Assembly: GCA_029289095.1 (NCBI GenBank)
Contig: JARFUG010000009.1
Location: forward strand, 1-64,000
Direction: 5' to 3'
DNA from: Desulfuromonadales bacterium
Lineage (GTDB): Bacteria > Desulfobacterota > Desulfuromonadia > Desulfuromonadales > JACZKF01
DNA: 64,000 bases
The number at the start of each line of letters is the position of its first letter. The first letter of the stretch is position 1. Under the pieces are notes generated by a model. That model was given only the letters and a program-made list of their open reading frames with translations. It ran no database searches and was not told the DNA's origin. This document shows, one piece after another, positions 1 through 64,000 of this stretch. The translations under genes were made by a program, and so were the position numbers.

Positions 1-79
1 TCAAGCATAGCTGACAAAGTTTCTCCAGGTGGCGTTGTTTTCGCTGCACGATCGCGTGAGAAGATCAGGAGTCAGGACA

Positions 80-1999
80 TCACCGCCGCACCCGCGAAAG
101 CTTGAGCATCCGGGAGATGCGGTCGATGGCGATGGTGAGTGCGATGATCATCAGCAGGTAGGCGCCGGCTTTCTCGAAACGGAACCATTCGAAGTTGAAG
201 GTGAAGAAGAAGCCGAGCCCCCCTACCCCGACGATGCCGAGGACGACGGCGGCGCGCACGTTGCTCTCGAACTGGAAGAAGGCATAGGTCATCCAGTCGC
301 GCCACGAGATCGGCGCGGCCACGACGCCGAAGCACATCATCCGCGACCCCATGAACGACTGCTCGAAGCGGCGGTACGGGATATTGTCGACAGTTTCGCT
401 GAAGACGCGCACCAGCACCCCCATGCTGTGGATGGCGATGGCGACGGTCCCGGCCACGAGGCCCGGTCCGAAAAAGGCGATGAAGAGAAAGGCCCACATG
501 ACCTCTGGGATGCCGCGCGAGATGAGGCCGACGGTTCGGGCGGCAGCCATCTGGGCAAAGCGCAGCACACGCAGCAGCGGATGGGACGTCTCGCCGGTGA
601 ACTGGTGCGGCTCGAGTTGGAAAGCCAGCGAATGGGGGTATGTCAGGAGGATCGCGCCGATCACGCCGATCAGCGTCCCGACGATGGCGATAGCCAAAGG
701 GACGCTGGACGACTTGATCACCCGCCAGACGAACCACTTCTGCAACTCAGCATCCCAGGCGACCCAGGCGGCAGGGCGGTAGAACTCGAGGGGACCGTAC
801 TGCTCGAAAAGAGAGACCGCCTTCCCCCCTTCGCGCAGCGCGGTCGCTGTGTCCGGATCGCCGAAACCGATGACGGCCAGATCGAGATCCGGATGGAGCA
901 GGCGATGGAAAAAGCGCAGATTGCCCCAGGACTCTCCCGAGAGGAGTTCGACGGCGGGTTTGAGATAGTTCTGCGCCTGGCCGCCCGGGGCCGCGTTGTT
1001 CCCCCATCCCATGAACCAGAACGACCAGGTGAGGACGAGCATCACGACGGCGGCGCTCATGTAGCCGCGCGACAGGACGACGAAAGTGCTGCTGCTCCTT
1101 AGGGCGTGGGGATGATTGGGGTCGTTGCGCAACTGACGGCGGATATAGTTGGAGACGAGATCCGCCGAGAGGGTCAGAAGGAGCGTGAAGAGGATAAGGG
1201 TGCTCACCTTGTCCCAGGCGCCGAAGCGCACCTGGTACCAGATCTCGGAGCCGAGACCGCCGCCGCCGACGGCGCCGATGACAGCGGCGTTCCGGATAGC
1301 GCACTCGGCGCGCATCAGCGTGAAGGAGAGAACGCTGCGGGCCGCGAGGGGGCGGATGCCGTAGAAGAAGGTCTTCAGGCGGCCGGCGCCCAGGACGCGC
1401 ACCTGCTCGTATTCGCGCTCATCGATGCTGTCCCACAGCTCGCTGTAGACCTTGGCGAGGATGCCGGTGATGTTGAGGGCCAGCGCCAGGGCGCCGGTGA
1501 GGGGCCCGAGCCCGATGACCGCGACGAGGATGATGGCCCAGACGAAATCGGGGACGGCGCGCAGCACGTCCTGCGTGAGGCGGCAGACGGAGCAGAGAAG
1601 CGCCAGGGGGGAGCGTAGCGGGAAGTTGCGCCGCCACCCCGTGGCGCTCTCCTCGCCAACGCAGACCGAACGGGCCGATCCCATGGCGAGGAGGAAACCG
1701 AGCACCACGGCCAGCGCGGTGCCGAGGGCGGCGGCCGAGAGGGTCTGCAGAGTGAGTTCCCAGGAGTGGCGCAGGAACTCGCGGCTGAAATCGGGGGAGG
1801 AGAAGGCGCCGAGCCACGATGCCATGCGTCCGAAGGCCTGGGCGCGCCGGTCCGCGTCGGTCAGGGAGGTGAAGTCCCACTCGGCGGCGACGAAAGAGGC
1901 CGCCACAAGGAGAAGAATCGTCCCCAGGCCGACAAAATGGCTCCAGGGGCGCTTCCGGGAGTAGCGCTCGAGAGAGGCGCCGGGGAAACCGTCCTTCAT
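80..1999 (-). CDS. phnE: Phosphonate/phosphite-type ABC transporter permease, two fused PhnE-like domains
   Basis: 639 aa ORF with two membrane-permease halves, each with EAA-loop and GGGGLG / VGVGGLG signatures; follows PhnC- and PhnD-like genes. Confidence 0.85.
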   Translation of the reverse strand: MKDGFPGASLERYSRKRPWSHFVGLGTILLLVAASFVAAEWDFTSLTDADRRAQAFGRMASWLGAFSSPDFSREFLRHSWELTLQTLSAAALGTALAVVLGFLLAMGSARSVCVGEESATGWRRNFPLRSPLALLCSVCRLTQDVLRAVPDFVWAIILVAVIGLGPLTGALALALNITGILAKVYSELWDSIDEREYEQVRVLGAGRLKTFFYGIRPLAARSVLSFTLMRAECAIRNAAVIGAVGGGGLGSEIWYQVRFGAWDKVSTLILFTLLLTLSADLVSNYIRRQLRNDPNHPHALRSSSTFVVLSRGYMSAAVVMLVLTWSFWFMGWGNNAAPGGQAQNYLKPAVELLSGESWGNLRFFHRLLHPDLDLAVIGFGDPDTATALREGGKAVSLFEQYGPLEFYRPAAWVAWDAELQKWFVWRVIKSSSVPLAIAIVGTLIGVIGAILLTYPHSLAFQLEPHQFTGETSHPLLRVLRFAQMAAARTVGLISRGIPEVMWAFLFIAFFGPGLVAGTVAIAIHSMGVLVRVFSETVDNIPYRRFEQSFMGSRMMCFGVVAAPISWRDWMTYAFFQFESNVRAAVVLGIVGVGGLGFFFTFNFEWFRFEKAGAYLLMIIALTIAIDRISRMLKLSRVRR

Positions 2000-2835
2000 G
2001 GGCGTTCCAGAGCCACTTCGTCAAGATACATCGCCCTGTACTCGGCCCCGTACAGCTCGCGCAGCAGTTCGCGCGTGATCTCGGACGGCGCGCCCTGCCA
2101 GAAGAGATGGCCGTCGCGCAGGGCGATCACGCGTTCGAAATGCCCCTCCAGCAGCTCCAGCGTGTGGAGGTTGACCAGCAGCGTGGTCCCCATGCGTGCC
2201 GAGAGCCCCGAGAGAAGGGCGACGATTTCACGGCCGAGACGGATGTCGAGCTGGCTGACGGGCTCGTCGGCGAGCATGACCCGGGGCTGCTGAACCATCA
2301 GGCGCGCGATGGCCACGCGTTGCTGCTGTCCTCCCGAAAGTTCCCCGGGCATCGACCAGAGCTTGTCGCCGAGTTCAACCTCGTTCAGCGCCGCCCGGGC
2401 GGCGCCGAGATCCTGCGGCCACAGAAGAGAAAGAAGCGCCCGCGGCAAAATCCAATGTCCGAGGCGTCCCATGAGGACATTGTGGACCACGCGAAGGTGG
2501 GGGATCAGGTTGTCGTTCTGGTAGAGAATGCCGACCTCGCGGCGAAGGTCCCGCAGGGCTCCGCCGCGAAGATGCCGGGTGTCGCGTCCCAGGGCAGTGA
2601 CGCGCCCCTCGGTCGGCTTGAGAACGGCGCACAGAAGGCGGAAGAGGGTCGTCTTGCCGGCGCCGGAAGGGCCGATGACCGCCACCCGCTCCCCCTCGCG
2701 GATGGAGAAGGATATGTCCTTGAGGACTTGCGCCCGCCCGAAACTCTTGCCGACCCCCTCAACGGTGAAGACCGACGGAGAATCCGAATCCGGTACGGCA
2801 CGGGAACCTGTATCGATGACTGCTTCAGCTTCCAT
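1996..2835 (-). CDS. phnC: Phosphonate-type ABC transporter ATP-binding protein
   Basis: Walker A GPSGAGKTT, signature LSGGQQQRVAIAR, Walker B VMLADEP; start trimmed to MEAEAVIDTG; 4-bp overlap with phnE. Confidence 0.88.
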   Translation of the reverse strand: MEAEAVIDTGSRAVPDSDSPSVFTVEGVGKSFGRAQVLKDISFSIREGERVAVIGPSGAGKTTLFRLLCAVLKPTEGRVTALGRDTRHLRGGALRDLRREVGILYQNDNLIPHLRVVHNVLMGRLGHWILPRALLSLLWPQDLGAARAALNEVELGDKLWSMPGELSGGQQQRVAIARLMVQQPRVMLADEPVSQLDIRLGREIVALLSGLSARMGTTLLVNLHTLELLEGHFERVIALRDGHLFWQGAPSEITRELLRELYGAEYRAMYLDEVALERP

Positions 2836-2850
2836 GAAACCCTGGATCTT

Positions 2851-2919
2851 ATCCGCAGATGAACGCAGATGCACGCAGATTAAACCTTCATCTGTGGCAA
2901 TCTGCGTGCATCTGCGGAT
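2851..2919. repeat. Imperfect inverted repeat with internal 10-bp iterations (ATCCGCAGATGAACGCAGATGCACGCAGATT ... AATCTGCGTGCATCTGCGGAT)
   Basis: Arms complementary over 21 bp if one extra GAACGCAGAT unit is removed; intergenic between phnD and phnC. Confidence 0.8.
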
Positions 2920-2951
2920 GAAAGATTTTTCGCTTGAAAGAGATCGCAGAC

Positions 2952-3878
2952 TCACCCGCCGATATCGACGCCCGATTCGAGCAGCACCCGATAACCGGCC
3001 CACTCCTCCAGATCGGCCTCGATGAACTTGCCGGCCTTGAGATAGCTCAGGACTTTTCTCCCTTCCTCGGTGTCCATCGAAAGACTCAGCAGTGCGGAGC
3101 GAAGTTCGGCGAGAAGCTCTTCACCAAGATCGGCGCGGGCCGTGAGGCAGTAATTGGTAAAGGGAGGGGTCTTGTAGATGATCGGCGCCCTGGCCTTGAG
3201 CTCGTCGCTTGCCTTGTCCCAGGAGGCGAAGTTCATAGCGCCGATGGTGAAGGCGCCGGCGGCGACCTGCTGCATGACGACGTCGTGGCTGCCGCTGTAG
3301 GCGACAGTGCGGAAGACGCTCTCGGGGGAGCGGCCGCTCTGCTCGGTGAAGAAGTTGCGAGGCATGAGATGGCTGGACGTGCTGTTCTTGCTGCCGAAAG
3401 TGAAGGTCCACCCCTTTGCTTCGGCGGCGTCGGCGAGTTCCTTCAGATCGTCGACCGGGTTAATTCCTGCTTCGCTGTGAGCGACGAAATAGCTGACGAA
3501 TCCCTTGTCGATATCGCGGGCGCCGAGCACCACGAGATCATCGTTCATCTGGATATGCGCCTGAGCGGTCGTCACCGCGCCGAGCCATGCAAGGTGCGCC
3601 CGTCCGGTGGCCAGGGCCGTCACGCTGGCGGCGTAGTTCTCCACGTGCATGTATTCGACGGGGATCCCCACCGCGTCGCCGAGGTGCCTTGCCAGCGCGC
3701 CGAAGTTCTCGCGCATGCGGTCGGCGTCGCCGTCGTCGGGGATGGCGGTGATGATGAGCTTCTGGGGACGGCTTTTCGCAGCACCTTCGGCTGCAGTCGT
3801 TTTCTCGGCGCGGGGCTCGCAACCTGCCAGGGCGACAAGGCATGCCAGCGCAAGAGCTGAAAAAATAAAACGCTTCAT
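2952..3878 (-). CDS. phnD: Phosphonate/phosphite ABC transporter periplasmic binding lipoprotein (PhnD family)
   Basis: Lipobox LVALAGC; LIITAIPDDGDADRMRENFGALARHLGDAVGIPVEY and TFGSKNSTSSHLMPRNFF typical of PhnD/PtxB family; start trimmed to MKRFIF. Confidence 0.85.
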   Translation of the reverse strand: MKRFIFSALALACLVALAGCEPRAEKTTAAEGAAKSRPQKLIITAIPDDGDADRMRENFGALARHLGDAVGIPVEYMHVENYAASVTALATGRAHLAWLGAVTTAQAHIQMNDDLVVLGARDIDKGFVSYFVAHSEAGINPVDDLKELADAAEAKGWTFTFGSKNSTSSHLMPRNFFTEQSGRSPESVFRTVAYSGSHDVVMQQVAAGAFTIGAMNFASWDKASDELKARAPIIYKTPPFTNYCLTARADLGEELLAELRSALLSLSMDTEEGRKVLSYLKAGKFIEADLEEWAGYRVLLESGVDIGG

Positions 3879-4109
3879 CTGGATCTCCCTTTGGACATTC
3901 GATAGGCAGGTCATTTGTGCGGCGCAATTAATCAGATGTGATTATCCGAAAGGAGACGGGGAAAAGCAAATCGGAACTATCGATATATTCGCTGAGATAG
4001 ATCGGCAAAGCCTATAATGGAGACTTCTTCTCCCCTCCTTGATTAGGAGGGGGCTGGGGGTGGTAGAGATTCGACTGCAAAACCCGGGGGTTCCGTCCCC
4101 CGACGACGA

Positions 4110-4272
4110 CTTACTCTCTTTGCTTGCCCAAAGAGAGTAAGCAGAGAAAGGGCACCCAACTTCCTTGCCCGCCGCCGCTTCGCTATGGCGGGTTCCCTCC
4201 GCAGAGCAGACGTTTCGGGGACGGACAAAAACTCGCTTCGCTCAAACATTTGTCCGTCTTTTTCCCGAAACG
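4110..4272. repeat. Intergenic repeat-like block with two strong hairpins
   Basis: Perfect 12-bp stem CTTACTCTCTTT-gcttgccc-AAAGAGAGTAAG (4110-4141), then nested stems CGTTTCGGG/CCCGAAACG and GACGGACAAA/TTTGTCCGTC (4210-4272). Confidence 0.7.
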
Positions 4273-4448
4273 TCCACTCCGCTCCGGCTGCGTCAGATGG
4301 GAAGTTTAACACCGTGACCCAAAGACATTAACTTCGTGGCTTGGTGGTGAAACAAGGCTTTTTTGCGAATACATCTAAGTAGAGCGAATCAGACCAGATT
4401 TGGTTTTATCGTTGCATCGTCGCGTCGTCGCGTGAGGCCGGTTTGGTT

Positions 4449-5153
4449 TCACAGGTGAGATCTCAAAGCATCGTCCACCATCTCGGAGAGATCGTCGATG
4501 CCCATTCCCTGAAGGGTCGAGACGGTCCTGTGGGCTCCGGCGAGGACGTCTGCGGAAAAATTGTTGGTCACCGCCAGAACGGTGAGGCCGGCCCCGCGCG
4601 CCGAGGCGATCCCTGCCGGGGTGTCTTCGATGGCGATGCAGGCGCCGGGGTTCTTCAAACGTCCCGCATGATGCTGCGAGAGACGCTCGAAAGCAAGGCG
4701 ATAGCTCTCAGGGTCGGGCTTGCTGACCGCCACATCGTCAGCCGTGACCATGACCGGAAAGACATCCTTGATTCCGAGTCCCTGAAGAACGGGGAGAATA
4801 TCGCTGCGCAGGGCGCCGCTGCAAAGCGCCACCGGGAGTTCGGCCGCGCTCCGGGCGATGAGTTCAAGAACCCCGGGGTACGCCGCCAGTCCTCGGGAGA
4901 CCTGTTGCTGGAACGCTTCGGCCTTGCGGGCGATGAGTTCGTTCATCGCCTCGGAATCTAAAGGGCGACCCATCAGAGCGTAGATTTTCTGCAAGGCGCC
5001 GCGGTCGTCGAGGCCGACATACCCCGCAAGATATTCCTGCCAACTGAAGGTGAAGCCGTGAGGGGAAAGGACTTCGCAGAAGGCCCGCCAGTGCAGGGGC
5101 TCCGAATCGACGATCACGCCGTCGAAATCGAAAATGACTCCCTCGGCGCTCAC
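4449..5153 (-). CDS. HAD-superfamily hydrolase (beta-phosphoglucomutase-like)
   Basis: FDFDGVIVDSEPLHWRAF motif I; KPDPESYRLAFERL; IEDTPAGIASARGAG. Confidence 0.88.
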   Translation of the reverse strand: MSAEGVIFDFDGVIVDSEPLHWRAFCEVLSPHGFTFSWQEYLAGYVGLDDRGALQKIYALMGRPLDSEAMNELIARKAEAFQQQVSRGLAAYPGVLELIARSAAELPVALCSGALRSDILPVLQGLGIKDVFPVMVTADDVAVSKPDPESYRLAFERLSQHHAGRLKNPGACIAIEDTPAGIASARGAGLTVLAVTNNFSADVLAGAHRTVSTLQGMGIDDLSEMVDDALRSHL

Positions 5154-5446
5154 AGGCGCCTCTGCACAGCTTCGACCTTCCCGGCCATGGTGTGATCGGT
5201 CCGGTCGCGGCGATCATCGATCTTGATCAGGGTCGAGACCCGTGGCGCCCCCGCGGCAAAGGGCGACTCGTGCATGCGCGCCACGAGGGCAAGAATCTCC
5301 CCGATATCCCCTTCGAGGATCGTTCCCATGGGGGTGAGCTGATACCTGATCCCCGACTCCCGCACGATCTGCAGGCATCCGGCGACATATTGGGAGACGC
5401 TCGTTCCGACCCCCAGCGGCGTTACGCTGATCTCTACAACGGCCAT
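5150..5446 (-). CDS. MTH1187/YkoF-like thiamine-binding family protein
   Basis: MAVVEISVTPLGVGTSVSQYVAGCLQIVRESGIRYQLTPMGTILEGD; start trimmed; overlaps HAD gene by 4 bp. Confidence 0.8.
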   Translation of the reverse strand: MAVVEISVTPLGVGTSVSQYVAGCLQIVRESGIRYQLTPMGTILEGDIGEILALVARMHESPFAAGAPRVSTLIKIDDRRDRTDHTMAGKVEAVQRRL

Positions 5447-5764
5447 GTTGTTCACCTCTTGACGAAGACTTACATTAAGCGACGGAGCGATCGAGGCAGA
5501 TTCCGATTCGCGATCATCCACAAATACGTCGCCTCCCGGGCGCATCACCGGCAAATTATACCATTGCCACAAAAGGTTGCGCACAAATGCGACAAGATAC
5601 CGAATCAACCTGCTGCCAGATGTGCGCACGGCATTCAACAATGGCACGGTTCGGGTTCCAAATATAGAATCCGCGCCCCACAGGGGATTGACAGGGCCGT
5701 GCCGAATTATATGATTTCAGATAGGAAAGGAAATAATTAGAAATTCGAAGGAAAGGGATTATCC

Positions 5765-6004
5765 ATGAAAGCGATCAACCTGCTGATCATGACCCTGCTG
5801 GCCGCCACGCTTGCCATATCGGGCTGCAGCAGACAGGCCGCCGGCGGTGCAGCCGTAGGAGCCATTGGGGTTGGCGGCGTCTACGAATATCAGGCGCATC
5901 GCGCGATGCAGGAACTGGAGCAAGAGCGCGCAGCCGGCGCCATCACTGAAGAGGAGTACGAAAGGAGAAAAAGAGAGATCGAGCGCCGCTCCATTCTTCA
6001 GTGA
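5765..6004 (+). CDS. Small lipoprotein with SHOCT-like C-terminus
   Basis: Lipobox ATLAISGC; C-terminal AGAITEEEYERRKREIERRSIL. Confidence 0.7.
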   Translation: MKAINLLIMTLLAATLAISGCSRQAAGGAAVGAIGVGGVYEYQAHRAMQELEQERAAGAITEEEYERRKREIERRSILQ

Positions 6005-6058
6005 GCTCCGACCCGGTAGTGTCTTGCCGTTCCGGAAGGTATCCGCGAGATAAAAAGA

Positions 6059-6083
6059 GGGGCAGACCGCCATGGTCTGCCCC
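6059..6083. terminator. Hairpin terminator GGGGCAGACC-gccat-GGTCTGCCCC
   Basis: Perfect inverted repeat between convergent genes. Confidence 0.65.
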
Positions 6084-6162
6084 ATCTGATTTCATTCCGC
6101 AGGGGCGCCCCTGCCGAATCCCTCCATTGGACAAATCCCCCAAGGGGGAGTGAACAGGATCG

Positions 6163-7191
6163 TCAGATCGCTTCCCAATACTCCTCGGGCATGTCTTTGG
6201 CGAGTTCCAGGGCGCCGTCCGCGCCGGCGTAAAGAGGTTCCTCCACACAGGTGATGGTACAGGGAGCCCAGTCTGCGAGAGCTTTCGTCAGGTGATCGGC
6301 GAGGCCAGCGATGCGGCTCCCGCCCCCTGCCAGGATGATGTTACCCCGCACCTTCGCCTGGAACTCGGGATCGAACTTGGCGATGAGGTCCATGGCGGTC
6401 TCGGCGATGGGGGGGACGATGCTTTCGCAGGCCCTGCGCAATTCGTTCGAAATCTCGTGACCGACCATTTTGCCTCGCACGGGAATTTCGACTTCGACCT
6501 TCTTCGCGCCAGCGCCGACGAAACCGTATTTCTCCTTGAAACGGCGCACCATGGTCAGGGTGAAATCGGACTCGGGATATTTTTCAGTGAGAAGCTTGAA
6601 GAGATGGTGATCGACGTAGTCCCCAGCGGTGGAGAGGCTGCGCTGATCCTCTTCGGTGGGCATTGAACCGTGCATGATGCAGAAATCGATGGTCCCCGCG
6701 CCGATATCGATCACCATGGCGTTTTCCAGCGCGTTCAGACCGTAGGCCACCGAGAAAGGTTCGGAGACGACGATGAGCTTTTCGGCGAATTTTGAGACGG
6801 CCTTGCGGATGGCGCTGCGGTTGACCTTGAGCGCTTCGGCCGGGATGCCGACCGCGGCATGGACCTTCTGCCCTCTGGCAGGGGCGGCAAGGTCGATGAG
6901 ATGGCCGATGAGTTCGACCACCGATTCCTCCTCCTTCGCGGTTCCTTCCTTGATGACGCCGGCCTCAAGGGGTCTGAAAAGATTCAGGGAGAGACGCTGA
7001 TTGAGCGCCTCTGCACCGAAGAGGACCTTCTTCCCCAGAAGCTTGCGAGCGACGAAATCCTTAGGCCATCCGACATAGCTCTCCACCCAGCGACGCTCTC
7101 CGGCGCTGGTCGATATGGCGGAGCGGGACGTTCCCAGGTCGATCCCTACAGCAAGAATCTCATCCTTTTCCATTTGTTTTTTTTCCGGCAT
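6163..7191 (-). CDS. MamK-like bacterial actin (actin/Hsp70 ATPase fold)
   Basis: GIDLGTSRSAISTS phosphate 1, VIDIGAGTIDFCI phosphate 2, NIILAGGGSRIAGL adenosine motif; segments YVGWPKDFVARKLLGK, EDQRSLSTAGDYVDHHL and C-terminal CVEEPLYAGADGALELAKDMPEEYW resemble magnetosome MamK. Confidence 0.85.
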   Translation of the reverse strand: MPEKKQMEKDEILAVGIDLGTSRSAISTSAGERRWVESYVGWPKDFVARKLLGKKVLFGAEALNQRLSLNLFRPLEAGVIKEGTAKEEESVVELIGHLIDLAAPARGQKVHAAVGIPAEALKVNRSAIRKAVSKFAEKLIVVSEPFSVAYGLNALENAMVIDIGAGTIDFCIMHGSMPTEEDQRSLSTAGDYVDHHLFKLLTEKYPESDFTLTMVRRFKEKYGFVGAGAKKVEVEIPVRGKMVGHEISNELRRACESIVPPIAETAMDLIAKFDPEFQAKVRGNIILAGGGSRIAGLADHLTKALADWAPCTITCVEEPLYAGADGALELAKDMPEEYWEAI

Positions 7192-8287
7192 ACGCGTTTA
7201 TTCCTCCATCTGGATTTTTTTCGGAATGGGAACGGTTCAGATAGTTGACGATCCCCCCCTCGAGATAGGCGGCGAACTGTTCGCGCCGCCCGGGGTCGGT
7301 GAGCTTTCTTTCTTCTTCGGGGTTGCTGATACAGGTGATCTCGGCCAGAACGGCAGGCATTTCAGCCCCCAGAAGCACGATGAAGGGGGCGGTCTTGATC
7401 CCCCGGCTCAGGCTGTATCCGGACTCTTCCCGCACGTTCCTGTAGAGATTTTCCTGGATCGCCGCCGCCAGCAGTTGCGATTCCTGCTGTTTGAACGTAT
7501 CGCCGATCTTCTGGATCATCCCCCTGAATTCGGCCATCAGGTATTCCGATCCTCTGTTCTCGACCGCAGCAAGCTGCAGAGCCTGCTCGTCGGCCGCCTG
7601 GGCGCCGAAATAATAGGTCTCGATGATATTCATCTGCGGCATTTCAATGGCATTGACATGAATGGAGATGAAGAGATCGGCGTGGTTGGCGTTGGCAAAA
7701 CGGACGCGGTCGCGCAGAGAGACCCAGACGTCGTCGTCGCGTGTCATGAGAATGCGATATCCCGGATATTTCTGCAAACGATCGCGCAGACGGCGGGCCA
7801 CATCGAGAGTGACATCCTTCTCCATGAGTCCGCCGGGACCGATGGCGCCCGGGTCGCGCCCACCGTGCCCGGGATCGATGACGATCGTCTTGACGCCGAG
7901 ATCGAAGAGTTCGGCAAGGGTCATCCCCGTCGCCGCAAGGGCGCTGTAATTGCGCGACAGGTTTTCTTCACCTCCGGTGAAGCTCAGAATGTCCTGCAGC
8001 GATACGGACGGGAAGAAGAGCTCCGGCGACGGAATCACCCCGGTGTAGACCGTCCGGGTCAGCGGCTCGGGCGCCTCCTGTTGCTGCGGGGAGGCGAAAA
8101 GATATCCTGAGAGGCCGAAGAGCACCGGCAGGAAAAGGACAAGCGCAAGCCAGCCGTAGGGACGGCGCGAAGCGCCCTTTCGATGGCGCGACGAGGAGCG
8201 CGCACCATTCCCTTCGGCGAGATTGTCCTTGAGAACCTCCTTGAGAATGGATTTCCGGATTGTGGAGGGAACGGGAGAATCCGCCAT
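7160..8287 (-). CDS. N-acetylmuramoyl-L-alanine amidase (Amidase_3)
   Basis: TIVIDPGHGGRDPGAIGPGGLMEKDVTLDVA, MTRDDDVWVSLRDRVRFAN, SIHVNA; N-terminal TM segment; start trimmed to MADSPVPSTI. Confidence 0.9.
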   Translation of the reverse strand: MADSPVPSTIRKSILKEVLKDNLAEGNGARSSSRHRKGASRRPYGWLALVLFLPVLFGLSGYLFASPQQQEAPEPLTRTVYTGVIPSPELFFPSVSLQDILSFTGGEENLSRNYSALAATGMTLAELFDLGVKTIVIDPGHGGRDPGAIGPGGLMEKDVTLDVARRLRDRLQKYPGYRILMTRDDDVWVSLRDRVRFANANHADLFISIHVNAIEMPQMNIIETYYFGAQAADEQALQLAAVENRGSEYLMAEFRGMIQKIGDTFKQQESQLLAAAIQENLYRNVREESGYSLSRGIKTAPFIVLLGAEMPAVLAEITCISNPEEERKLTDPGRREQFAAYLEGGIVNYLNRSHSEKNPDGGINAYAGKKTNGKG

Positions 8288-8522
8288 TTCACGGGCTGCA
8301 AATAGAAGGGTTGACGCCGGCGCAAAAGACTGAAAATGCAAAATCAATGCCCCCGCCCTCAAGGACCGGAGGGAGCACCTTCCCAAGAGGATTAAGATAG
8401 GACCGGGGGCGATGTCAAGCTATTTCCCCGAAGCAAGAGACACTTTATGTCTCCTTGTACACTCCGGACAACGGGATAGACTGATGCCGGACCATTTCAC
8501 TCACAGGGAGGAGGAACGAAAC

Positions 8523-9938
8523 ATGGACGATCGAAACCCCTTTTCTCCGCATGAAAGAAGGACCCACCGGCCGCTCCCCACACGCATCTGGCAGGAGGAC
8601 AAGCCGCTTGACGCCGGAATGCAGACTCCGGAAATGTCTCTCGTTGAAAAACGATTGATCGAGATGGCCGACAAGATGAGTCCCCGCCTGGGTATGGATC
8701 GGAGGCGGTTTCTTCAGAGCAGTTGCGGCATGGCCGCCGCATTTCTCGCCATGAATTCGGTTTTCGGACCTCTGTTTACCGTCAGCGCCGCCGAAGCCGC
8801 CGACCCCGCGGCGGCGGCCGAGCGGAGTCGGGCGCTGCAGAACCAGCGGATCTTCGATGTGCAGACCCACTTCGTGCACGACGACTACCCCGGGGACGTC
8901 ATTCTCGAGTTGCGGGAGATGGCCAAGGACTGGGCGCCAAGCATTGAAGGAGAGCAGACGCTGGAAAAGGTGCGCTTCGACAATTTCTTCGAGGAAGTCT
9001 TTCTGCAGAGCGATACTGATCTTGCGGTCCTGAGCAACGCACCCAACGACGACCCGCAGCGCTATTTTCTCTCCAACGCAGAGGCCTTCGCCGCCCGGGA
9101 GCGCGTCAACGAAATGGCGGGGAGCAAGCGCTTTTACGTCCATGCCCTCTTCACTCCAGGCAAAGATGGATGGCTCGACGAGATTGACGAGCTGGTCGAG
9201 GCGCGTCCCGACGCCTGGAAAGGCTACACCACGGGGCAACCTTTCGGTGAATCGAAATATCCCTGGCGCATGGACGACGAGAAGCTCGTCTACCCCGTCT
9301 ACCAGAAGATGCTCGACTCGGGAATTACCACCGTTTGCGTGCACAAGGGGCTTCTGCCGGAGAACTACCGCGAGGAGATGGCCGACACATGGCGATACGG
9401 CAATGTGGATGATCTTCCCAAAGCCGCCCGCGACTGGCCGCAGCTCAATTTCCTCATCTATCACTCCGCCCTTCACTACGGCGGCATCCCCTCGGTGGCA
9501 GACCAGGAACTCTTCGAGAGAACCGGCTACATCCCCTGGGTGAGCGACCTGGCCCGTATGCGCGAGGAACATGGGCTGGACAATATCTACGCCGAAGTCG
9601 GCTCGGTCTTCGCCCTCACCGCCATCAGCGCGCCGCGCTTCTGCGCCGGAATGGTCGGAACGCTCATCAAGGGACTCGGAGAAGAGCGGGTGCTGTGGGG
9701 GACCGATTCGGTCTGGTACGGATCGCCCCAATGGCAGATCGAGGCGTTCCGTCGCCTGGAAATCCCGGAGGACATGCGACGCAAACACGGATTCGCCGCA
9801 CTCGGCCCTGCCGACGGCCCTCTGAAGAACAAGATCTTCGCCACCAACGCCCAGGCGGTCTACAAATTTGAAACCGACGGCATCGGAAAGGACAATCTCG
9901 AAAGAATGAAAGAGGAGTACAGGCGGGAAAGGGGGTGA
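8523..9938 (+). CDS. Amidohydrolase-2 family metal-dependent hydrolase with Tat-like signal
   Basis: MDRRRFLQSSCGMAAAFLAMNSVF; IFDVQTHFVH; VLWGTDSVWYGSPQWQIEAFRRL; SD GGGAGGAGGAAC before ATG 8523. Confidence 0.8.
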   Translation: MDDRNPFSPHERRTHRPLPTRIWQEDKPLDAGMQTPEMSLVEKRLIEMADKMSPRLGMDRRRFLQSSCGMAAAFLAMNSVFGPLFTVSAAEAADPAAAAERSRALQNQRIFDVQTHFVHDDYPGDVILELREMAKDWAPSIEGEQTLEKVRFDNFFEEVFLQSDTDLAVLSNAPNDDPQRYFLSNAEAFAARERVNEMAGSKRFYVHALFTPGKDGWLDEIDELVEARPDAWKGYTTGQPFGESKYPWRMDDEKLVYPVYQKMLDSGITTVCVHKGLLPENYREEMADTWRYGNVDDLPKAARDWPQLNFLIYHSALHYGGIPSVADQELFERTGYIPWVSDLARMREEHGLDNIYAEVGSVFALTAISAPRFCAGMVGTLIKGLGEERVLWGTDSVWYGSPQWQIEAFRRLEIPEDMRRKHGFAALGPADGPLKNKIFATNAQAVYKFETDGIGKDNLERMKEEYRRERG

Positions 9939-9944
9939 GATACA

Positions 9945-10046
9945 CCCCCCGGCCCTGCGGGCCACCCCCCCTGTTCCACAGGGGGGGCAAAGCCATGTCC
10001 CCCCTGTGGAACAGGGGGGATGGCCGCTTGCGGCCAGGGGGGTCAG
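9945..10046. repeat. Clustered inverted repeats rich in C/G runs
   Basis: GGCCCTGCGGGCC hairpin, CCCCCCTGTTCCACAGGGGGG and its inverse CCCCCTGTGGAACAGGGGGG, GGCCGCTTGCGGCC hairpin. Confidence 0.75.
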
Positions 10047-10075
10047 CCCTTCATTCAGAATTCAAAATTCACCAT

Positions 10076-11239
10076 TCAAAATTTCCCCTCACTGTATCCT
10101 GTCAGCTCCACATATCCCAACCCCGTCACCGGCTCTCCGCGCGAAATCCCTTGCGCCCGCACCGCCCCTTCCCAGTACCGCACGGTGGTGTCGAGCTCCT
10201 GATCGGCGAGGCGCGGATCGATCAGGAGATCGATCTCCTCGACGGGGATGGAGAGTCGCCAGCGCGCCGGGTAGACGACCCCGCTCCGGGGGCTTGTCCA
10301 GCGGTCGAGTTCCTCGATGCGAACTTCATCGACGCCGAGGGTGCGCGCGCTTCCGTCCGGGGCGACGAGGGTCCCGGCGCTCCAGGGAGAAGCTTCCCCC
10401 GTCTCGCGTCGTATGCGGTAGAACATCACCTCGCGGCGATCGGAGAGCTGCAGCGAGAACCAGTCCCAGCCGACATCCCCTTCTCCGAGGGCGCTGGTGC
10501 TCCACTCGCGGTCGAGCCATGAGTCTCCCGTCACGACGAATTCTCCCTCGCCCACCCGCACCGTTCCATGCGTCGGCAGGCGGGTCATCGAATAGTAGTA
10601 AGAGGCGTTTCCGATCTCGTCGCTCTTGCGGCTGAGCCCCGCCTCCCCCTGCAGGACCACCGGCTTGGCGCTCTCGAGATGCAAGTCGATCTCCACCCCG
10701 TTTTCCCGGGCCTGGAGACGCCAGGGAAACCCCTCTCCCGGCTCGGAGTCCGCCGACCAGTCTTCGAGCCAGACGCGAAAGGGGGTTGTCTCTGCTCCGG
10801 CAAGGCCCAGGGCGGCGCGGCTGAAGCGCTCGAAATGGTGGAAGCGCTCCCCGGCCGTGTCGGTCAGGGCGAAATGGGCCATGAAAACCTGGCGGGACGC
10901 CCAGACAGAGGTGCGTTCGGGCATCTCCGGAGATAAGGCGACACGGAAGAAGGTGAGCTGGTAGCCGAAGTGACGACCGTCCTCATCGTGGAGGTTGCCG
11001 GTGAAATACCACCATTCGGTGCGGAAATCCGGGTGGGGACCGTGGTCCGCGGGGAAGCGGAAGATCCTCAGCTCGACGGCGCGGGCATACCCTTCAAGCG
11101 CCTCGCCTCCGAGGGTCTCCGCAACCGTGAGGCGCTCGGGCTCCGGCGCAGGAACGGGAGGGCGGCTCCACCACAGGACGGCGGCGGCCCCGAGCGCTAT
11201 CAGGATCAGGAAGAGAACAGGGGCGTGTGTGCGGCGCAT
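10076..11239 (-). CDS. AttH/CrtC-like lipocalin-domain protein
   Basis: FPADHGPHPDFRTEWWYFTGNLHDEDGRHFGYQLTFFR and SWLDREWSTSALGEGDVGWDWFSLQLSDRREVMFYRIRR are hallmarks of the AttH/carotenoid-1,2-hydratase-like family; N-terminal TM. Confidence 0.85.
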   Translation of the reverse strand: MRRTHAPVLFLILIALGAAAVLWWSRPPVPAPEPERLTVAETLGGEALEGYARAVELRIFRFPADHGPHPDFRTEWWYFTGNLHDEDGRHFGYQLTFFRVALSPEMPERTSVWASRQVFMAHFALTDTAGERFHHFERFSRAALGLAGAETTPFRVWLEDWSADSEPGEGFPWRLQARENGVEIDLHLESAKPVVLQGEAGLSRKSDEIGNASYYYSMTRLPTHGTVRVGEGEFVVTGDSWLDREWSTSALGEGDVGWDWFSLQLSDRREVMFYRIRRETGEASPWSAGTLVAPDGSARTLGVDEVRIEELDRWTSPRSGVVYPARWRLSIPVEEIDLLIDPRLADQELDTTVRYWEGAVRAQGISRGEPVTGLGYVELTGYSEGKF

Positions 11240-11240
11240 C

Positions 11241-13778
11241 TCATTCCTCCCGAAGGGCCTGGGCCGGAGAAGTGCGGGCCATACGCCAGGCGGGATAGAT
11301 TCCCGCAAGGAGCGCGGCGATGACGGCGAGCCCCACCGCCTGTGCGATCAGCGCCGGGTCGAAGGCGGTCTGCAGCGTCCAGCCGAAGGAGCGCCGGTTG
11401 ATGATGTGGATCAGCACGAGAGCCTGCAGCACGCCGAGGGGAACGGCGAGAAGACCGGAGAGCACACCGATGAGCCCGGTCTCCCCCATCACGAGCCCCC
11501 AAAGTTGGCGGGGCGTCAGACCGTTGGCCCGCAGCACCGCAAGCTCCCTTCCCCGCTCCGCCTGCATGGCCAGAAGAGCGTTGAGAATCCCCACGAAGGC
11601 GATAACGATCGCCAGCGTGCGCAGCACCGCGGTGATGGCAAAAGTGCGTTCGAAAGTCGCCATGGAGGCCTCCCTCAGGCCCCGGTTCGAGTAGATGTCG
11701 AGCTGCTGGACATCTCCAGTGAGCCGGCGAGCTTCCTCGGCGGCCGCGTCGGCATCCCTCGCGGGATCGAGATAAATTCCAAGGGCATCGACCTGCCGGT
11801 CCCGCCAGAAACTCTCGTAGACCGGGCCGCTCATCACCACCCTCCCCCGATCGGAGCTGAAATCGGTGAAAACCCCCGCCACCGTGAAATCCCGCTCTCC
11901 CAGGTCGGTGCGAAGGCGCACCGTATCGCCGGGAGCGAGCCGGCGATGCCAGGCGAAGGGCTCGGAGACGATCACCGCCGGCGTTTCGATGATGCGTCTA
12001 CGGATCGCGTCGGCATCTCCGTGCGTGAAGGTGTAGCCGGCAAACCCCTCGGGGGGCATGTCGGCGACGAAGAGATCTGTCGGCCCCTCCTCGGACTCGA
12101 GGGTGAGATGGCGCGCCCGCGTCACGAGCTCGACTCCCGGAAGGGCCGACAGACGCTCCAGGACGAGAGGATCGAGAGGGGCGCGCTCACGTGAGTCTCC
12201 GGCCACCGCCACGTAGAGATCGGCCCGCAGGTAACTCTCGAGCCAGGAGATGAGCGTTGCGCGAAAGCTTCCGATCATGATCCCTACACCGATGACGGCC
12301 GAGACGGCCACCACGAGGGCGGCGGTGGCGACCCCGGTTCGGCTCAGCGACGCAACGATGCTGCGCGGAGCCATGCGCCCCAGTAAGCCGAAGAGCGCAC
12401 CGCTCACCGGCTGAATCAGCCGAAGAAGGAGAACCGCCGCTGCGGGGACGATGAGGGCGTACCCGGCGATCTGGGCGAAAAGCGCGCCGAAAGCGACAGG
12501 GATGCTTCGCCCGGAGAGCAGAAGGAGCGCTCCGCCGGCAAGCAGGAGGGCCGCCCCGAAGCCGGCAGTGAGCGGAAGAAGAGCGTGCCTGCGCCCTTCG
12601 GCCGCCGATCGGGTCAGGACGGTTCGGGGGGAGGACATGGCCGCCTCCCGGGCCGGAACAAAGGCGGCGGCGAGGGAAGCGCCGATACCCAGGGCGATTC
12701 CTTTGACCAGCGACCACGGCTCGACGGCGAAGGTGCGCACCGTCAGGACGAAATAGAGGTCGTGAATGGTGCGGGAGACGAGATGAATGAGCCCGCTCCC
12801 CAGAGCCATTCCGACGAGAAGTCCAAGGGCGGTGCCGGCCGCGCCGATGAGGAGAGCCTCGCCGAGAACGAGGGCGAAGATCTCACGCCGGGTCACACCG
12901 AGGGTGCGAAGAGAGCCGAGGAGTTCGCGGCGCTGCAGGACCGAAAAGGAAAGGGTGTTGTAGATCAGGAACATCCCCACGACAAGCGCCAGGAGGCTGA
13001 GGGCGGTGAGATTGAGCTGAAAGGCCCTGGTCATGTGAGCCAGAACGTCTCCCCGCGGATCGGCGAGGGTGAGCGCCGCCTCGGGAGAAAGGATCAACGC
13101 GATGCGCCCCAGCATCTCCTCCCCTGCCCTTCCCTCGGGGACGATGAGATCGATGCGCGACAGCCGCCCCGACATTCCGAGGAGTTCCTGAGCGGTAGAA
13201 AGATCGACGACGATCAGGTTCTCCAGGGCGCGCGCGGCGATCTCGTCGCCGGCATCCAGAGTCCCGACGATCCTGACGTCCCGCAGCCTCCCTCCGACCT
13301 CGAGCGCCGCCGTATCGCCGATCCGGACCCCGAGGCGGGCGGCGGTCTCCTGCAGGACGAGGGCCGCCCCCGGTTCCGTGAGAAGTTGCGCGATGTTGCC
13401 CTCGCCCCCTGCAGTGGGGACATAGGTGCGGAAAGGACCCTCCGCAAAAGGATCGACGCCAAGGATGCGCAGCGTCAGACCTGGAGCGCGCGCAGCCGCG
13501 GCAACTCCCTCGATCACCGGCGCCGATGCACGGATCCCCTCCTGGAGACGCAGTCGGACATAGAGGGATTCATCGACTCCATCGGGGCCTCCGACGATGC
13601 GATGGGTCGCCTCCCCCGAAAGGGCTCGGGCTGACAGGCGAAAGGCACGCTCGGCGCTCGCGTTGGCCAGATCGATGGCAACCACGACTCCCACGCCGAG
13701 GGCCACCCCGAGGACGGCGAAGAGCAGGAGCAGGGGGCGATGGAGCAGCCCCCGCAGAACGGCACGTCGCAGGATCAC
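11241..13778 (-). CDS. FtsX-like ABC transporter permease (two FtsX/MacB domains)
   Basis: 845 aa, multiple [30 protein letters not shown] and [28 protein letters not shown] repeats. Confidence 0.88.
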
Positions 13779-14482
13779 CGTCCCTCCCCTGAAAGGATGC
13801 CGTCGTGCACGGTAAGGGTGCGATCGGCCAGCGCGGCAACATCGCGGCTGTGGGTGACGAGCAGGAGAGTCATCCCCGCCTCGCGCACCATGGCCGACAG
13901 AAGCGCCATCACCGAGGCGCCCGTTTCGGCGTCGAGATTCCCTGTCGGCTCATCGGCAAGGAGAACCCGGGGTCGGTGCACCAGGGCGCGGGCGATGGCG
14001 AGACGCTGCTGCTCGCCCCCGGAGAGGCGGTCGGGAAAGGTTGCTGCGCGGTCGTCGAGACCGACCCTGGCGAGGAGTTCGCACGCCCGACTGCGCTCGT
14101 CGGCCCCGATGCGCCCCGTGAGTTCCAGGGGGAGCAGGAGATTCTCCATCGCCGTCAGCGTGGGGATGAGGTTGTAGAACTGGAAGATGAAGCCGACGTG
14201 CGCCCTGCGAAAGAGGGTGCGCGCCTGCTCGGAAAGACGCGTCAGGTCGGCGCCGCCGACGACCACCTCCCCCGAAGTCGGCGGATCGATGCCGCTGATG
14301 AGGTTGAGCAGGGTCGACTTCCCCGAGCCGCTTCGTCCCACCAGCGCGACGAACTCCCCCCGGTAAAACTCGGCATCGACCCCCCTTAGGACGACCCGCG
14401 TCTTGTCCCCCTCGGGGTATACCTTGGTCAAGCGCCGCAGGCGGATAAGGGGCTCGGCGGGGGATTCGGGAAGGGTGTTCAT
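13775..14482 (-). CDS. LolD/MacB-type ABC transporter ATP-binding protein
   Basis: [50 protein letters not shown]; 4-bp overlap with permease. Confidence 0.92.
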
Positions 14483-14676
14483 GGTGGTGAAAGTATATCA
14501 GGGACGCGACTGGCGGCGAGCGACCAACGGTCCGCGGCTAGAGGGGGTTTTCTCCCAACTCCCAGCAGGTCTTGAAGTGCGCTTCTGGCCGCGTCTTGAC
14601 CCTCTGTATTTTCCATGCCATAGTCGCTCAAAGCGCCAGCAGCCAGTGACTCGCATCCCTTCCCGCCGGAGGACCC

Positions 14677-16362
14677 GTGAAATTCGTTGTCTCTGAAATG
14701 GCTTATTTTCTACGGGGGCGAGCACGTCAGAACTTGAAGGTTCTACTCAGCTACTTCGCTTTTCTGACCGCCCTGATTGTATCGTATTCTCTACTCTTCC
14801 AGTATCTTCAGCGCCGACTGGAGGGAGAAGAGCATTCCTTCATCACCGGTTTTTATTGGGTCATCACCGCCATGACGACCTTGGGCTACGGCGATATCAC
14901 CTTCGAGTCCGATCCCGGTCGCCTCTTCTCGGCGATCGTCACCATTTCGGGGGTCATCTTTCTCCTCATTTTTCTTCCCTTCGGGATGATCAGCCTTTTT
15001 CTCGCCCCCTGGATCGAAAATCGGATGCGCTACCGTCCCGCCCACGGCGTTCCGCCCGAGATGGAGGGGCACGTCGTCATTTTCGGCCTCGACCCGGTAA
15101 CGCGCGCTCTGACGCGCAAGCTGAAATCGCAGGATATTCCCTTTTTCTTCGTCACGGAAAATTACGAAGAGGCCCTTCGCCTCGATGAACAGGAAGGGAC
15201 CAAGGTCGTTTACGGCAGCCCCGCCGATCCCCAGGTCCTGAAAAAGCTGCGAATCGAATCAGCTCGCTATCTGATCGCCAATATGGGCGACACCGACAAC
15301 ACCAATATTATTCTCACGGCGCGTTCCCTGTGCAAAACGCCCATCGCCGCCATCGTCGAGGAGCCCGAACATATCGAATTTCTGCGATTGGCCGGCGCCG
15401 ACCAGGTCATTCCTCTCAAGAGGATTCTCGGCCGCGATCTGGCGACCCGCGCCACCACCCAAGGGGCGCTTGCACATGTTCTCGACTCCTTCGGCAAGCT
15501 CCTGGTGGCCGAACTCCCCGTCCACGGCACTCCATTCGCCGGCCTCACTCTTGCCCAGGCAAGCGTGCGCGAACGCACCGGATTGGCGGTGGTCGGAATC
15601 TGGGAGCGCGGCGACTTCTCCATTCCCGTCCCCGAGACCCCGCTCGGTGAAAATACCGTCATCGTCGTAGTTGGAACGCAGGAACACCTCGAGGCGCTGG
15701 AGAAGGTCACAGGGGAGAAATCTGAAGAAGATCTCGTCCTGATCATCGGACACGGCCGCATCGGATGCGCGGCAGCCGCATTTCTGGAGCGTCGCCCCGT
15801 TCCTTTCATCCTTGTCGACCAGGCTCCCAATCCCCACTGCAGCGAGCATATCGCGGTGATCGGCGATGCCACCAGCCGCTCCATCCTGCAGCAGGCCGCC
15901 ATCGAAGAGGCCAAGGGACTGATCGTCACCACCAATGACGACGGCGCCAACATCTTCTTCACTCTCGCCTGCAGACGCCTTAATCCGCATGTGCGCATCG
16001 TCTCCCGCGCCAATCGCGAGGAGAACGTCGAGCAACTCTATACAGCGGGCGCCGACTTCGTCGTCTCCAACGCTTCGGTAGGGGCTAACATCCTGATGAA
16101 TATCCTGGAGCAAAAGGCTTCTATTTTCCTCTCCGAAGGAATGAACGTCTTTCGCTCTCCCGTCCCCGCCTCCATGAATGGCAAAACGCTGCGCAATTCC
16201 GGTATTCGCGACCGAACGGGCTGCACCGTCATCGCCCTGGAGGAGAGCGGAAAGGAGACGACCATCCTCCCCTCCCCCGATGAGAAACTCACCGCAGGGA
16301 CCAATCTCATCCTCATCGGCAGTGCGGAGCAGGAGGCCGCCTGTCGCCGGAACCTGAGCTGA
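14677..16362 (+). CDS. Potassium channel protein with two TrkA-N/RCK regions
   Basis: GFYWVITAMTTLGYGDITFESDPGR selectivity filter (TTLGYGD); two Rossmann NAD-binding regions VVIFGLDPVTRAL and VLIIGHGRIGCAAA; GTG start with GGAGG. Confidence 0.92.
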   Translation: MKFVVSEMAYFLRGRARQNLKVLLSYFAFLTALIVSYSLLFQYLQRRLEGEEHSFITGFYWVITAMTTLGYGDITFESDPGRLFSAIVTISGVIFLLIFLPFGMISLFLAPWIENRMRYRPAHGVPPEMEGHVVIFGLDPVTRALTRKLKSQDIPFFFVTENYEEALRLDEQEGTKVVYGSPADPQVLKKLRIESARYLIANMGDTDNTNIILTARSLCKTPIAAIVEEPEHIEFLRLAGADQVIPLKRILGRDLATRATTQGALAHVLDSFGKLLVAELPVHGTPFAGLTLAQASVRERTGLAVVGIWERGDFSIPVPETPLGENTVIVVVGTQEHLEALEKVTGEKSEEDLVLIIGHGRIGCAAAAFLERRPVPFILVDQAPNPHCSEHIAVIGDATSRSILQQAAIEEAKGLIVTTNDDGANIFFTLACRRLNPHVRIVSRANREENVEQLYTAGADFVVSNASVGANILMNILEQKASIFLSEGMNVFRSPVPASMNGKTLRNSGIRDRTGCTVIALEESGKETTILPSPDEKLTAGTNLILIGSAEQEAACRRNLS

Positions 16363-16517
16363 CACTCTCTCCCCTCTCACCATTTACACTATTTTCCCCA
16401 CCATAATTATTCACAACAGTGTGCAGAAAAATGCGTGGCTTCACCGACCTGCAATGCTTGACATCGGAAAAGTCAAGGTTAAGGTTCACGAATTCACACT
16501 CTTGCCGGGAGGAAAAT

Positions 16518-16949
16518 ATGGAACTTTTCGATATGTTGCGTAAGGACCACGAAAATGTGAAGAAGCTGTTCGGCCAGTTCGATGCAATGAAGGACGAGCC
16601 TGAAAAAAAGAAAAAGGAACTGGAAAAGCTCTATGGCGAGATCCGCAAAGAACTTCAGATGCACATGGAAGGGGAGGAGAAGTTCTTTTATCCGGCGGTG
16701 CGCAATGCAGAGCAGACCCACGAGGACGTCCTGGAGTCGATCGAAGAGCATCACGTAGTGAAGCTCCTGCTGCGGGAGCTCGATCGCATTCAGGTGAGTG
16801 AGAAGTGGGTGGCAAAGCTCTCGGTGATGAAAGAGAACGTCCTTCATCACATTTCGGAGGAAGAGGAAGAACTGTTTGAGAAGGCGCAGGAGATTCTCGG
16901 CGACCGCGCCAAGGAGATAGGCAGACAGATCAGCAGCATGAAGCACTGA
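16518..16949 (+). CDS. Hemerythrin HHE-domain protein
   Basis: MELFDMLRKDHENVKKLFGQF, HMEGEEKFFYPAV, EEHHVVKLLLREL, HHISEEEEELF. Confidence 0.9.
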   Translation: MELFDMLRKDHENVKKLFGQFDAMKDEPEKKKKELEKLYGEIRKELQMHMEGEEKFFYPAVRNAEQTHEDVLESIEEHHVVKLLLRELDRIQVSEKWVAKLSVMKENVLHHISEEEEELFEKAQEILGDRAKEIGRQISSMKH

Positions 16950-16955
16950 TCGCAA

Positions 16956-16991
16956 GGGGCTCCCCGCCCCGAAGGGGGAGGAGCCCCTTTT
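16956..16991 (+). terminator. Rho-independent terminator GGGGCTCC..GGAGCCCCTTTT
   Basis: Stem-loop followed by T run. Confidence 0.8.
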
Positions 16992-16997
16992 CAGCCG

Positions 16998-17204
16998 TCA
17001 AGGTTTTGGTTTCCCGTCCTTCTGGTCTGGGCGAGACGAATTTCGCTTCCGGATTGAGGAGCGCACGGCAGCACCGTAAAAAGCGATGCCCACCGCCAGC
17101 AGAAGGAAAAAGCCCGTCGTATTGCCGAACGCCAGGGAAAGCCCGCCGATGGCCAGAGAAATCGTTCCGAAGGTGATGAGATTTGTTGTGTCGAGTTCGC
17201 CCAT
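16998..17204 (-). CDS. Small two-TM membrane protein
   Basis: MGELDTTNLITFGTISLAIGGLSLAFGNTTGFFLLLAVGIAFYGAAVRSSIRKR, SD-like AGAGG upstream. Confidence 0.65.
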   Translation of the reverse strand: MGELDTTNLITFGTISLAIGGLSLAFGNTTGFFLLLAVGIAFYGAAVRSSIRKRNSSRPDQKDGKPKP

Positions 17205-17272
17205 TTTAACCTCTTTTAGAAAAACATTTATAGCCTGCCGTTTGTGACAAGACCCTGACGAGCTGAAAACTT

Positions 17273-17668
17273 TTAGCAATTTCCTCCCTGCTGACCACAC
17301 TGTCTCTGCAGCGAACCGAAAATCATCTCGAGAACCGCCTTCTGTTTGACCTCGTACTTGTTCAAAACCGCAAGGCAGCTCCCCATCGGGAAGCGCTGGT
17401 GAAGGTAGTCGGCATGACGCCCTGAGAGGATGATGACCCGTGTCTTGCTCAGACCCTGGGCGGTGGCATAAGCAAGGATCTTGGAACCGTCGATCCCGGG
17501 CATCTCCAGGTCGACCAGCAGCAGATCGAGCTCGGCGCTGATGGCGCCGAGTCCTTTGACGGGATCGGCGCACGTCGTCACGCGCAAAGCCGGAAAGTTC
17601 TCCCGGACATACTCTTCGAGCATGGCGAGAAAGGATGCATCGTCATCGATGATAAGGATCTTTTTCAT
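17273..17668 (-). CDS. Response regulator receiver-domain protein
   Basis: ILIIDDDASF, LLLVDLEMPGIDG, IILSG. Confidence 0.85.
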   Translation of the reverse strand: MKKILIIDDDASFLAMLEEYVRENFPALRVTTCADPVKGLGAISAELDLLLVDLEMPGIDGSKILAYATAQGLSKTRVIILSGRHADYLHQRFPMGSCLAVLNKYEVKQKAVLEMIFGSLQRQCGQQGGNC

Positions 17669-17926
17669 GGGATCTTCTCCTTCAGCGCCGTGCATGTTAG
17701 CGCGTTTGCACCGGGATGAAAACAGTTTGTTGCTCCGGGACCGCGCCTTTCGTACACGGAATCGCTCAGAACAACTGCTGCAAAAAGAGGCAAATCGATG
17801 TCAGATTCACCCTTTTTGTGCACGCCTCACACTATCGGATAGCCCGGCCATTCGAAAAATCACGAGGAATCTCCGTGGCATATCCTTTGCTGGATGAATA
17901 AAAAATTCGCCGCAAGGAGCCAAACG

Positions 17927-18517
17927 ATGCAGACCAGGACTGTCGAGAGTGAGTGGAACAATCTGCTGCCGCCGAACCTTCCAGCAAACCCCGGGTTCGA
18001 GCTCGATGAGCTCGGCGCCGACCGCCACCGGCTGCGTATCTGGGGGCGGTTTCTGCCGGGGTGGTTGAGCGGCCTGAGTGCCGGTCTGGCCCTGAAGCAA
18101 ATCAGCATCATCGGAGGCGCCGCGGAAAAGGTCTCGCCCTCGGCATGGTTCGCCCGTCTCGAAATTCAGGCTGAGCCGGCCCTGGCCAAATCCATCGACT
18201 ACCTGGCCCTCGCAGGCGCACGCCGGACAATGGAAGAAGCGGCGCAAATCGTTATCGACAATTTCAACATCAGAATGGAGCACGACACGGGAGAGTTGTA
18301 TGTCGAGGTATGTGGAGAGGACCAGGTCGGTTTCCTCGACGCCGTCCTTAAAAAATTCACCCTCTATTCGCTCTTTCCCGCGAGAATGATTCTCGAGACC
18401 GAGGCGGGGAAGGTGTTCGACCGGTTCTGGTTCAAAGGAATCGGCGGCGCTTCTCCGAGCACCGATACCGTTTCCGTGGTCCGCAATGAGCTCCGCATTC
18501 TGCTTGAACACACCTGA
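17927..18517 (+). CDS. Hypothetical protein
   Basis: SD AAGGAG before ATG 17927; coherent composition; no recognised family (possible ACT-like C-terminus VEVCGEDQVGFLDAVLKKF). Confidence 0.6.
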   Translation: MQTRTVESEWNNLLPPNLPANPGFELDELGADRHRLRIWGRFLPGWLSGLSAGLALKQISIIGGAAEKVSPSAWFARLEIQAEPALAKSIDYLALAGARRTMEEAAQIVIDNFNIRMEHDTGELYVEVCGEDQVGFLDAVLKKFTLYSLFPARMILETEAGKVFDRFWFKGIGGASPSTDTVSVVRNELRILLEHT

Positions 18518-18571
18518 GTTTCCGGGATAAAATCCGCCATCAACTTTTTGGTGAATTTTCAAAGAAATCCG

Positions 18572-19078
18572 ATGGCATTATTTTATGCGCCTGCAACCAG
18601 ATATTTAGGACCGATTGCTGTCCTGATCGCCCTGGCCCTCATCTTGGGCTTCGTCGGCGGCGCCGCCGCGCAGCATGGTCCGGGGACGATGCGAATCGAC
18701 GGGAGCCTCGACTTCCTGCGTCCTGACGGAACCTCCGCAGCCTCGATCTCCATCGAGATCGCCGAGACGGACGGCGCCCGCAGCCGGGGTCTCATGGGGA
18801 GAGAAGTCCCCGATTTCACAACCGGAATGCTCTTTGTCTTCGACAAGGCGCAGATACTGCATTTCTGGATGCGCAACACGCCGTCCTCTCTGGACATGAT
18901 CTTCATCACCGACGAGGGCGAAATTCTCAACATCGCCCATCGCACCATTCCCATGTCGGACACCATCTACAGCTCTGCCGGAGCAGCCCGCTACGTGGTG
19001 GAAGTGCGGGGCGGTTTCGCCGAGCATTTCGGCATCGAACGCGGCGGCCGCATAGAATGGCAGCGGGTGAAAAGGTAA
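18572..19078 (+). CDS. DUF192 family exported protein
   Basis: ETDGARSRGLMGREVPDFTTGMLFVFDKAQILHFWMRNTPSSLDMIFITDEGEI. Confidence 0.9.
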   Translation: MALFYAPATRYLGPIAVLIALALILGFVGGAAAQHGPGTMRIDGSLDFLRPDGTSAASISIEIAETDGARSRGLMGREVPDFTTGMLFVFDKAQILHFWMRNTPSSLDMIFITDEGEILNIAHRTIPMSDTIYSSAGAARYVVEVRGGFAEHFGIERGGRIEWQRVKR

Positions 19079-19180
19079 TCTCTTTCCGGCGGGCATTTGC
19101 ACCATAACCACTCGCGCGCCCCAGCCCCCGCACCACTGTTTCAGCTTCACGAGCGAGTCATGCAACTTTGGATGCACACG

Positions 19181-19209
19181 AAAAAGCGGGCGGTTTGCCC
19201 GCTTTTTTT
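19181..19209 (+). terminator. Rho-independent terminator AAAAAGCGGGC-ggttt-GCCCGCTTTTTTT
   Basis: GC stem plus T run. Confidence 0.88.
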
Positions 19210-19355
19210 GTGGGCGTTCCACCTCCCTTTTCTGTCGCCTGAAACCTGCTATGCTCGAAATTGTCAATCGACAGAGCCGGCAGATGGGTCTTTGCCCCTA
19301 CCGGACCGTGGATTCCAGTGGCCCTGGTTCAACTCAATCGACAGACAGGAGATCA

Positions 19356-20216
19356 ATGATCATGAGATATTTCGCCCCGTTCACCATGATTGCGTTTTTG
19401 GGAAGTCTGTTCCTCGGCGGACAGGTCCTGGCCGTGGAAAACGGCGCCGTCGAGTCGCCGGCTTTCCGGGATGGCATAGGACCGGCTTCCCCGCAGGACA
19501 CGATGGGCCGAGCCGCAGAACAGCAGCAGGTCTCCCTTGAGCAACTCGATTCGGAAAAGGTGCGCAAACTTCAGCAGGCCCTCCAGGAGCAGGGGGTCGA
19601 TCCGGGTCCGATCGACGGTGTCGTCGGCCCGGAAACCCGTGAAGCGCTCCGCGAATTTCAGCAGGAAGAAGGACTGGCCGCCACAGGCCAGATCGACCAG
19701 CAGACCATTGAGGCGCTCGATCTCGATGTTCAGGAATACATGGGTGTTGCTCCCGGATTCGGCGACGAGCCGCAACGCCGGGACCGGGATATGGACGAGC
19801 GCCGGCGCGACCAGCAGCGCGATGGGCAGGTTGGCATCCAGCCCCGCAACGATCAGAGAATGGTAGGCGACCAGCAGCGGGTCGATCCCCAGCAACTGAC
19901 CTCGAGCCAGGTGCGCGAACTCCAGCAGGCGCTTCAGGAAAAAGGGGCCGACCCCGGTCCGATCGACGGGATCATGGGCCCCATGACCCAAGAAGGGATT
20001 CGTGAATTCCAGCAGGATGAGGGAATCGCGGCAACGGGCCAGCTCGACCGCGAGACCCTCGAGGCCCTTGATCTCGACGTGCAGGAATTCATGGGGGTCG
20101 CCCCGCCATTTGAGCAAGAAGAAAGAATGGAGATGGAAAGGGAAAGAGAGGTAGAAGTAGATGGGATGGACCGGCGCGACCAACAGCAGCCCCAGAGAGA
20201 CGGCCTGGGCCGCTGA
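19356..20216 (+). CDS. Exported protein with two tandem PG_binding_1 domains
   Basis: KVRKLQQALQEQGVDPGPIDGVVGPETREALREFQQEEGLAATGQID and QVRELQQALQEKGADPGPIDGIMGPMTQEGIREFQQDEGIAATGQLD. Confidence 0.85.
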   Translation: MIMRYFAPFTMIAFLGSLFLGGQVLAVENGAVESPAFRDGIGPASPQDTMGRAAEQQQVSLEQLDSEKVRKLQQALQEQGVDPGPIDGVVGPETREALREFQQEEGLAATGQIDQQTIEALDLDVQEYMGVAPGFGDEPQRRDRDMDERRRDQQRDGQVGIQPRNDQRMVGDQQRVDPQQLTSSQVRELQQALQEKGADPGPIDGIMGPMTQEGIREFQQDEGIAATGQLDRETLEALDLDVQEFMGVAPPFEQEERMEMEREREVEVDGMDRRDQQQPQRDGLGR

Positions 20217-20238
20217 CCCCTAAGCAGGGCCACTGTCA

Positions 20239-20268
20239 TCAAGCCGGGAGAAATCTCCCGGCTTTTTC
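20239..20268 (+). terminator. Rho-independent terminator AAGCCGGGAGAAATCTCCCGGCTTTTTC
   Basis: Perfect stem and T run. Confidence 0.88.
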
Positions 20269-20280
20269 ATTTATAAAGAC

Positions 20281-20350
20281 CGTGACTGGTGACTGGTGAC
20301 TGGTGGTTGGTGGCTGGTGGCTGGTGAAACTTTGAAACCGGTCACCAATC
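20281..20350. repeat. Degenerate short tandem repeat (GTGACTG)n with inverse arm
   Basis: gtgactggtgactggtgactggtggttggtggctggtggctggtg ... ggtcaccaatcacc. Confidence 0.75.
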
Positions 20351-20355
20351 ACCGA

Positions 20356-21546
20356 TTACAGCACGACGAGTTCCTCCGGTGAGAAGGTGAGATGTTTCAA
20401 CCCGTCCTTCTCCACCCAGAAGGTGTTTTCGATCCCCACCGCTCCCAGGCCGGGGTAGACCGCCTTGGGCTCGAAGGCGAATGTCATGTACTCTTCGAGG
20501 ACCTGATCCTTGAAACCGCGGGCGAGAAAGGGGTATTCGTCGATCTCCACGCCGATGCCGTGGCCGATGAAGGAGACCTGCGCCCCCTTAGTCCCCATGA
20601 AGTGATCGCCGTACCCCATCTGCACCGCCATCGCATGGCATTGCTCGTAGATCTCCCCCCAGGCGACGCCGGGGCGGGCGATCTCCTTGAGCCTGTTCTG
20701 AATAGCGTACATGTCCTGGTAGGCCTTGACCAACTCGGAGGGGAGCCCCCCGATGCACAGCGTTCGGGTCTGGTCGACGAGATAGCCGTCAAAAGCGCCG
20801 GCGAAGTCGATGGTGATCGGTTCGTTCTTTCTGATTTTCTTGAAGCTCGCACCCTGCCCGATGGAGGGGTTTACGCCGAGCCCGCCCAGAGGGGCATCGA
20901 GAAAGGCCGGCGCAGCGCTGTCGGGGCCAGAGAAGATGTGACCGTAGAAGAGCTCCGAGTTGAAGCCGCGCATCCGGGTGATCCCCTGGTGCCCCTCTTT
21001 GCGGGCGGTATATTCGAGTTCGGCGGCGAGTTCGAGATCGGTCATCCCCTCGCGAATGACTTCCTTCGCCCGTTGATAGACCCGGTCGACCTGAAGGGCG
21101 GCATCCTTCATGATCTCGATTTCGTACTTCGACTTCACGGCCCTCACGGTGCGGATCAAAGGGGTCGCATCGACGATTTCAGTCCCCTCGAACACTTTTG
21201 CCATGCGCTGGTAAAGGGCGACGGGAACGACGTCGAGTTCCATCCCGGCCCGCTGCGGAATTGCATAACTGTAGTCGGCGAGAATGTTTGGGATGTCCTT
21301 GGGGCTCTTGAAGGGGACAATCTCCTTCAGACCGCACTCCATGCGCGCCCGCCCGAACTCTTTGCGCACCATGTAGAGGGGCTCGCCCTCCACAGGAATA
21401 TAAAGGACGCCCTGCTGGATGGACCCGGTGAAGTAGAACAGGTCGGCATTCTGTAACACCAGTACGGAATCGATCTTCTGGCCCGCCATCAGTGCCTGCA
21501 GTTTCTTTATGCGACTTTCGAGCTCACTCGCGGGGGTAATGCGCAT
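20356..21546 (-). CDS. Xaa-Pro aminopeptidase / M24 family peptidase
   Basis: NEPITIDFAGAFDGYLVDQTRTLCIG; GHGIGVEIDEYPFLARGF; FAFEPKAVYPGLGAVGIENTFWV. Confidence 0.9.
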   Translation of the reverse strand: MRITPASELESRIKKLQALMAGQKIDSVLVLQNADLFYFTGSIQQGVLYIPVEGEPLYMVRKEFGRARMECGLKEIVPFKSPKDIPNILADYSYAIPQRAGMELDVVPVALYQRMAKVFEGTEIVDATPLIRTVRAVKSKYEIEIMKDAALQVDRVYQRAKEVIREGMTDLELAAELEYTARKEGHQGITRMRGFNSELFYGHIFSGPDSAAPAFLDAPLGGLGVNPSIGQGASFKKIRKNEPITIDFAGAFDGYLVDQTRTLCIGGLPSELVKAYQDMYAIQNRLKEIARPGVAWGEIYEQCHAMAVQMGYGDHFMGTKGAQVSFIGHGIGVEIDEYPFLARGFKDQVLEEYMTFAFEPKAVYPGLGAVGIENTFWVEKDGLKHLTFSPEELVVL

Positions 21547-21638
21547 CCGTTCCTCCTCTGACATGAAGTTCGTCTCGTGGTCCACCTGAGCATGCGGACG
21601 AATAGCATGGCGGAATCTTTGCGTCAAATCAAAATACG

Positions 21639-23537
21639 TCAGGAAGTTTTCACTGCAGGGTCCTGGGTCGTTCGGAAAAAGTCGACCAGCTTCTGCAGCT
21701 TTTCTGCCTGACTGCTCATGTTCATCGCTGTTGCAGCCAGTTCCTCCGATGAAGCGGCGCTTTGCTGGGCGACCTGATTCAATTGCGCCATTACAACATT
21801 GATCTGCCCCGCCCCTTCGGCCTGATCCTCCGAAGCCGCAGCGATCTCCTGAACCAAGGCTGAAGTTTGGCGGATAGCCGGCACGATCTGCTCCAGCAAT
21901 TGTCCGGTCTGCTCGGCCTGCACAACACTCTGCGTAGCCATCAGGTCAATCTCGCGCGCAGCAACGCGACTGTTCTCTGCAAGTTTCCGAACTTCAGCCG
22001 CGACAACGGCAAAGCCTTTACCATGGACCCCGGCCCGAGCTGCCTCGATGGCTGCATTGAGGGCAAGCAAATTCGTCTGGTAGGCGATATCATCGATGAT
22101 AGAGGTCTTCACGGCAATCTGCTTCATCGCGCCTACCGTCTGAACAACCGCCTCACCTCCTTTATCCGCGTTCTCAGCGGCATTCGCCGCCATCCGGCCG
22201 GTTGTGCGCGCATTTTGGGTATTGAGAGTGATCGAAGAGGTCATCTGCTCGACTGCGGCAGACGTTTCTTCAACGCTGGACGCCTGCTCACTCGCAGTCT
22301 GAGAGAGCGCCTCGCTGGTTGCGCTCACCTCCGCCGCGGCACAGGCCAGGCTGTCGGCGCCTGAACGGACTTCGGAAATGATACGGTTGAGATTATCAGC
22401 CATTCCGGCAAAGGCGAGCAGGACCTGTCCCGTTTCGTCTCGACCGTCGCCGTTTACCTGAACTGTCAAATCCCCCCGGGCAAGCCGGCCGGCAATCTCG
22501 GCGGCATGATGAAGTCCACGGCTGATACGCATCGCAATGAAGATCGAGAAAAGAACCGTGAATATGATCGAGGCCAAGGTCAATGTGACGAATATCACCA
22601 TTGCGGTCTGCGCATCGGTTGCCAGAGCGTTGCCCATCCTGTGAAGGTCGGCCGCCAGACGCTCCTCAACTTCCTTCAGAAGATCGATTCGCCCGGTCGA
22701 GTCCAGAAACCAACGCCGGGGATCCATCTGCAGTCTCTCGGCGTCGGCATTGGCGAAAGCGTAGCTCCGGGCCTGTTCAACCGCGTCCACGTAGCTTCCC
22801 GACAAAGTGTCCTGATAATACTTCATGGTCTCCTCGTCAACGAGGCTCAGGAAGGTATTGAGAAGAACTCTTTGTTCGGCGTAGTTGCCAAGGACCCTGG
22901 TAAAATTCTGGCCCTCAAAGCGCCCCCTGGCAAAGACATTCGTCAGCAGCGCTCTCTCAATGCCGGCCCGCTCCTTGGCATGGAGAAAGATACCGTAAGC
23001 GGCCGCCTTCGTACTGATTTCGCCATCACTGCTCAGAGTGGCAACATGCATGGGGATAGTGAGCAGCTCGGCTATCAGTTGCGAGTAGTATTCCACCACC
23101 TCGGGGGCCGTCGCCTGAAGGCTGCTGACAAAGGAGCGTCGGGTTTCGAGTTGGCGCAGCAACGCCTCGCTGCCTCGCAGCAGATTCTGCAAATCCACCT
23201 CCAGCACGGAACCTTCAAATGCCCCCAGGATGTGCTGCAACTCCTTGAGGTAAGAATCACTCTGAGCTCGGAAAACGGTAAGGTCATTGCCGAATTCACC
23301 GCCACGGCTGCCGATGAAACCAGATGACGCCCCACGTTCACGTTGAAGACCGTGGACCAGATTTCCAACCCGCACCGAAACCATTACAAGCTTTTCAAGG
23401 CGTGCATTCTCACGGGCGACCTGCGCCTTCTCCACAATACCCTGGCCTGTGAAAAAAAGCAGGACCGACAAAGCGAGCCCAATCATAAGAGCGAGCTTGT
23501 AATGAATCTTCAGATCGTTTACCCACCTGCCAATCAT
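21639..23537 (-). CDS. Methyl-accepting chemotaxis protein with NIT (nitrate/nitrite-sensing) domain
   Basis: NIT-like [39 protein letters not shown]; signalling hairpin [43 protein letters not shown]. Confidence 0.9.
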
Positions 23538-23892
23538 GAACTCCCTCGATTAGAAGACTATTTTTATCAGGAATTAAGACAGGTAACGGTAGCTGCTGAT
23601 CGCAGAAGTGTCAATAGAATACGGTTAGAACACTCAAAAATCCTTGAACAAACTTCATGGATGAAACGTGCGTGCTGAAGAGTGGCGGCAAACTGAATTC
23701 ACATGGAGGTCCCGCGTTATTTTTTAAAATAATATGATTAGACGAAACCAAAACATGACGCAAATTTAGGCAAAGAGCCATTTCCATCGATCCGTCGCCG
23801 CCTTGAATGAATCTTCAAGGCTTTTCCACAAGGCTATCCACAATCCGGTGTGAATTAAATCCCAGGGACTGCCGAAATTTGTCCCTTCCCCC

Positions 23893-24555
23893 TCACTGCA
23901 GCCGCTCGGCATAAAGCACCTCCGGGACGACCACCCCCAGAGACATGATGATTTTGACGGTCTCCTCCTCGCTCATTCCGGTCGTGAAGATCTCGCTTTC
24001 ATTGAGAAACAGCACATATCCCGAGGTCGGGTTGGGCGCCGTCGGGACGAAGCATGTGAAGTAGCGCCTCCCCGATGTGGTGATCGACTCGTTGGTGACA
24101 TAAGCGAAGGCGAAGGAATCAGTTTCGGGGAACTGGACGAGAACCGCCCGCCGGACCGAGCTCCCCCTTCCCCGGGTCATGATCTCCACCACCTGGTGCG
24201 CGGCGAAATAGATCGTCTTGACAAGGGGGATGCGCGCCAGCAGAAGGTTCCAGCGGCGAACGAAATACCCTCCCAGTACATTAGAGGCCACCACGCCGGC
24301 AAGATAGACGAAGATCACCCCGAAAATCACCCCGAGGCCGGGCAGATAGAAGGCCTGGCCGAAGAGCAGTCGCTGGAAAAATCTGATGTACGGGGCGAGA
24401 ATGCCGTCGGCGAGATGAAAGAGAAACCGGAGGATGAAAAGGGTGATCCCCAAAGGGATGGCGACGAGAAGGCCCGCCCCCATGGTGTGTCGAAGGTGGT
24501 GCAGCAGCCCCTTTCCTTTTTCGAATATCCGCTCTTTTTCAGGAAAATTCGCCAT
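23893..24555 (-). CDS. DUF502 family membrane protein (copy 1)
   Basis: GAGLLVAIPLGITLFILRFLFHLADGILAPYI; PTAPNPTSGYVLFL. Confidence 0.88.
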   Translation of the reverse strand: MANFPEKERIFEKGKGLLHHLRHTMGAGLLVAIPLGITLFILRFLFHLADGILAPYIRFFQRLLFGQAFYLPGLGVIFGVIFVYLAGVVASNVLGGYFVRRWNLLLARIPLVKTIYFAAHQVVEIMTRGRGSSVRRAVLVQFPETDSFAFAYVTNESITTSGRRYFTCFVPTAPNPTSGYVLFLNESEIFTTGMSEEETVKIIMSLGVVVPEVLYAERLQ

Positions 24556-24585
24556 TCGCGACCCCCGCGGCGCAGCGTGTCCGGT

Positions 24586-25254
24586 TTACTGGAGTTTCGC
24601 CGTGGTGATGATTTCCGGCGAAACCATCCCCCCCGACATGATCAGCTTCATCGCCTCCTCCACGGTGAAGGCGGCCGGATAGATGTTCGACTCGTGCAGA
24701 ATGACGACGTACCCCGCCGTGGGATTGGGAGATGTTGGAATAAAACAGGTGCAGTAACGTTTTCCCGACGCCGAAACCGTCTCGTTGGTGACGAAGGCGA
24801 TGGTGTAGGAGCCCTTCTTGGGGAAGTCGATGTAGACGGCACGCCGGAAGCTCGTCCCTCCGCGACGAGAGAAGACTTCGATCAACTGCTTGGCCGAGAT
24901 ATAGATCGTTCGGACGATGGGGATGCGCGTGAGGACACTGTCCCAGTAATGGACAATCTGGCGGCCGAAGACGTTGGTTGCCAGGATCCCGAAGAAATAG
25001 ATGAGAAAGAGGCCGGCGATCATCCCCAGCCCCGGAAGGTAGTATCCCTCCCCGAAGAGAAAGATGCCGATCTGCCGAATATAGGGAGCGAGGAGACCGT
25101 CGGCCAGATTGAAGAGGAATCTGAGGATGAAGAGGGTGATCCCGAGGGGGATGACGACCAGGAGTCCGGCGCCGAGCTTTCGTCTTAGGTGGCTCAGAAC
25201 GATCCACCGCAGGCGAGAGAAAAATGTCTTATGATTTTTCGGCTCAGCGCTCAT
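24586..25254 (-). CDS. DUF502 family membrane protein (copy 2)
   Basis: GAGLLVVIPLGITLFILRFLFNLADGLLAPYI; PTSPNPTAGYVVIL; paralog of the adjacent gene. Confidence 0.88.
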   Translation of the reverse strand: MSAEPKNHKTFFSRLRWIVLSHLRRKLGAGLLVVIPLGITLFILRFLFNLADGLLAPYIRQIGIFLFGEGYYLPGLGMIAGLFLIYFFGILATNVFGRQIVHYWDSVLTRIPIVRTIYISAKQLIEVFSRRGGTSFRRAVYIDFPKKGSYTIAFVTNETVSASGKRYCTCFIPTSPNPTAGYVVILHESNIYPAAFTVEEAMKLIMSGGMVSPEIITTAKLQ

Positions 25255-25316
25255 GCCTGTTCCCGCAGATCGAATTCGGCTGAACCTTGATTCTACAGTT
25301 GTTTTCGGTGAACGAC

Positions 25317-25345
25317 AAACGGAGGGCGCACTCCAGTGCGCCCTC
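25317..25345. terminator. Bidirectional-type hairpin GGAGGGCGCACTCCAGTGCGCCCTCC
   Basis: Perfect inverted repeat downstream of the cytochrome gene. Confidence 0.75.
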
Positions 25346-25362
25346 CAGCGATAGTGAACGCC

Positions 25363-27003
25363 TCAGCGTACGACGGGGGGAACGGGGTGGGGCTTCATCG
25401 CCTCGTGCAGGATGTCTGCCCCGCGTCGTGCGGCCGCGATGGAATCGAGCAGACTCTGACGGGCAAGCGCCGGGTTGTGCCATCCGTCGCTGTTTTCAGC
25501 CGTCCACCACTCCCACAGCACATGAGCGATCTCATGCTGTCTTCGCGCCTGCGCCAACACGTCTTCGGAAACTCCCTGTCGCACGGCCAGGGCGTAGGTG
25601 TCGATCAGCACTTCAAGACTCTGCTCTGCGTTTCGCATCTTCCCGCGGGTATAGTTCTGCACCGCGGCGATCTGGTGCCGCAGTTCGTTCTCAGTGGCAT
25701 CAGGATGACATCCCATGCAGATGGTGTCGATATGGTGCGCCGGACGCAGCATCTGGTGATTGGTGAAGGTCTCTCCTGCGGCGTTGGTGCTGCGCCCCAT
25801 GTGGCAGTCGGCGCACTTGATGCCGGCCCTCTCGTGGGGGCTCTCCCAATAGCTCTCCAGCTCGGGGTGCTGCAGCTTGATCAGACGGGCGCCCGTCACC
25901 GCATGGGTGAAATCGCGGAAACCGACCTCCGTGTAATGGTCCAGCACGTCGAGAACGTTCCTCATCGGGAAATGATTGGAGAGGCGGCTCTCCATTGTCA
26001 CTCTCCCGTCGCCTTCGGGCGCGAGCCCGGGATTGCAGGCATACTCGACATGGCACTGTCCGCACAGCAAGTTCGAACGCGGCTCCTTCACCAGACCGAT
26101 TTTTCTGAAATTGCGGAAATCGATCACCTCAATGGCGTCCCTCCCCTTGTCTTCTCGGTAGGGAGTGGCGCCTTCGCGCTCGATCCCCTCGATGAGGGCG
26201 TCGCGAACGATGCGCGGATGGGTGCCGTGGGGGTCGTGGCAGTGGATGCAGCCCAGCGCGTTGTGCACGTCGCGAACGACCTCGTTCACGTCCGAAGTGC
26301 GGTCCCACTTCGCCCTTCCCGGATCACCCATGTACTGCCAGTCAAGGATGAGATCGGTCGTCTTGCACTGCAGACAGACGGCGTTTCCGGCCCGGGCGAG
26401 CCCCGGGTGAATTTCTTCGGTGTCCTCCAGCACGTCCCAGACCCTTCCGGGGCGGCTGACGCTCCAGGGCTCCTTGTATTGATAGCGCCCACCCGCGAAG
26501 CGGTCGACGACCATCATGTCGACCACCATGAAGGGATGGCTGCGAGGCTCGTTGTGTTCGACGGTGAAGCCGTGGGGAGCCAGCAGCTTGTCCTGCAGCG
26601 GCGAGCGTCCCGTGGGGACCCCCTTTTCCATGCGCGGCTCGGCCGCCCAGTTGACCTGCATGGAGCTCTCGAATTGATCGGCATGACATTGGCCGCAGAC
26701 CGCCGGATCCAGATTCGTCCGAACTCGGCTTTGTGGGTCTCGCAGATGCTCTTCCATCTGCGCGTGACATGTTGCGCACCCCAGATCGGCGTGCGCCGAA
26801 CCGCCGAAGAGGTCGCGCACCTCGGTGTGACATCCGAAACATTGACCCGCGTCGACTTCCTCCCGAGCCTGAGTCGGTCGCTCCTGCGCTCTCTGCGCCA
26901 GTTGCGCCCTTTCCTCCGCGCCGACTCCGCTACCCGCGCCAACCCACAGCATCGTGCCGATCACCAGGACGGCTGCCGCAGTCAACACTCTCGTCTCCTT
27001 CAT
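25363..27003 (-). CDS. Octaheme c-type cytochrome nitrite reductase (ONR/TvNiR type)
   Basis: Eight heme motifs in order CFGCH, CATCH, CGQCH, CLQCK, CIHCH, CGQCH, CADCH, CMGCH; fourth is CXXCK; CGQCHVEYAC. Confidence 0.88.
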   Translation of the reverse strand: MKETRVLTAAAVLVIGTMLWVGAGSGVGAEERAQLAQRAQERPTQAREEVDAGQCFGCHTEVRDLFGGSAHADLGCATCHAQMEEHLRDPQSRVRTNLDPAVCGQCHADQFESSMQVNWAAEPRMEKGVPTGRSPLQDKLLAPHGFTVEHNEPRSHPFMVVDMMVVDRFAGGRYQYKEPWSVSRPGRVWDVLEDTEEIHPGLARAGNAVCLQCKTTDLILDWQYMGDPGRAKWDRTSDVNEVVRDVHNALGCIHCHDPHGTHPRIVRDALIEGIEREGATPYREDKGRDAIEVIDFRNFRKIGLVKEPRSNLLCGQCHVEYACNPGLAPEGDGRVTMESRLSNHFPMRNVLDVLDHYTEVGFRDFTHAVTGARLIKLQHPELESYWESPHERAGIKCADCHMGRSTNAAGETFTNHQMLRPAHHIDTICMGCHPDATENELRHQIAAVQNYTRGKMRNAEQSLEVLIDTYALAVRQGVSEDVLAQARRQHEIAHVLWEWWTAENSDGWHNPALARQSLLDSIAAARRGADILHEAMKPHPVPPVVR

Positions 27004-27195
27004 AGTGCCTCCTTTTCCCTGCTGCCGAAAGTCGGGGTAATTAAAATTCGCTTAGAAACATAACATCATGTTTTACTCTTTCAACCAGTAAAGTCAGCCT
27101 CCGACCGGGATTTCCAGTTGCGTCGCTCCCGTGCTGCGATATCGTTGAATCGTGACCGGAGCACAGGTCGCACATTTCGTGAAAGGAGGTAAGCC

Positions 27196-27519
27196 GTGGG
27201 ACAAGCACAACGGATCGATGCACGACAGACCCATGAGAAAGTCGAATCCGGCCAAGCCCTGCTGGTGTGCGCATATGACGACGAGCAGAAATGCCGCGAC
27301 ATGCACCTCGAAGGCGCTATTCACCTCAACGAACTCGAGGACAGGCTCGCCGAGATTCCAAAGGAGAAAGAACTTATTTTCTACTGCGCCTGACCGAACG
27401 AAGGGACATCCGCCCGTCGGGCGGAAGAATTCGAAAAGCAAGGATTCTCCCATGCAGAAGCTCTGCAGGGAGGAGTCGAGGCCTGGAAAAACGAAGGCTT
27501 CCAGGTTGAGAAGCAATAA
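27196..27519 (+). CDS. Selenocysteine-containing rhodanese (UGA 27391-27393 = Sec), 107 aa
   Basis: GTG start with AAAGGAGGT; frame continues past TGA as ...LIFYCA-U-PNEGTSARRAEEFEKQGFSHAEALQGGVEAWKNEGFQVEKQ-TAA, giving a complete rhodanese fold. Confidence 0.93.
27394..27430 (+). promoter_or_regulatory. Candidate bacterial SECIS element
   Basis: Stem TCCGCCC-GTC-GGGCGGA (27409-27425) beginning 15 nt after the UGA; G at first loop position. Confidence 0.78.
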
Positions 27520-27560
27520 AAGAAGCCCCGGGGGCGCGGAAGCAGCCGCGCACCCGGGGC

Positions 27561-27670
27561 AAGGTTCCAGGCTTCAGGTTTCAGGTTCCTGGTTCAGGAT
27601 TCAAGATACAAGATTCAAGGCTCCTGACTCCTGACTCCTGGATTCTTGATTCTGGCTCCTGACTCCTGCC
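27561..27670. repeat. Degenerate short-word tandem repeats (GACTCCT / TTCAGG / AGATTCA)
   Basis: ggttccaggcttcaggtttcaggttcctggttcaggattcaagatacaagattcaaggctcctgactcctgactcctgg... Confidence 0.75.
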
Positions 27671-27686
27671 CCTCAAGGAATTCACC

Positions 27687-28553
27687 ATGCCTGCGCGAAC
27701 GTCCTGGACGGGAAATCTCAAGCTCTCCCTCATCACTATCCCCATCCGGCTTTATCGGGCCGTAAGCTCCACGGCACGCACAAGTCTGAACATGTTGCAT
27801 GAGGACTGCCACCAGCGCATAAGGTACCAGTACACCTGCCCCGTTCACGGAGAGGTCGCCAAAGATCACATCGTCAAGGGGTATCAATACGAACGGGGAA
27901 GGTACGTCGTTTTAAGCGATGAGGATCTTGAAAAAGTGAAGCTCGAAACGACCCGCACCCTGGAGATCGTGCAGTTCGTCGACGAAAACGAACTCGACCC
28001 CATCTACCTCGACACCCCCTACTACATGGCGCCGGACGGCCCCGTTGCCGAGGAGGCGTTCCGCGTTCTGTGCGAGGCGATGCGACGGGAGAACAAGACC
28101 GCCATCGGCCGCGTCACCATGGCTGGGCGAGAACACATGGTCGCCATCGGCCCCCATGACAAGGGGCTGGTCATGACGACTCTGCACTACGGACGGGAAG
28201 TGCGTCGGTCCGATGCCTATTTCGAAGAGATTCCAGAGAAATCGATCGATGATGACGAACTCGCCCTGGCTCGTCAGCTCATTGCCGGCAAGTCCCGCCC
28301 CTTCGACCCGAACGCCTTCAGGGATCGCTACGAAGAAGCGCTGGGCGAAACGATCCGCGCAAAACTCCAGGGGGAGGAGCCCGAAGCGGTGGCAGTGGAA
28401 GAACCGGGCAAGATCGTCGATTTCATGGAGGCGTTGAAGCGAAGTCTCGCGCAGGAGAAGGAAGAGGCCGGGAAGGAGAAGCCGCGCCGGAAACCTTCCG
28501 CCGACAGGGTGCGGCGCGATGCGGCGAGCAAGCGGAAAAAAAGTGGTGGCTGA
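27687..28553 (+). CDS. ku: Ku protein (bacterial NHEJ)
   Basis: MPARTSWTGNLKLSLITIPIRLYRAVSS; KGYQYERGRYVVLSDEDLEKV; FDPNAFRDRYEEALGETIRAKL. Confidence 0.93.
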   Translation: MPARTSWTGNLKLSLITIPIRLYRAVSSTARTSLNMLHEDCHQRIRYQYTCPVHGEVAKDHIVKGYQYERGRYVVLSDEDLEKVKLETTRTLEIVQFVDENELDPIYLDTPYYMAPDGPVAEEAFRVLCEAMRRENKTAIGRVTMAGREHMVAIGPHDKGLVMTTLHYGREVRRSDAYFEEIPEKSIDDDELALARQLIAGKSRPFDPNAFRDRYEEALGETIRAKLQGEEPEAVAVEEPGKIVDFMEALKRSLAQEKEEAGKEKPRRKPSADRVRRDAASKRKKSGG

Positions 28554-28598
28554 ATAAAACCGATCCACCAGGGGGCCCAATTCAAATCCCTAAGCACC

Positions 28599-28955
28599 TC
28601 AAGACTTTCCCCCCTCCTCGCGCTTGCCGTAGCGCAGCACCTGGACCTTCTCCATCGTCACCAGGCCGCTGGTCATCATGGCATCGAGTTCCGGCAGGAA
28701 ATTCTGGATTTTGTCCACCGTGTCGACGATCTCGACGATCAGCGGCAGATCCTCGGACAGACGCAGGATCTTGGTGGTATGCAGACGGCTGGACTGGCCG
28801 AAGCCCATGGGGGCGCGGATGACGGTCGCGCCGGCGAGATGGCGCTCGCGGGCCTTTAGAACGATCGCTTCGTAAAGGGGCTGCCCCTGGAACCGGTGGT
28901 CCTCGCCGATAAAGATGCGCAGCAGCATCGCCTCTTGGGGTAGGTGCATAGTCAT
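28599..28955 (-). CDS. DUF190 family protein
   Basis: LLRIFIGEDHRFQGQPLYEAIVLKARERHLAGATVIRAPMGFGQSSRLHTTKILRLSEDLPLIVEIVD. Confidence 0.9.
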   Translation of the reverse strand: MTMHLPQEAMLLRIFIGEDHRFQGQPLYEAIVLKARERHLAGATVIRAPMGFGQSSRLHTTKILRLSEDLPLIVEIVDTVDKIQNFLPELDAMMTSGLVTMEKVQVLRYGKREEGGKS

Positions 28956-29347
28956 GTCCTCGCGAGTTGATTGAACCGGCGGGCCAGGATGTGACCGCCC
29001 CAGACCGCCAGCAGACAGGTGAAGGTGGTCAGCGCCAGGTTGAGCAGACCAAGCCAGGGATTTCTCTCGATCAGCGCAAGACTTTGCAGACTCAGGATCG
29101 AAAAAGTGGTGTACCCGCCGCAGAAACCCGTCATGAGAAACTGACGGATATGCGTCGGCAGCATGATCCGGCTGTCGGCTTCAGTCAAGGTCGCGAAGAA
29201 GCCGATCAGGAACGAGCCCGTAATATTGACGAACAGAGTGTCCCACGGAAACGGCATCGCCCACAGCCGATGGAACAGATCGGCAGCCGTGAATCGCGCC
29301 CCGCCGCCGAGCGCACTACCGAAGGCGACCCAGATCCAGATCTTCAC
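28952..29347 (-). CDS. crcB: Fluoride channel CrcB/Fluc (copy 2)
   Basis: IWIWVAFGSALGGGARFTAADL, TLFVNITGSFLIGFFATL, MTGFCGGYTTFSILSLQS; GTG start overlaps upstream stop (GTGA). Confidence 0.9.
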   Translation of the reverse strand: MKIWIWVAFGSALGGGARFTAADLFHRLWAMPFPWDTLFVNITGSFLIGFFATLTEADSRIMLPTHIRQFLMTGFCGGYTTFSILSLQSLALIERNPWLGLLNLALTTFTCLLAVWGGHILARRFNQLART

Positions 29348-29817
29348 GTCGGCCACCCCGGCAAACCGAAAATCAGCGAACCCAGACGAACACCCAGCCA
29401 GACGCCGATCATGCACAGACCCAGAGAGGCAAAGATGTTGACGAGCGCCGCCGACCACTGGCGGTCGCGGGCCAGCGCCAGGGTTTGCAGCGCGAACGAC
29501 GACACGGTCGTATAACTTCCGCAAATGCCGATAATCAGAAGTTTCTGCGCTTCTTCGGCCGATGCGAGCGGAGCTGTGCCTGCGGCCAGGACCGCAAGGA
29601 TGCCGACCAGAATGGAGCCTGAGACGTTAACCGCGAGGGCGCCCCAGGGAAACCGGTCGCCGAGCCGGCGATGGGTGATCCCCGACACCCAATAGCGGGC
29701 CGCGCCGCCCACTGCACTGCCAATGAAAACGGCCGACAAGTTGATGAGATAACTGCTCACAAAGGGTCTCGAAAAATGCATCAAAAGATTGGTGCGAATC
29801 GAATCCCTTTTTAACAA
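29344..29817 (-). CDS. crcB: Fluoride channel CrcB/Fluc (copy 1); true start may be 29781
   Basis: VFIGSAVGGAARYWVSG, GALAVNVSGSILVGILAVL, IIGICGSYTTVSSFALQTL. Confidence 0.9.
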   Translation of the reverse strand: MLKRDSIRTNLLMHFSRPFVSSYLINLSAVFIGSAVGGAARYWVSGITHRRLGDRFPWGALAVNVSGSILVGILAVLAAGTAPLASAEEAQKLLIIGICGSYTTVSSFALQTLALARDRQWSAALVNIFASLGLCMIGVWLGVRLGSLIFGLPGWPT

Positions 29818-29860
29818 ACCCGGGGGGAAAAGTTAATCGTTTCTTTCAACGATATACATG

Positions 29861-30025
29861 CTGGTGTCCCGTGCGGTTGATTCCATCCATTAATTCTGGC
29901 CCTTTTGCCCGCTGGCTGCGTTGCGTCTCCTCGGCTTAGCTTTGGCTAGGCCTGCGTCGACGCGCCTTGCCAGCGGCCAAAATTGCTCAGAATTACTTGA
30001 AAGGACTAACCGCACAGGACACTAG
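29861..30025. mobile_element. MITE-like fold-back element (165 bp) with about 55-bp imperfect terminal inverted repeats
   Basis: Left CTGGTGTCCCGTGCGGTTGATTCCATCCATTAATTCTG...CCCGCTGG versus right reverse complement CTAGTGTCCTGTGCGGTTAGTCCTTTCAAGTAATTCTG...GCCGCTGG; no ORF. Confidence 0.72.
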
Positions 30026-30066
30026 ATCCTTGGAGATGCTGATCTTAGGGCCGCTGGAGTCGAAGA

Positions 30067-30492
30067 TCAGGGCGTTTTCCATGGTGCGAGCGCAGGACTG
30101 AAGACTTCGACCACGAGATCGACGACCTGCCGGGTGCGCACATCCATGAGGACGACGTCCTGGCCTGTCCGAAAACGCGCGTAGCCGGGAGGGAGCGGAC
30201 CGAGCTGCTGGTGCAGCTCCAACGGAAGGGGAAATGCGGCAATGTCCGGTGGAAGGGTGGCGGAAAGCTCTATTCTTTGCTCCAGATCCAGTGCAAGGGC
30301 GTCAGGATCCTGAAGATCGGGCGGAAACTCGAAACGGCTGTAATATTCGCGGATGAGCGCTCGATCGTCATCGCTGAAGCGTACAGGGGACGCTTCGGCC
30401 CCTCGCGTCGGCTCCACGGGGATGGAGCAGGCTGCGCTCGCGACGAAAGCGCCGAGAACAAAGATCACAACCGCTCGCATCATCCCCGTCAT
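30067..30492 (-). CDS. Putative lipoprotein/exported protein (RcnB-like tail possible)
   Basis: MTGMMRAVVIFVLGAFVASAACSIPVEP; PLPPGYARFRTGQDVVLMDVRTRQVVDLV. Confidence 0.65.
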   Translation of the reverse strand: MTGMMRAVVIFVLGAFVASAACSIPVEPTRGAEASPVRFSDDDRALIREYYSRFEFPPDLQDPDALALDLEQRIELSATLPPDIAAFPLPLELHQQLGPLPPGYARFRTGQDVVLMDVRTRQVVDLVVEVFSPALAPWKTP

Positions 30493-30821
30493 GGGCTCAG
30501 CCCCCGTTGCGCGAGCTCGGCGCGCACCTCGCTCCTGCGATTCCTGAGATCCTCGGCCACGCGCACCCCGGCCACTCCCTGTCTCGCTCCGATGTGCACC
30601 GGGCCTCTGCCGACGCCTACTCCGACGGACGCTCCGGTCACGGCCCTTTCCTCCCGGGCGATCTGGTCGTCGAGCTGATAGTAGTAGGTCAGGATTTCCT
30701 GATCGTCCATGGCGTGATAGTCCCGGGCGAGCAGATCGTGCGTCCGGTTGCCGAATCCTGCGCACCCGACGATCAGGATCAGGGCAAGCGTTGCGAAGAG
30801 TTTCACGGCGGTCATGGTCAT
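30489..30821 (-). CDS. Small putative lipoprotein
   Basis: Lipobox ALILIVGCAGFG; 4-bp overlap with next gene. Confidence 0.65.
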   Translation of the reverse strand: MTMTAVKLFATLALILIVGCAGFGNRTHDLLARDYHAMDDQEILTYYYQLDDQIAREERAVTGASVGVGVGRGPVHIGARQGVAGVRVAEDLRNRRSEVRAELAQRGLSP

Positions 30822-30900
30822 CTCCTCTATTTATCCATTTTCCTTCAACTGGTTATGCACATTAACGCCGGCATGTCTGCACCCCAACCCCATTTCTTTT

Positions 30901-31005
30901 CGATCCCGATTTCGATTTGGAATTCCCCGACGGCCATCCGACGCGTCGGCAAGCCTCGGCTGGAACACTCGACTCTTTCCAATTCGATTTCCCTATCGGG
31001 ATCGC
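30901..31005. repeat. Imperfect inverted repeat CGATCCCGATTTCGATTTGGAA ... TTCCAATTCGATTTCCCTATCGGGATCG
   Basis: Arms at 30901-30922 and about 30977-31004; intergenic. Confidence 0.6.
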
Positions 31006-31126
31006 AATTGACACCAGTGCATTACCCTTTTCTTTTATTTTATCGTATTTTGAAATGACCTCTGGCATCGGGCAAGGGTTGCGCTACACTCGAATCCAGG
31101 GGATCCGGGATCGGCGGAGAAAGATT

Positions 31127-31462
31127 ATGGTATTCCTTATCAATTGGCTCGTTTCGGCACTGGCGGTCGCTATCGTCAGCTATCTGCTGCCGGGGGTTTC
31201 CGTGGAAGGAGCTTTCGCCGCTCTGGTGACGGCGCTCGTTCTCGGTCTGGCCAACGCCTTCATCCGCCCCATCCTTCTGCTGTTGACACTCCCCCTGACG
31301 CTCCTCACTCTGGGGCTCTTCGCCCTTGTGATCAACGCCTTCATGGTCATGCTCACGGCAGCCGTCGTCCCTGGATTCGTCGTCGCCGGTTTCTGGTGGG
31401 CCCTCCTCTTCAGTCTGGTCCTGACGCTCGTCAACTGGGCGCTGAGCTCGCTGATTCCCTGA
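31127..31462 (+). CDS. Phage holin family / 4-TMS small membrane protein
   Basis: LVSALAVAIVSYLLPGVSVEGAFAALVTALVLGLANAFIRPILLLLTLPLTLLTLGLFALVINA. Confidence 0.85.
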   Translation: MVFLINWLVSALAVAIVSYLLPGVSVEGAFAALVTALVLGLANAFIRPILLLLTLPLTLLTLGLFALVINAFMVMLTAAVVPGFVVAGFWWALLFSLVLTLVNWALSSLIP

Positions 31463-31547
31463 TTCGTCCCCTCCAAAAATCCACACTCCTGTTGCAAAGT
31501 TACTTTATTTTATATAAAATGCTCTAATCTTATTCGGGAGGGTCGGA

Positions 31548-32837
31548 ATGGAAGCGGTCATCACCAGCGAACGAACATTTCAGAACAGCCTGACACTGTT
31601 GCAGGAAATTCTGGGACGAAGGGGACCCACAGACTTTGCGGTACGTCTCTGGGACGGCACAGAATGGAAACCGGCACGGAGCCAGAAGCCTCGATGGACA
31701 CTGATTCTGAAACACCCTGGTGCGCTGCGCAGGATGTTCTTCCCGATGAACCAGCTCACCCTGGGTGAGGCCTACATCTACGACGACTTCGATATCGAAG
31801 GGGATATTGAGGAGTGTTTCTATCTCGCCTACGGACTGCTGGAGATGGAATGGACCCTGTCGGAAAAGATCCGGTTTGCCTACTATCTCAGGGGACTCCC
31901 CGATCCTGCACCGAAGCTCTCGAGGGATTGTCGCGCGCGCCTGAGGGGGAGAGCCCATTCAAAGAGACGCGACGCTGAGGCGATCCGATACCACTACGAT
32001 GTCTCAAATGACTTTTATCGGCTGTGGCTCGACGAACGCATGGTCTATTCCTGCGCCTATTTCGCAGACCAGCAGGACAACCTGGACGCAGCCCAGGAAC
32101 GTAAGCTCGACTACATCTGTCGCAAGCTTCGCCTGGAGCCTGGGGAGAAGCTCCTTGATATCGGCTGCGGGTGGGGGGGATTGATCATGCACGCAGCCAG
32201 GCATTACGGGGTTGAAGCCCACGGGATCACTCTGAGCGTCGCTCAGGCTGAACTGGCGCGAGAGCGTATCCGGGAGCAGGGGCTGGAGAGTCGCTGCCGG
32301 GTGGACGTCTGCGATTACCGCGATCTGAAGCGTCCAGGGACCTACGACAAGCTCGTGAGCGTCGGGATGTTCGAGCATGTGGGGGCGAAAAAACTTCCGG
32401 AATATTTCGCCCAGGCCTGGAACCTGCTGCGCCCCCGCGGCGTCTTTCTCAATCACGGCATTGCCGACAACCCCCACCTCCCCCCATCGCCCGGCCCCCA
32501 GTTCCTCCACCATTACGTCTTCCCGGACGGAGACCTGATCCCTGTAACCGATACGCTGCGCATCGCGGAGTTGACGGGATTTGAAATTCGCGATCTGGAA
32601 AACCTGCGGGAGCACTATGCTCTGACCCTGCGGCAATGGGTCAGACGCCTCGAGACCGCCAGGCAGGCCGCCGTCCGTCTGACCGACGAGACGACCTATC
32701 GCATCTGGCGCCTGTACATGGCGGCATCCGCCCACTCCTTCGCCGTCGGCAGGGTCAACGTCTACCAGACCCTCATGGTCAAACCCGACGAAGGAGACAG
32801 CGGCCTGCCTCTGACCCGGGAGGATTGGTACAGGTGA
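31548..32837 (+). CDS. Cyclopropane-fatty-acyl-phospholipid synthase family methyltransferase
   Basis: AIRYHYDVSNDFYRLWLDERMVYSCAYF; LLDIGCGWGGLIMHAARHYGVEAHGITLS; EHVGAKKLPEYF. Confidence 0.93.
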   Translation: MEAVITSERTFQNSLTLLQEILGRRGPTDFAVRLWDGTEWKPARSQKPRWTLILKHPGALRRMFFPMNQLTLGEAYIYDDFDIEGDIEECFYLAYGLLEMEWTLSEKIRFAYYLRGLPDPAPKLSRDCRARLRGRAHSKRRDAEAIRYHYDVSNDFYRLWLDERMVYSCAYFADQQDNLDAAQERKLDYICRKLRLEPGEKLLDIGCGWGGLIMHAARHYGVEAHGITLSVAQAELARERIREQGLESRCRVDVCDYRDLKRPGTYDKLVSVGMFEHVGAKKLPEYFAQAWNLLRPRGVFLNHGIADNPHLPPSPGPQFLHHYVFPDGDLIPVTDTLRIAELTGFEIRDLENLREHYALTLRQWVRRLETARQAAVRLTDETTYRIWRLYMAASAHSFAVGRVNVYQTLMVKPDEGDSGLPLTREDWYR

Positions 32838-32930
32838 GGCAGGTTCAAGGTGAAAGGCTTAAAGGCCAAAGGTTGAAAGCCTCGTGCCTTTGGCCTTTGG
32901 CCTCGTGCCTCGCTCCTTGGCGCTAACCGC
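32838..32930. repeat. Degenerate short-word repeat with inverse arm (AAAGGCCAAAGG / CCTTTGGCCTTTGG)
   Basis: aggcttaaaggccaaaggttgaaagcctcgtgcctttggcctttggcctcgtgcctcg. Confidence 0.7.
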
Positions 32931-32932
32931 CT

Positions 32933-34102
32933 CTATGCCGCTTTCAACCAGTCGCGGATCGCCTGTACGCGGGCCGGCCACTGATCACCGAGCCTTTCGC
33001 GCAAAAACGCAGTGTAAAGACTGTCGAAGAGCTGCAGCCCGGTCTCCAGGACGCACATCCTTTCGAAGAAAAGGGCTGTCCGCTCGCTCGCCTCGTCAGT
33101 GAGCTCATCCTTCTCGAGTTTGACGCCGGGGCATTTGTAGGAGGCGAAATGAAACGGCGCCCCCTTCAGGTTCAGCCTCCATATCTCTTCACCTTTTTCG
33201 AGATAGAGCGTAGCGTCGGAGATCTCCTTACCTTCGTCGAGAGCCGTGCAGACCTCGCGGAAGCGGTCCTGGGGTCCGGCCACCGTGACCTTCTGCACTC
33301 CACCTTCCGATGACCCTCCCAGCAGGCTGAAACGATCGTTCAGATAGGCGACGAACCTCTCCCCCCTGAGCGCCGGCCCCTCCTGACAGACTTCGTATTC
33401 GCAGGCATCGTTCAGGGTGCCGAACATGAGCCAGCACAAAAAATCGCTGCCGAGCCAGGCGTTGTCCCGCATGAGCTCCAGGGCGCCGTCTCCGGAGGCG
33501 CGGTTGGCCTCGGCGAGAGCAGAGGTGAGTTCCGCCGGCGATACGCGTTCTGCCCGGGCGAAGGGGTGCAGAGGGACAAGGCGCAATTCTTCGAAGGTCG
33601 CGCGAAAATGGGTCTCGAAAAGCTCCAGAGCCTTCTGGCTGAGGGAGGTGAAGGTCAGTATGCCGCTGCGAACGTCCCAGACGACATCCCAGGTTGCCGG
33701 AACGGGCAGGGTGCGGCTGAGGAGCGAGCTGTGAACCGCTTCGCGCATCTCTTCGCGACGGGCTTTTGGAACCTTGTGGAAACCGGGATTTGCGGTGAGA
33801 AACTCTCTCTCCAGCTCCTCAAGGCCGCTCCTGAGCAGCGCCGCAGGGACTCTGCGCTGGTCACGACGCAGTGAAAAGGTCAAATAGTGCTCCCTTGCGT
33901 AGGCGCCGTAGTCATCGAAATCGCATTTTCCGACATCGTCCAGATGAACCCAGCCGATCGAGAGTTCTTCCGAAGAATCGGTGATGTCACGAAAACTCTT
34001 TTGGGCCAGACGCTCCCCCGCCCATGTAAGATCCCTCAAGTCGGGAAGATCACCGATGACGTTGAACTGGCAAATACTGACTGTATTTGAAAGAAGCCCC
34101 AT
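32933..34102 (-). CDS. rdgC: RdgC-like recombination-associated protein
   Basis: MGLLSNTVSICQFNVIGDLP start; TFSLRRDQRRVPAALLRSGLEELEREFL resembles RdgC family. Confidence 0.7.
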   Translation of the reverse strand: MGLLSNTVSICQFNVIGDLPDLRDLTWAGERLAQKSFRDITDSSEELSIGWVHLDDVGKCDFDDYGAYAREHYLTFSLRRDQRRVPAALLRSGLEELEREFLTANPGFHKVPKARREEMREAVHSSLLSRTLPVPATWDVVWDVRSGILTFTSLSQKALELFETHFRATFEELRLVPLHPFARAERVSPAELTSALAEANRASGDGALELMRDNAWLGSDFLCWLMFGTLNDACEYEVCQEGPALRGERFVAYLNDRFSLLGGSSEGGVQKVTVAGPQDRFREVCTALDEGKEISDATLYLEKGEEIWRLNLKGAPFHFASYKCPGVKLEKDELTDEASERTALFFERMCVLETGLQLFDSLYTAFLRERLGDQWPARVQAIRDWLKAA

Positions 34103-34260
34103 TGATAATTCCTCTCTGGATATTCGATGAGCAGACAAGCGCCTTTTATACTACACGGAAGAACGAAGCTCAATCGTAAGAAAGTGAAAAAGTTTGCGGA
34201 ACCATTTTCTTATGATATATTAATATTGTGAGAGATACTTTCCCACCAAAGGAGACTTTC

Positions 34261-34458
34261 ATGAACCGAGAGCAACTTAAAGGAAAATGGAACCAGATGA
34301 AGGGTTCGGTCAAAAAGAAATGGGGGAAACTGACTGACGACGACATCGACCGGATCGAGGGAGAACGTGACCGCCTCGTCGGAAAAATCCAGGAAAAATA
34401 TGGTAAGTCAAAGGAAGATGCCGAAAAGGAAGTCGATCAGTTCACCACGAAACACTGA
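34261..34458 (+). CDS. CsbD family stress protein
   Basis: MNREQLKGKWNQMKGSVKKKWGKLTDDDIDRIEGERDRLVGKIQEKYGKSKEDAEKEVDQF. Confidence 0.93.
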   Translation: MNREQLKGKWNQMKGSVKKKWGKLTDDDIDRIEGERDRLVGKIQEKYGKSKEDAEKEVDQFTTKH

Positions 34459-34510
34459 CCGATCACTAGGGTAGAATCCTTGGAACATTGCACTTGAATT
34501 TCTGTTTAAA

Positions 34511-34545
34511 GGGACCTGAGGGCTGTTTGGCTCTCAGGTCTTCTC
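34511..34545 (+). terminator. Terminator GACCTGAGggctgtttggCTCTCAGGTCTTCTCTTTTT
   Basis: Stem-loop followed by T-rich tract. Confidence 0.7.
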
Positions 34546-34739
34546 TTTTTGGAGGACTGCACTCCGCAGTCGCCATATCATTAAAATATGGATGAATCGA
34601 AGTTTTTATTTTAATAAAACGAAGACTTACCCTATCTATGAGATTTGACAGAAAGGCACCATACTGTAAAGTGGGATTCAAAGAGTTCGCAGACCATAAA
34701 CACGGTTGCGATCGACAGAGGGAAGGAGGTGATCGATAG

Positions 34740-34910
34740 ATGCTTTCCTGGGCTCTGGGATTCTTCATCGTCGCCATCATCGCTGCAATTTTCGGTTTCG
34801 GCGGTATCGCGACAGGGGCAGCCAACATCGCCCAGTTCCTGTTCTGGCTGTTCGTGATTCTTTTCATCGTCTCGTTGGTGGTCGGCCTTGTCAAAAGACC
34901 GAGAGTCTGA
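34740..34910 (+). CDS. DUF1328 family small membrane protein (56 aa, absent from ORF track)
   Basis: [72 protein letters not shown] upstream. Confidence 0.92.
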
Positions 34911-34948
34911 AAGATCCATCGACGGCATGCACGATTTCTTGATCTACA

Positions 34949-34974
34949 AGCGGCCCTTCACAGGGCCGCTTTTC
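34949..34974. terminator. Terminator AAGCGGCCCTTCACAGGGCCGCTTTT
   Basis: Stem and T run. Confidence 0.8.
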
Positions 34975-35076
34975 GTTCCGGGTTGGTGGAGCAAGGGACA
35001 ACCAAGTCCTCCCGACCCGTAGAGATTGGGACCTCGACACTGAAGGGATCTGAAATAGACACGGGTTTAATTCCGG

Positions 35077-36078
35077 CTATTCCCCGGGTGCGAAACACAG
35101 GGGGTGGTCGCTGCACATGCCGCAATCGGGCGCTTTGCACAGCGAAGCGCCTTTCTGATCACATAATTCCCTGAAGAGATAGCGCTTCCACCGCATTCCC
35201 CGACTGTTCGCCGCAGCGAGAGACGGCAGATGACGGGCGATGGCGGCTGTAAGTTGCGGCCGCTCAAAGAGCCCCATGGCGATCCAGAGGTGTCCCGGGT
35301 GTGCGGCCCTCGCCGCCAGGATCTGCGCAAGCCACCGCCCGGTCTGAGCCTCCCCGCCTTGCGGGACATGATTCAGAATGATGGTGAGGATCTCGTCGTT
35401 GTGAAGCGGCGGCGCTTGCCCGGAAGAGGCTTTGAGAAAGCTCTGATCGACCTCGGGAAACAATGTGCTGACAAGGGCGCAAAGCTCGTCCTTGTCCAAC
35501 CCCAGGGACTTCGCTGAGCCGTACGGTTCCTGGCCGGCAACGGCAAGGAGACAGGCGAAGAGATGGCGGTCCTCCCGGGATATCCCGGGGGGCGCTTCAC
35601 TCTGCATGAGATAGCGGTAGAGGGGGTCGTTGCAGTCGACCCGTGGCATCAACTCCTCCGGCGGGGAAACTTCGATCCGGGTGAACGGAGGATCGCTTAC
35701 TTTGCCGCAGGCGGAGTCGATCGCCGCCTGAAGCGCCTTGATCGCCAGATCGGCGCAGTAAGCGCGTTCCGGGGGAAGTCCCCCCAGCACAGAATCGACA
35801 TGGAAGGCCTCCAGCGCGCCGGCTTCATCGACCGGGCGCCCGTTAGCCAGATCCGCCGCGGCGGCGCAGGCGGCAATGGTGAATCCGCAGCCGAAGACCT
35901 GAAAGCGCACGTCTTCCAACACCCCTGCCCTGACACGGACGGAAAAACGCACCGCAAGGCGACTTCCCGCCTCCCCGCTGTCGAGCCCGACCTCCCCGAT
36001 GCCGTCGGCGTCGGGGAGAGTCCCTGCACGGCTCGTCTCGGCGGCCCAGCGGAGGATCTCTTCGGTATAGACGCTCAT
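35077..36078 (-). CDS. nifQ: NifU-N-like domain fused to NifQ
   Basis: N-term ADGIGEVGLDSGEAG...FQVFGCGFTIAACAAAADLANG...VDSVLGGLPPERAYCADLAIKALQAAI; C-term MRWKRYLFRELCDQKGASLCKAPDCGMCSDHPLCF (Cx4CxxCx5C). Confidence 0.82.
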   Translation of the reverse strand: MSVYTEEILRWAAETSRAGTLPDADGIGEVGLDSGEAGSRLAVRFSVRVRAGVLEDVRFQVFGCGFTIAACAAAADLANGRPVDEAGALEAFHVDSVLGGLPPERAYCADLAIKALQAAIDSACGKVSDPPFTRIEVSPPEELMPRVDCNDPLYRYLMQSEAPPGISREDRHLFACLLAVAGQEPYGSAKSLGLDKDELCALVSTLFPEVDQSFLKASSGQAPPLHNDEILTIILNHVPQGGEAQTGRWLAQILAARAAHPGHLWIAMGLFERPQLTAAIARHLPSLAAANSRGMRWKRYLFRELCDQKGASLCKAPDCGMCSDHPLCFAPGE

Positions 36079-37358
36079 TTGCTCCTCATCCGTTCAGCGG
36101 CGTTCGCCGCTTCGACGAGAAAAGAGGTTCCTCCTTCATAGAGGACATCGTTTCTGAGCTGGCTGCCGACCTGTTCCCAGTCTGGGAATCCGCGCAGCAC
36201 CAGCCCCTTGCCGCAGGCGTGAGCCAGCCGCTCCCCATGGGCGTTGCTCACGATCAGGTCGTATTCGTTTCGGTGATCCTCGGCATCCTCCAGGTCGCCC
36301 ACGAGCACCTTTTCCGCCCTGATCCCGACCAGTTGCGGCGAATCGACGGTTGCGACGGCGACACGGACCTTCCCGCCGGCTTCAACAAGCGACGCGCACA
36401 GGCCGGCGATCTGGTCCGGCTCTCCAGCGATGAGGAAGCGCGTCTGACCAATGGAAAAATGGCAATCGAGCATGGCATCCTGCAGGCGCCTGCGCCAGCG
36501 CACGATCCCCGGATGAGGCTCCGGGATCGGCGCTTCCTCCAGGAGAATTCCGACCAGGGCGTCGGTCGCTTCGAGACCGTTCAGATGATCGAAATGATGG
36601 TGCTTCATTCCGGCGTTCTTCTCCAGCAGCGCTCGGGCGCACCTTTTCATCGACGCGCCGACGCTCAGGACGAGGAAAGCATCGCCGAGCTTTCTGATTT
36701 GCTCGACGGCAATCCCTCCGCTGCTCAGCGCACCCTGCTTCTCTCCCAGGTAGCCGTCCAGAGAGGTGGATAGATCGGGAAGGGCATGGACGTCGAATCC
36801 GAAGCGCGCGACGAATTCCTTGATCTTCTCGACTTCGATAGGCGTCAGACCGACATGCGGCAGAAGGACCACCTTTTTTTGATCGAGTTGCGTACGCTCC
36901 TCGACAAGTTGCTCGATGAGGGCGCTGACGGCCAGAGCCCATCCGCTCTCGAGCCCCCCCTCGTAGTCGGGGGTATTGACGTGGACGAGAGGGAGATGGA
37001 CCTTCGAGGCGACGCCGCGGATATCGTCCCCCTTGGTTTCGGTCAACCCTGTTGTGTGCAGTCCGATGAGCTCGGGGACGACCTTCTTCGTGATGTTCGC
37101 CACCGCCTCGACGATGCTGTAATCGCCTCCGTCGAGGATCGCAGTGATGTCGGTGACGGCGGTCGTCTGGATGGCGATCGGCTCGCTGAAGTGGCGGGTC
37201 AGAAAAACCTTGGTGAAGGAAGCGCACCCCATTGCGCCGTGCATCAGCGGCATGCAGCGGTCGATCCCCAGAAAAGCGAGGGCCGCCCCCATTGTCTGGG
37301 GGAGTTTGATCGGATTGACCTGCAGCGGTTTGGGCGATCGACGTCTCACTTCTCCCAT
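36075..37358 (-). CDS. nifN: Nitrogenase FeMo-cofactor scaffold NifN
   Basis: INPIKLPQTMGAALAFLGIDRCMPLMHGAMGCASFTKVFLTRHFSEPIAIQTTA; directly after nifE. Confidence 0.92.
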   Translation of the reverse strand: MGEVRRRSPKPLQVNPIKLPQTMGAALAFLGIDRCMPLMHGAMGCASFTKVFLTRHFSEPIAIQTTAVTDITAILDGGDYSIVEAVANITKKVVPELIGLHTTGLTETKGDDIRGVASKVHLPLVHVNTPDYEGGLESGWALAVSALIEQLVEERTQLDQKKVVLLPHVGLTPIEVEKIKEFVARFGFDVHALPDLSTSLDGYLGEKQGALSSGGIAVEQIRKLGDAFLVLSVGASMKRCARALLEKNAGMKHHHFDHLNGLEATDALVGILLEEAPIPEPHPGIVRWRRRLQDAMLDCHFSIGQTRFLIAGEPDQIAGLCASLVEAGGKVRVAVATVDSPQLVGIRAEKVLVGDLEDAEDHRNEYDLIVSNAHGERLAHACGKGLVLRGFPDWEQVGSQLRNDVLYEGGTSFLVEAANAAERMRSK

Positions 37359-38698
37359 GGCGCCCTCCTCGCAACGTTCCTGAAGACGGGGTTCTCAAGG
37401 GCGTTCCTGACATCCTCCGCCAGGTTCAGCAGCCCCCTGTAGCCGCCGTAGCTCTTCTTTTTTTCCTGATTCACGTCGATGAACGATATCCGTTTCTTGA
37501 TCGCGGTATAGAGGCTGCGTCCACCCGCCAGCAGCAGGTCGGCGCCGGTCTCGTCGATGATCCGCGCCTGCTCGGCGCCCGGATTCATCATCAGGACTCC
37601 CTTCTCCCCCAGATACTCGCGCGCCTTCTCCCGGTCGGCCTCCGTCGCCTTTCTTACCGCCGTCGCCACTACTTCGATGCCGAGATCCTGGAGCGCCGAA
37701 GCGATGGACCACGTCTTGTTGCCCCCGGTATTGAGGACCGCCTTCCTCCCTCGGAAGATCTCCCGGTATGGCGCAAGCTTCTCCTCCAGAGAGAGCTCTT
37801 CGCGTCGGATGACCGCTCTGGTCCGTTGGATGAGAGCCGCATCCCCGAGCGCCTCGGCGATGGCCAGAAGGGCGTCGCTGGTGTCCCGTTTCCCATAAAA
37901 GGAGAGTGAAATGAAGGGGATGCCGTAACGTTCCTGCATCTTTCGGGTGAGGGAGATCAGCGATTTGGCGCAGACGAGGACGTTGAGCTTTGCGCGGTGT
38001 GCGGTGCGGATATCGGCGATGCGCCCGTCGCCGCTCAGGGTCGACAGGACGCGAATCCCCACCTCTTCGAGCAATGGCGCGTACTGCCACATGTCGCCGG
38101 TGACGTTGTATTCGCCGATGAGATTGATGTCGAAATCGGTAGTGTGCTCGGGTTCCCGCGTGCCGACCAGGTGCTTCAGGACGGCCTCCCCTCCCAGGCG
38201 GCTGCCAAGGTTCTTACTGCCGACGAAGCCGGGGGCGTGGACGGGGACGACGGGAATGCCGTGTTCCGATTCGGCCAGGCGGCAGATTGCGTCGATGTCG
38301 TCGCCGATCAGCGCCGTGACGCAGGTTGCATAGACGAAGAGCGCCTGCGGCCTGTAGCGCCCGACGATATAGTCTATGGCCAGGCGCAGTTTCTCCTCCC
38401 CGCCGAAGACGACGTCACGGTTGGAGATATCGGTGGTAAATCCCATCCGGGTGAAGTCGCGTCCCGGGTGCGTCGTCCCGGTTTCCCGGGTCTCCCACGA
38501 AGCGCCGAGGCAGGTGATGGGGCCGTGCACGAGGTGAGCGGCGTCGGCATAGGGGAAAAGAGAGATCTGCGCCCCTTCGAAGGCGCACCCCCCGGTGGTG
38601 GCTCCGGGAATGGGGGCGTTGCAGGTGGACTTGCGGGCGGCGTTGTGCGTGCAGGCGCTCTCGTCGAGGAGTTCTCGAATCTTCGGCTTGGCGGACAC
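37346..38698 (-). CDS. nifE: Nitrogenase FeMo-cofactor scaffold NifE
   Basis: PGATTGGCAFEGAQISLFPYADAAHLVHGPITCLGASWETRET; VHAPGFVGSKNLGSRLGGEAVL; NVTGDMWQYAPLLEEVGIRV. Confidence 0.94.
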   Translation of the reverse strand: MSAKPKIRELLDESACTHNAARKSTCNAPIPGATTGGCAFEGAQISLFPYADAAHLVHGPITCLGASWETRETGTTHPGRDFTRMGFTTDISNRDVVFGGEEKLRLAIDYIVGRYRPQALFVYATCVTALIGDDIDAICRLAESEHGIPVVPVHAPGFVGSKNLGSRLGGEAVLKHLVGTREPEHTTDFDINLIGEYNVTGDMWQYAPLLEEVGIRVLSTLSGDGRIADIRTAHRAKLNVLVCAKSLISLTRKMQERYGIPFISLSFYGKRDTSDALLAIAEALGDAALIQRTRAVIRREELSLEEKLAPYREIFRGRKAVLNTGGNKTWSIASALQDLGIEVVATAVRKATEADREKAREYLGEKGVLMMNPGAEQARIIDETGADLLLAGGRSLYTAIKKRISFIDVNQEKKKSYGGYRGLLNLAEDVRNALENPVFRNVARRAPWEK

Positions 38699-38814
38699 GA
38701 GCTGATCCTTTCTGAAAGAGAGTTCAGAACCGGACCCGTCGCATCGTTGAGAGGGGACTCACCACGCACCGGCAGCTTCGGCGGGCGTGATGTATGCGTT
38801 CAGCCTGATGTCAA

Positions 38815-38830
38815 TGCAAAAAGTTCGCCA
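38815..38830 (-). promoter_or_regulatory. Candidate sigma-54 (-24/-12) promoter for nifE operon
   Basis: Minus strand TGGCGAACTTTTTGCA: TGGC-N7-TTGCA with canonical GG/GC spacing, upstream of nifE. Confidence 0.65.
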
Positions 38831-39041
38831 GTCTCGAACGTTAACCCCTGCTGCGCAACTCACGTAATAACGCGAAGATCAAAATCATCCACCGGACACA
38901 GGGAAAATCGAATAAAAAACGCTAAAACAAAGATTAACTGTGTGCGTCAGCCTCTATCACAGTGCGCATAATGCCTTTCGCTTGCGATTCAATTCCGATG
39001 CAGACTTTGCGGAGCTGCTTGATATTTAGGCAGATGCAATA

Positions 39042-39085
39042 AAGAAGAGCCGCACTGGAAACCATCCGTGCGGCTCTTCTTTTTG
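39042..39085. terminator. Bidirectional terminator AAGAAGAGCCGCAC...GTGCGGCTCTTCTTTTT
   Basis: 14-bp perfect stem with A/T runs. Confidence 0.88.
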
Positions 39086-39099
39086 CTTGTCAGTCGCGA

Positions 39100-39579
39100 T
39101 TATTCGAGAACGTACGTGAATTCGAATTGCCGGTTCTTGTCGTCCGGAAGGCGGCTGCCGACCTCGAAGGCGTACTCTCCCTTGTGCTCGAGAGTGATGT
39201 CAGCGCCGAAGTGACCGTCCATTCCGATCAGCCGGACCGGGTTTCCCGTGTTGCCATCGGGACCGGTGACGCGAAGGGCGACTCTCCCTTCAGTAATCGC
39301 TTCTTTGGTCGCGCTGTTCTCGAACAGGATCATGAAATGATGGGTCATCGGCATGCCGGCTTTCTTCATCGCCTCCTTCACGTCGTTGAGATGGGCTTCG
39401 CCCCTGACGCCGTCGATGGTCTTCTCGCCGATCAGGACCATCTCTTCATGGCCTGCCTTGTCATGACCGTGACCATGCCCATGCCCCGATTTCTTGTTGT
39501 GATGCATCGCCATCGCCTGTAGAGGGAGCATCCCCAGCAGTGCGACCGCAATCAGAACAGCCATTGCTTTTTTCATCAT
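39100..39579 (-). CDS. His-rich exported protein downstream of RND efflux genes
   Basis: Signal peptide MMKKAMAVLIAVALLGMLPLQAMA then MHHNKKSGHGHGHGHDKAGHEE. Confidence 0.75.
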   Translation of the reverse strand: MMKKAMAVLIAVALLGMLPLQAMAMHHNKKSGHGHGHGHDKAGHEEMVLIGEKTIDGVRGEAHLNDVKEAMKKAGMPMTHHFMILFENSATKEAITEGRVALRVTGPDGNTGNPVRLIGMDGHFGADITLEHKGEYAFEVGSRLPDDKNRQFEFTYVLE

Positions 39580-39614
39580 TTTCTCCTTTTTTGTGAGTTG
39601 TAGCCTGTTGTGTT

Positions 39615-42600
39615 TCATTCTTCAACAGTCGGGATCAACGACTTATTGACCGAGCGTGCCCGCCAGACGTAAAAGAGTACAGGGGTGACGACCATGACGA
39701 CCAGCAGCGAGGTCACCGCGCCGCCGACCATGGGGGCGGCGATGCGCTTCATGACGTCGGAACCTGCACCGGTGCCCCACATGATGGGAAGCAGACCGGC
39801 GATGATCGTCACCACCGTCATGACCTTGGGCCGGATGCGCTGCACCGCCCCGTACTGGATCGCCTGGTGCAGATCGCCCCGGGTGAGCATTCGCCCCTCG
39901 TCCTTCCACCTCTGGTAGGCCAGATCGAGATAGAGGAGCATGACGACCCCCGTCTCGGCCGACAGCCCCGCCAGGGCGATGAGACCGACCCACACCCCGA
40001 TCGACATGTTGTAGCCGAGCAGATACATCAGCCAGTACGCCCCGACAAGGGAGAAGGGGACGGCCAGGAAGATGATGCCGGTCTTCACCGCCGAGCGGGT
40101 GCTCACGTAAATCAGGACAAAGATGATGAGGATCGTGAGGGGGATGATCACCATCAGGCGCGCACGGGTCGCCTCGATGTACTCGTACTGCCCGCTCCAC
40201 ACAATGCTGTACCCCGGCGGCAATGTGATGTTTTCGGCTACCGCACGTCGGGCGTTCTCGACGTAGGTGCCGACGTCGATGTCGCGGATATCGACGTAGA
40301 CCCAGGCGGTGCGCCGCGCGTTCTCGCTCTTGATGCTGTCGGGGTCGTTGCGCACGTTGATCTCGACCATCTGTCCCAGCGGAATCTGCCGCCCGCCGGG
40401 GGCCGACACCAGGATGCGCTTGAGGGCCTCGGGGTCGCTGCGGAAGTCGCGCTCGTAGCGGATGTTGACCGGATAGCGCTCCAGCCCCTCCACGGTCTCG
40501 GTGACGCTCATCCCTCCGATGGCGGTCTGGATGACGTCCTGGATGTCTCCAATATTGACCCCGTAGCGCGATGCGGCCCGGCGATCGATGTCGATGTCGA
40601 GAAAGTACCCTCCGACGGCGCGCTCGGCGATGGCCGAGAGGGTCCCCGGCAGCACGCGCACCACCGCCTCGATCTCTTCACCCAAACGCGCCAGCACGTT
40701 GAGATCCTCCCCCATAACCTTGATGCCGACGGGCGTGCGGATGCCGGTGGAGAGCATGTCGATACGGGTGCGGATTGGCATCGTCCAGGCGTTGGTCAGC
40801 CCCGGAAAGTGAACCGCCGCGTTGAGCTCGTCGATGAGCTCCTCGGAGGTGATGGTGCGCTCCTCGGGCCAGATCCAGCGCCATGGATAGGAGAGCCAGG
40901 TGGGCCACTCCGAATAGAAGCGGTGGACATGGCGCGTGCGCCACTCGCTCTCGGGCTTTAGCATGATCGTCGTCTCGATCATCATCATCGGCGCCGGATC
41001 GGTGGCGGTCTCGGCGCGGCCGATCTTGCCGAAGGCGTGCTCCACCTCAGGGAACGAAGCGATGATGCGGTCGGTCTGCTGCAGCAGCTCGCGCGCCTTG
41101 GTGACCGAGACTCCCGGCAGCGTCGTCGGCATGTAGAGCAGATCCCCCTCGTAGAGTGGCGGCATAAATTCCGAGCCCATCTTGTGGATCGGCCAGGCGA
41201 TGGAGACGGTCAGCAGCAGCGCCACCAGCAGCGTCGCCTTGCGCCAGCGCAGCACGAAATCGACCACCGGCCGATAGGCGTTGATCAGGACGCGGTTGAC
41301 GGGGTTGTCCGTCTCCTTGCGCACCCGGCCCCGGATGAACCAGACCATCAACACCGGCACCAGGGTGATAGAGATGATGGAGGCCGCCGCCATGGCGTAC
41401 GTCTTGGTGAAAGCGAGAGGCTTGAAGAGGCGACCGGCCTGCTCCTGCAGGGTGAAGACCGGCGCGAAAGAGACGGTGATCACCAGCAGGGCGAAGAAGA
41501 TAGTGGGGCCGACCTCCTTGGCCGCGTCGATGATCACCTCGGTGCGGGGTCGGTCGGGCTCGCGCTCGAGGCGCTTGTGGGCGTTCTCCACCATGATGAT
41601 CGCCGAGTCGACCATGGTGCCGATGGCGATGGCGATCCCCCCAAGGCTCATGATGTTGACGTTGATCCCCTGAATCTGCATGACGATGAACGACATCAGG
41701 ATGCCGATGGGCAGGGCGAAGATGACGACGGCGGCGCTCGGCAGATGGAAGAGGAAGAGGATGATCACCAGGGCGACAACGATGCTCTCTTCGATCAGCT
41801 TTTGCTGCAGGTTGGCCACCGCGCGGTCGATGAGTCCCGAGCGGTCATAGACAGTGACGATCTCGACCCCCTCGGGGAGCCCGGGCCTGAGTTCGTCGAG
41901 CTTGCGCTCCACGCGCTCGATGACGGCGCGGGCGTTCTCGCCGAAGCGCATGACGATGATGCCGCCGACGACCTCCCCTTCCCCATCGAGTTCGGCCACG
42001 CCGCGGCGCATGTCGGGACCGAGGGTCACCCGCGCCACGTCCCGCACCCGCACCGGCGTCCCCTCGGGTGTCGCCATGATGACGATGTCGGCCACATCCT
42101 CCACCGAGGCGATGTAGCCGCCGGTGGTGCGCACCATGAACTCGGTCTCGGCCATCTCAACGGCGCCGCCGCCGACGTCGAGGTTGGCGCGCTTGATCGC
42201 CATCTCGAGCATGTTGATGGAGATGTCGTAGGCGCGCAGCCGATTCGGATCGACGACCACCTGGTACTGCTTGACGAAGCCGCCTAGGCTCGCCACCTCG
42301 GAAACCCCTTCGAGCGCCGCCAGCTCGTAGCGCAGGAACCAGTCCTGGATGGAGCGAAGCTGCTGCAGATCGTGCCGGTCGCTCTGCAGAACGTACTGGT
42401 AGACCCAGCCGACCCCCGTGGCGTCGGGGCCGAGTGTGGGGGTCACTCCGGCGGGCAGGCGCCCCGCGGCGTAGTTGAGGTATTCGAGGACTCGGGAGCG
42501 CGCCCAGTAGATGTCGGTGCCGTCCTCGAAAATGATGTAGACGAAGGAATAGCCGAAGAAGGAGTACCCGCGCACGTCCCTGGCGCCGGGAACCGCCAGC

Positions 42601-42818
42601 ATCTGCGTCGTCAGCGGATAAGTGACCTGATCCTCCACCACCTGAGGCGCCTGCCCCGGATACTCGGTGAAGATGATAACCTGCACGTCCGAGAGGTCGG
42701 GGATGGCGTCGATCGGAATATTGCGCAGCGCCCAGATCCCTCCGACGATGATGAAGACCGTCGCCAGAACGACCATGAAGCGGTTGCGGCTCGACCATTC
42801 AATGATGTTTTCAAGCAT
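39615..42818 (-). CDS. cusA: Heavy-metal efflux RND transporter, CusA/CzcA family
   Basis: MLENIIEWSSRNRFMVVLATVFIIVGGIWALRNIPIDAIPDLSDVQVIIFTEYPGQAPQVVEDQVTYPLTT; 1067 aa. Confidence 0.93.
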   Translation of the reverse strand: MLENIIEWSSRNRFMVVLATVFIIVGGIWALRNIPIDAIPDLSDVQVIIFTEYPGQAPQVVEDQVTYPLTTQMLAVPGARDVRGYSFFGYSFVYIIFEDGTDIYWARSRVLEYLNYAAGRLPAGVTPTLGPDATGVGWVYQYVLQSDRHDLQQLRSIQDWFLRYELAALEGVSEVASLGGFVKQYQVVVDPNRLRAYDISINMLEMAIKRANLDVGGGAVEMAETEFMVRTTGGYIASVEDVADIVIMATPEGTPVRVRDVARVTLGPDMRRGVAELDGEGEVVGGIIVMRFGENARAVIERVERKLDELRPGLPEGVEIVTVYDRSGLIDRAVANLQQKLIEESIVVALVIILFLFHLPSAAVVIFALPIGILMSFIVMQIQGINVNIMSLGGIAIAIGTMVDSAIIMVENAHKRLEREPDRPRTEVIIDAAKEVGPTIFFALLVITVSFAPVFTLQEQAGRLFKPLAFTKTYAMAAASIISITLVPVLMVWFIRGRVRKETDNPVNRVLINAYRPVVDFVLRWRKATLLVALLLTVSIAWPIHKMGSEFMPPLYEGDLLYMPTTLPGVSVTKARELLQQTDRIIASFPEVEHAFGKIGRAETATDPAPMMMIETTIMLKPESEWRTRHVHRFYSEWPTWLSYPWRWIWPEERTITSEELIDELNAAVHFPGLTNAWTMPIRTRIDMLSTGIRTPVGIKVMGEDLNVLARLGEEIEAVVRVLPGTLSAIAERAVGGYFLDIDIDRRAASRYGVNIGDIQDVIQTAIGGMSVTETVEGLERYPVNIRYERDFRSDPEALKRILVSAPGGRQIPLGQMVEINVRNDPDSIKSENARRTAWVYVDIRDIDVGTYVENARRAVAENITLPPGYSIVWSGQYEYIEATRARLMVIIPLTILIIFVLIYVSTRSAVKTGIIFLAVPFSLVGAYWLMYLLGYNMSIGVWVGLIALAGLSAETGVVMLLYLDLAYQRWKDEGRMLTRGDLHQAIQYGAVQRIRPKVMTVVTIIAGLLPIMWGTGAGSDVMKRIAAPMVGGAVTSLLVVMVVTPVLFYVWRARSVNKSLIPTVEE

Positions 42819-42835
42819 GGATTAAACCCTAAAAG

Positions 42836-42910
42836 CGTGAGGGGTGAGGCGTGAGGAGTGAGGGGTAAATGTTTTTACCTCCCAACTCCTCACTCCTCAC
42901 TCCTCACCGG
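42836..42910. repeat. Degenerate short-word repeat (GTGAGG/AGTGAGG) with inverse arm (CTCCTCACTCCTCAC)
   Basis: gtgaggggtgaggcgtgaggagtgagggg...cctcccaactcctcactcctcactcctcacc between cusA and cusB. Confidence 0.75.
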
Positions 42911-42911
42911 T

Positions 42912-44342
42912 TCAATTGAACAGATCGTCCAGATCGTCGTGGTCATCGTGGACCTGCGGAGGTTCGTGCACGCGCGGCTGCAGCATCTTCTGCACCGCCT
43001 CCTGCAGGCGGCTCTCGGAGTCGAGCATGAACTGGGCGGAGGTGACGACGATCTCCCCCTCGCGCACTCCGGAGACGACTTCGATCCAGCCGTCCTCGCT
43101 CTGCAGCCCGACCTGGATGGAGCGAGGCTCGAAGCGCCCATCGCCGAGGTGGACGAAGACGCGCTGTCCCGTCCCCGAGTAGAGGACGGCGTTGACCGGC
43201 ACCGCGACAACCCCTTCCTTGGCAGCGGCTTCAAGTCGGACGTTGACGAACATCTCGGGGCGCAACTCCCGGCGGGGGTTGTCGAGCTCGAGGCGGACCC
43301 GTTGGGTGCGCGTCATACCCTCCAGATAGGGATAGATGAAGTCGACGCGGGCCGGGAGCGACACCCCGGGGGCGTAGGGGAGCTCGACCGTCGCCCGCTG
43401 CCCCTCGCGAAGCCAGGGGAGATCGAACTCGTAGATCTCGGCGATCACCCAGACCCGGGAGAGGTCGGCCAGCCGGAAGAGCTCCATCCCTCCCATCACC
43501 GCCATCCCTTCGAACACCATCCTTTCCGTCACGACCCCGCTCGCCGGAGCGTGGAGAGTCATCGTCTTCTGCACCTCTCCGGTGCGTTCGATGCGGGCGA
43601 TCTGCTCCTCGGAGATGTCCCAGTACCGAAGTCGGGTGCGCGCCGCCTCCATGAGGCGGTCGGCCCCGGCGGCGAAACCGTTGCGGCTCTGTCCGCTGAG
43701 ATTGTTGCGGTTGCGCACCGCCAGCAAAAACTCCTGCTGGGCCGCGACGAGCTCGGGGCTGTAGATTTCCAGAAGCGGCTCGCCCCGGCGCACCTGCCGT
43801 CCCGTCTCGCGAACGTGCAGCTTCTCGATCCACCCCTCGATCTTGCTGTTGACCGAATACTGGCGCGCCTCGTCGTAGTCGATGCGCCCCACAGTGCGCA
43901 CCGTACGGGCGATGTCGCGCACCTGCGCGATCTCGGTGCGCAGCCCCAAATTCTGGATCGTCACCGGATCGATGACGATCTGCCCCGGCGCGGCGCCGTC
44001 AACGTAGACCGGCACGAGATCGTGTCCCATGTAGTCCTGCCCCGGCTCGTCGCGCACATAGGTCGGATCCATCGGCGAGACCCAGTGGCGGATCCGCCTC
44101 TCGGCGGGGGCGCTCGGAGCGTCGGCGCGCATGGGGGTGAGACGCATCCCGCAGATCGGGCACAACCCGGGCTCGTCCTGGATGATGAAGGGGTGCATGC
44201 CGCAGGTGTACTGCACCTTGGCCTCATCGCCGGCGACATGGTCGTGCCCGGCATGGCGTCCCTGCCAGAAGACGACACCCCCCAGGACGAGCACCGCCAG
44301 TGCGAGAAGGACAATAACGATTTTGGTCCTGCCACTATTCAT
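42912..44342 (-). CDS. cusB: Efflux RND periplasmic adaptor CusB with heavy-metal-binding domain
   Basis: VQYTCGMHPFIIQDEPGLCPICGMRL; adaptor core VRRGEPLLEIYSPELVAAQQEFLLA. Confidence 0.92.
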   Translation of the reverse strand: MNSGRTKIVIVLLALAVLVLGGVVFWQGRHAGHDHVAGDEAKVQYTCGMHPFIIQDEPGLCPICGMRLTPMRADAPSAPAERRIRHWVSPMDPTYVRDEPGQDYMGHDLVPVYVDGAAPGQIVIDPVTIQNLGLRTEIAQVRDIARTVRTVGRIDYDEARQYSVNSKIEGWIEKLHVRETGRQVRRGEPLLEIYSPELVAAQQEFLLAVRNRNNLSGQSRNGFAAGADRLMEAARTRLRYWDISEEQIARIERTGEVQKTMTLHAPASGVVTERMVFEGMAVMGGMELFRLADLSRVWVIAEIYEFDLPWLREGQRATVELPYAPGVSLPARVDFIYPYLEGMTRTQRVRLELDNPRRELRPEMFVNVRLEAAAKEGVVAVPVNAVLYSGTGQRVFVHLGDGRFEPRSIQVGLQSEDGWIEVVSGVREGEIVVTSAQFMLDSESRLQEAVQKMLQPRVHEPPQVHDDHDDLDDLFN

Positions 44343-44472
44343 TGCCTCGATCCAATCTATTGAAATGGTTTTTCAGGTCGTCAGGTTTTTTAACTGCTCA
44401 CCAAGGGTCTCGGGGCGCCCTGACAGAGGCCCGGATAGCGCCAGTCAGGTCCCCCGCCCCCTCATTCTTCCC

Positions 44473-45774
44473 CTAAAACCCACCCACCAGCGCCTCGAGC
44501 TGCGCCACGGCCATCTCGTGCTCGGCGACGGCCTCGTGAAAGGCCTGCTCGTAGTTGAAGAGAGTCATCTGGCTGTCGAGGAGGGTCATGAAATCGGCCC
44601 GTCCCACCTGGTAGGCGGAGGTCGCCGATTCCAGTGAAAGCTCGGCCTGCGGGAGGATCGCGTCGCGGTAAAGCTCGACGCGCCGGCTCCCCTCCTCGAT
44701 GCGGGCGAGAAGCTCGGCGACGCCGGCGCGGATGGCATTGCGCGTCTCGTTGAGCTCGGCTCCGCCCATGCGGATGTCGGAGCCGGCTTCGGCGACCATG
44801 GCGTGCCGCCTCTGGCGCTGTATCGGCAGATTGAAGCTCAGACCGAGGGAATACATGTCGTCCCCCATCTCCCCCATCGTCGGCTCGCGCTGCATGTACT
44901 CGATCGAGACGGTGAAGTCGGGGAAGCGCTCCCGTTGCGCCAGGCGCTGCATCGCCTCGCCGCGGGAGATCTGGGCGCGAAGGCTACGGAGGAGGGGGCG
45001 GTTGGCCTGGGCGTGCTCTTCAAGGTCGGCCGCGTCGAGCGGCAGCGCGCTCAGCTCGATGGAGGCGGGGATATCGACGGGGGTGTCGGCGGGGCGGTAC
45101 GCGAGGGCGTTGAGCGCCGCCAGTGTCGCCGTTCGCTGGCGCTGCAGCATAATCTGCATGTCGATCATCTTAGAGCGCTCCAGGTGCGCCTTGAAGACGT
45201 CCTGCTGGATGCCGCCCCCCACCCCGTACATCGTCTCGGTCAGCAAGATGATGTCGTCGATAGCCGCCAGGTTGTCCTCGAGCGTTTCAAGAGAGCGTTC
45301 GATGTAATAGAGCTGGAACCACGTCTCGCGCACCATCCGCGCAAGCTCGAGACGCCGCTCCTCGTGGATCCATCGGTACGACTCGGCCTCCAGCGACGCC
45401 GCCTCGCGCTCCAGGGCTCGCTTGCCGGGATAGGGGAGCATCTGGCTCACCCCGATCACCTTCGAGGTCATCGGGTCACGACGGAAATTGAGAGGATCGC
45501 GAATCACGACGTTCTGAATCCCGATCATCACCATCGGATCTTCCAGAGTGCCGGCGCCTCGCGCCCGGGCAACGAAAGCCTGCCAACGCGCCTCTGAGGC
45601 TTCGAGCTCGGGGTTGGTCGCCAGAGCCTGGGACACCATCTCGTCGAGGGTCGCGCCCCCCACCCTTCTTTCGATGGGTGAAGAATTCGCCGCAGGCGCA
45701 TCGAGGGCAAGGGCAGACGCTGCACTCAGAAAGAGGGAGAGGATAAGGAAGGCTGCACGAATGGATGCAATCAT
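44473..45774 (-). CDS. TolC/CusC-like outer-membrane efflux protein
   Basis: Signal peptide; ISRGEAMQRLAQRERFPDFTVSIEYMQREP; AELSLESATSAYQVGRADFMTLLDSQMTLFNYE. Confidence 0.88.
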   Translation of the reverse strand: MIASIRAAFLILSLFLSAASALALDAPAANSSPIERRVGGATLDEMVSQALATNPELEASEARWQAFVARARGAGTLEDPMVMIGIQNVVIRDPLNFRRDPMTSKVIGVSQMLPYPGKRALEREAASLEAESYRWIHEERRLELARMVRETWFQLYYIERSLETLEDNLAAIDDIILLTETMYGVGGGIQQDVFKAHLERSKMIDMQIMLQRQRTATLAALNALAYRPADTPVDIPASIELSALPLDAADLEEHAQANRPLLRSLRAQISRGEAMQRLAQRERFPDFTVSIEYMQREPTMGEMGDDMYSLGLSFNLPIQRQRRHAMVAEAGSDIRMGGAELNETRNAIRAGVAELLARIEEGSRRVELYRDAILPQAELSLESATSAYQVGRADFMTLLDSQMTLFNYEQAFHEAVAEHEMAVAQLEALVGGF

Positions 45775-46105
45775 TGTCTGCTCCTGGAGAAGGAAGTTTG
45801 ACAAAGTGTACCAACTTCCGTCGCCGAAGAATCGGATACAGGACAAGATTAATTCACGCACTGTGCCAAAAGCGATCTTTCTTATTTTTCCTGGATCTGG
45901 AGAAGTTATCGTCCCGAAAAGGATCATTTTGTAGAATATTGCACAACGGGCGGAAGAATATTCTCCAGCGGCGGAAGGGATAGAACACTTGGAAAGTGGC
46001 AGATCCGCACCGTGGGGTTTGTGTTATGATGGTTGTATGGGCCGTGAAGCTCCGGCTCACCAGCAAACCCTTACTGAAGCAGGAATGGAAAGTGAGTAGC
46101 GACCG

Positions 46106-46624
46106 ATGAGAAAGGCCCTACTGATCGTGGACATGCTCAATGATTTCGTTCGAGAAGGTGCGACTCTCGAGGTGCCGATGGCGCGGGAGATCATCCCAAA
46201 CATTCAGAGGCTTCTGGCTACGGCACGTCGAGAGGGATGGGAGATTGTCTTTGTCTGCGATGCCCATGCGCCGGATGACCCGGAATTCCGGAACTGGCCG
46301 CCGCATGCGGTCCGGGGAACCGAAGGGGCGCAGGTGATTGCCGAACTCGCTCCCCGTGAAGGCGAACGGGTGATTTCGAAAACCACCCTGCTCGGGTTCT
46401 ACGACACCGATCTCGAGGCTCACCTCCGATCCCGTGAAGTGAAGGAGTTGCTCTTGACCGGGTGCGTCACCAATATCTGCATCTACTACATCGCTATCGA
46501 GGCGGCAGTTCGCGGTTACCGGGTAAGGGTTCCGGGGGATTCCGTAGCTCCCCTGGATGTTCAAGAGGGAGAATTCGCCCTCGGACAGATGGAAAAAATA
46601 CTCGGCGTGCAAGTAGAGCGATAA
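46106..46624 (+). CDS. Cysteine hydrolase (isochorismatase/nicotinamidase family)
   Basis: ALLIVDMLNDFV; KTTLLGFYDTDLEAHL; LLTGCVTNICIYYIAIEAAVRGYRVRV. Confidence 0.92.
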   Translation: MRKALLIVDMLNDFVREGATLEVPMAREIIPNIQRLLATARREGWEIVFVCDAHAPDDPEFRNWPPHAVRGTEGAQVIAELAPREGERVISKTTLLGFYDTDLEAHLRSREVKELLLTGCVTNICIYYIAIEAAVRGYRVRVPGDSVAPLDVQEGEFALGQMEKILGVQVER

Positions 46625-46728
46625 AGATCTGCCGGCGCTTGACGGCGCTGAGCCTTGCCGACCGAGGCGGTCTCCGCCGCTTCAGTGATCGTTTTCACGG
46701 TTTCGACGTCGTTCTCGGCCCTGCCCCC

Positions 46729-47043
46729 TCAGGAAAGACCGGAAAAGAACCTCGGCAGATGGGCGATGCGTTTCCACCCCTCGCCTTCCTTCACCATCTC
46801 CACGTCCAGACTTTCAAAGTAGCGATCGAGAACGGCGCTGCGCTCCTGCGCCAGAGGAGGCGAGCAATAGTCCTCCTCCTCCCATAGGACGGTTCCATCC
46901 TTGCCGGTCCGCGCTCCGAGAAGACCTTTCGTCAAGGCGCGGCCGAAGGGCCGCAGAGCAAGGAAAGCCTCCTCTGTGAGCTTGCGCGTCAGTTCCTCCA
47001 TCTTGTCCGAACGGGGACGGGCGCTGACGAGATAGAAGGCCAC
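46729..47043 (-). CDS. Hypothetical protein encoded directly after selW-like gene
   Basis: 104 aa, GTG start 3 nt after selW stop (TGA-GAC-GTG). Confidence 0.7.
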   Translation of the reverse strand: MAFYLVSARPRSDKMEELTRKLTEEAFLALRPFGRALTKGLLGARTGKDGTVLWEEEDYCSPPLAQERSAVLDRYFESLDVEMVKEGEGWKRIAHLPRFFSGLS

Positions 47044-47046
47044 GTC

Positions 47047-47265
47047 TCATCCTCCGATGCGCCCGAGGAGTTCTTCTTCCACCGGGAACTCCCCGGAAGC
47101 CTTCTTCGAGTGAACGAGGCGGCCGTCGACCACAACCTCGAAGACGCCGCCTCCCGAGGGGATGAGCTGGACATCAGCCTGGAAACGCTTCCTCAGTGAC
47201 TCCGCCAGACCGGCGGCGCGGGACTGGTAGTTTCATTGCGAGCAGTATTCGATGGCGACTTTCAT
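47047..47265 (-). CDS. selW: SelW/SelT/SelH (Rdx) family selenoprotein, CxxU motif (UGA at 47233-47235), 72 aa
   Basis: ATG with GGAGGTGAG; MKVAIEYCSQ-U-NYQSRAAGLAESLRKRFQADVQLIPSGGGVFEVVVDGRLVHSKKASGEFPVEEELLGRIGG-TGA; absent from ORF track because of in-frame TGA. Confidence 0.93.
47202..47232 (-). promoter_or_regulatory. Candidate bacterial SECIS element of selW-like gene
   Basis: Minus strand CCGCC-GGTCT-GGCGG stem-loop starting 16 nt after UGA; G at first loop positions. Confidence 0.7.
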
Positions 47266-47348
47266 GGGCTCACCTCCCTGATTGGAACTTTATCTGAAAG
47301 GATACAGGAATCGACGGGCATTCCAACCCGCAGGAGAGCACCTTCGCG

Positions 47349-47687
47349 TCACTTCAAACGGCTTGCGTCTTTTTTGTGGTAGAGGTCGAAAAAGATCACG
47401 CTGTTGTCCTGAACCTGCCGGCAATGGCCGCAATGGTCTTCGAGTTTGCGACTCTCCTTGCGGCACAGCTCGCACCAATGATAGATCAGCCGGTAATCGC
47501 GCCGCCCGACGTATTTCTTCAGCCGCCTGTGGTGGACGCCGCGCATCCAGCCGTCGGAATCGGAGGGGTTCTGCAGCAGCCGTTCAATGACCTTGAGAAT
47601 ACGTTGGTGGCCCGGCGGATCGGACTTTTCGATTCGCGCCAGCTTGGCGGAAAACCCGGGGGTGGGGAAATAGGTGAACTGGGACAT
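47349..47687 (-). CDS. RelE/ParE-like toxin-fold protein with inserted Cys4 knuckle
   Basis: RILKVIERLLQNPSD..GVHHRRLKKYVGRRDYRLIYHW-CELCRKESRKLEDHCGHC-RQVQDNSVIFFDLYHKKD. Confidence 0.65.
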   Translation of the reverse strand: MSQFTYFPTPGFSAKLARIEKSDPPGHQRILKVIERLLQNPSDSDGWMRGVHHRRLKKYVGRRDYRLIYHWCELCRKESRKLEDHCGHCRQVQDNSVIFFDLYHKKDASRLK

Positions 47688-47717
47688 GGGTGCGCACCTT
47701 CCGCATCGGTACGGCGA

Positions 47718-48815
47718 TCAGGAAGAGAAGAGCTCGTCGATATAGTCGAAATCGAAGCGAAGCTTCGAGAGCTGCTGGATAAGAGCAATCTTTTCCGCAT
47801 CCTCGGCGGTAAGTTTGGCGACGTCCTCGTGGATGGCGAGATAGACCTGGTCGGTTCGCTTCTTGATCCGCAGGTAGGGCATGCCGCTCTTGTCGAGGAT
47901 CTGCTGGGAGATTTTCGAGATTGGGGTGTTTCCGGGGATCACCATGCCGGCGATCTTCGGGTGGTATTCGGGCTGGGTGTAGAGGTTTGAGAGGGTCACC
48001 AGAAGTTCGTCCCGTGAGCTGGTGACGATCAGGAGCGTATCCTCTTTGAGCATGTCGACCACTCTCTGGGTGGCCGAGGCTCCGATCTGCACGTGATGAA
48101 CGATGCGCATCAGCTCTTCGCGATCGCCATCGACCTCAACCCCCAGGACCTTGGCGACCCTCTTGAGCGTCGGATTGGCGAGGATCGGCTGATAGTTGAA
48201 TCCGCCGATCACCTCAAAGGGGGCGTTTCTGAAGGCGGTCTTGAGCAGATGCAGAGTCCTGTCGCGCTTTTCGGGGATGAGCTTGTTGGCCACCAGGAGC
48301 CGCACTTCGGCCCCTTCCTCGCGGTACAGGGAGAGATTCATGGAAACGGCGTCGATGAGACTCCCCACCCCCCCGCACGCCACCATCAGGACCGGAGCCC
48401 CCACCATCGCCGCAACCCGGGCATTGCTCAGGCCGATCACCGAGCCGACACCACTGTGCCCCGCCCCCTCGACAATGAGAAAGTCACATTGGCCGTCGAG
48501 ATAGTCCACCGACTGGAGAATGCGTTTCTCAAAATCGGAAACGTCGACCCTCCCCTCGATCACGTCCTGCGTCATGCCGGGTTCGACCACCACCGGACAC
48601 ATGTAATCGATCAGATGATCGAGTCCGTAGACCTGCGCCATCATTGCCGGATCAGTATCGATACGCCGCCCGTGATAATCGATCGGCTTGGGGCCGACCG
48701 GCTTGATGAAGCCGATGCGCTCGTACTTCTGCCGAGCCTGGTAGAGGAGCGAGAGGCTGGTCGTGGTCTTGCCGCAGTCCTGGCCTGTGGCGGAGACGAA
48801 GATTTTCCTGGCCAT
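47718..48815 (-). CDS. AAA/BioD-like P-loop protein with DRTGG domain (Pta N-terminal-like)
   Basis: KIFVSATGQDCGKTTTSLSLLYQ; CDFLIVEGAGHSGVGSVIGLSNARVA; VVDMLKEDTLLIVTSSRDELLVTLSNL. Confidence 0.85.
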   Translation of the reverse strand: MARKIFVSATGQDCGKTTTSLSLLYQARQKYERIGFIKPVGPKPIDYHGRRIDTDPAMMAQVYGLDHLIDYMCPVVVEPGMTQDVIEGRVDVSDFEKRILQSVDYLDGQCDFLIVEGAGHSGVGSVIGLSNARVAAMVGAPVLMVACGGVGSLIDAVSMNLSLYREEGAEVRLLVANKLIPEKRDRTLHLLKTAFRNAPFEVIGGFNYQPILANPTLKRVAKVLGVEVDGDREELMRIVHHVQIGASATQRVVDMLKEDTLLIVTSSRDELLVTLSNLYTQPEYHPKIAGMVIPGNTPISKISQQILDKSGMPYLRIKKRTDQVYLAIHEDVAKLTAEDAEKIALIQQLSKLRFDFDYIDELFSS

Positions 48816-48844
48816 TGCTGGAGTTCCTTTTGAAAAAGGAGCCC

Positions 48845-49453
48845 TCAGGCCTTGATTGCCGCCCAGGCGTTCTCAATGAAAGCCTCGGCCATCTCCGACA
48901 TCGGTTTCTGCAGGACGCATTCAAGGCGCAACTGGGCGGGACGCAGTATGGCGCCCGTGTAGGAAACGGCAGAGACAAAGAAGTCGCCGTCTTTGATCTC
49001 TCCGCGTGCTATCCCCTCGATGACAATCTCTCGGACAAGCTTGAAAGGCTCGGTCAGACAGACGGGGGGGGCGCCGTCCATGAACTCGGCGTGTCGCATG
49101 AAGAGAAGATATTCCATCATGCCCGGATCCGATTCGGTCAGATCAAACACGAGCTCGGCAAAGGCGCGCAACTTCTCATAGGTCGTTTCACGACCCAGAA
49201 GCCGCTCCCTGAAACCGGCGAGAAAAGCCTCCAGGGTATTCTGATGAAGCACTCGCGCCAGGTTTTCCTTATTTCCGAAGATATTGTAGATGGCCCCGGT
49301 ACTGACGCCCGATTCCCTGACGATGTCGGGTATCGACACCCGATGATAGCCGTTTGCCACAAAGAGTCTTCGCGCACAATCCAGCACCCGCTCGGCCTTG
49401 CTCTCGGGATCGATCGTACGCTCTTTTTTTCCAACAGCCGCGGAGTATTTCAC
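48845..49453 (-). CDS. TetR family transcriptional regulator (paralog A)
   Basis: HTH RVLDCARRLFVANGYHRVSIPDIVRESGVSTGAIYNIFGNKENLARVLHQ. Confidence 0.92.
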   Translation of the reverse strand: MKYSAAVGKKERTIDPESKAERVLDCARRLFVANGYHRVSIPDIVRESGVSTGAIYNIFGNKENLARVLHQNTLEAFLAGFRERLLGRETTYEKLRAFAELVFDLTESDPGMMEYLLFMRHAEFMDGAPPVCLTEPFKLVREIVIEGIARGEIKDGDFFVSAVSYTGAILRPAQLRLECVLQKPMSEMAEAFIENAWAAIKA

Positions 49454-49785
49454 AATTGGGCCTATTCCGAGTTGTAGTTCTGTTTTATTCGGGGACCAAC
49501 CTTTAGTGGCACCTGCGATCCCACAAGCCTTTCACTATACAAAATCCCGGCGGAATTTTCAAATCCCTTTCCAGGAGTCGAGCAAACGCTCTCCTCCAAT
49601 GCTCCTTTCTACGGCAAAATCAATACCGCAAAACACAATGCGGTCGCCTGCCTGCCCGGCGAGAGCACATCCCCCCCCGAGATAATCGACAGGAAATCGA
49701 GAAGATAGAAATCGACCCCATCACTTATCTTTTTCTTGACAATTGCAATTGATATGTTTATGAGTATCTTGCGCTGAGAGCTTCG

Positions 49786-49801
49786 GAACGAACATTCTAT
49801 C
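49786..49801. promoter_or_regulatory. Candidate TetR operator half-conserved copy GAACGAACATTCTATC
   Basis: Shares GAACGAACATTC with perfect copy at 50647. Confidence 0.5.
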
Positions 49802-49973
49802 CTTACGGCTTTTCACCGGTTGAACGACGCCATTTAGCTGAACGCCTCCCATTTTGCATCAGGGACGGCCGCGAGCGGGCGGTGCAGAAAAGAATAATTT
49901 TTCCCATATTTGTAGGCAGTTGAACTACTTGAAGTGTGAATTCTTCTCTGACTTGGTATGGCGTTTGCTGTTA

Positions 49974-49989
49974 GAAAGGACATTCGTTC
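49974..49989. promoter_or_regulatory. Candidate TetR operator GAAAGGACATTCGTTC
   Basis: 14/16 match to GAAYGAAYRTTCRTTC, 14 bp upstream of TetR ATG (50004). Confidence 0.6.
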
Positions 49990-50003
49990 TTTGGGGCAAC
50001 GTG

Positions 50004-50582
50004 ATGCGCAAAATCGATCCTGATGAGAAGAAAAAACGGGTGCTCGATGCGGCACGCCGTCTGTTTGTGAAACGCGGCTACTTCGGCGTCTCCATACCGG
50101 ATATCGTGGAAGCCTCCGGGGTGAGCACCGGCGCCATTTACCGGTACTTCTCCAACAAGGAGACCATGGCCAGGCATCTCCACCAGCAGACCCTCTCCGA
50201 TTTCCAGCAGTTGTTTGAAAGACGCCTGGCAGGCAAAACCGGGACCTACGAGCGGCTGAGAGCTTTTGCCGATCTCGTTTTCGATCTGACCGAATCGGAT
50301 CCGGACATGATGGAGTACCTGCTTTTCATGAGGCACGGAGAATTCATGCCGGGAGCCGTACCCCTCTGTTTCACCGAGCCTTTCCAATTGATCCGGGAAT
50401 TCGTTGAAGAAGGGGTGAGGGCGGGGGAGATAAAAGAGGGGGACAACTTTCTGACCGCCGTCTGCTATACGGGAGTGATTCTGCGGCCGGCGGACCTGCG
50501 ACTGCGATGCGTGCTGGAGCGGCCTCTGCCCGAAGTGGCCGACGATCTCGCCAATATTGCCTGGGCGGCCATCCAGGCGTGA
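50004..50582 (+). CDS. TetR family transcriptional regulator (paralog B)
   Basis: HTH RVLDAARRLFVKRGYFGVSIPDIVEASGVSTGAIYRYFSNKETMARHLHQ; very similar throughout to 48845-49453. Confidence 0.92.
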   Translation: MRKIDPDEKKKRVLDAARRLFVKRGYFGVSIPDIVEASGVSTGAIYRYFSNKETMARHLHQQTLSDFQQLFERRLAGKTGTYERLRAFADLVFDLTESDPDMMEYLLFMRHGEFMPGAVPLCFTEPFQLIREFVEEGVRAGEIKEGDNFLTAVCYTGVILRPADLRLRCVLERPLPEVADDLANIAWAAIQA

Positions 50583-50646
50583 GTGGATGAAGTTGACATG
50601 AGTTTGTATTGGAAGCGGATAGATATGGCTATCTATTCATTAGAAA

Positions 50647-50662
50647 GAACGAACATTCATTC
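50647..50662. promoter_or_regulatory. Candidate TetR operator GAACGAACATTCATTC
   Basis: 16-bp quasi-palindrome GAAYGAAYRTTCRTTC 14 bp upstream of ATG 50677. Confidence 0.68.
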
Positions 50663-50676
50663 CAAAGGAGTCTGAC

Positions 50677-51018
50677 ATGAAAAGAAACTGCCTGATCTCG
50701 ATGTTGGCCTGTGTTGCCGTTCTGGCCCCCTCCCTGGTTCTGGCCTGGGATATCAGCGGCTTTGAGTCTGCCAACAAGGACCGCGGTCAGTGGGCCTGGT
50801 TCACAGGCCAGGCCCAGCAGTGCAAAGAACCAATCCCCGTTCCCGGCAAGTTCACCCGCGCCGAGTGGCAGCAGTTCTTCACCAGTGACAAAGCGAAGCT
50901 CCCCTGCGGCGGAGCCGGCATCAATGAGCGGGCCGTGAAGCACATCTTCCTCTTCCTCCACAGCCATGCCTCTGATTCGGAAAATCCCATGAACCAGAAA
51001 CCCGAATCGTGCGGTTAA
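50677..51018 (+). CDS. Exported small protein, cytochrome-like segment without CXXCH
   Basis: Signal peptide MKRNCLISMLACVAVLAPSLVLA; AEWQQFFTSDKAKLPCGGAGINERAVKHIFLFLHSHA; no heme motif. Confidence 0.75.
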   Translation: MKRNCLISMLACVAVLAPSLVLAWDISGFESANKDRGQWAWFTGQAQQCKEPIPVPGKFTRAEWQQFFTSDKAKLPCGGAGINERAVKHIFLFLHSHASDSENPMNQKPESCG

Positions 51019-51029
51019 GAGGGATTGAA

Positions 51030-51536
51030 ATGTCGACACAGCATCCTCAAACATGTGCAGAGTTGCTGAAATCCTCTGCATTACTGGAGTATCCGACTGA
51101 AGAGATGGCCAGGCAGTCGGGGATCCCTCTGGAAACCCTTGAGAATTTGCACGTGCGGCTTTTCATAAATGATCGCGGTGGAACCAAGACGCCCCTTTTT
51201 GCCGGTTGCTATCTGCCTGGAGAGGATCGTCTCGATTTCATGCTGCGCTTCAGTGGAGCCTGCCGTGCGCAGGGGATCGCTCTCAACACCGGATTCCCCC
51301 CGGATTATATTCCGATGATGATCGAGGTGCTGGCTCTGATGTTCAGGCGCCCCTCATTGCAAGAGGGCGCCCGGACATTGGCGCGCCAATATTTCACAGG
51401 CTGGCCCACCGGATTCGCCGCTGCCCTGAAGCAGCATGACGAGACGGGATTTTTCAGTGAGATTGCCGAGGGTCTCAGCCGGACGCTTGAAAACCTTGCA
51501 GCGGTACCGGTACGCGACGAGGCCCCTGGAACTTAG
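51030..51536 (+). CDS. TorD-family molybdoenzyme chaperone
   Basis: DHIPMM-type motif as PDYIPMMIEVLALMF; position immediately before catalytic subunit. Confidence 0.75.
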   Translation: MSTQHPQTCAELLKSSALLEYPTEEMARQSGIPLETLENLHVRLFINDRGGTKTPLFAGCYLPGEDRLDFMLRFSGACRAQGIALNTGFPPDYIPMMIEVLALMFRRPSLQEGARTLARQYFTGWPTGFAAALKQHDETGFFSEIAEGLSRTLENLAAVPVRDEAPGT

Positions 51537-51586
51537 TTTCTGTCCGGAGATTCCTGATGGAAACAACTTGAGCAATGGAGAACAGC

Positions 51587-53782
51587 ATGAGTGTTTCTCG
51601 CAGAACCTTTTTGAAAGGGACAGTCGCCGGCGTGGCGGGACTCGGCGTGGTTCCGGTCTTTCGCCACATCGCTCTGACGCAGGATAAGATCCCAGGCGAC
51701 GGGCCTGTGCGCTATGTCAATTCCAGTTGCGCCATCTGCACCAACAAGTGCGTATTTCGCGGACAGGTGGTCAACGGCGTCATCCGGCGCCTTGAACCCG
51801 AGCCAGACTTCCCCAAATCCAGGGGGATGATGTGCGCGCGGGGAAATGCCGGAGCGACGACACCCTACGACCCCGATCGGCTCAAATTCCCCTTGATCCG
51901 CACCGGAAAAAGGGGCGAAGGAAAGTGGAAGAAGGTCAGTTGGGATGAGGCCTTCGCCTACATCGCCGAAAAGACGAACACCCTGGTGAAAGAAGAGGGA
52001 GGCAACCGGGCCACCATCGCTTTCGCCTCGTCGGAGGGGACGTACCAGGAGCACTACTGGAACCAGTTCCGCGAGGTCTTCGGCTCACCGAACTCCCTGC
52101 GACACCCGACCCTGTGCCTGAGCTCCAACATCCGGGGCTTCCAGTCGGTTTTCGGCACCTATCCCAACGCGGACGTCGCCAATTCGCGCTACATCATCCT
52201 GGCGGGCGCCGACCGGGCCGAAGCGTTCATGACCCCCGACACCATCGACATGTTCAACAAGAGCATGCCGGGGCGCAAGCTGATCTATCTCGATCCCCGG
52301 TTCACCAAAACGGCCGCCAAGGCCGACAAGTGGTTCCCCATCAAGCCGGGGACCGACATGGCCTTCGCGCTGGCGATGCTCAACGTCATCATCGGTGAGA
52401 ATCTCTACGACAAAGCCTTCGTCCGGGAGCACTGCACGGGATTCGAGGAGTTGGCCGCACACGTCACGCAGTACACCCCCGAGTGGGCGCAAGGCGAGAC
52501 GGGGATCGAGGCCTCCGAGATCCGCACCGTCGCGCGGGAGTTCGCCCAGACGCCTGGAGCCGTCTTCTATCCCGGGCGCCGCTCCTCGTGGCTCAGAGAC
52601 GATGTACAGACCCGCCGCGCCATCGCCATGGTCAATGCGGTGACGGGGAGCTTCGATCGTCCAGGGGGCCTGATCCCCAACATCTCCATCCCGATGAAGG
52701 GCTACTTCTACGAGCCTGCATGGTACAGCAATCCCCGGCCGCGCCTCGAGGAAGAGGACGTGATGTTCCTCAACCCCCGCGACGGCTCCTGGATCGCCTG
52801 GCGCGACCGCGCCATCAAGGGCGATCCGTACCGCATCAGAGGGATGTTCATCAACAAGCAGAATGTCATCGACTCGGTCCCCGACCGCAACAAGACCTTC
52901 GAGTTGTTCGACAAGCTTGATCTGATCGTCACCATAGACACCATGATGAGCGACACCGCCTGGTATTCGGACGTGGTCCTTCCCGAGTCGAACTACCTTG
53001 AGCGCTTCGACCCCCCGTACGGGTTGGGCGGCATCGAGCCGGTGATCGTTCTGCGCCAGCCCCTTATCGCTCCGATGTACGACACGCGGCCCTGCTTCGA
53101 CATCGTCAAGGGCCTGGCAGCGCACTTCGAGGACGAGGACGGCGATACGCTCGACACCTACTTCAGCGGCACGGTGGAAGAACATGCCGAGATGTTCGTC
53201 TCGGGTCTGCCCGGCGCGATGGAGATGCTGCGCGAAAAAGGCTTCTATACGGACGGACGCAGCGCCGTAATGGGGGAATACCGCAGCGGCAAAAAGACGG
53301 TGGCCACCCCGAGCAAAAAGATCGAACTGTACAGCGAGGATTTCGCCGGGCGCGGTCTCGACCCGATGCCGGTCTACCGGCGGCCTGAAGAACCCGGCAA
53401 GGGGCAGTTTCGCTTTTTGGTGGGACGTCACGCCATTCACACCCACTCGATGACGGCGGCGTTCCCCGAACTCAACTGGCACATGCCGGAAAACAGCCTC
53501 TGGATCAATGCCGCCAAGGCCCGAGAGATGGGAATACGCTCCGGCGATCTGGTCGTGGCGCAGAACCGCTCGGGCGCCGAAGTGCGCATCAAGGCCCAGG
53601 TGACTGAGGGGATCCGGCCCGATTGCGTTTACTTCGCCCACGGATTCGGGAGCCTGTCGCAGGGCAAGCCGCTCGTCTACGGCAAGGGGGCGACCCAGGC
53701 GGCGATCCTCGAGTCCCACTTCGAGCCCGTTTCAGGCAATGCCTGCATGCACGAAACCTTTGTCGAAATCAGGAAGGCTTAA
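51587..53782 (+). CDS. Molybdopterin oxidoreductase catalytic subunit (Psr/Phs-like CISM), Tat signal
   Basis: SVSRRTFLKGTVAGVAGLG; NSSCAICTNKCVFRGQVVNGVIRRLEPEPDFPKSRGMMCARGNAG Fe-S/MGD motif. Confidence 0.93.
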   Translation: MSVSRRTFLKGTVAGVAGLGVVPVFRHIALTQDKIPGDGPVRYVNSSCAICTNKCVFRGQVVNGVIRRLEPEPDFPKSRGMMCARGNAGATTPYDPDRLKFPLIRTGKRGEGKWKKVSWDEAFAYIAEKTNTLVKEEGGNRATIAFASSEGTYQEHYWNQFREVFGSPNSLRHPTLCLSSNIRGFQSVFGTYPNADVANSRYIILAGADRAEAFMTPDTIDMFNKSMPGRKLIYLDPRFTKTAAKADKWFPIKPGTDMAFALAMLNVIIGENLYDKAFVREHCTGFEELAAHVTQYTPEWAQGETGIEASEIRTVAREFAQTPGAVFYPGRRSSWLRDDVQTRRAIAMVNAVTGSFDRPGGLIPNISIPMKGYFYEPAWYSNPRPRLEEEDVMFLNPRDGSWIAWRDRAIKGDPYRIRGMFINKQNVIDSVPDRNKTFELFDKLDLIVTIDTMMSDTAWYSDVVLPESNYLERFDPPYGLGGIEPVIVLRQPLIAPMYDTRPCFDIVKGLAAHFEDEDGDTLDTYFSGTVEEHAEMFVSGLPGAMEMLREKGFYTDGRSAVMGEYRSGKKTVATPSKKIELYSEDFAGRGLDPMPVYRRPEEPGKGQFRFLVGRHAIHTHSMTAAFPELNWHMPENSLWINAAKAREMGIRSGDLVVAQNRSGAEVRIKAQVTEGIRPDCVYFAHGFGSLSQGKPLVYGKGATQAAILESHFEPVSGNACMHETFVEIRKA

Positions 53783-53785
53783 GCC

Positions 53786-54352
53786 ATGGCAAACGAAAAA
53801 AAGAAACGATGGGTCATGGTCATCGATCCATCCCGGTGCATCGACTGCAAGGCATGCGATGTGGCATGCAAGCGCGAAAACAGTCTGGTGCTCGAGGGGC
53901 GCGACAGCTACCGGAACTGGATCTCCTCCAAGGGGATCGAGGGGACCTACCCGCGGCTGAAGCAGAAGTTCGAGCCGAGCCAGTGCCAGCACTGCTCCAA
54001 CACCCCCTGCGAGCATGTCTGCCCGACCCGCGCCACCTACAAAACGCGCGACGGCATTGTTCGGGTCGACTACAAACGCTGCATCCTGTGCAAGACCTGC
54101 ATCACCGCCTGCCCGTACGATGCGCGCTTCGAACAGCACCAGTTCAAGGCCATCGACAAATGCACCTTCTGCGAGCATCGCATCTACGAAGGGAAGCTTC
54201 CGGCCTGCGTCGACACCTGTCCGACGAAGGTGCGGGTCTTCGGTGATCTGAATGATCCGCAGAGCGAGGTCTCGAAGCTTCTGGCGGCGCGCCACTGGCG
54301 CGTCCTCAAGCCCGAGGTCGGCACTCGCCCCAATCTTTACTACATCGCCTGA
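53786..54352 (+). CDS. 4Fe-4S electron-transfer subunit (PsrB/PhsB-like)
   Basis: CIDCKACDVACKREN, CQHCSNTPCEHVCPTRAT, CILCKTCITACPYDAR, CTFCEHRI...ACVDTCPTKV: four ferredoxin-type clusters. Confidence 0.94.
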   Translation: MANEKKKRWVMVIDPSRCIDCKACDVACKRENSLVLEGRDSYRNWISSKGIEGTYPRLKQKFEPSQCQHCSNTPCEHVCPTRATYKTRDGIVRVDYKRCILCKTCITACPYDARFEQHQFKAIDKCTFCEHRIYEGKLPACVDTCPTKVRVFGDLNDPQSEVSKLLAARHWRVLKPEVGTRPNLYYIA

Positions 54353-54360
54353 AGGAGCGG

Positions 54361-55563
54361 ATGATGAATCACACAGCCTTCAAGGAAAGAATCGTGTTCA
54401 CGCCCGGCGGGAAATTGTGGGGGGTGCTCGCCGGCTTTCTCCTCATCCTCGGTCTCGTGGGTCTTTTCAATTATCTCATTCACGGCGTCGAGGTCTACAA
54501 CGTCCACCGGCAGGTCCCCTGGGGGATCCAGATTTCCACGTATGTCTTCTTCGTCGTTTCCTCAACCGGACTGTGCCTCGTTTCTTCCCTCGGTCATGTC
54601 TTCGGGATCAAATCGTTCGAAGTGATCGGCAAACGCGCCATCGCCATGGCGATCTTCACCATTCTGGCCGGATTTGCGGTCATCGCCACGGAAATCGGGC
54701 ACCCGCTGCGGATGCTCGTCTACAACATCATCTCCCCCAACCTGCACGCTGCCATCTGGTGGATGGGGACGCTGTACGGCATCTATCTTGTGTGCATCCT
54801 CATCGAGTTCTGGTTCATGATGCGCGGCGATCACCGTTTCGCCGGCTACCTGGGGCTTGCCGGCTTTATCGCAGGGGTCGCGGCGCACAGCAACCTCGGT
54901 GCGGTCTTCGGATTTCTCGACGCCCGCCCCTGGTGGCACGGCCCCTTCCTGCCGATCTACTTCATCCTTTCGGCCGCCGTCACCGGCTGCGCCATCGTCC
55001 TGCTCCTCTTCGCCCATCGGTACTACAGGGAGAAGATGCCCCGAAACGTCGAAGAGACGATGCACGCCATCGGCAAGCTCTTCTGTCTGCTGCTGGGCAT
55101 CCTGATCTTCTTCGAGATCTGGAAGGTGCTGACCTCCATTTACGGCGCCCCTCCCGGAAAATACGAAGCGATGATGGCGTTGGTCGCAGGCCCGCTGAGC
55201 ACAAGCTTCTGGCTGTTCGAGGTCCTTCTCGGGATGCTGATCCCCTTTGCCCTGATCCTGTTCACCAAGGCCAGGAGCTTCAGCATCAATGTTCTGGCCG
55301 CCGCGAGCGCCATCGTGGGGATCTTTTTCATGCGCTACAACCTGGTCGTGGCGGGCCAGCTCGTTCCGATGCGCCCCGACGTGCATCGCGTCGGTCCGGA
55401 CGGACTGTTGAGCTATTTTCCTTCTCCGACTGAAATCGGCATCGTGCTCGGAGGAATCGGCTTATGTCTGCTCATGTACATCGCCGCCAACCTCCTTTTC
55501 AATCTCGACGACGAAGAGCACCCTTCAGAGGTCGAGTCTCTCCAAACGAATAGTTGTTCTTAA
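54361..55563 (+). CDS. nrfD: NrfD/PsrC-like membrane quinone-interacting subunit
   Basis: 400 aa multi-TM; GIQISTYVFFVVSSTGLCLVSSLGHVFG; follows A and B subunits. Confidence 0.92.
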   Translation: MMNHTAFKERIVFTPGGKLWGVLAGFLLILGLVGLFNYLIHGVEVYNVHRQVPWGIQISTYVFFVVSSTGLCLVSSLGHVFGIKSFEVIGKRAIAMAIFTILAGFAVIATEIGHPLRMLVYNIISPNLHAAIWWMGTLYGIYLVCILIEFWFMMRGDHRFAGYLGLAGFIAGVAAHSNLGAVFGFLDARPWWHGPFLPIYFILSAAVTGCAIVLLLFAHRYYREKMPRNVEETMHAIGKLFCLLLGILIFFEIWKVLTSIYGAPPGKYEAMMALVAGPLSTSFWLFEVLLGMLIPFALILFTKARSFSINVLAAASAIVGIFFMRYNLVVAGQLVPMRPDVHRVGPDGLLSYFPSPTEIGIVLGGIGLCLLMYIAANLLFNLDDEEHPSEVESLQTNSCS

Positions 55564-55624
55564 GCGGGAAGTCGCCATGGTGGCGAGGTTCGTCCTGTCA
55601 CGCTCAAACATGCAAGGAGGCATT

Positions 55625-56833
55625 ATGAAGATGCGATTCTTCACCGGTGTTCTTGTCACATGCTCACTACTCTTTGTTTCCGGATGTGCAACGCCCCAGA
55701 AGGCCCCTCCCTCAGCGGCTCAGGCGCCCGCTCCCGTCGTGGCCGAGGCTCCCAAACAGGTCCCCCAGGACCCGGCCCTGCGCATCACCACGGCCGAGGT
55801 CAAGGCCCTGTTCGCCCAGGAGTTCGGCGACAAAACCCTCATCAAGGAAACGCTCGAGAAGAACACGCGTTTCCTGCTGGTCGACGTTCGCCCCAAAGTG
55901 CGCTATGAAGAAGGACACGTCCCCGGCGCCATCAGCATCCCCACCCCGATGCTGGAGGCCAACCTCGACAAGCTTCCCAAGGACCGTCTCGTCATCTTCT
56001 ACTGCGGAGGGCTGGCCTGCCACCTGAGCCCCGAAGCGGCGGAGATCGCCAAGAAGCATGGCTTCACCAACATCAAGGTCTGGTACGAAGGGGAGCCCCA
56101 GTGGGTGAAGGACGGCGGATATCTCATCACCGAAACTCCCCACCTCAAGCGCATGTTCGACGCCGGCGACAAGGAAGTCTTCGCCCTCATCGACTCGCGC
56201 CCCCCGCTTGTGCACCGCAAGTCGTTCATTCCCGGCTCCGTCTCGATCCCCAAGGTCCTCTTCGAGCAGAGAAAGGGTCTTCTCCCGGCCGACAAGAACA
56301 CCCTGCTCGTCTTCTATTGCGGCGGGCATCACTGCGAGCTGAGCCACGAGGGCGCCGTCGAGGCAATCAAAATGGGGTATACCAGGGTGCGGGTCTATTC
56401 GGCCGGCGTCCCCGAATGGAGCAAGCAGAACTACGCCCTCTGGGGGAATGAGGCAAGCGGTATCGTCGAGGCCCCCAAAACGGCCGCCCCGGGCGCTCTT
56501 CCCGAAGTGATCTCCCCGGAAGAGTTCAAGAAAGCGGTCGCCTCCGGACAGGTGGTTCTCATCGACGTGCGCAGCGAGCGTGAATTTGCGGCCGGACACC
56601 TCCCCGGCGCCGTCTGCGTCCCGGACGGTGAGTTCTACAAAGACCTCGCCGCGACCATCGCAAAGCTCCCCACCGACAAGCGGGTGATCCTCTACTGCGC
56701 GACAGGGGCGCGCTCCGCCGGGGCCTTCTTCGCCGTCACCGACGAGCCGGGAGCCTACAAGAATCCCCACGGATTCCAGTACCTGAACAAGGCAATTTCC
56801 ATCGCCGCGGACGGTAGCTTCACCATCGAATAA
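55625..56833 (+). CDS. Triple-rhodanese-domain lipoprotein
   Basis: Lipobox LLFVSGC; domain loops IFYCGGLACHLS, VFYCGGHHCELS, ILYCATGARSAGA. Confidence 0.92.
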   Translation: MKMRFFTGVLVTCSLLFVSGCATPQKAPPSAAQAPAPVVAEAPKQVPQDPALRITTAEVKALFAQEFGDKTLIKETLEKNTRFLLVDVRPKVRYEEGHVPGAISIPTPMLEANLDKLPKDRLVIFYCGGLACHLSPEAAEIAKKHGFTNIKVWYEGEPQWVKDGGYLITETPHLKRMFDAGDKEVFALIDSRPPLVHRKSFIPGSVSIPKVLFEQRKGLLPADKNTLLVFYCGGHHCELSHEGAVEAIKMGYTRVRVYSAGVPEWSKQNYALWGNEASGIVEAPKTAAPGALPEVISPEEFKKAVASGQVVLIDVRSEREFAAGHLPGAVCVPDGEFYKDLAATIAKLPTDKRVILYCATGARSAGAFFAVTDEPGAYKNPHGFQYLNKAISIAADGSFTIE

Positions 56834-56850
56834 TCATTGCCCTGAAAAGC

Positions 56851-56881
56851 AAAAAGGCCCGCAAATCTGCGGGCCTTTTTG
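56851..56881 (+). terminator. Terminator AAAAAGGCCCGCAAATCTGCGGGCCTTTTT
   Basis: Perfect stem with T run. Confidence 0.92.
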
Positions 56882-56904
56882 CTTTTCAACCACTGCCGGG
56901 AACG

Positions 56905-57144
56905 TCACGCATGTCCGCAAGCGCCCATCAATCCCGTTTCGCACAGCCAGCGGCGAATCCCGGGGAGTTCTTCACGGAAATCATCCAGAAGGTGCTCGGC
57001 CTGCACCCTGGAGAATTCTTCGTCAAGACCGGTGCTGCCGATCATCCCTTCTGCCACCATCTCCTCGAATAAGGCTTCTGCTTCCTTGCTTGAGAGGGCG
57101 GTGGCTTCGGACAGGATCTGAAGAATGATATCGCGGCGAGTCAT
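56905..57144 (-). CDS. Hypothetical small protein
   Basis: MTRRDIILQILSEATALSSKEAEALFEEMVAEGMIGSTG..; 80 aa, SD AGGAGC. Confidence 0.65.
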   Translation of the reverse strand: MTRRDIILQILSEATALSSKEAEALFEEMVAEGMIGSTGLDEEFSRVQAEHLLDDFREELPGIRRWLCETGLMGACGHA

Positions 57145-57330
57145 TGCGGCTCCTGGTTGTTTAATCAGATGATTAAACTTAGCCACAAAATTGTCTCCAC
57201 CGCAACTCACGAATCATCATTAAAGAGAGTCGCTTTTCTTGACTGAGGCTATCCATGCGATATCTTTTAGACAATCTGAAATGCGCAAGACGCCGTTTCG
57301 TACTGCATCTCCGGAAAGGAGGAGGATGTG

Positions 57331-57627
57331 ATGAAGATCTCGCTGCAGTTGATCGGAGCCGCCGTCGCCGTGGCGGGGTGCGCGTGGATTTTCGCCTCGG
57401 GGAGCAGAAAGAAGGAGGCGCCCGCGAGAAAACAGACGACGCGGCCCGAAAGCCCACCCACGGTCGAGTCCTCCTCAAAGATCATCTATCACGGCAATGT
57501 CGGAAGCAGGGTGTTTCACACCCCAGCCTGCAAGTACTATCACTGCAAGACCTGCAGTGAATCTTTCATCCGGAGGGAAGACGCCGTAGCAGCCGGATAC
57601 AAGCCCTGCACCCTCTGTCTGCCGTAA
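57331..57627 (+). CDS. Exported protein with Ada-like metal-binding Cys motif
   Basis: KIIYHGNVGSRVFHTPACKYYHCKTCSESFIRREDAVAAGYKPCTLCLP; SD AGGAGGATG. Confidence 0.82.
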   Translation: MKISLQLIGAAVAVAGCAWIFASGSRKKEAPARKQTTRPESPPTVESSSKIIYHGNVGSRVFHTPACKYYHCKTCSESFIRREDAVAAGYKPCTLCLP

Positions 57628-57678
57628 TTTACGGTGGAGTAAATTTCGTCCCGTCATCAAACACAAGGAGGCAAACCG

Positions 57679-57858
57679 ATGGCCGAAAACGACTGCCTGA
57701 ACCCTGAGGAGCATTGCGATCTGCATGCCTGTCAACTGAAGCCGACGGCAATGAATCCCGAGATCGAAAAGATATTCGAAAATCCGCGTTTTGTCTGCAC
57801 CAACTGCGGAAGGAGGACCCACAACGCCGAAAACCTCTGCTTGCCGAAGCCACTTTAA
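57679..57858 (+). CDS. Small Cys-rich protein (59 aa, below ORF-track cutoff)
   Basis: MAENDCLNPEEHCDLHACQLKPTAMNPEIEKIFENPRFVCTNCGRRTHNAENLCLPKPL; SD AAGGAGG. Confidence 0.82.
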   Translation: MAENDCLNPEEHCDLHACQLKPTAMNPEIEKIFENPRFVCTNCGRRTHNAENLCLPKPL

Positions 57859-57953
57859 GGGCAGAAATTAGCGGAGGGAATTCACTAACGGAACACAAGG
57901 CAATGTTTCCAGCCGGCCCTTTGGAGTCCCCGAAGGGCCGGCGCAGATGGTGC

Positions 57954-58112
57954 TCATCGACGGGCGATCACCCATACCGCATGGACGATTCCGGGTATAT
58001 ATCCCAGGAGCGTCAGAACGACATTGATCCAGAAATCCCTTCCAATCCCGACCTGCAGAAAAACGCCCAGCGGCGGAAATACGATGGCGAAAAAGATGCG
58101 CAAAATATCCAT
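57954..58112 (-). CDS. YqaE/Pmp3 family membrane protein
   Basis: MDILRIFFAIVFPPLGVFLQVGIGRDFWINVVLTLLGYIPGIVHAVWVIARR. Confidence 0.93.
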   Translation of the reverse strand: MDILRIFFAIVFPPLGVFLQVGIGRDFWINVVLTLLGYIPGIVHAVWVIARR

Positions 58113-58351
58113 GGCGTTTCTCCCCTCTGCCTTTTCCTGCACTATAGCCGACATGTCGCCTCGCTCAAGGGCAGGATCCCTTCCTTTTAATCCGCTGAGA
58201 AACGCCTGTGCATAGAGATGACGGATGGCCGAACTTGAGTTCTCGATTGCTTTTTCGGCACTTTATGGTCATCATACCTACGCACGCAGCGAAGCTGTCT
58301 TGTTGCCGATGGGGAAGGCTCTTGTGCAAACAGCCGTAAGGAGGAGGCAGG

Positions 58352-58783
58352 ATGTCTTTTGGAATGATCGTGGTTGCATTGATCTGGGGAACGTTCTTCG
58401 GCTACCTTCTGGTTCGTCTCATCGACAATCTGACAGCCGCCGGTCTTTGTGTCGACGGCCTCCTCAAGGCACGGTGGAAACGCCTGGAATCGAAGGCATC
58501 GACGGGTCAGGTCAATTCCGCCATCGTCGGTCGCCTTCTGCTGCGGGTCTCTCTTTATGCCTTTCTGTGCGCGGCCCTGCTCCAGGTGGGACACCGCTTC
58601 GTCCAACGGGAATTCGGCTTCGAATACAGCGGACTCGCCCTGCTCGTCTTCGCAGCGGCCGCCCTGGCGATGGGGGCCGCACGGATCCAGTCCGTCCGGC
58701 ACAGGCTCAGAATCATCTGGCGGATGAGCCACGAGCCCGATTACGCCGAGAAGCGCCGCAGGACCCAGATGCTCAAAAGGTAA
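58352..58783 (+). CDS. Hypothetical membrane protein
   Basis: SD AAGGAGGAGG; several TM segments. Confidence 0.68.
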   Translation: MSFGMIVVALIWGTFFGYLLVRLIDNLTAAGLCVDGLLKARWKRLESKASTGQVNSAIVGRLLLRVSLYAFLCAALLQVGHRFVQREFGFEYSGLALLVFAAAALAMGAARIQSVRHRLRIIWRMSHEPDYAEKRRRTQMLKR

Positions 58784-58869
58784 GGACTCCGTCCATTCCA
58801 CATTGAAGTCCCCCTTGCGCCGGGAAGGGCTCAGGGGGAACACATGCGTCAGCCGATTTTTCTTCTACG

Positions 58870-59049
58870 TCAACCTTCTCTGAGTTCTCCCCCCCTTACG
58901 ACATCTACCGGATTACCGCCGCAAGTGACTTCGATATCGCACTCCTGATCGGCGTGACAACTCTGCCCCCGGCAGACCTGCGTCACGGTAAGCTCCAGGT
59001 CGCAGTCGGCGCCGGAGCAGACGAGGACATCCCCTTTCTTGACTTTCAT
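58870..59049 (-). CDS. Small Cys-rich protein
   Basis: MKVKKGDVLVCSGADCDLELTVTQVCRGQSCHADQECDIEVTCGGNPVDVVR; SD AAGGAGG. Confidence 0.78.
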   Translation of the reverse strand: MKVKKGDVLVCSGADCDLELTVTQVCRGQSCHADQECDIEVTCGGNPVDVVRGGELREG

Positions 59050-59145
59050 CGCTGCACCTCCTTTCACGTCTCTTTTCAGCATAGCGGCAATCGATGAAGG
59101 TGCAATCCGAGGTGCGGCTCACCGCTTGCGGTGAAACCTGCGGCA

Positions 59146-60045
59146 TCACTCCGCCAGCATCGTCCGGGGCAGTGCAGGGGATTCGATTCGTGCAGGAGTG
59201 CCGTTTTCGGGGAATCTCCAGGTCGGTCGATGGAAGACGAAAGGCATTGCCAGGAGCCTGCCGAGGGTGAGTTCGTCCGGATTCCGGAAAGCGGGGACAC
59301 CGATGGTGATCTCGTCCTGGGCGATATTGAGCCTCACTGTTCCGTGCAGGTAGTCGGGCCAGGAAAAGATCGTCGCCCAGTTGGAAGCGGTCTCTTCGGG
59401 AACGATGGAGTGATGGATGCCGTGCATGCGGGGGGTGACGATCAGGCGACAGAGGCGGCGCTCAAAAGCGGCCGGAAGGCGCACGTTGGAATGGTGGAAG
59501 AGTATCGCCAAGAGCGTGAGGGTCTGCCAGATCGACAGGGCAAGAGGCGAAATTCCAAAAAGACGCACCTGAGCGGCCCGCCAGGGGACCGAGAGAATCA
59601 TTTCGGCGGCGTGGAAACGCAGGGCAGTCGATGCGTCGAGATCCGGATCGGCGTGGTGGACGCGGTGGAAACGCCAGAGAAACGGAACCCTATGGGTCAG
59701 GTAGTGCCAGAGATACAGGGTATAGTCGAGCAGCATGATGGAGAGAAAAAGTTCGGCTCCCGCCGGGAGCCGAACGGAAGGTAACAACCCTGTGCGATTT
59801 CGCACCGCCGCGGCTGTAAGTCTGGACGTCACTGGCTTCTCCGTCAGAGCGACGGCCGTCGCCGTCATCGCCGACATGGAGAGATTGCGCAGGTCGTGGC
59901 GGAGTTTCTTCTCGACCGTGCTGCGCAGCGGGCGCCGGATTTCCGACAGGACGAGTACGCCCAGGGCGCCGAAGATCAGGATTCCGTTGAGCCAGGTCGG
60001 AAGCTCGCCGGACAGGGTTTGGCGCTTTTTAGATTTCCATAACAT
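59146..60045 (-). CDS. Sterol desaturase/fatty-acid hydroxylase family protein
   Basis: LWHYLTHRVPFLWRFHRVHHADPDLD; LFHHSNVRLP; RMHGIHHS histidine boxes. Confidence 0.92.
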   Translation of the reverse strand: MLWKSKKRQTLSGELPTWLNGILIFGALGVLVLSEIRRPLRSTVEKKLRHDLRNLSMSAMTATAVALTEKPVTSRLTAAAVRNRTGLLPSVRLPAGAELFLSIMLLDYTLYLWHYLTHRVPFLWRFHRVHHADPDLDASTALRFHAAEMILSVPWRAAQVRLFGISPLALSIWQTLTLLAILFHHSNVRLPAAFERRLCRLIVTPRMHGIHHSIVPEETASNWATIFSWPDYLHGTVRLNIAQDEITIGVPAFRNPDELTLGRLLAMPFVFHRPTWRFPENGTPARIESPALPRTMLAE

Positions 60046-60072
60046 TGTGCCCTCCTTCCTCGCGCAACTGCG

Positions 60073-60594
60073 CTACCGCAGTGCCCTCGCCATGCCCCTG
60101 TGGACCATTTCAGAAGCGGCCGTCCAGGCGATGTGATTCCCCATCTCCTTGACGCTGGGCTGCCATGGTATCCGGCGCAGACCAGGTGAGATCCCCAACT
60201 GCGGCGCGATCATCCCGTCGCAAGCGAAAAAAAAGGGGATCGCGAAGGGAACCCCTGCAAGGCGAGATAGTTGGGGGAATTTTCTTCGCAGCGCGGCATG
60301 GATCAGCCCCCATCCGACGCCATAAGCCAGTCCGAAGAGGATTTTGGCGCGCTTCTCCTCTTTTCGGCTGAGCTTCTTTCCAGTGAGCTTGCGCGCGAAA
60401 TAGGGACCAGCCAGTTCGTGGGCGCTCCCCTTGCGCAAACGCCGGTCAGCCCTTTTCTGGCGTGGGCTGACGAAACGGTCCAGAAATTTGTCCGCCCGAC
60501 CTGTGACGGCTCCGGCAACCAGCCCGGCGGCGATCCCCGTCAGGAGGAAGTGAGGCGCCTTCCTTCCACTTTCCTGCAATGTTTTTCTGCGCAT
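60073..60594 (-). CDS. YagU/DUF1440-like membrane protein
   Basis: LTGIAAGLVAGAVTGRADKFLDRFVSPRQ; GLAYGVGWGLIHAALRR. Confidence 0.6.
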   Translation of the reverse strand: MRRKTLQESGRKAPHFLLTGIAAGLVAGAVTGRADKFLDRFVSPRQKRADRRLRKGSAHELAGPYFARKLTGKKLSRKEEKRAKILFGLAYGVGWGLIHAALRRKFPQLSRLAGVPFAIPFFFACDGMIAPQLGISPGLRRIPWQPSVKEMGNHIAWTAASEMVHRGMARALR

Positions 60595-60757
60595 TTTCTC
60601 CTCCACGGTTGCGATCTCACGATGTGGAACTCTGAACACTTTAGAAAGAGAGGTCGTGGTGTCAAGAGTCCGAGGAGCCTCCTTGATTTTCGGTCATTCT
60701 GACCGAAAATGGGGATTGACAGACAGACGCCCACCCGCCGCATCCGTAAACGTGCCA

Positions 60758-62041
60758 ATGAAGATCACCAGAAGAGCCTTTCTGCAGGGAAGCGGAGCCG
60801 TCGTTGCTGCCGGGCTTTTGAGCGCCATGGGGGGCACTGACAGGGAGGAAACAGCCATGTCCCCACCGGCCGGGCTCTCTGGAGAAGAGGCGTGGGAAAC
60901 GATCCGGGGACATTTTGATCTCGACCCGCAGTACATCCACCTGTCGACATTGCTCCTGGCCTCCAACCCGAGCCAGGTGCGCGAGGCCATCGCCCGATAC
61001 CGCCAACTTCTCGACGCCAATCCGGCACTCACCGTCGAGGAAAAGCGCCTGGAGTTGGAACATGGGGTGCGTCGCACCGCAGCGGCGTACCTGGGGGTCG
61101 ATTTCGCGGGAGTCGCGCTGACCGACAGCACCACCATGGGCCTTGGGCTGGTATACAACGGCTTGCAGGTCAGGGCCGAGCAGGAACTTCTGACGACCGA
61201 TCAGGATTATTATTCAACCCATCAGGCTCTGCGTTACAAGCGGCGGGACTCCGGCGCCACATTGCGGGAGATTCCTCTTTTCGAAAAGGCATCGAGCGTT
61301 TCGGAAGAAGAGATCGTCGAGACCCTGATCAAGGCTGTCCGCCCCGAAACCCGGCTGCTCGCCCTCACATGGGTCCATTCCAAAACGGGTCTGAAACTCC
61401 CCGTCAGACCCCTGGCTGACGAACTGAGGAGGATCAACGCCGGTCGCGACGAACAGGACAAGGTCCTGCTTGGAATCGACGGGGTGCACGGGCTGGGAGT
61501 AGAGAACTTCGTCATGGAAGATCTCGGGTGCGACTTTTTCATGGCCGGCGCCCACAAATGGCTTTTCGGCCCACGAGGAACGGGAATCGTCTGGGGCAAG
61601 CCCGGAATCCGCAGCATGGTCAATACCCTGATCCCCACATTCACTCCTGACGGCACCTGGGGAGGGCGCATGACTCCGGGGGGCTTCAAACCCTTCGAGC
61701 ATCAGTGGGCTCTTGCCGAAGCCTTCGAGTTTCACCGGCAGATCGGAAAGGCGCATATTGCCGAACGCACGCATGCTCTGAGCCGACAGTGCAAGGAGGG
61801 GCTTGCGAAAATGAGGCACGTCACCTTGCATACTCCCATGGCGGAAGCCCTTTCATCCGGCATCGTCTGCTTCGATGTCGACGGTCACACACCCCAGCAG
61901 GTGGTCGATCGCCTCGGCGAGCGCGGCATCGTCGCGAGCGTCACTCCCTACAGCCCCTCCCATGCCCGTCTGACACCTTCGATCATCAACACCCCCGCCG
62001 AAATCGATGCAACATTGGCCGCCATCCGGGAGATGGGGTAA
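60758..62041 (+). CDS. Tat-exported aminotransferase class V (isopenicillin-N epimerase/kynureninase-like fold)
   Basis: MKITRRAFLQGSGAVVAAGLLSAMGG Tat signal; PLP-Lys motif FFMAGAHKWLFGPRGTGIVW. Confidence 0.88.
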   Translation: MKITRRAFLQGSGAVVAAGLLSAMGGTDREETAMSPPAGLSGEEAWETIRGHFDLDPQYIHLSTLLLASNPSQVREAIARYRQLLDANPALTVEEKRLELEHGVRRTAAAYLGVDFAGVALTDSTTMGLGLVYNGLQVRAEQELLTTDQDYYSTHQALRYKRRDSGATLREIPLFEKASSVSEEEIVETLIKAVRPETRLLALTWVHSKTGLKLPVRPLADELRRINAGRDEQDKVLLGIDGVHGLGVENFVMEDLGCDFFMAGAHKWLFGPRGTGIVWGKPGIRSMVNTLIPTFTPDGTWGGRMTPGGFKPFEHQWALAEAFEFHRQIGKAHIAERTHALSRQCKEGLAKMRHVTLHTPMAEALSSGIVCFDVDGHTPQQVVDRLGERGIVASVTPYSPSHARLTPSIINTPAEIDATLAAIREMG

Positions 62042-62058
62042 CCTCCATCGTGCCGCCG

Positions 62059-63228
62059 TCAGAGCAGATGTTCCTCGGTTTCCTGCCGGTGCTTCTGCAG
62101 ATAGCGCATGAAGGGGGTTCCACCGGTGCCGACCGCGGACGGGTTGGCCGCATTCTTCTGGCTCTGCTCCTGAATGTAGCGGGCGGCGTACTTGACGTGC
62201 ATGGTGCGAAATTCGTAGAGGAGGCGCACGCAGCGGTTGTAGAGACGGCGCAGTTCAGGCTCTTGCGGGGCGCATCGTGCGACCGTCTCGCGCACCCGCG
62301 ACGCCGATTCGAGCACCTCGATGAAGGTGCGGTGTTCGGGGGGCATGTAGTCGCGCATCTCCTGCAGATAGGCGCGCAGAGGGTCGTCCCGATGTGTGAT
62401 CCCCAGAAAAGCGTCGAGCGCTGGGACAATGGAGCTCTGGGCGCCCGTCTCGCCACGGAACCTCTGGGGACGCCCTCCGTAGTCGGCCACTCCCTCGTAA
62501 CGCATCCCTTCCGGTAGGGAGGGGTGATCCTTCCACCCGTGTATATAGGGGCGCACGCGATGAAAGTAGATATATGGATCGCACCTTTGCGGCATCCGTT
62601 CCAGAGTCTTGACCATCGCTTCAAGCCCCCGGACCACGATCTCGAGTCCTCTCGCCAGTTCCTCCGCATCTGCGCGTTCGGCGGCCTGACACGCCGGGAA
62701 AAAAGCGGCGACAGCCTGCGAAGCCCGTGCCTCGATGTCGACGTGGACGAGAACGAACCATTCCTCGTCGAGACCGCCTAGAAAATTCTGAGCCAGGGCA
62801 ATATTCCCCAGGGAGACGGGCCCCGCGGGATCGAGGCGCCGCCAGTTGTGCAGGGCGTATGACGCGTAGGAAAGAACCGGAGGGCGTCCCAGGCGACGGG
62901 CCACCGCATGCCAGGGGACGGCGATGCGCGCCGGCAGAGACGCCGCCGGGGGGTTCTTCCCCCAGACGTAGGCATGCCCGAGAAAGGAAAGGATCACCAT
63001 GGCCCGCTCCAACTCGCGGCTCCCCTCCAGGAGGTCGGCGGGAAAGGGCGCGAGCTTCTCGATCGTCGAGCGAAGACGATCGCTCAGCAGGAGCTTCGGC
63101 AGATCGGCAGCTTTCTCCTCCCAGGGATCGAAAGGCGCCGAAAGGCGCAGCAGCGGGTCCTCGGCAGGCAGAAAACCTTTCCCGGGGGCGAGGGCACAGG
63201 TCGGATCTGATATGAATCGTTTTTCCAT
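62059..63228 (-). CDS. Indoleamine 2,3-dioxygenase-like heme protein
   Basis: RPPVLSYASYALHNWRRLDP; FHRVRPYIHGWKDHPSLPEGMRYEGV; RGETGAQSSIVPALDAFLGI; RDYMPPEHRTFIEVLE; FRTMHVKYAARYI; GTGGTPFMRYLQKHRQETEEHLL. Confidence 0.92.
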   Translation of the reverse strand: MEKRFISDPTCALAPGKGFLPAEDPLLRLSAPFDPWEEKAADLPKLLLSDRLRSTIEKLAPFPADLLEGSRELERAMVILSFLGHAYVWGKNPPAASLPARIAVPWHAVARRLGRPPVLSYASYALHNWRRLDPAGPVSLGNIALAQNFLGGLDEEWFVLVHVDIEARASQAVAAFFPACQAAERADAEELARGLEIVVRGLEAMVKTLERMPQRCDPYIYFHRVRPYIHGWKDHPSLPEGMRYEGVADYGGRPQRFRGETGAQSSIVPALDAFLGITHRDDPLRAYLQEMRDYMPPEHRTFIEVLESASRVRETVARCAPQEPELRRLYNRCVRLLYEFRTMHVKYAARYIQEQSQKNAANPSAVGTGGTPFMRYLQKHRQETEEHLL

Positions 63229-63336
63229 GACAGGCTCCGTCGCTCTTCCAAAGCATCGCGCCTATTATACCACTCCCCGCTAAGAGGTCGGGAGATCTTA
63301 GGGACGCAAAACGCATTCACATCGAGGGCTTACCGA

Positions 63337-63750
63337 TCACTTCCTTCTTTTTTCCCTTTTCGGGATTTCGAGTCCGACCAGCGTAGGCGAACGCAGGGAA
63401 ATGCCGACGAGGACGTCGGGCGAATCGGGCAGAGGGTGGGCAGGAAGGCGCATGTGGAGGACGGCGGCGATGAGAGCGCCGTTTGGGACAGGGCGATCGA
63501 GCTGTTTCCCGATGTGCGAGGCAAGGATGCTGCTGGCGGGGGCGACGAAGGAGACGCGCTTGAGGGGAGTGCAGTCGAGGAGCCAGTCGCAGCACAGGGC
63601 GAAGTCTTCAAAAGCCGATTCGAGGCCCAGGCGCTCGCCCCGAAAATCGATCCGGAGCTCTCTGCCAAATTCCGCAGAGACCAGCCCCGACATGCAGAGG
63701 GTCGGGTTTTTCTGCAGCACCTTCTGGAAGGATGCTTCGCTGACATTCAT
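63337..63750 (-). CDS. Hypothetical protein
   Basis: 137 aa, ATG, plausible composition; overlapping alternative frames exist. Confidence 0.5.
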   Translation of the reverse strand: MNVSEASFQKVLQKNPTLCMSGLVSAEFGRELRIDFRGERLGLESAFEDFALCCDWLLDCTPLKRVSFVAPASSILASHIGKQLDRPVPNGALIAAVLHMRLPAHPLPDSPDVLVGISLRSPTLVGLEIPKREKRRK

Positions 63751-63863
63751 GGAAGATGTCCGGAGTTCAGGTCAGGTGATTGAGCCTGACGAGGAGCATA
63801 CCTCCGAACCCTGATCAATCCAAGAAAATTCTAACCTTTCGTGAGTGAGGATGGAGTTTTATC

Positions 63864-64000
63864 TCAATGCCGCCGGTCGGCTCCTTCCACGCGCGCGAGC
63901 CACTTCTTCAGCATCTCGATCACACGGCTCGCCTCCCGCACGGTGAGCCTCCGCAGGTCGCCCTTGCCGGTGGCATGCTCGACGAAGGCCGCAAGAGCCG
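63864..64000 (-). CDS. Partial CDS, C-terminus of an unidentified protein (weak Mu gp16/GemA-like resemblance)
   Basis: ...ALAAFVEHATGKGDLRRLTVREASRVIEMLKKWLARVEGADRRH-stop; truncated by window end. Confidence 0.5.
   Translation of the reverse strand, partial: ALAAFVEHATGKGDLRRLTVREASRVIEMLKKWLARVEGADRRH

Follow-up and report, generated by a model that had tools for sequence, protein, structure and literature searches.

An intact indoleamine 2,3-dioxygenase-family gene with a non-human distal pocket, convergent with a PvdN-like gene in a Desulfuromonadales bacterium

The window analysed here, the whole stretch of 64,000 nucleotides from contig JARFUG010000009.1 (positions 1 to 64,000, forward strand; assembly GCA_029289095.1) of a Desulfuromonadales bacterium, carries two intact genes in convergent orientation whose stop codons lie 17 bp apart: one for an indoleamine 2,3-dioxygenase (IDO)-family protein and one for a PvdN-like PLP enzyme (Table 1). 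A sequence-only reading had described an IDO-like gene convergent with a PLP gene of Tat type, and open reading frames and profile matches agree with it. The IDO motifs quoted in that reading fall without exception in a single open reading frame with an ATG start, which is preceded a short way upstream by GGAG; furthermore, a TGGTATAAT stretch was spotted by eye about 40 bases upstream of the start, which is absent from the promoter-scan list. Besides the IDO gene, DUF1440-like and fatty-acid-hydroxylase-family genes flank the PvdN-like gene. O2 chemistry beside anaerobic respiration, likewise remarked on earlier, holds for the window, as anaerobic respiratory genes are present at 51575-56833. 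There, the plus strand encodes a Tat-type molybdopterin oxidoreductase, a DsrO/TtrB/NrfC-like iron-sulfur protein, NrfD, and a three-domain rhodanese protein, likely a sulfur-compound reductase operon. Elsewhere, the minus strand carries genes for a cytochrome c552 of the nitrite-reductase family (25363-27003) and a nitrogenase component 1-type protein (37346-38698), as well as a set (39615-45927) comprising a metal-efflux-type RND pump, a CusB-like adaptor, and, third in the same direction, a gene at 44473-45927 with the look of one for an outer-membrane component. A phage relation of the locus yielded no match.

Table 1. Positions of the two genes and of the codons and regions discussed in the text
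Feature	Position	Strand	Basis or conservation
IDO-family haem oxygenase gene, 389 aa	62059..63228	-	PF01231; human IDO1/2 in PDB; predicted fold
H344 codon, proximal haem ligand (human H346)	62197..62199	-	invariant in 83/83 bacterial rows
E260-T261-G262 codons (human G262-S263-A264)	62443..62451	-	E in 82/83, T and G in 83/83 rows
R226 codon (human R231, carboxylate binding)	62551..62553	-	invariant in alignment
H162 codon, distal pocket (human S167)	62743..62745	-	His in 83/83 rows; Thr in canonical Streptomyces group
PvdN-like PLP enzyme gene, 427 aa	60758..62041	+	NCBIfam PvdN 422 bits; PDB 5i90 E=2e-97; alignment
N-terminal Tat signal region (KITRRAFLQGSG...)	60758..60823	+	Pfam and NCBIfam TAT models; TatC in genome
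K267 codon, PLP lysine (HKW motif)	61556..61558	+	invariant with PvdN (alignment)

Most work on IDO concerns the mammalian immune enzyme. Judged from sequence and predicted fold, the minus-strand protein certainly belongs to the same family: a Pfam profile search matched it to PF01231 over its full length (residues 15-386, 350.7 bits against a cut-off of 26, E=1.3e-104), and in a PDB sequence search human IDO2 and IDO1 matched along its length (E=3e-64 and 5e-54, respectively). The 50 best PDB matches of a structure model built from a 29-sequence alignment (pLDDT 88, pTM 0.89) were all human IDO1 or IDO2 (TM ~0.9, rmsd ~2 Å), and neither TDO nor PrnB was among these 50. The full-length profile match and the model thus bear out the earlier IDO call, and so does the proposed check of the haem-ligand histidine, since the proximal His is kept as H344. 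R226 occupies the position of human Arg231, which binds the substrate carboxylate (PMC12921851), and the C-terminal GTGGT loop (residues 367-371) is kept as well, being invariant or nearly so across the bacterial rows. T261 was considered as an equivalent of the substrate-binding Thr of TDO and dropped, as the TDO motif GTGGS instead resembles this C-terminal loop. TDO, MarE, and PrnB are haem-dependent aromatic oxygenases of the histidine-ligated haem superfamily to which the IDO belongs too, and the F-x-x-x-H of the IDO distal helix matches F51/H55 of MarE (PMC11904535).

With human IDO1 and IDO2 and the canonical bacterial group (here Streptomyces loci L109-L114; published members come from Gemmatimonas aurantiaca and Streptomyces scabiei, according to PMC4217691), the protein shares the full-length match, the fold, the proximal His, the carboxylate Arg, and the GTGGT loop. 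However, identity to them is 34-38 %, and the distal pocket is of another kind. Where the canonical fast branch has S or T167, F226, and G262-S263-A264, the protein carries H162, Y221 (Tyr in 83/83 bacterial rows), and E260-T261-G262; Y124 furthermore replaces C129 of human IDO1. Both classes occur in Streptomyces genomes, namely T/F/GGSAAQ, which is also the pattern of human IDO2, and H/Y/GETGAQ. They are separated in a 63-row tree too: the human rows cluster with the GSA-type Streptomyces rows in a group of their own (support 100/99), whereas the protein under study does not group with the mammalian IDOs and falls in a 51-row group (support only 85/92, drawn open) that includes Nitrospira, Bacteroidia, cyanobacteria, Chloroflexota, Alphaproteobacteria, and others. 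The motif does not coincide fully with the group, as ETG also occurs in two loci (L088 and L122) outside the 51 rows. Haloarchaeal IDOs fall elsewhere in the tree and have His at position 162, one of them also Tyr at 221.

PMC4217691 ascribes a useful rate of tryptophan oxidation only to the branch that unites mammals and fungi with G. aurantiaca and S. scabiei, and reports very slow reactions with tryptophan for the IDOs of Erythrobacter litoralis and Neptuniibacter caesariensis. We infer that the latter two fall with the 51-row group, because this is where a Sphingobium protein and further Pseudomonadota relatives of GQTG type are placed; the Pseudomonadota relatives show 45-51 % identity to the protein studied here, keep H and Y, and have GQTG where it has GETG.

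Within the host's order, 3 of 136 genomes had an IDO match, and so did 3 of 395 genomes drawn from the phylum. A broader scan, in which each species was represented by one genome, confirmed 131 relatives, and more than half of the best 80 of these 131 were titled Nitrospira or its relatives. The H/Y/ETG-pocket branch comprises many Nitrospira and is scattered over at least 10 phyla, including mostly anaerobic lineages. In Nitrospira (L027, L079, and other loci) IDO relatives are very common, and none of the genomes tested had a kynureninase above cut-off. The host genome (completeness 100, contamination 1.4) gave no match to TDO and none to kynureninase, and 31 of 41 IDO-bearing genomes were without a kynureninase above cut-off, an absence that is uncertain where genomes are incomplete, as several are. 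Among the ten with kynureninase, eight also exceeded the TDO cut-off, though a few of these matches may only be TDO-like, since some span just part of the profile; in Streptomyces and Latescibacterota genomes the TDO match lies close beside kynureninase. IDO as a replacement of TDO in kynurenine genomes is therefore not supported. These eight genomes, with an IDO of the kind studied here together with TDO-family and kynureninase matches, also run contrary to a review stating that TDO and IDO are mutually exclusive in bacteria (PMC4191572), and they argue for a distinct role of this IDO branch. As far as sequence comparison goes, an IDO branch with a nearly unchanging, non-human pocket is common among bacteria and has no tie to kynureninase. 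A different situation is seen on haloarchaeal plasmids (L121, L123), where IDO lies beside kynureninase (kynU) and an alpha/beta hydrolase, likely an archaeal kynurenine gene set starting with IDO.

The plus-strand protein, which matches Aminotran_5 of Pfam (E=1.8e-30), had been linked to kynureninase by fold. This link gave way to another: the nearest solved structures are two PvdN entries (5i90, and a second with E=3e-95), far ahead of cysteine desulfurases, and the kynureninase model TIGR01814 is absent both from its NCBIfam matches at E<=0.001 and from the genome, which rules out a kynureninase-like reading. It resembles PvdN of Pseudomonas, an enzyme of pyoverdine tailoring, in 41 % identity over its length, the Tat signal, and the PLP lysine with its surrounding blocks. 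However, its score against the PvdN equivalog NF051467 stays below the cut-off of 650 bits, which a true PvdN exceeds with 755, and its flanks are devoid of the pyoverdine genes pvdM, pvdO, and pvdP. Tat signal, PLP lysine, and full-length similarity place it in a broader group of PvdN-like exported enzymes, which thereby gains a member that does not come from a pseudomonad. The twin-arginine signal noticed before is present as TRRAFLQGSG at the N-terminus of the frame that opens with ATG at 60758, scoring above the cut-off of the NCBIfam TAT model (21.7 against 16.7) and just below that of Pfam (22.0 against 22.7), and TatC was found in the host genome. Tat export had been called odd for a PLP enzyme; in fact, PvdN, its closest relative, and PtaA cross the inner membrane by this route with PLP bound (PMC6206403), and PMC6085387 treats PvdN as an established substrate of Tat. 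PvdN is also thought to use O2 (PMC7497351).

Both proteins are new members of already known families, IDO and PvdN-like. We consider it rather probable that they are unrelated neighbours, the IDO being an indole amino-acid oxygenase outside the kynurenine pathway and the PLP enzyme a Tat-exported PvdN-like one. The former would act as a cytoplasmic haem-dependent oxygenase, most likely binding an indole-bearing amino acid, tryptophan or a close derivative, over ferrous haem, and would put oxygen from O2 into the indole ring to yield an N-formylkynurenine-like or mono-oxygenated product. H344 would hold the haem, the amino-acid part of the substrate would be held by R226 together with the GTGGT loop, and H162 and Y221 would line the distal pocket. 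After export via Tat, the PvdN-like enzyme would act on an amino acid or a peptide in the periplasm, presumably in a decarboxylating, O2-using reaction of PvdN type. Since its branch, as traced by sequence, shows no link with the kynurenine pathway, the IDO probably does not serve to break down tryptophan in bulk. We know of no activity for any nameable member of this branch. A more tentative proposal, which we would place clearly short of an even chance, is that the haem oxygenases of the H/Y/ETG-pocket branch are a type of their own that acts on something else than free tryptophan and has its role beyond the kynurenine pathway. The branch is a clear target for assays, and the present locus provides an intact IDO in a genome with anaerobic respiratory genes.

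All catalytic ligands are kept, and the IDO might hence be expected to be an ordinary tryptophan degrader, the N-formylkynurenine being hydrolysed and then excreted or taken by an unrecognised enzyme. Its pocket would allow for this. Crystals of the human S167H mutant containing tryptophan and cyanide (6cxu, 6cxv) indicate that a distal His tolerates the substrate, and H162 and Y221 do not exclude tryptophan oxidation, because the haloarchaeal IDOs adjoining kynureninase carry His at position 162. However, with no kynureninase found in the host genome, with a branch whose distribution does not mirror that of kynureninase and overlaps with that of TDO, and with the tested bacterial enzymes outside the canonical branch being very slow (PMC4217691), we regard this explanation as unlikely.

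The protein could instead be a haem-based binder of O2 or another ligand without oxygenase turnover, like the IDO-like myoglobin of abalone. Such an IDO-derived myoglobin exists (PMC4191572), and slow bacterial IDOs are known (PMC4217691), but this role is made very improbable by the invariance of the elements that hold the amino-acid substrate, R226 and the GTGGT loop.

For the two genes together, the preferred reading of unrelated neighbours is consistent with what surrounds their relatives. No PvdN-like gene turned up around some 100 further IDO loci (1.18 Mb in total, with varying flank lengths) or in the order's two remaining genomes with an IDO, and where the phylum draw did yield one close relative of the PvdN-like protein (52 %, L089), the genome had no IDO match. 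We therefore take them to be separate genes of known families that became convergent by chance, and their neighbourhood looks accidental.

Within 4.1 kb (59146-63228), three O2-using enzyme families come together, namely the fatty-acid-hydroxylase family, PvdN-like, and IDO, and the genes from 59.1 to 63.8 kb have a third-position G+C of 0.68-0.75, compared with 0.79-0.89 for those measured elsewhere in the window, which could hint at a common origin. An oxygen-response patch, in which the three enzymes jointly use or remove O2 on exposure, nevertheless has very little probability: the genes do not form one operon, the grouping was found nowhere else, amino-acid-consuming enzymes make poor O2 scavengers, and the G+C difference is small. 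Least probable of all is the joint tryptophan or indole-derivative pathway suggested earlier, with IDO and PLP enzyme acting in sequence, for although the genes are adjacent, the PLP fold is related to that of kynureninase, and both families use O2 (PMC7497351), the genes converge, the pair recurs in no other genome examined, the products are expected in different compartments, and the nearest relative of the PLP protein is PvdN.

Beyond this locus, a conserved partner gene for the IDO branch was sought and discarded, as neighbour families recur from locus to locus almost only within lineages (Nitrospira, Bacteroidia, cyanobacteria). In cyanobacteria (L024, L053, L060, L071), for instance, IDO adjoins 4-hydroxyphenylpyruvate dioxygenase, HmgA-like, and acyl-CoA-ligase-type genes in a cluster resembling those of tyrosine catabolism, and the first two of these neighbours suggest an involvement of the IDO branch in aromatic amino-acid metabolism.
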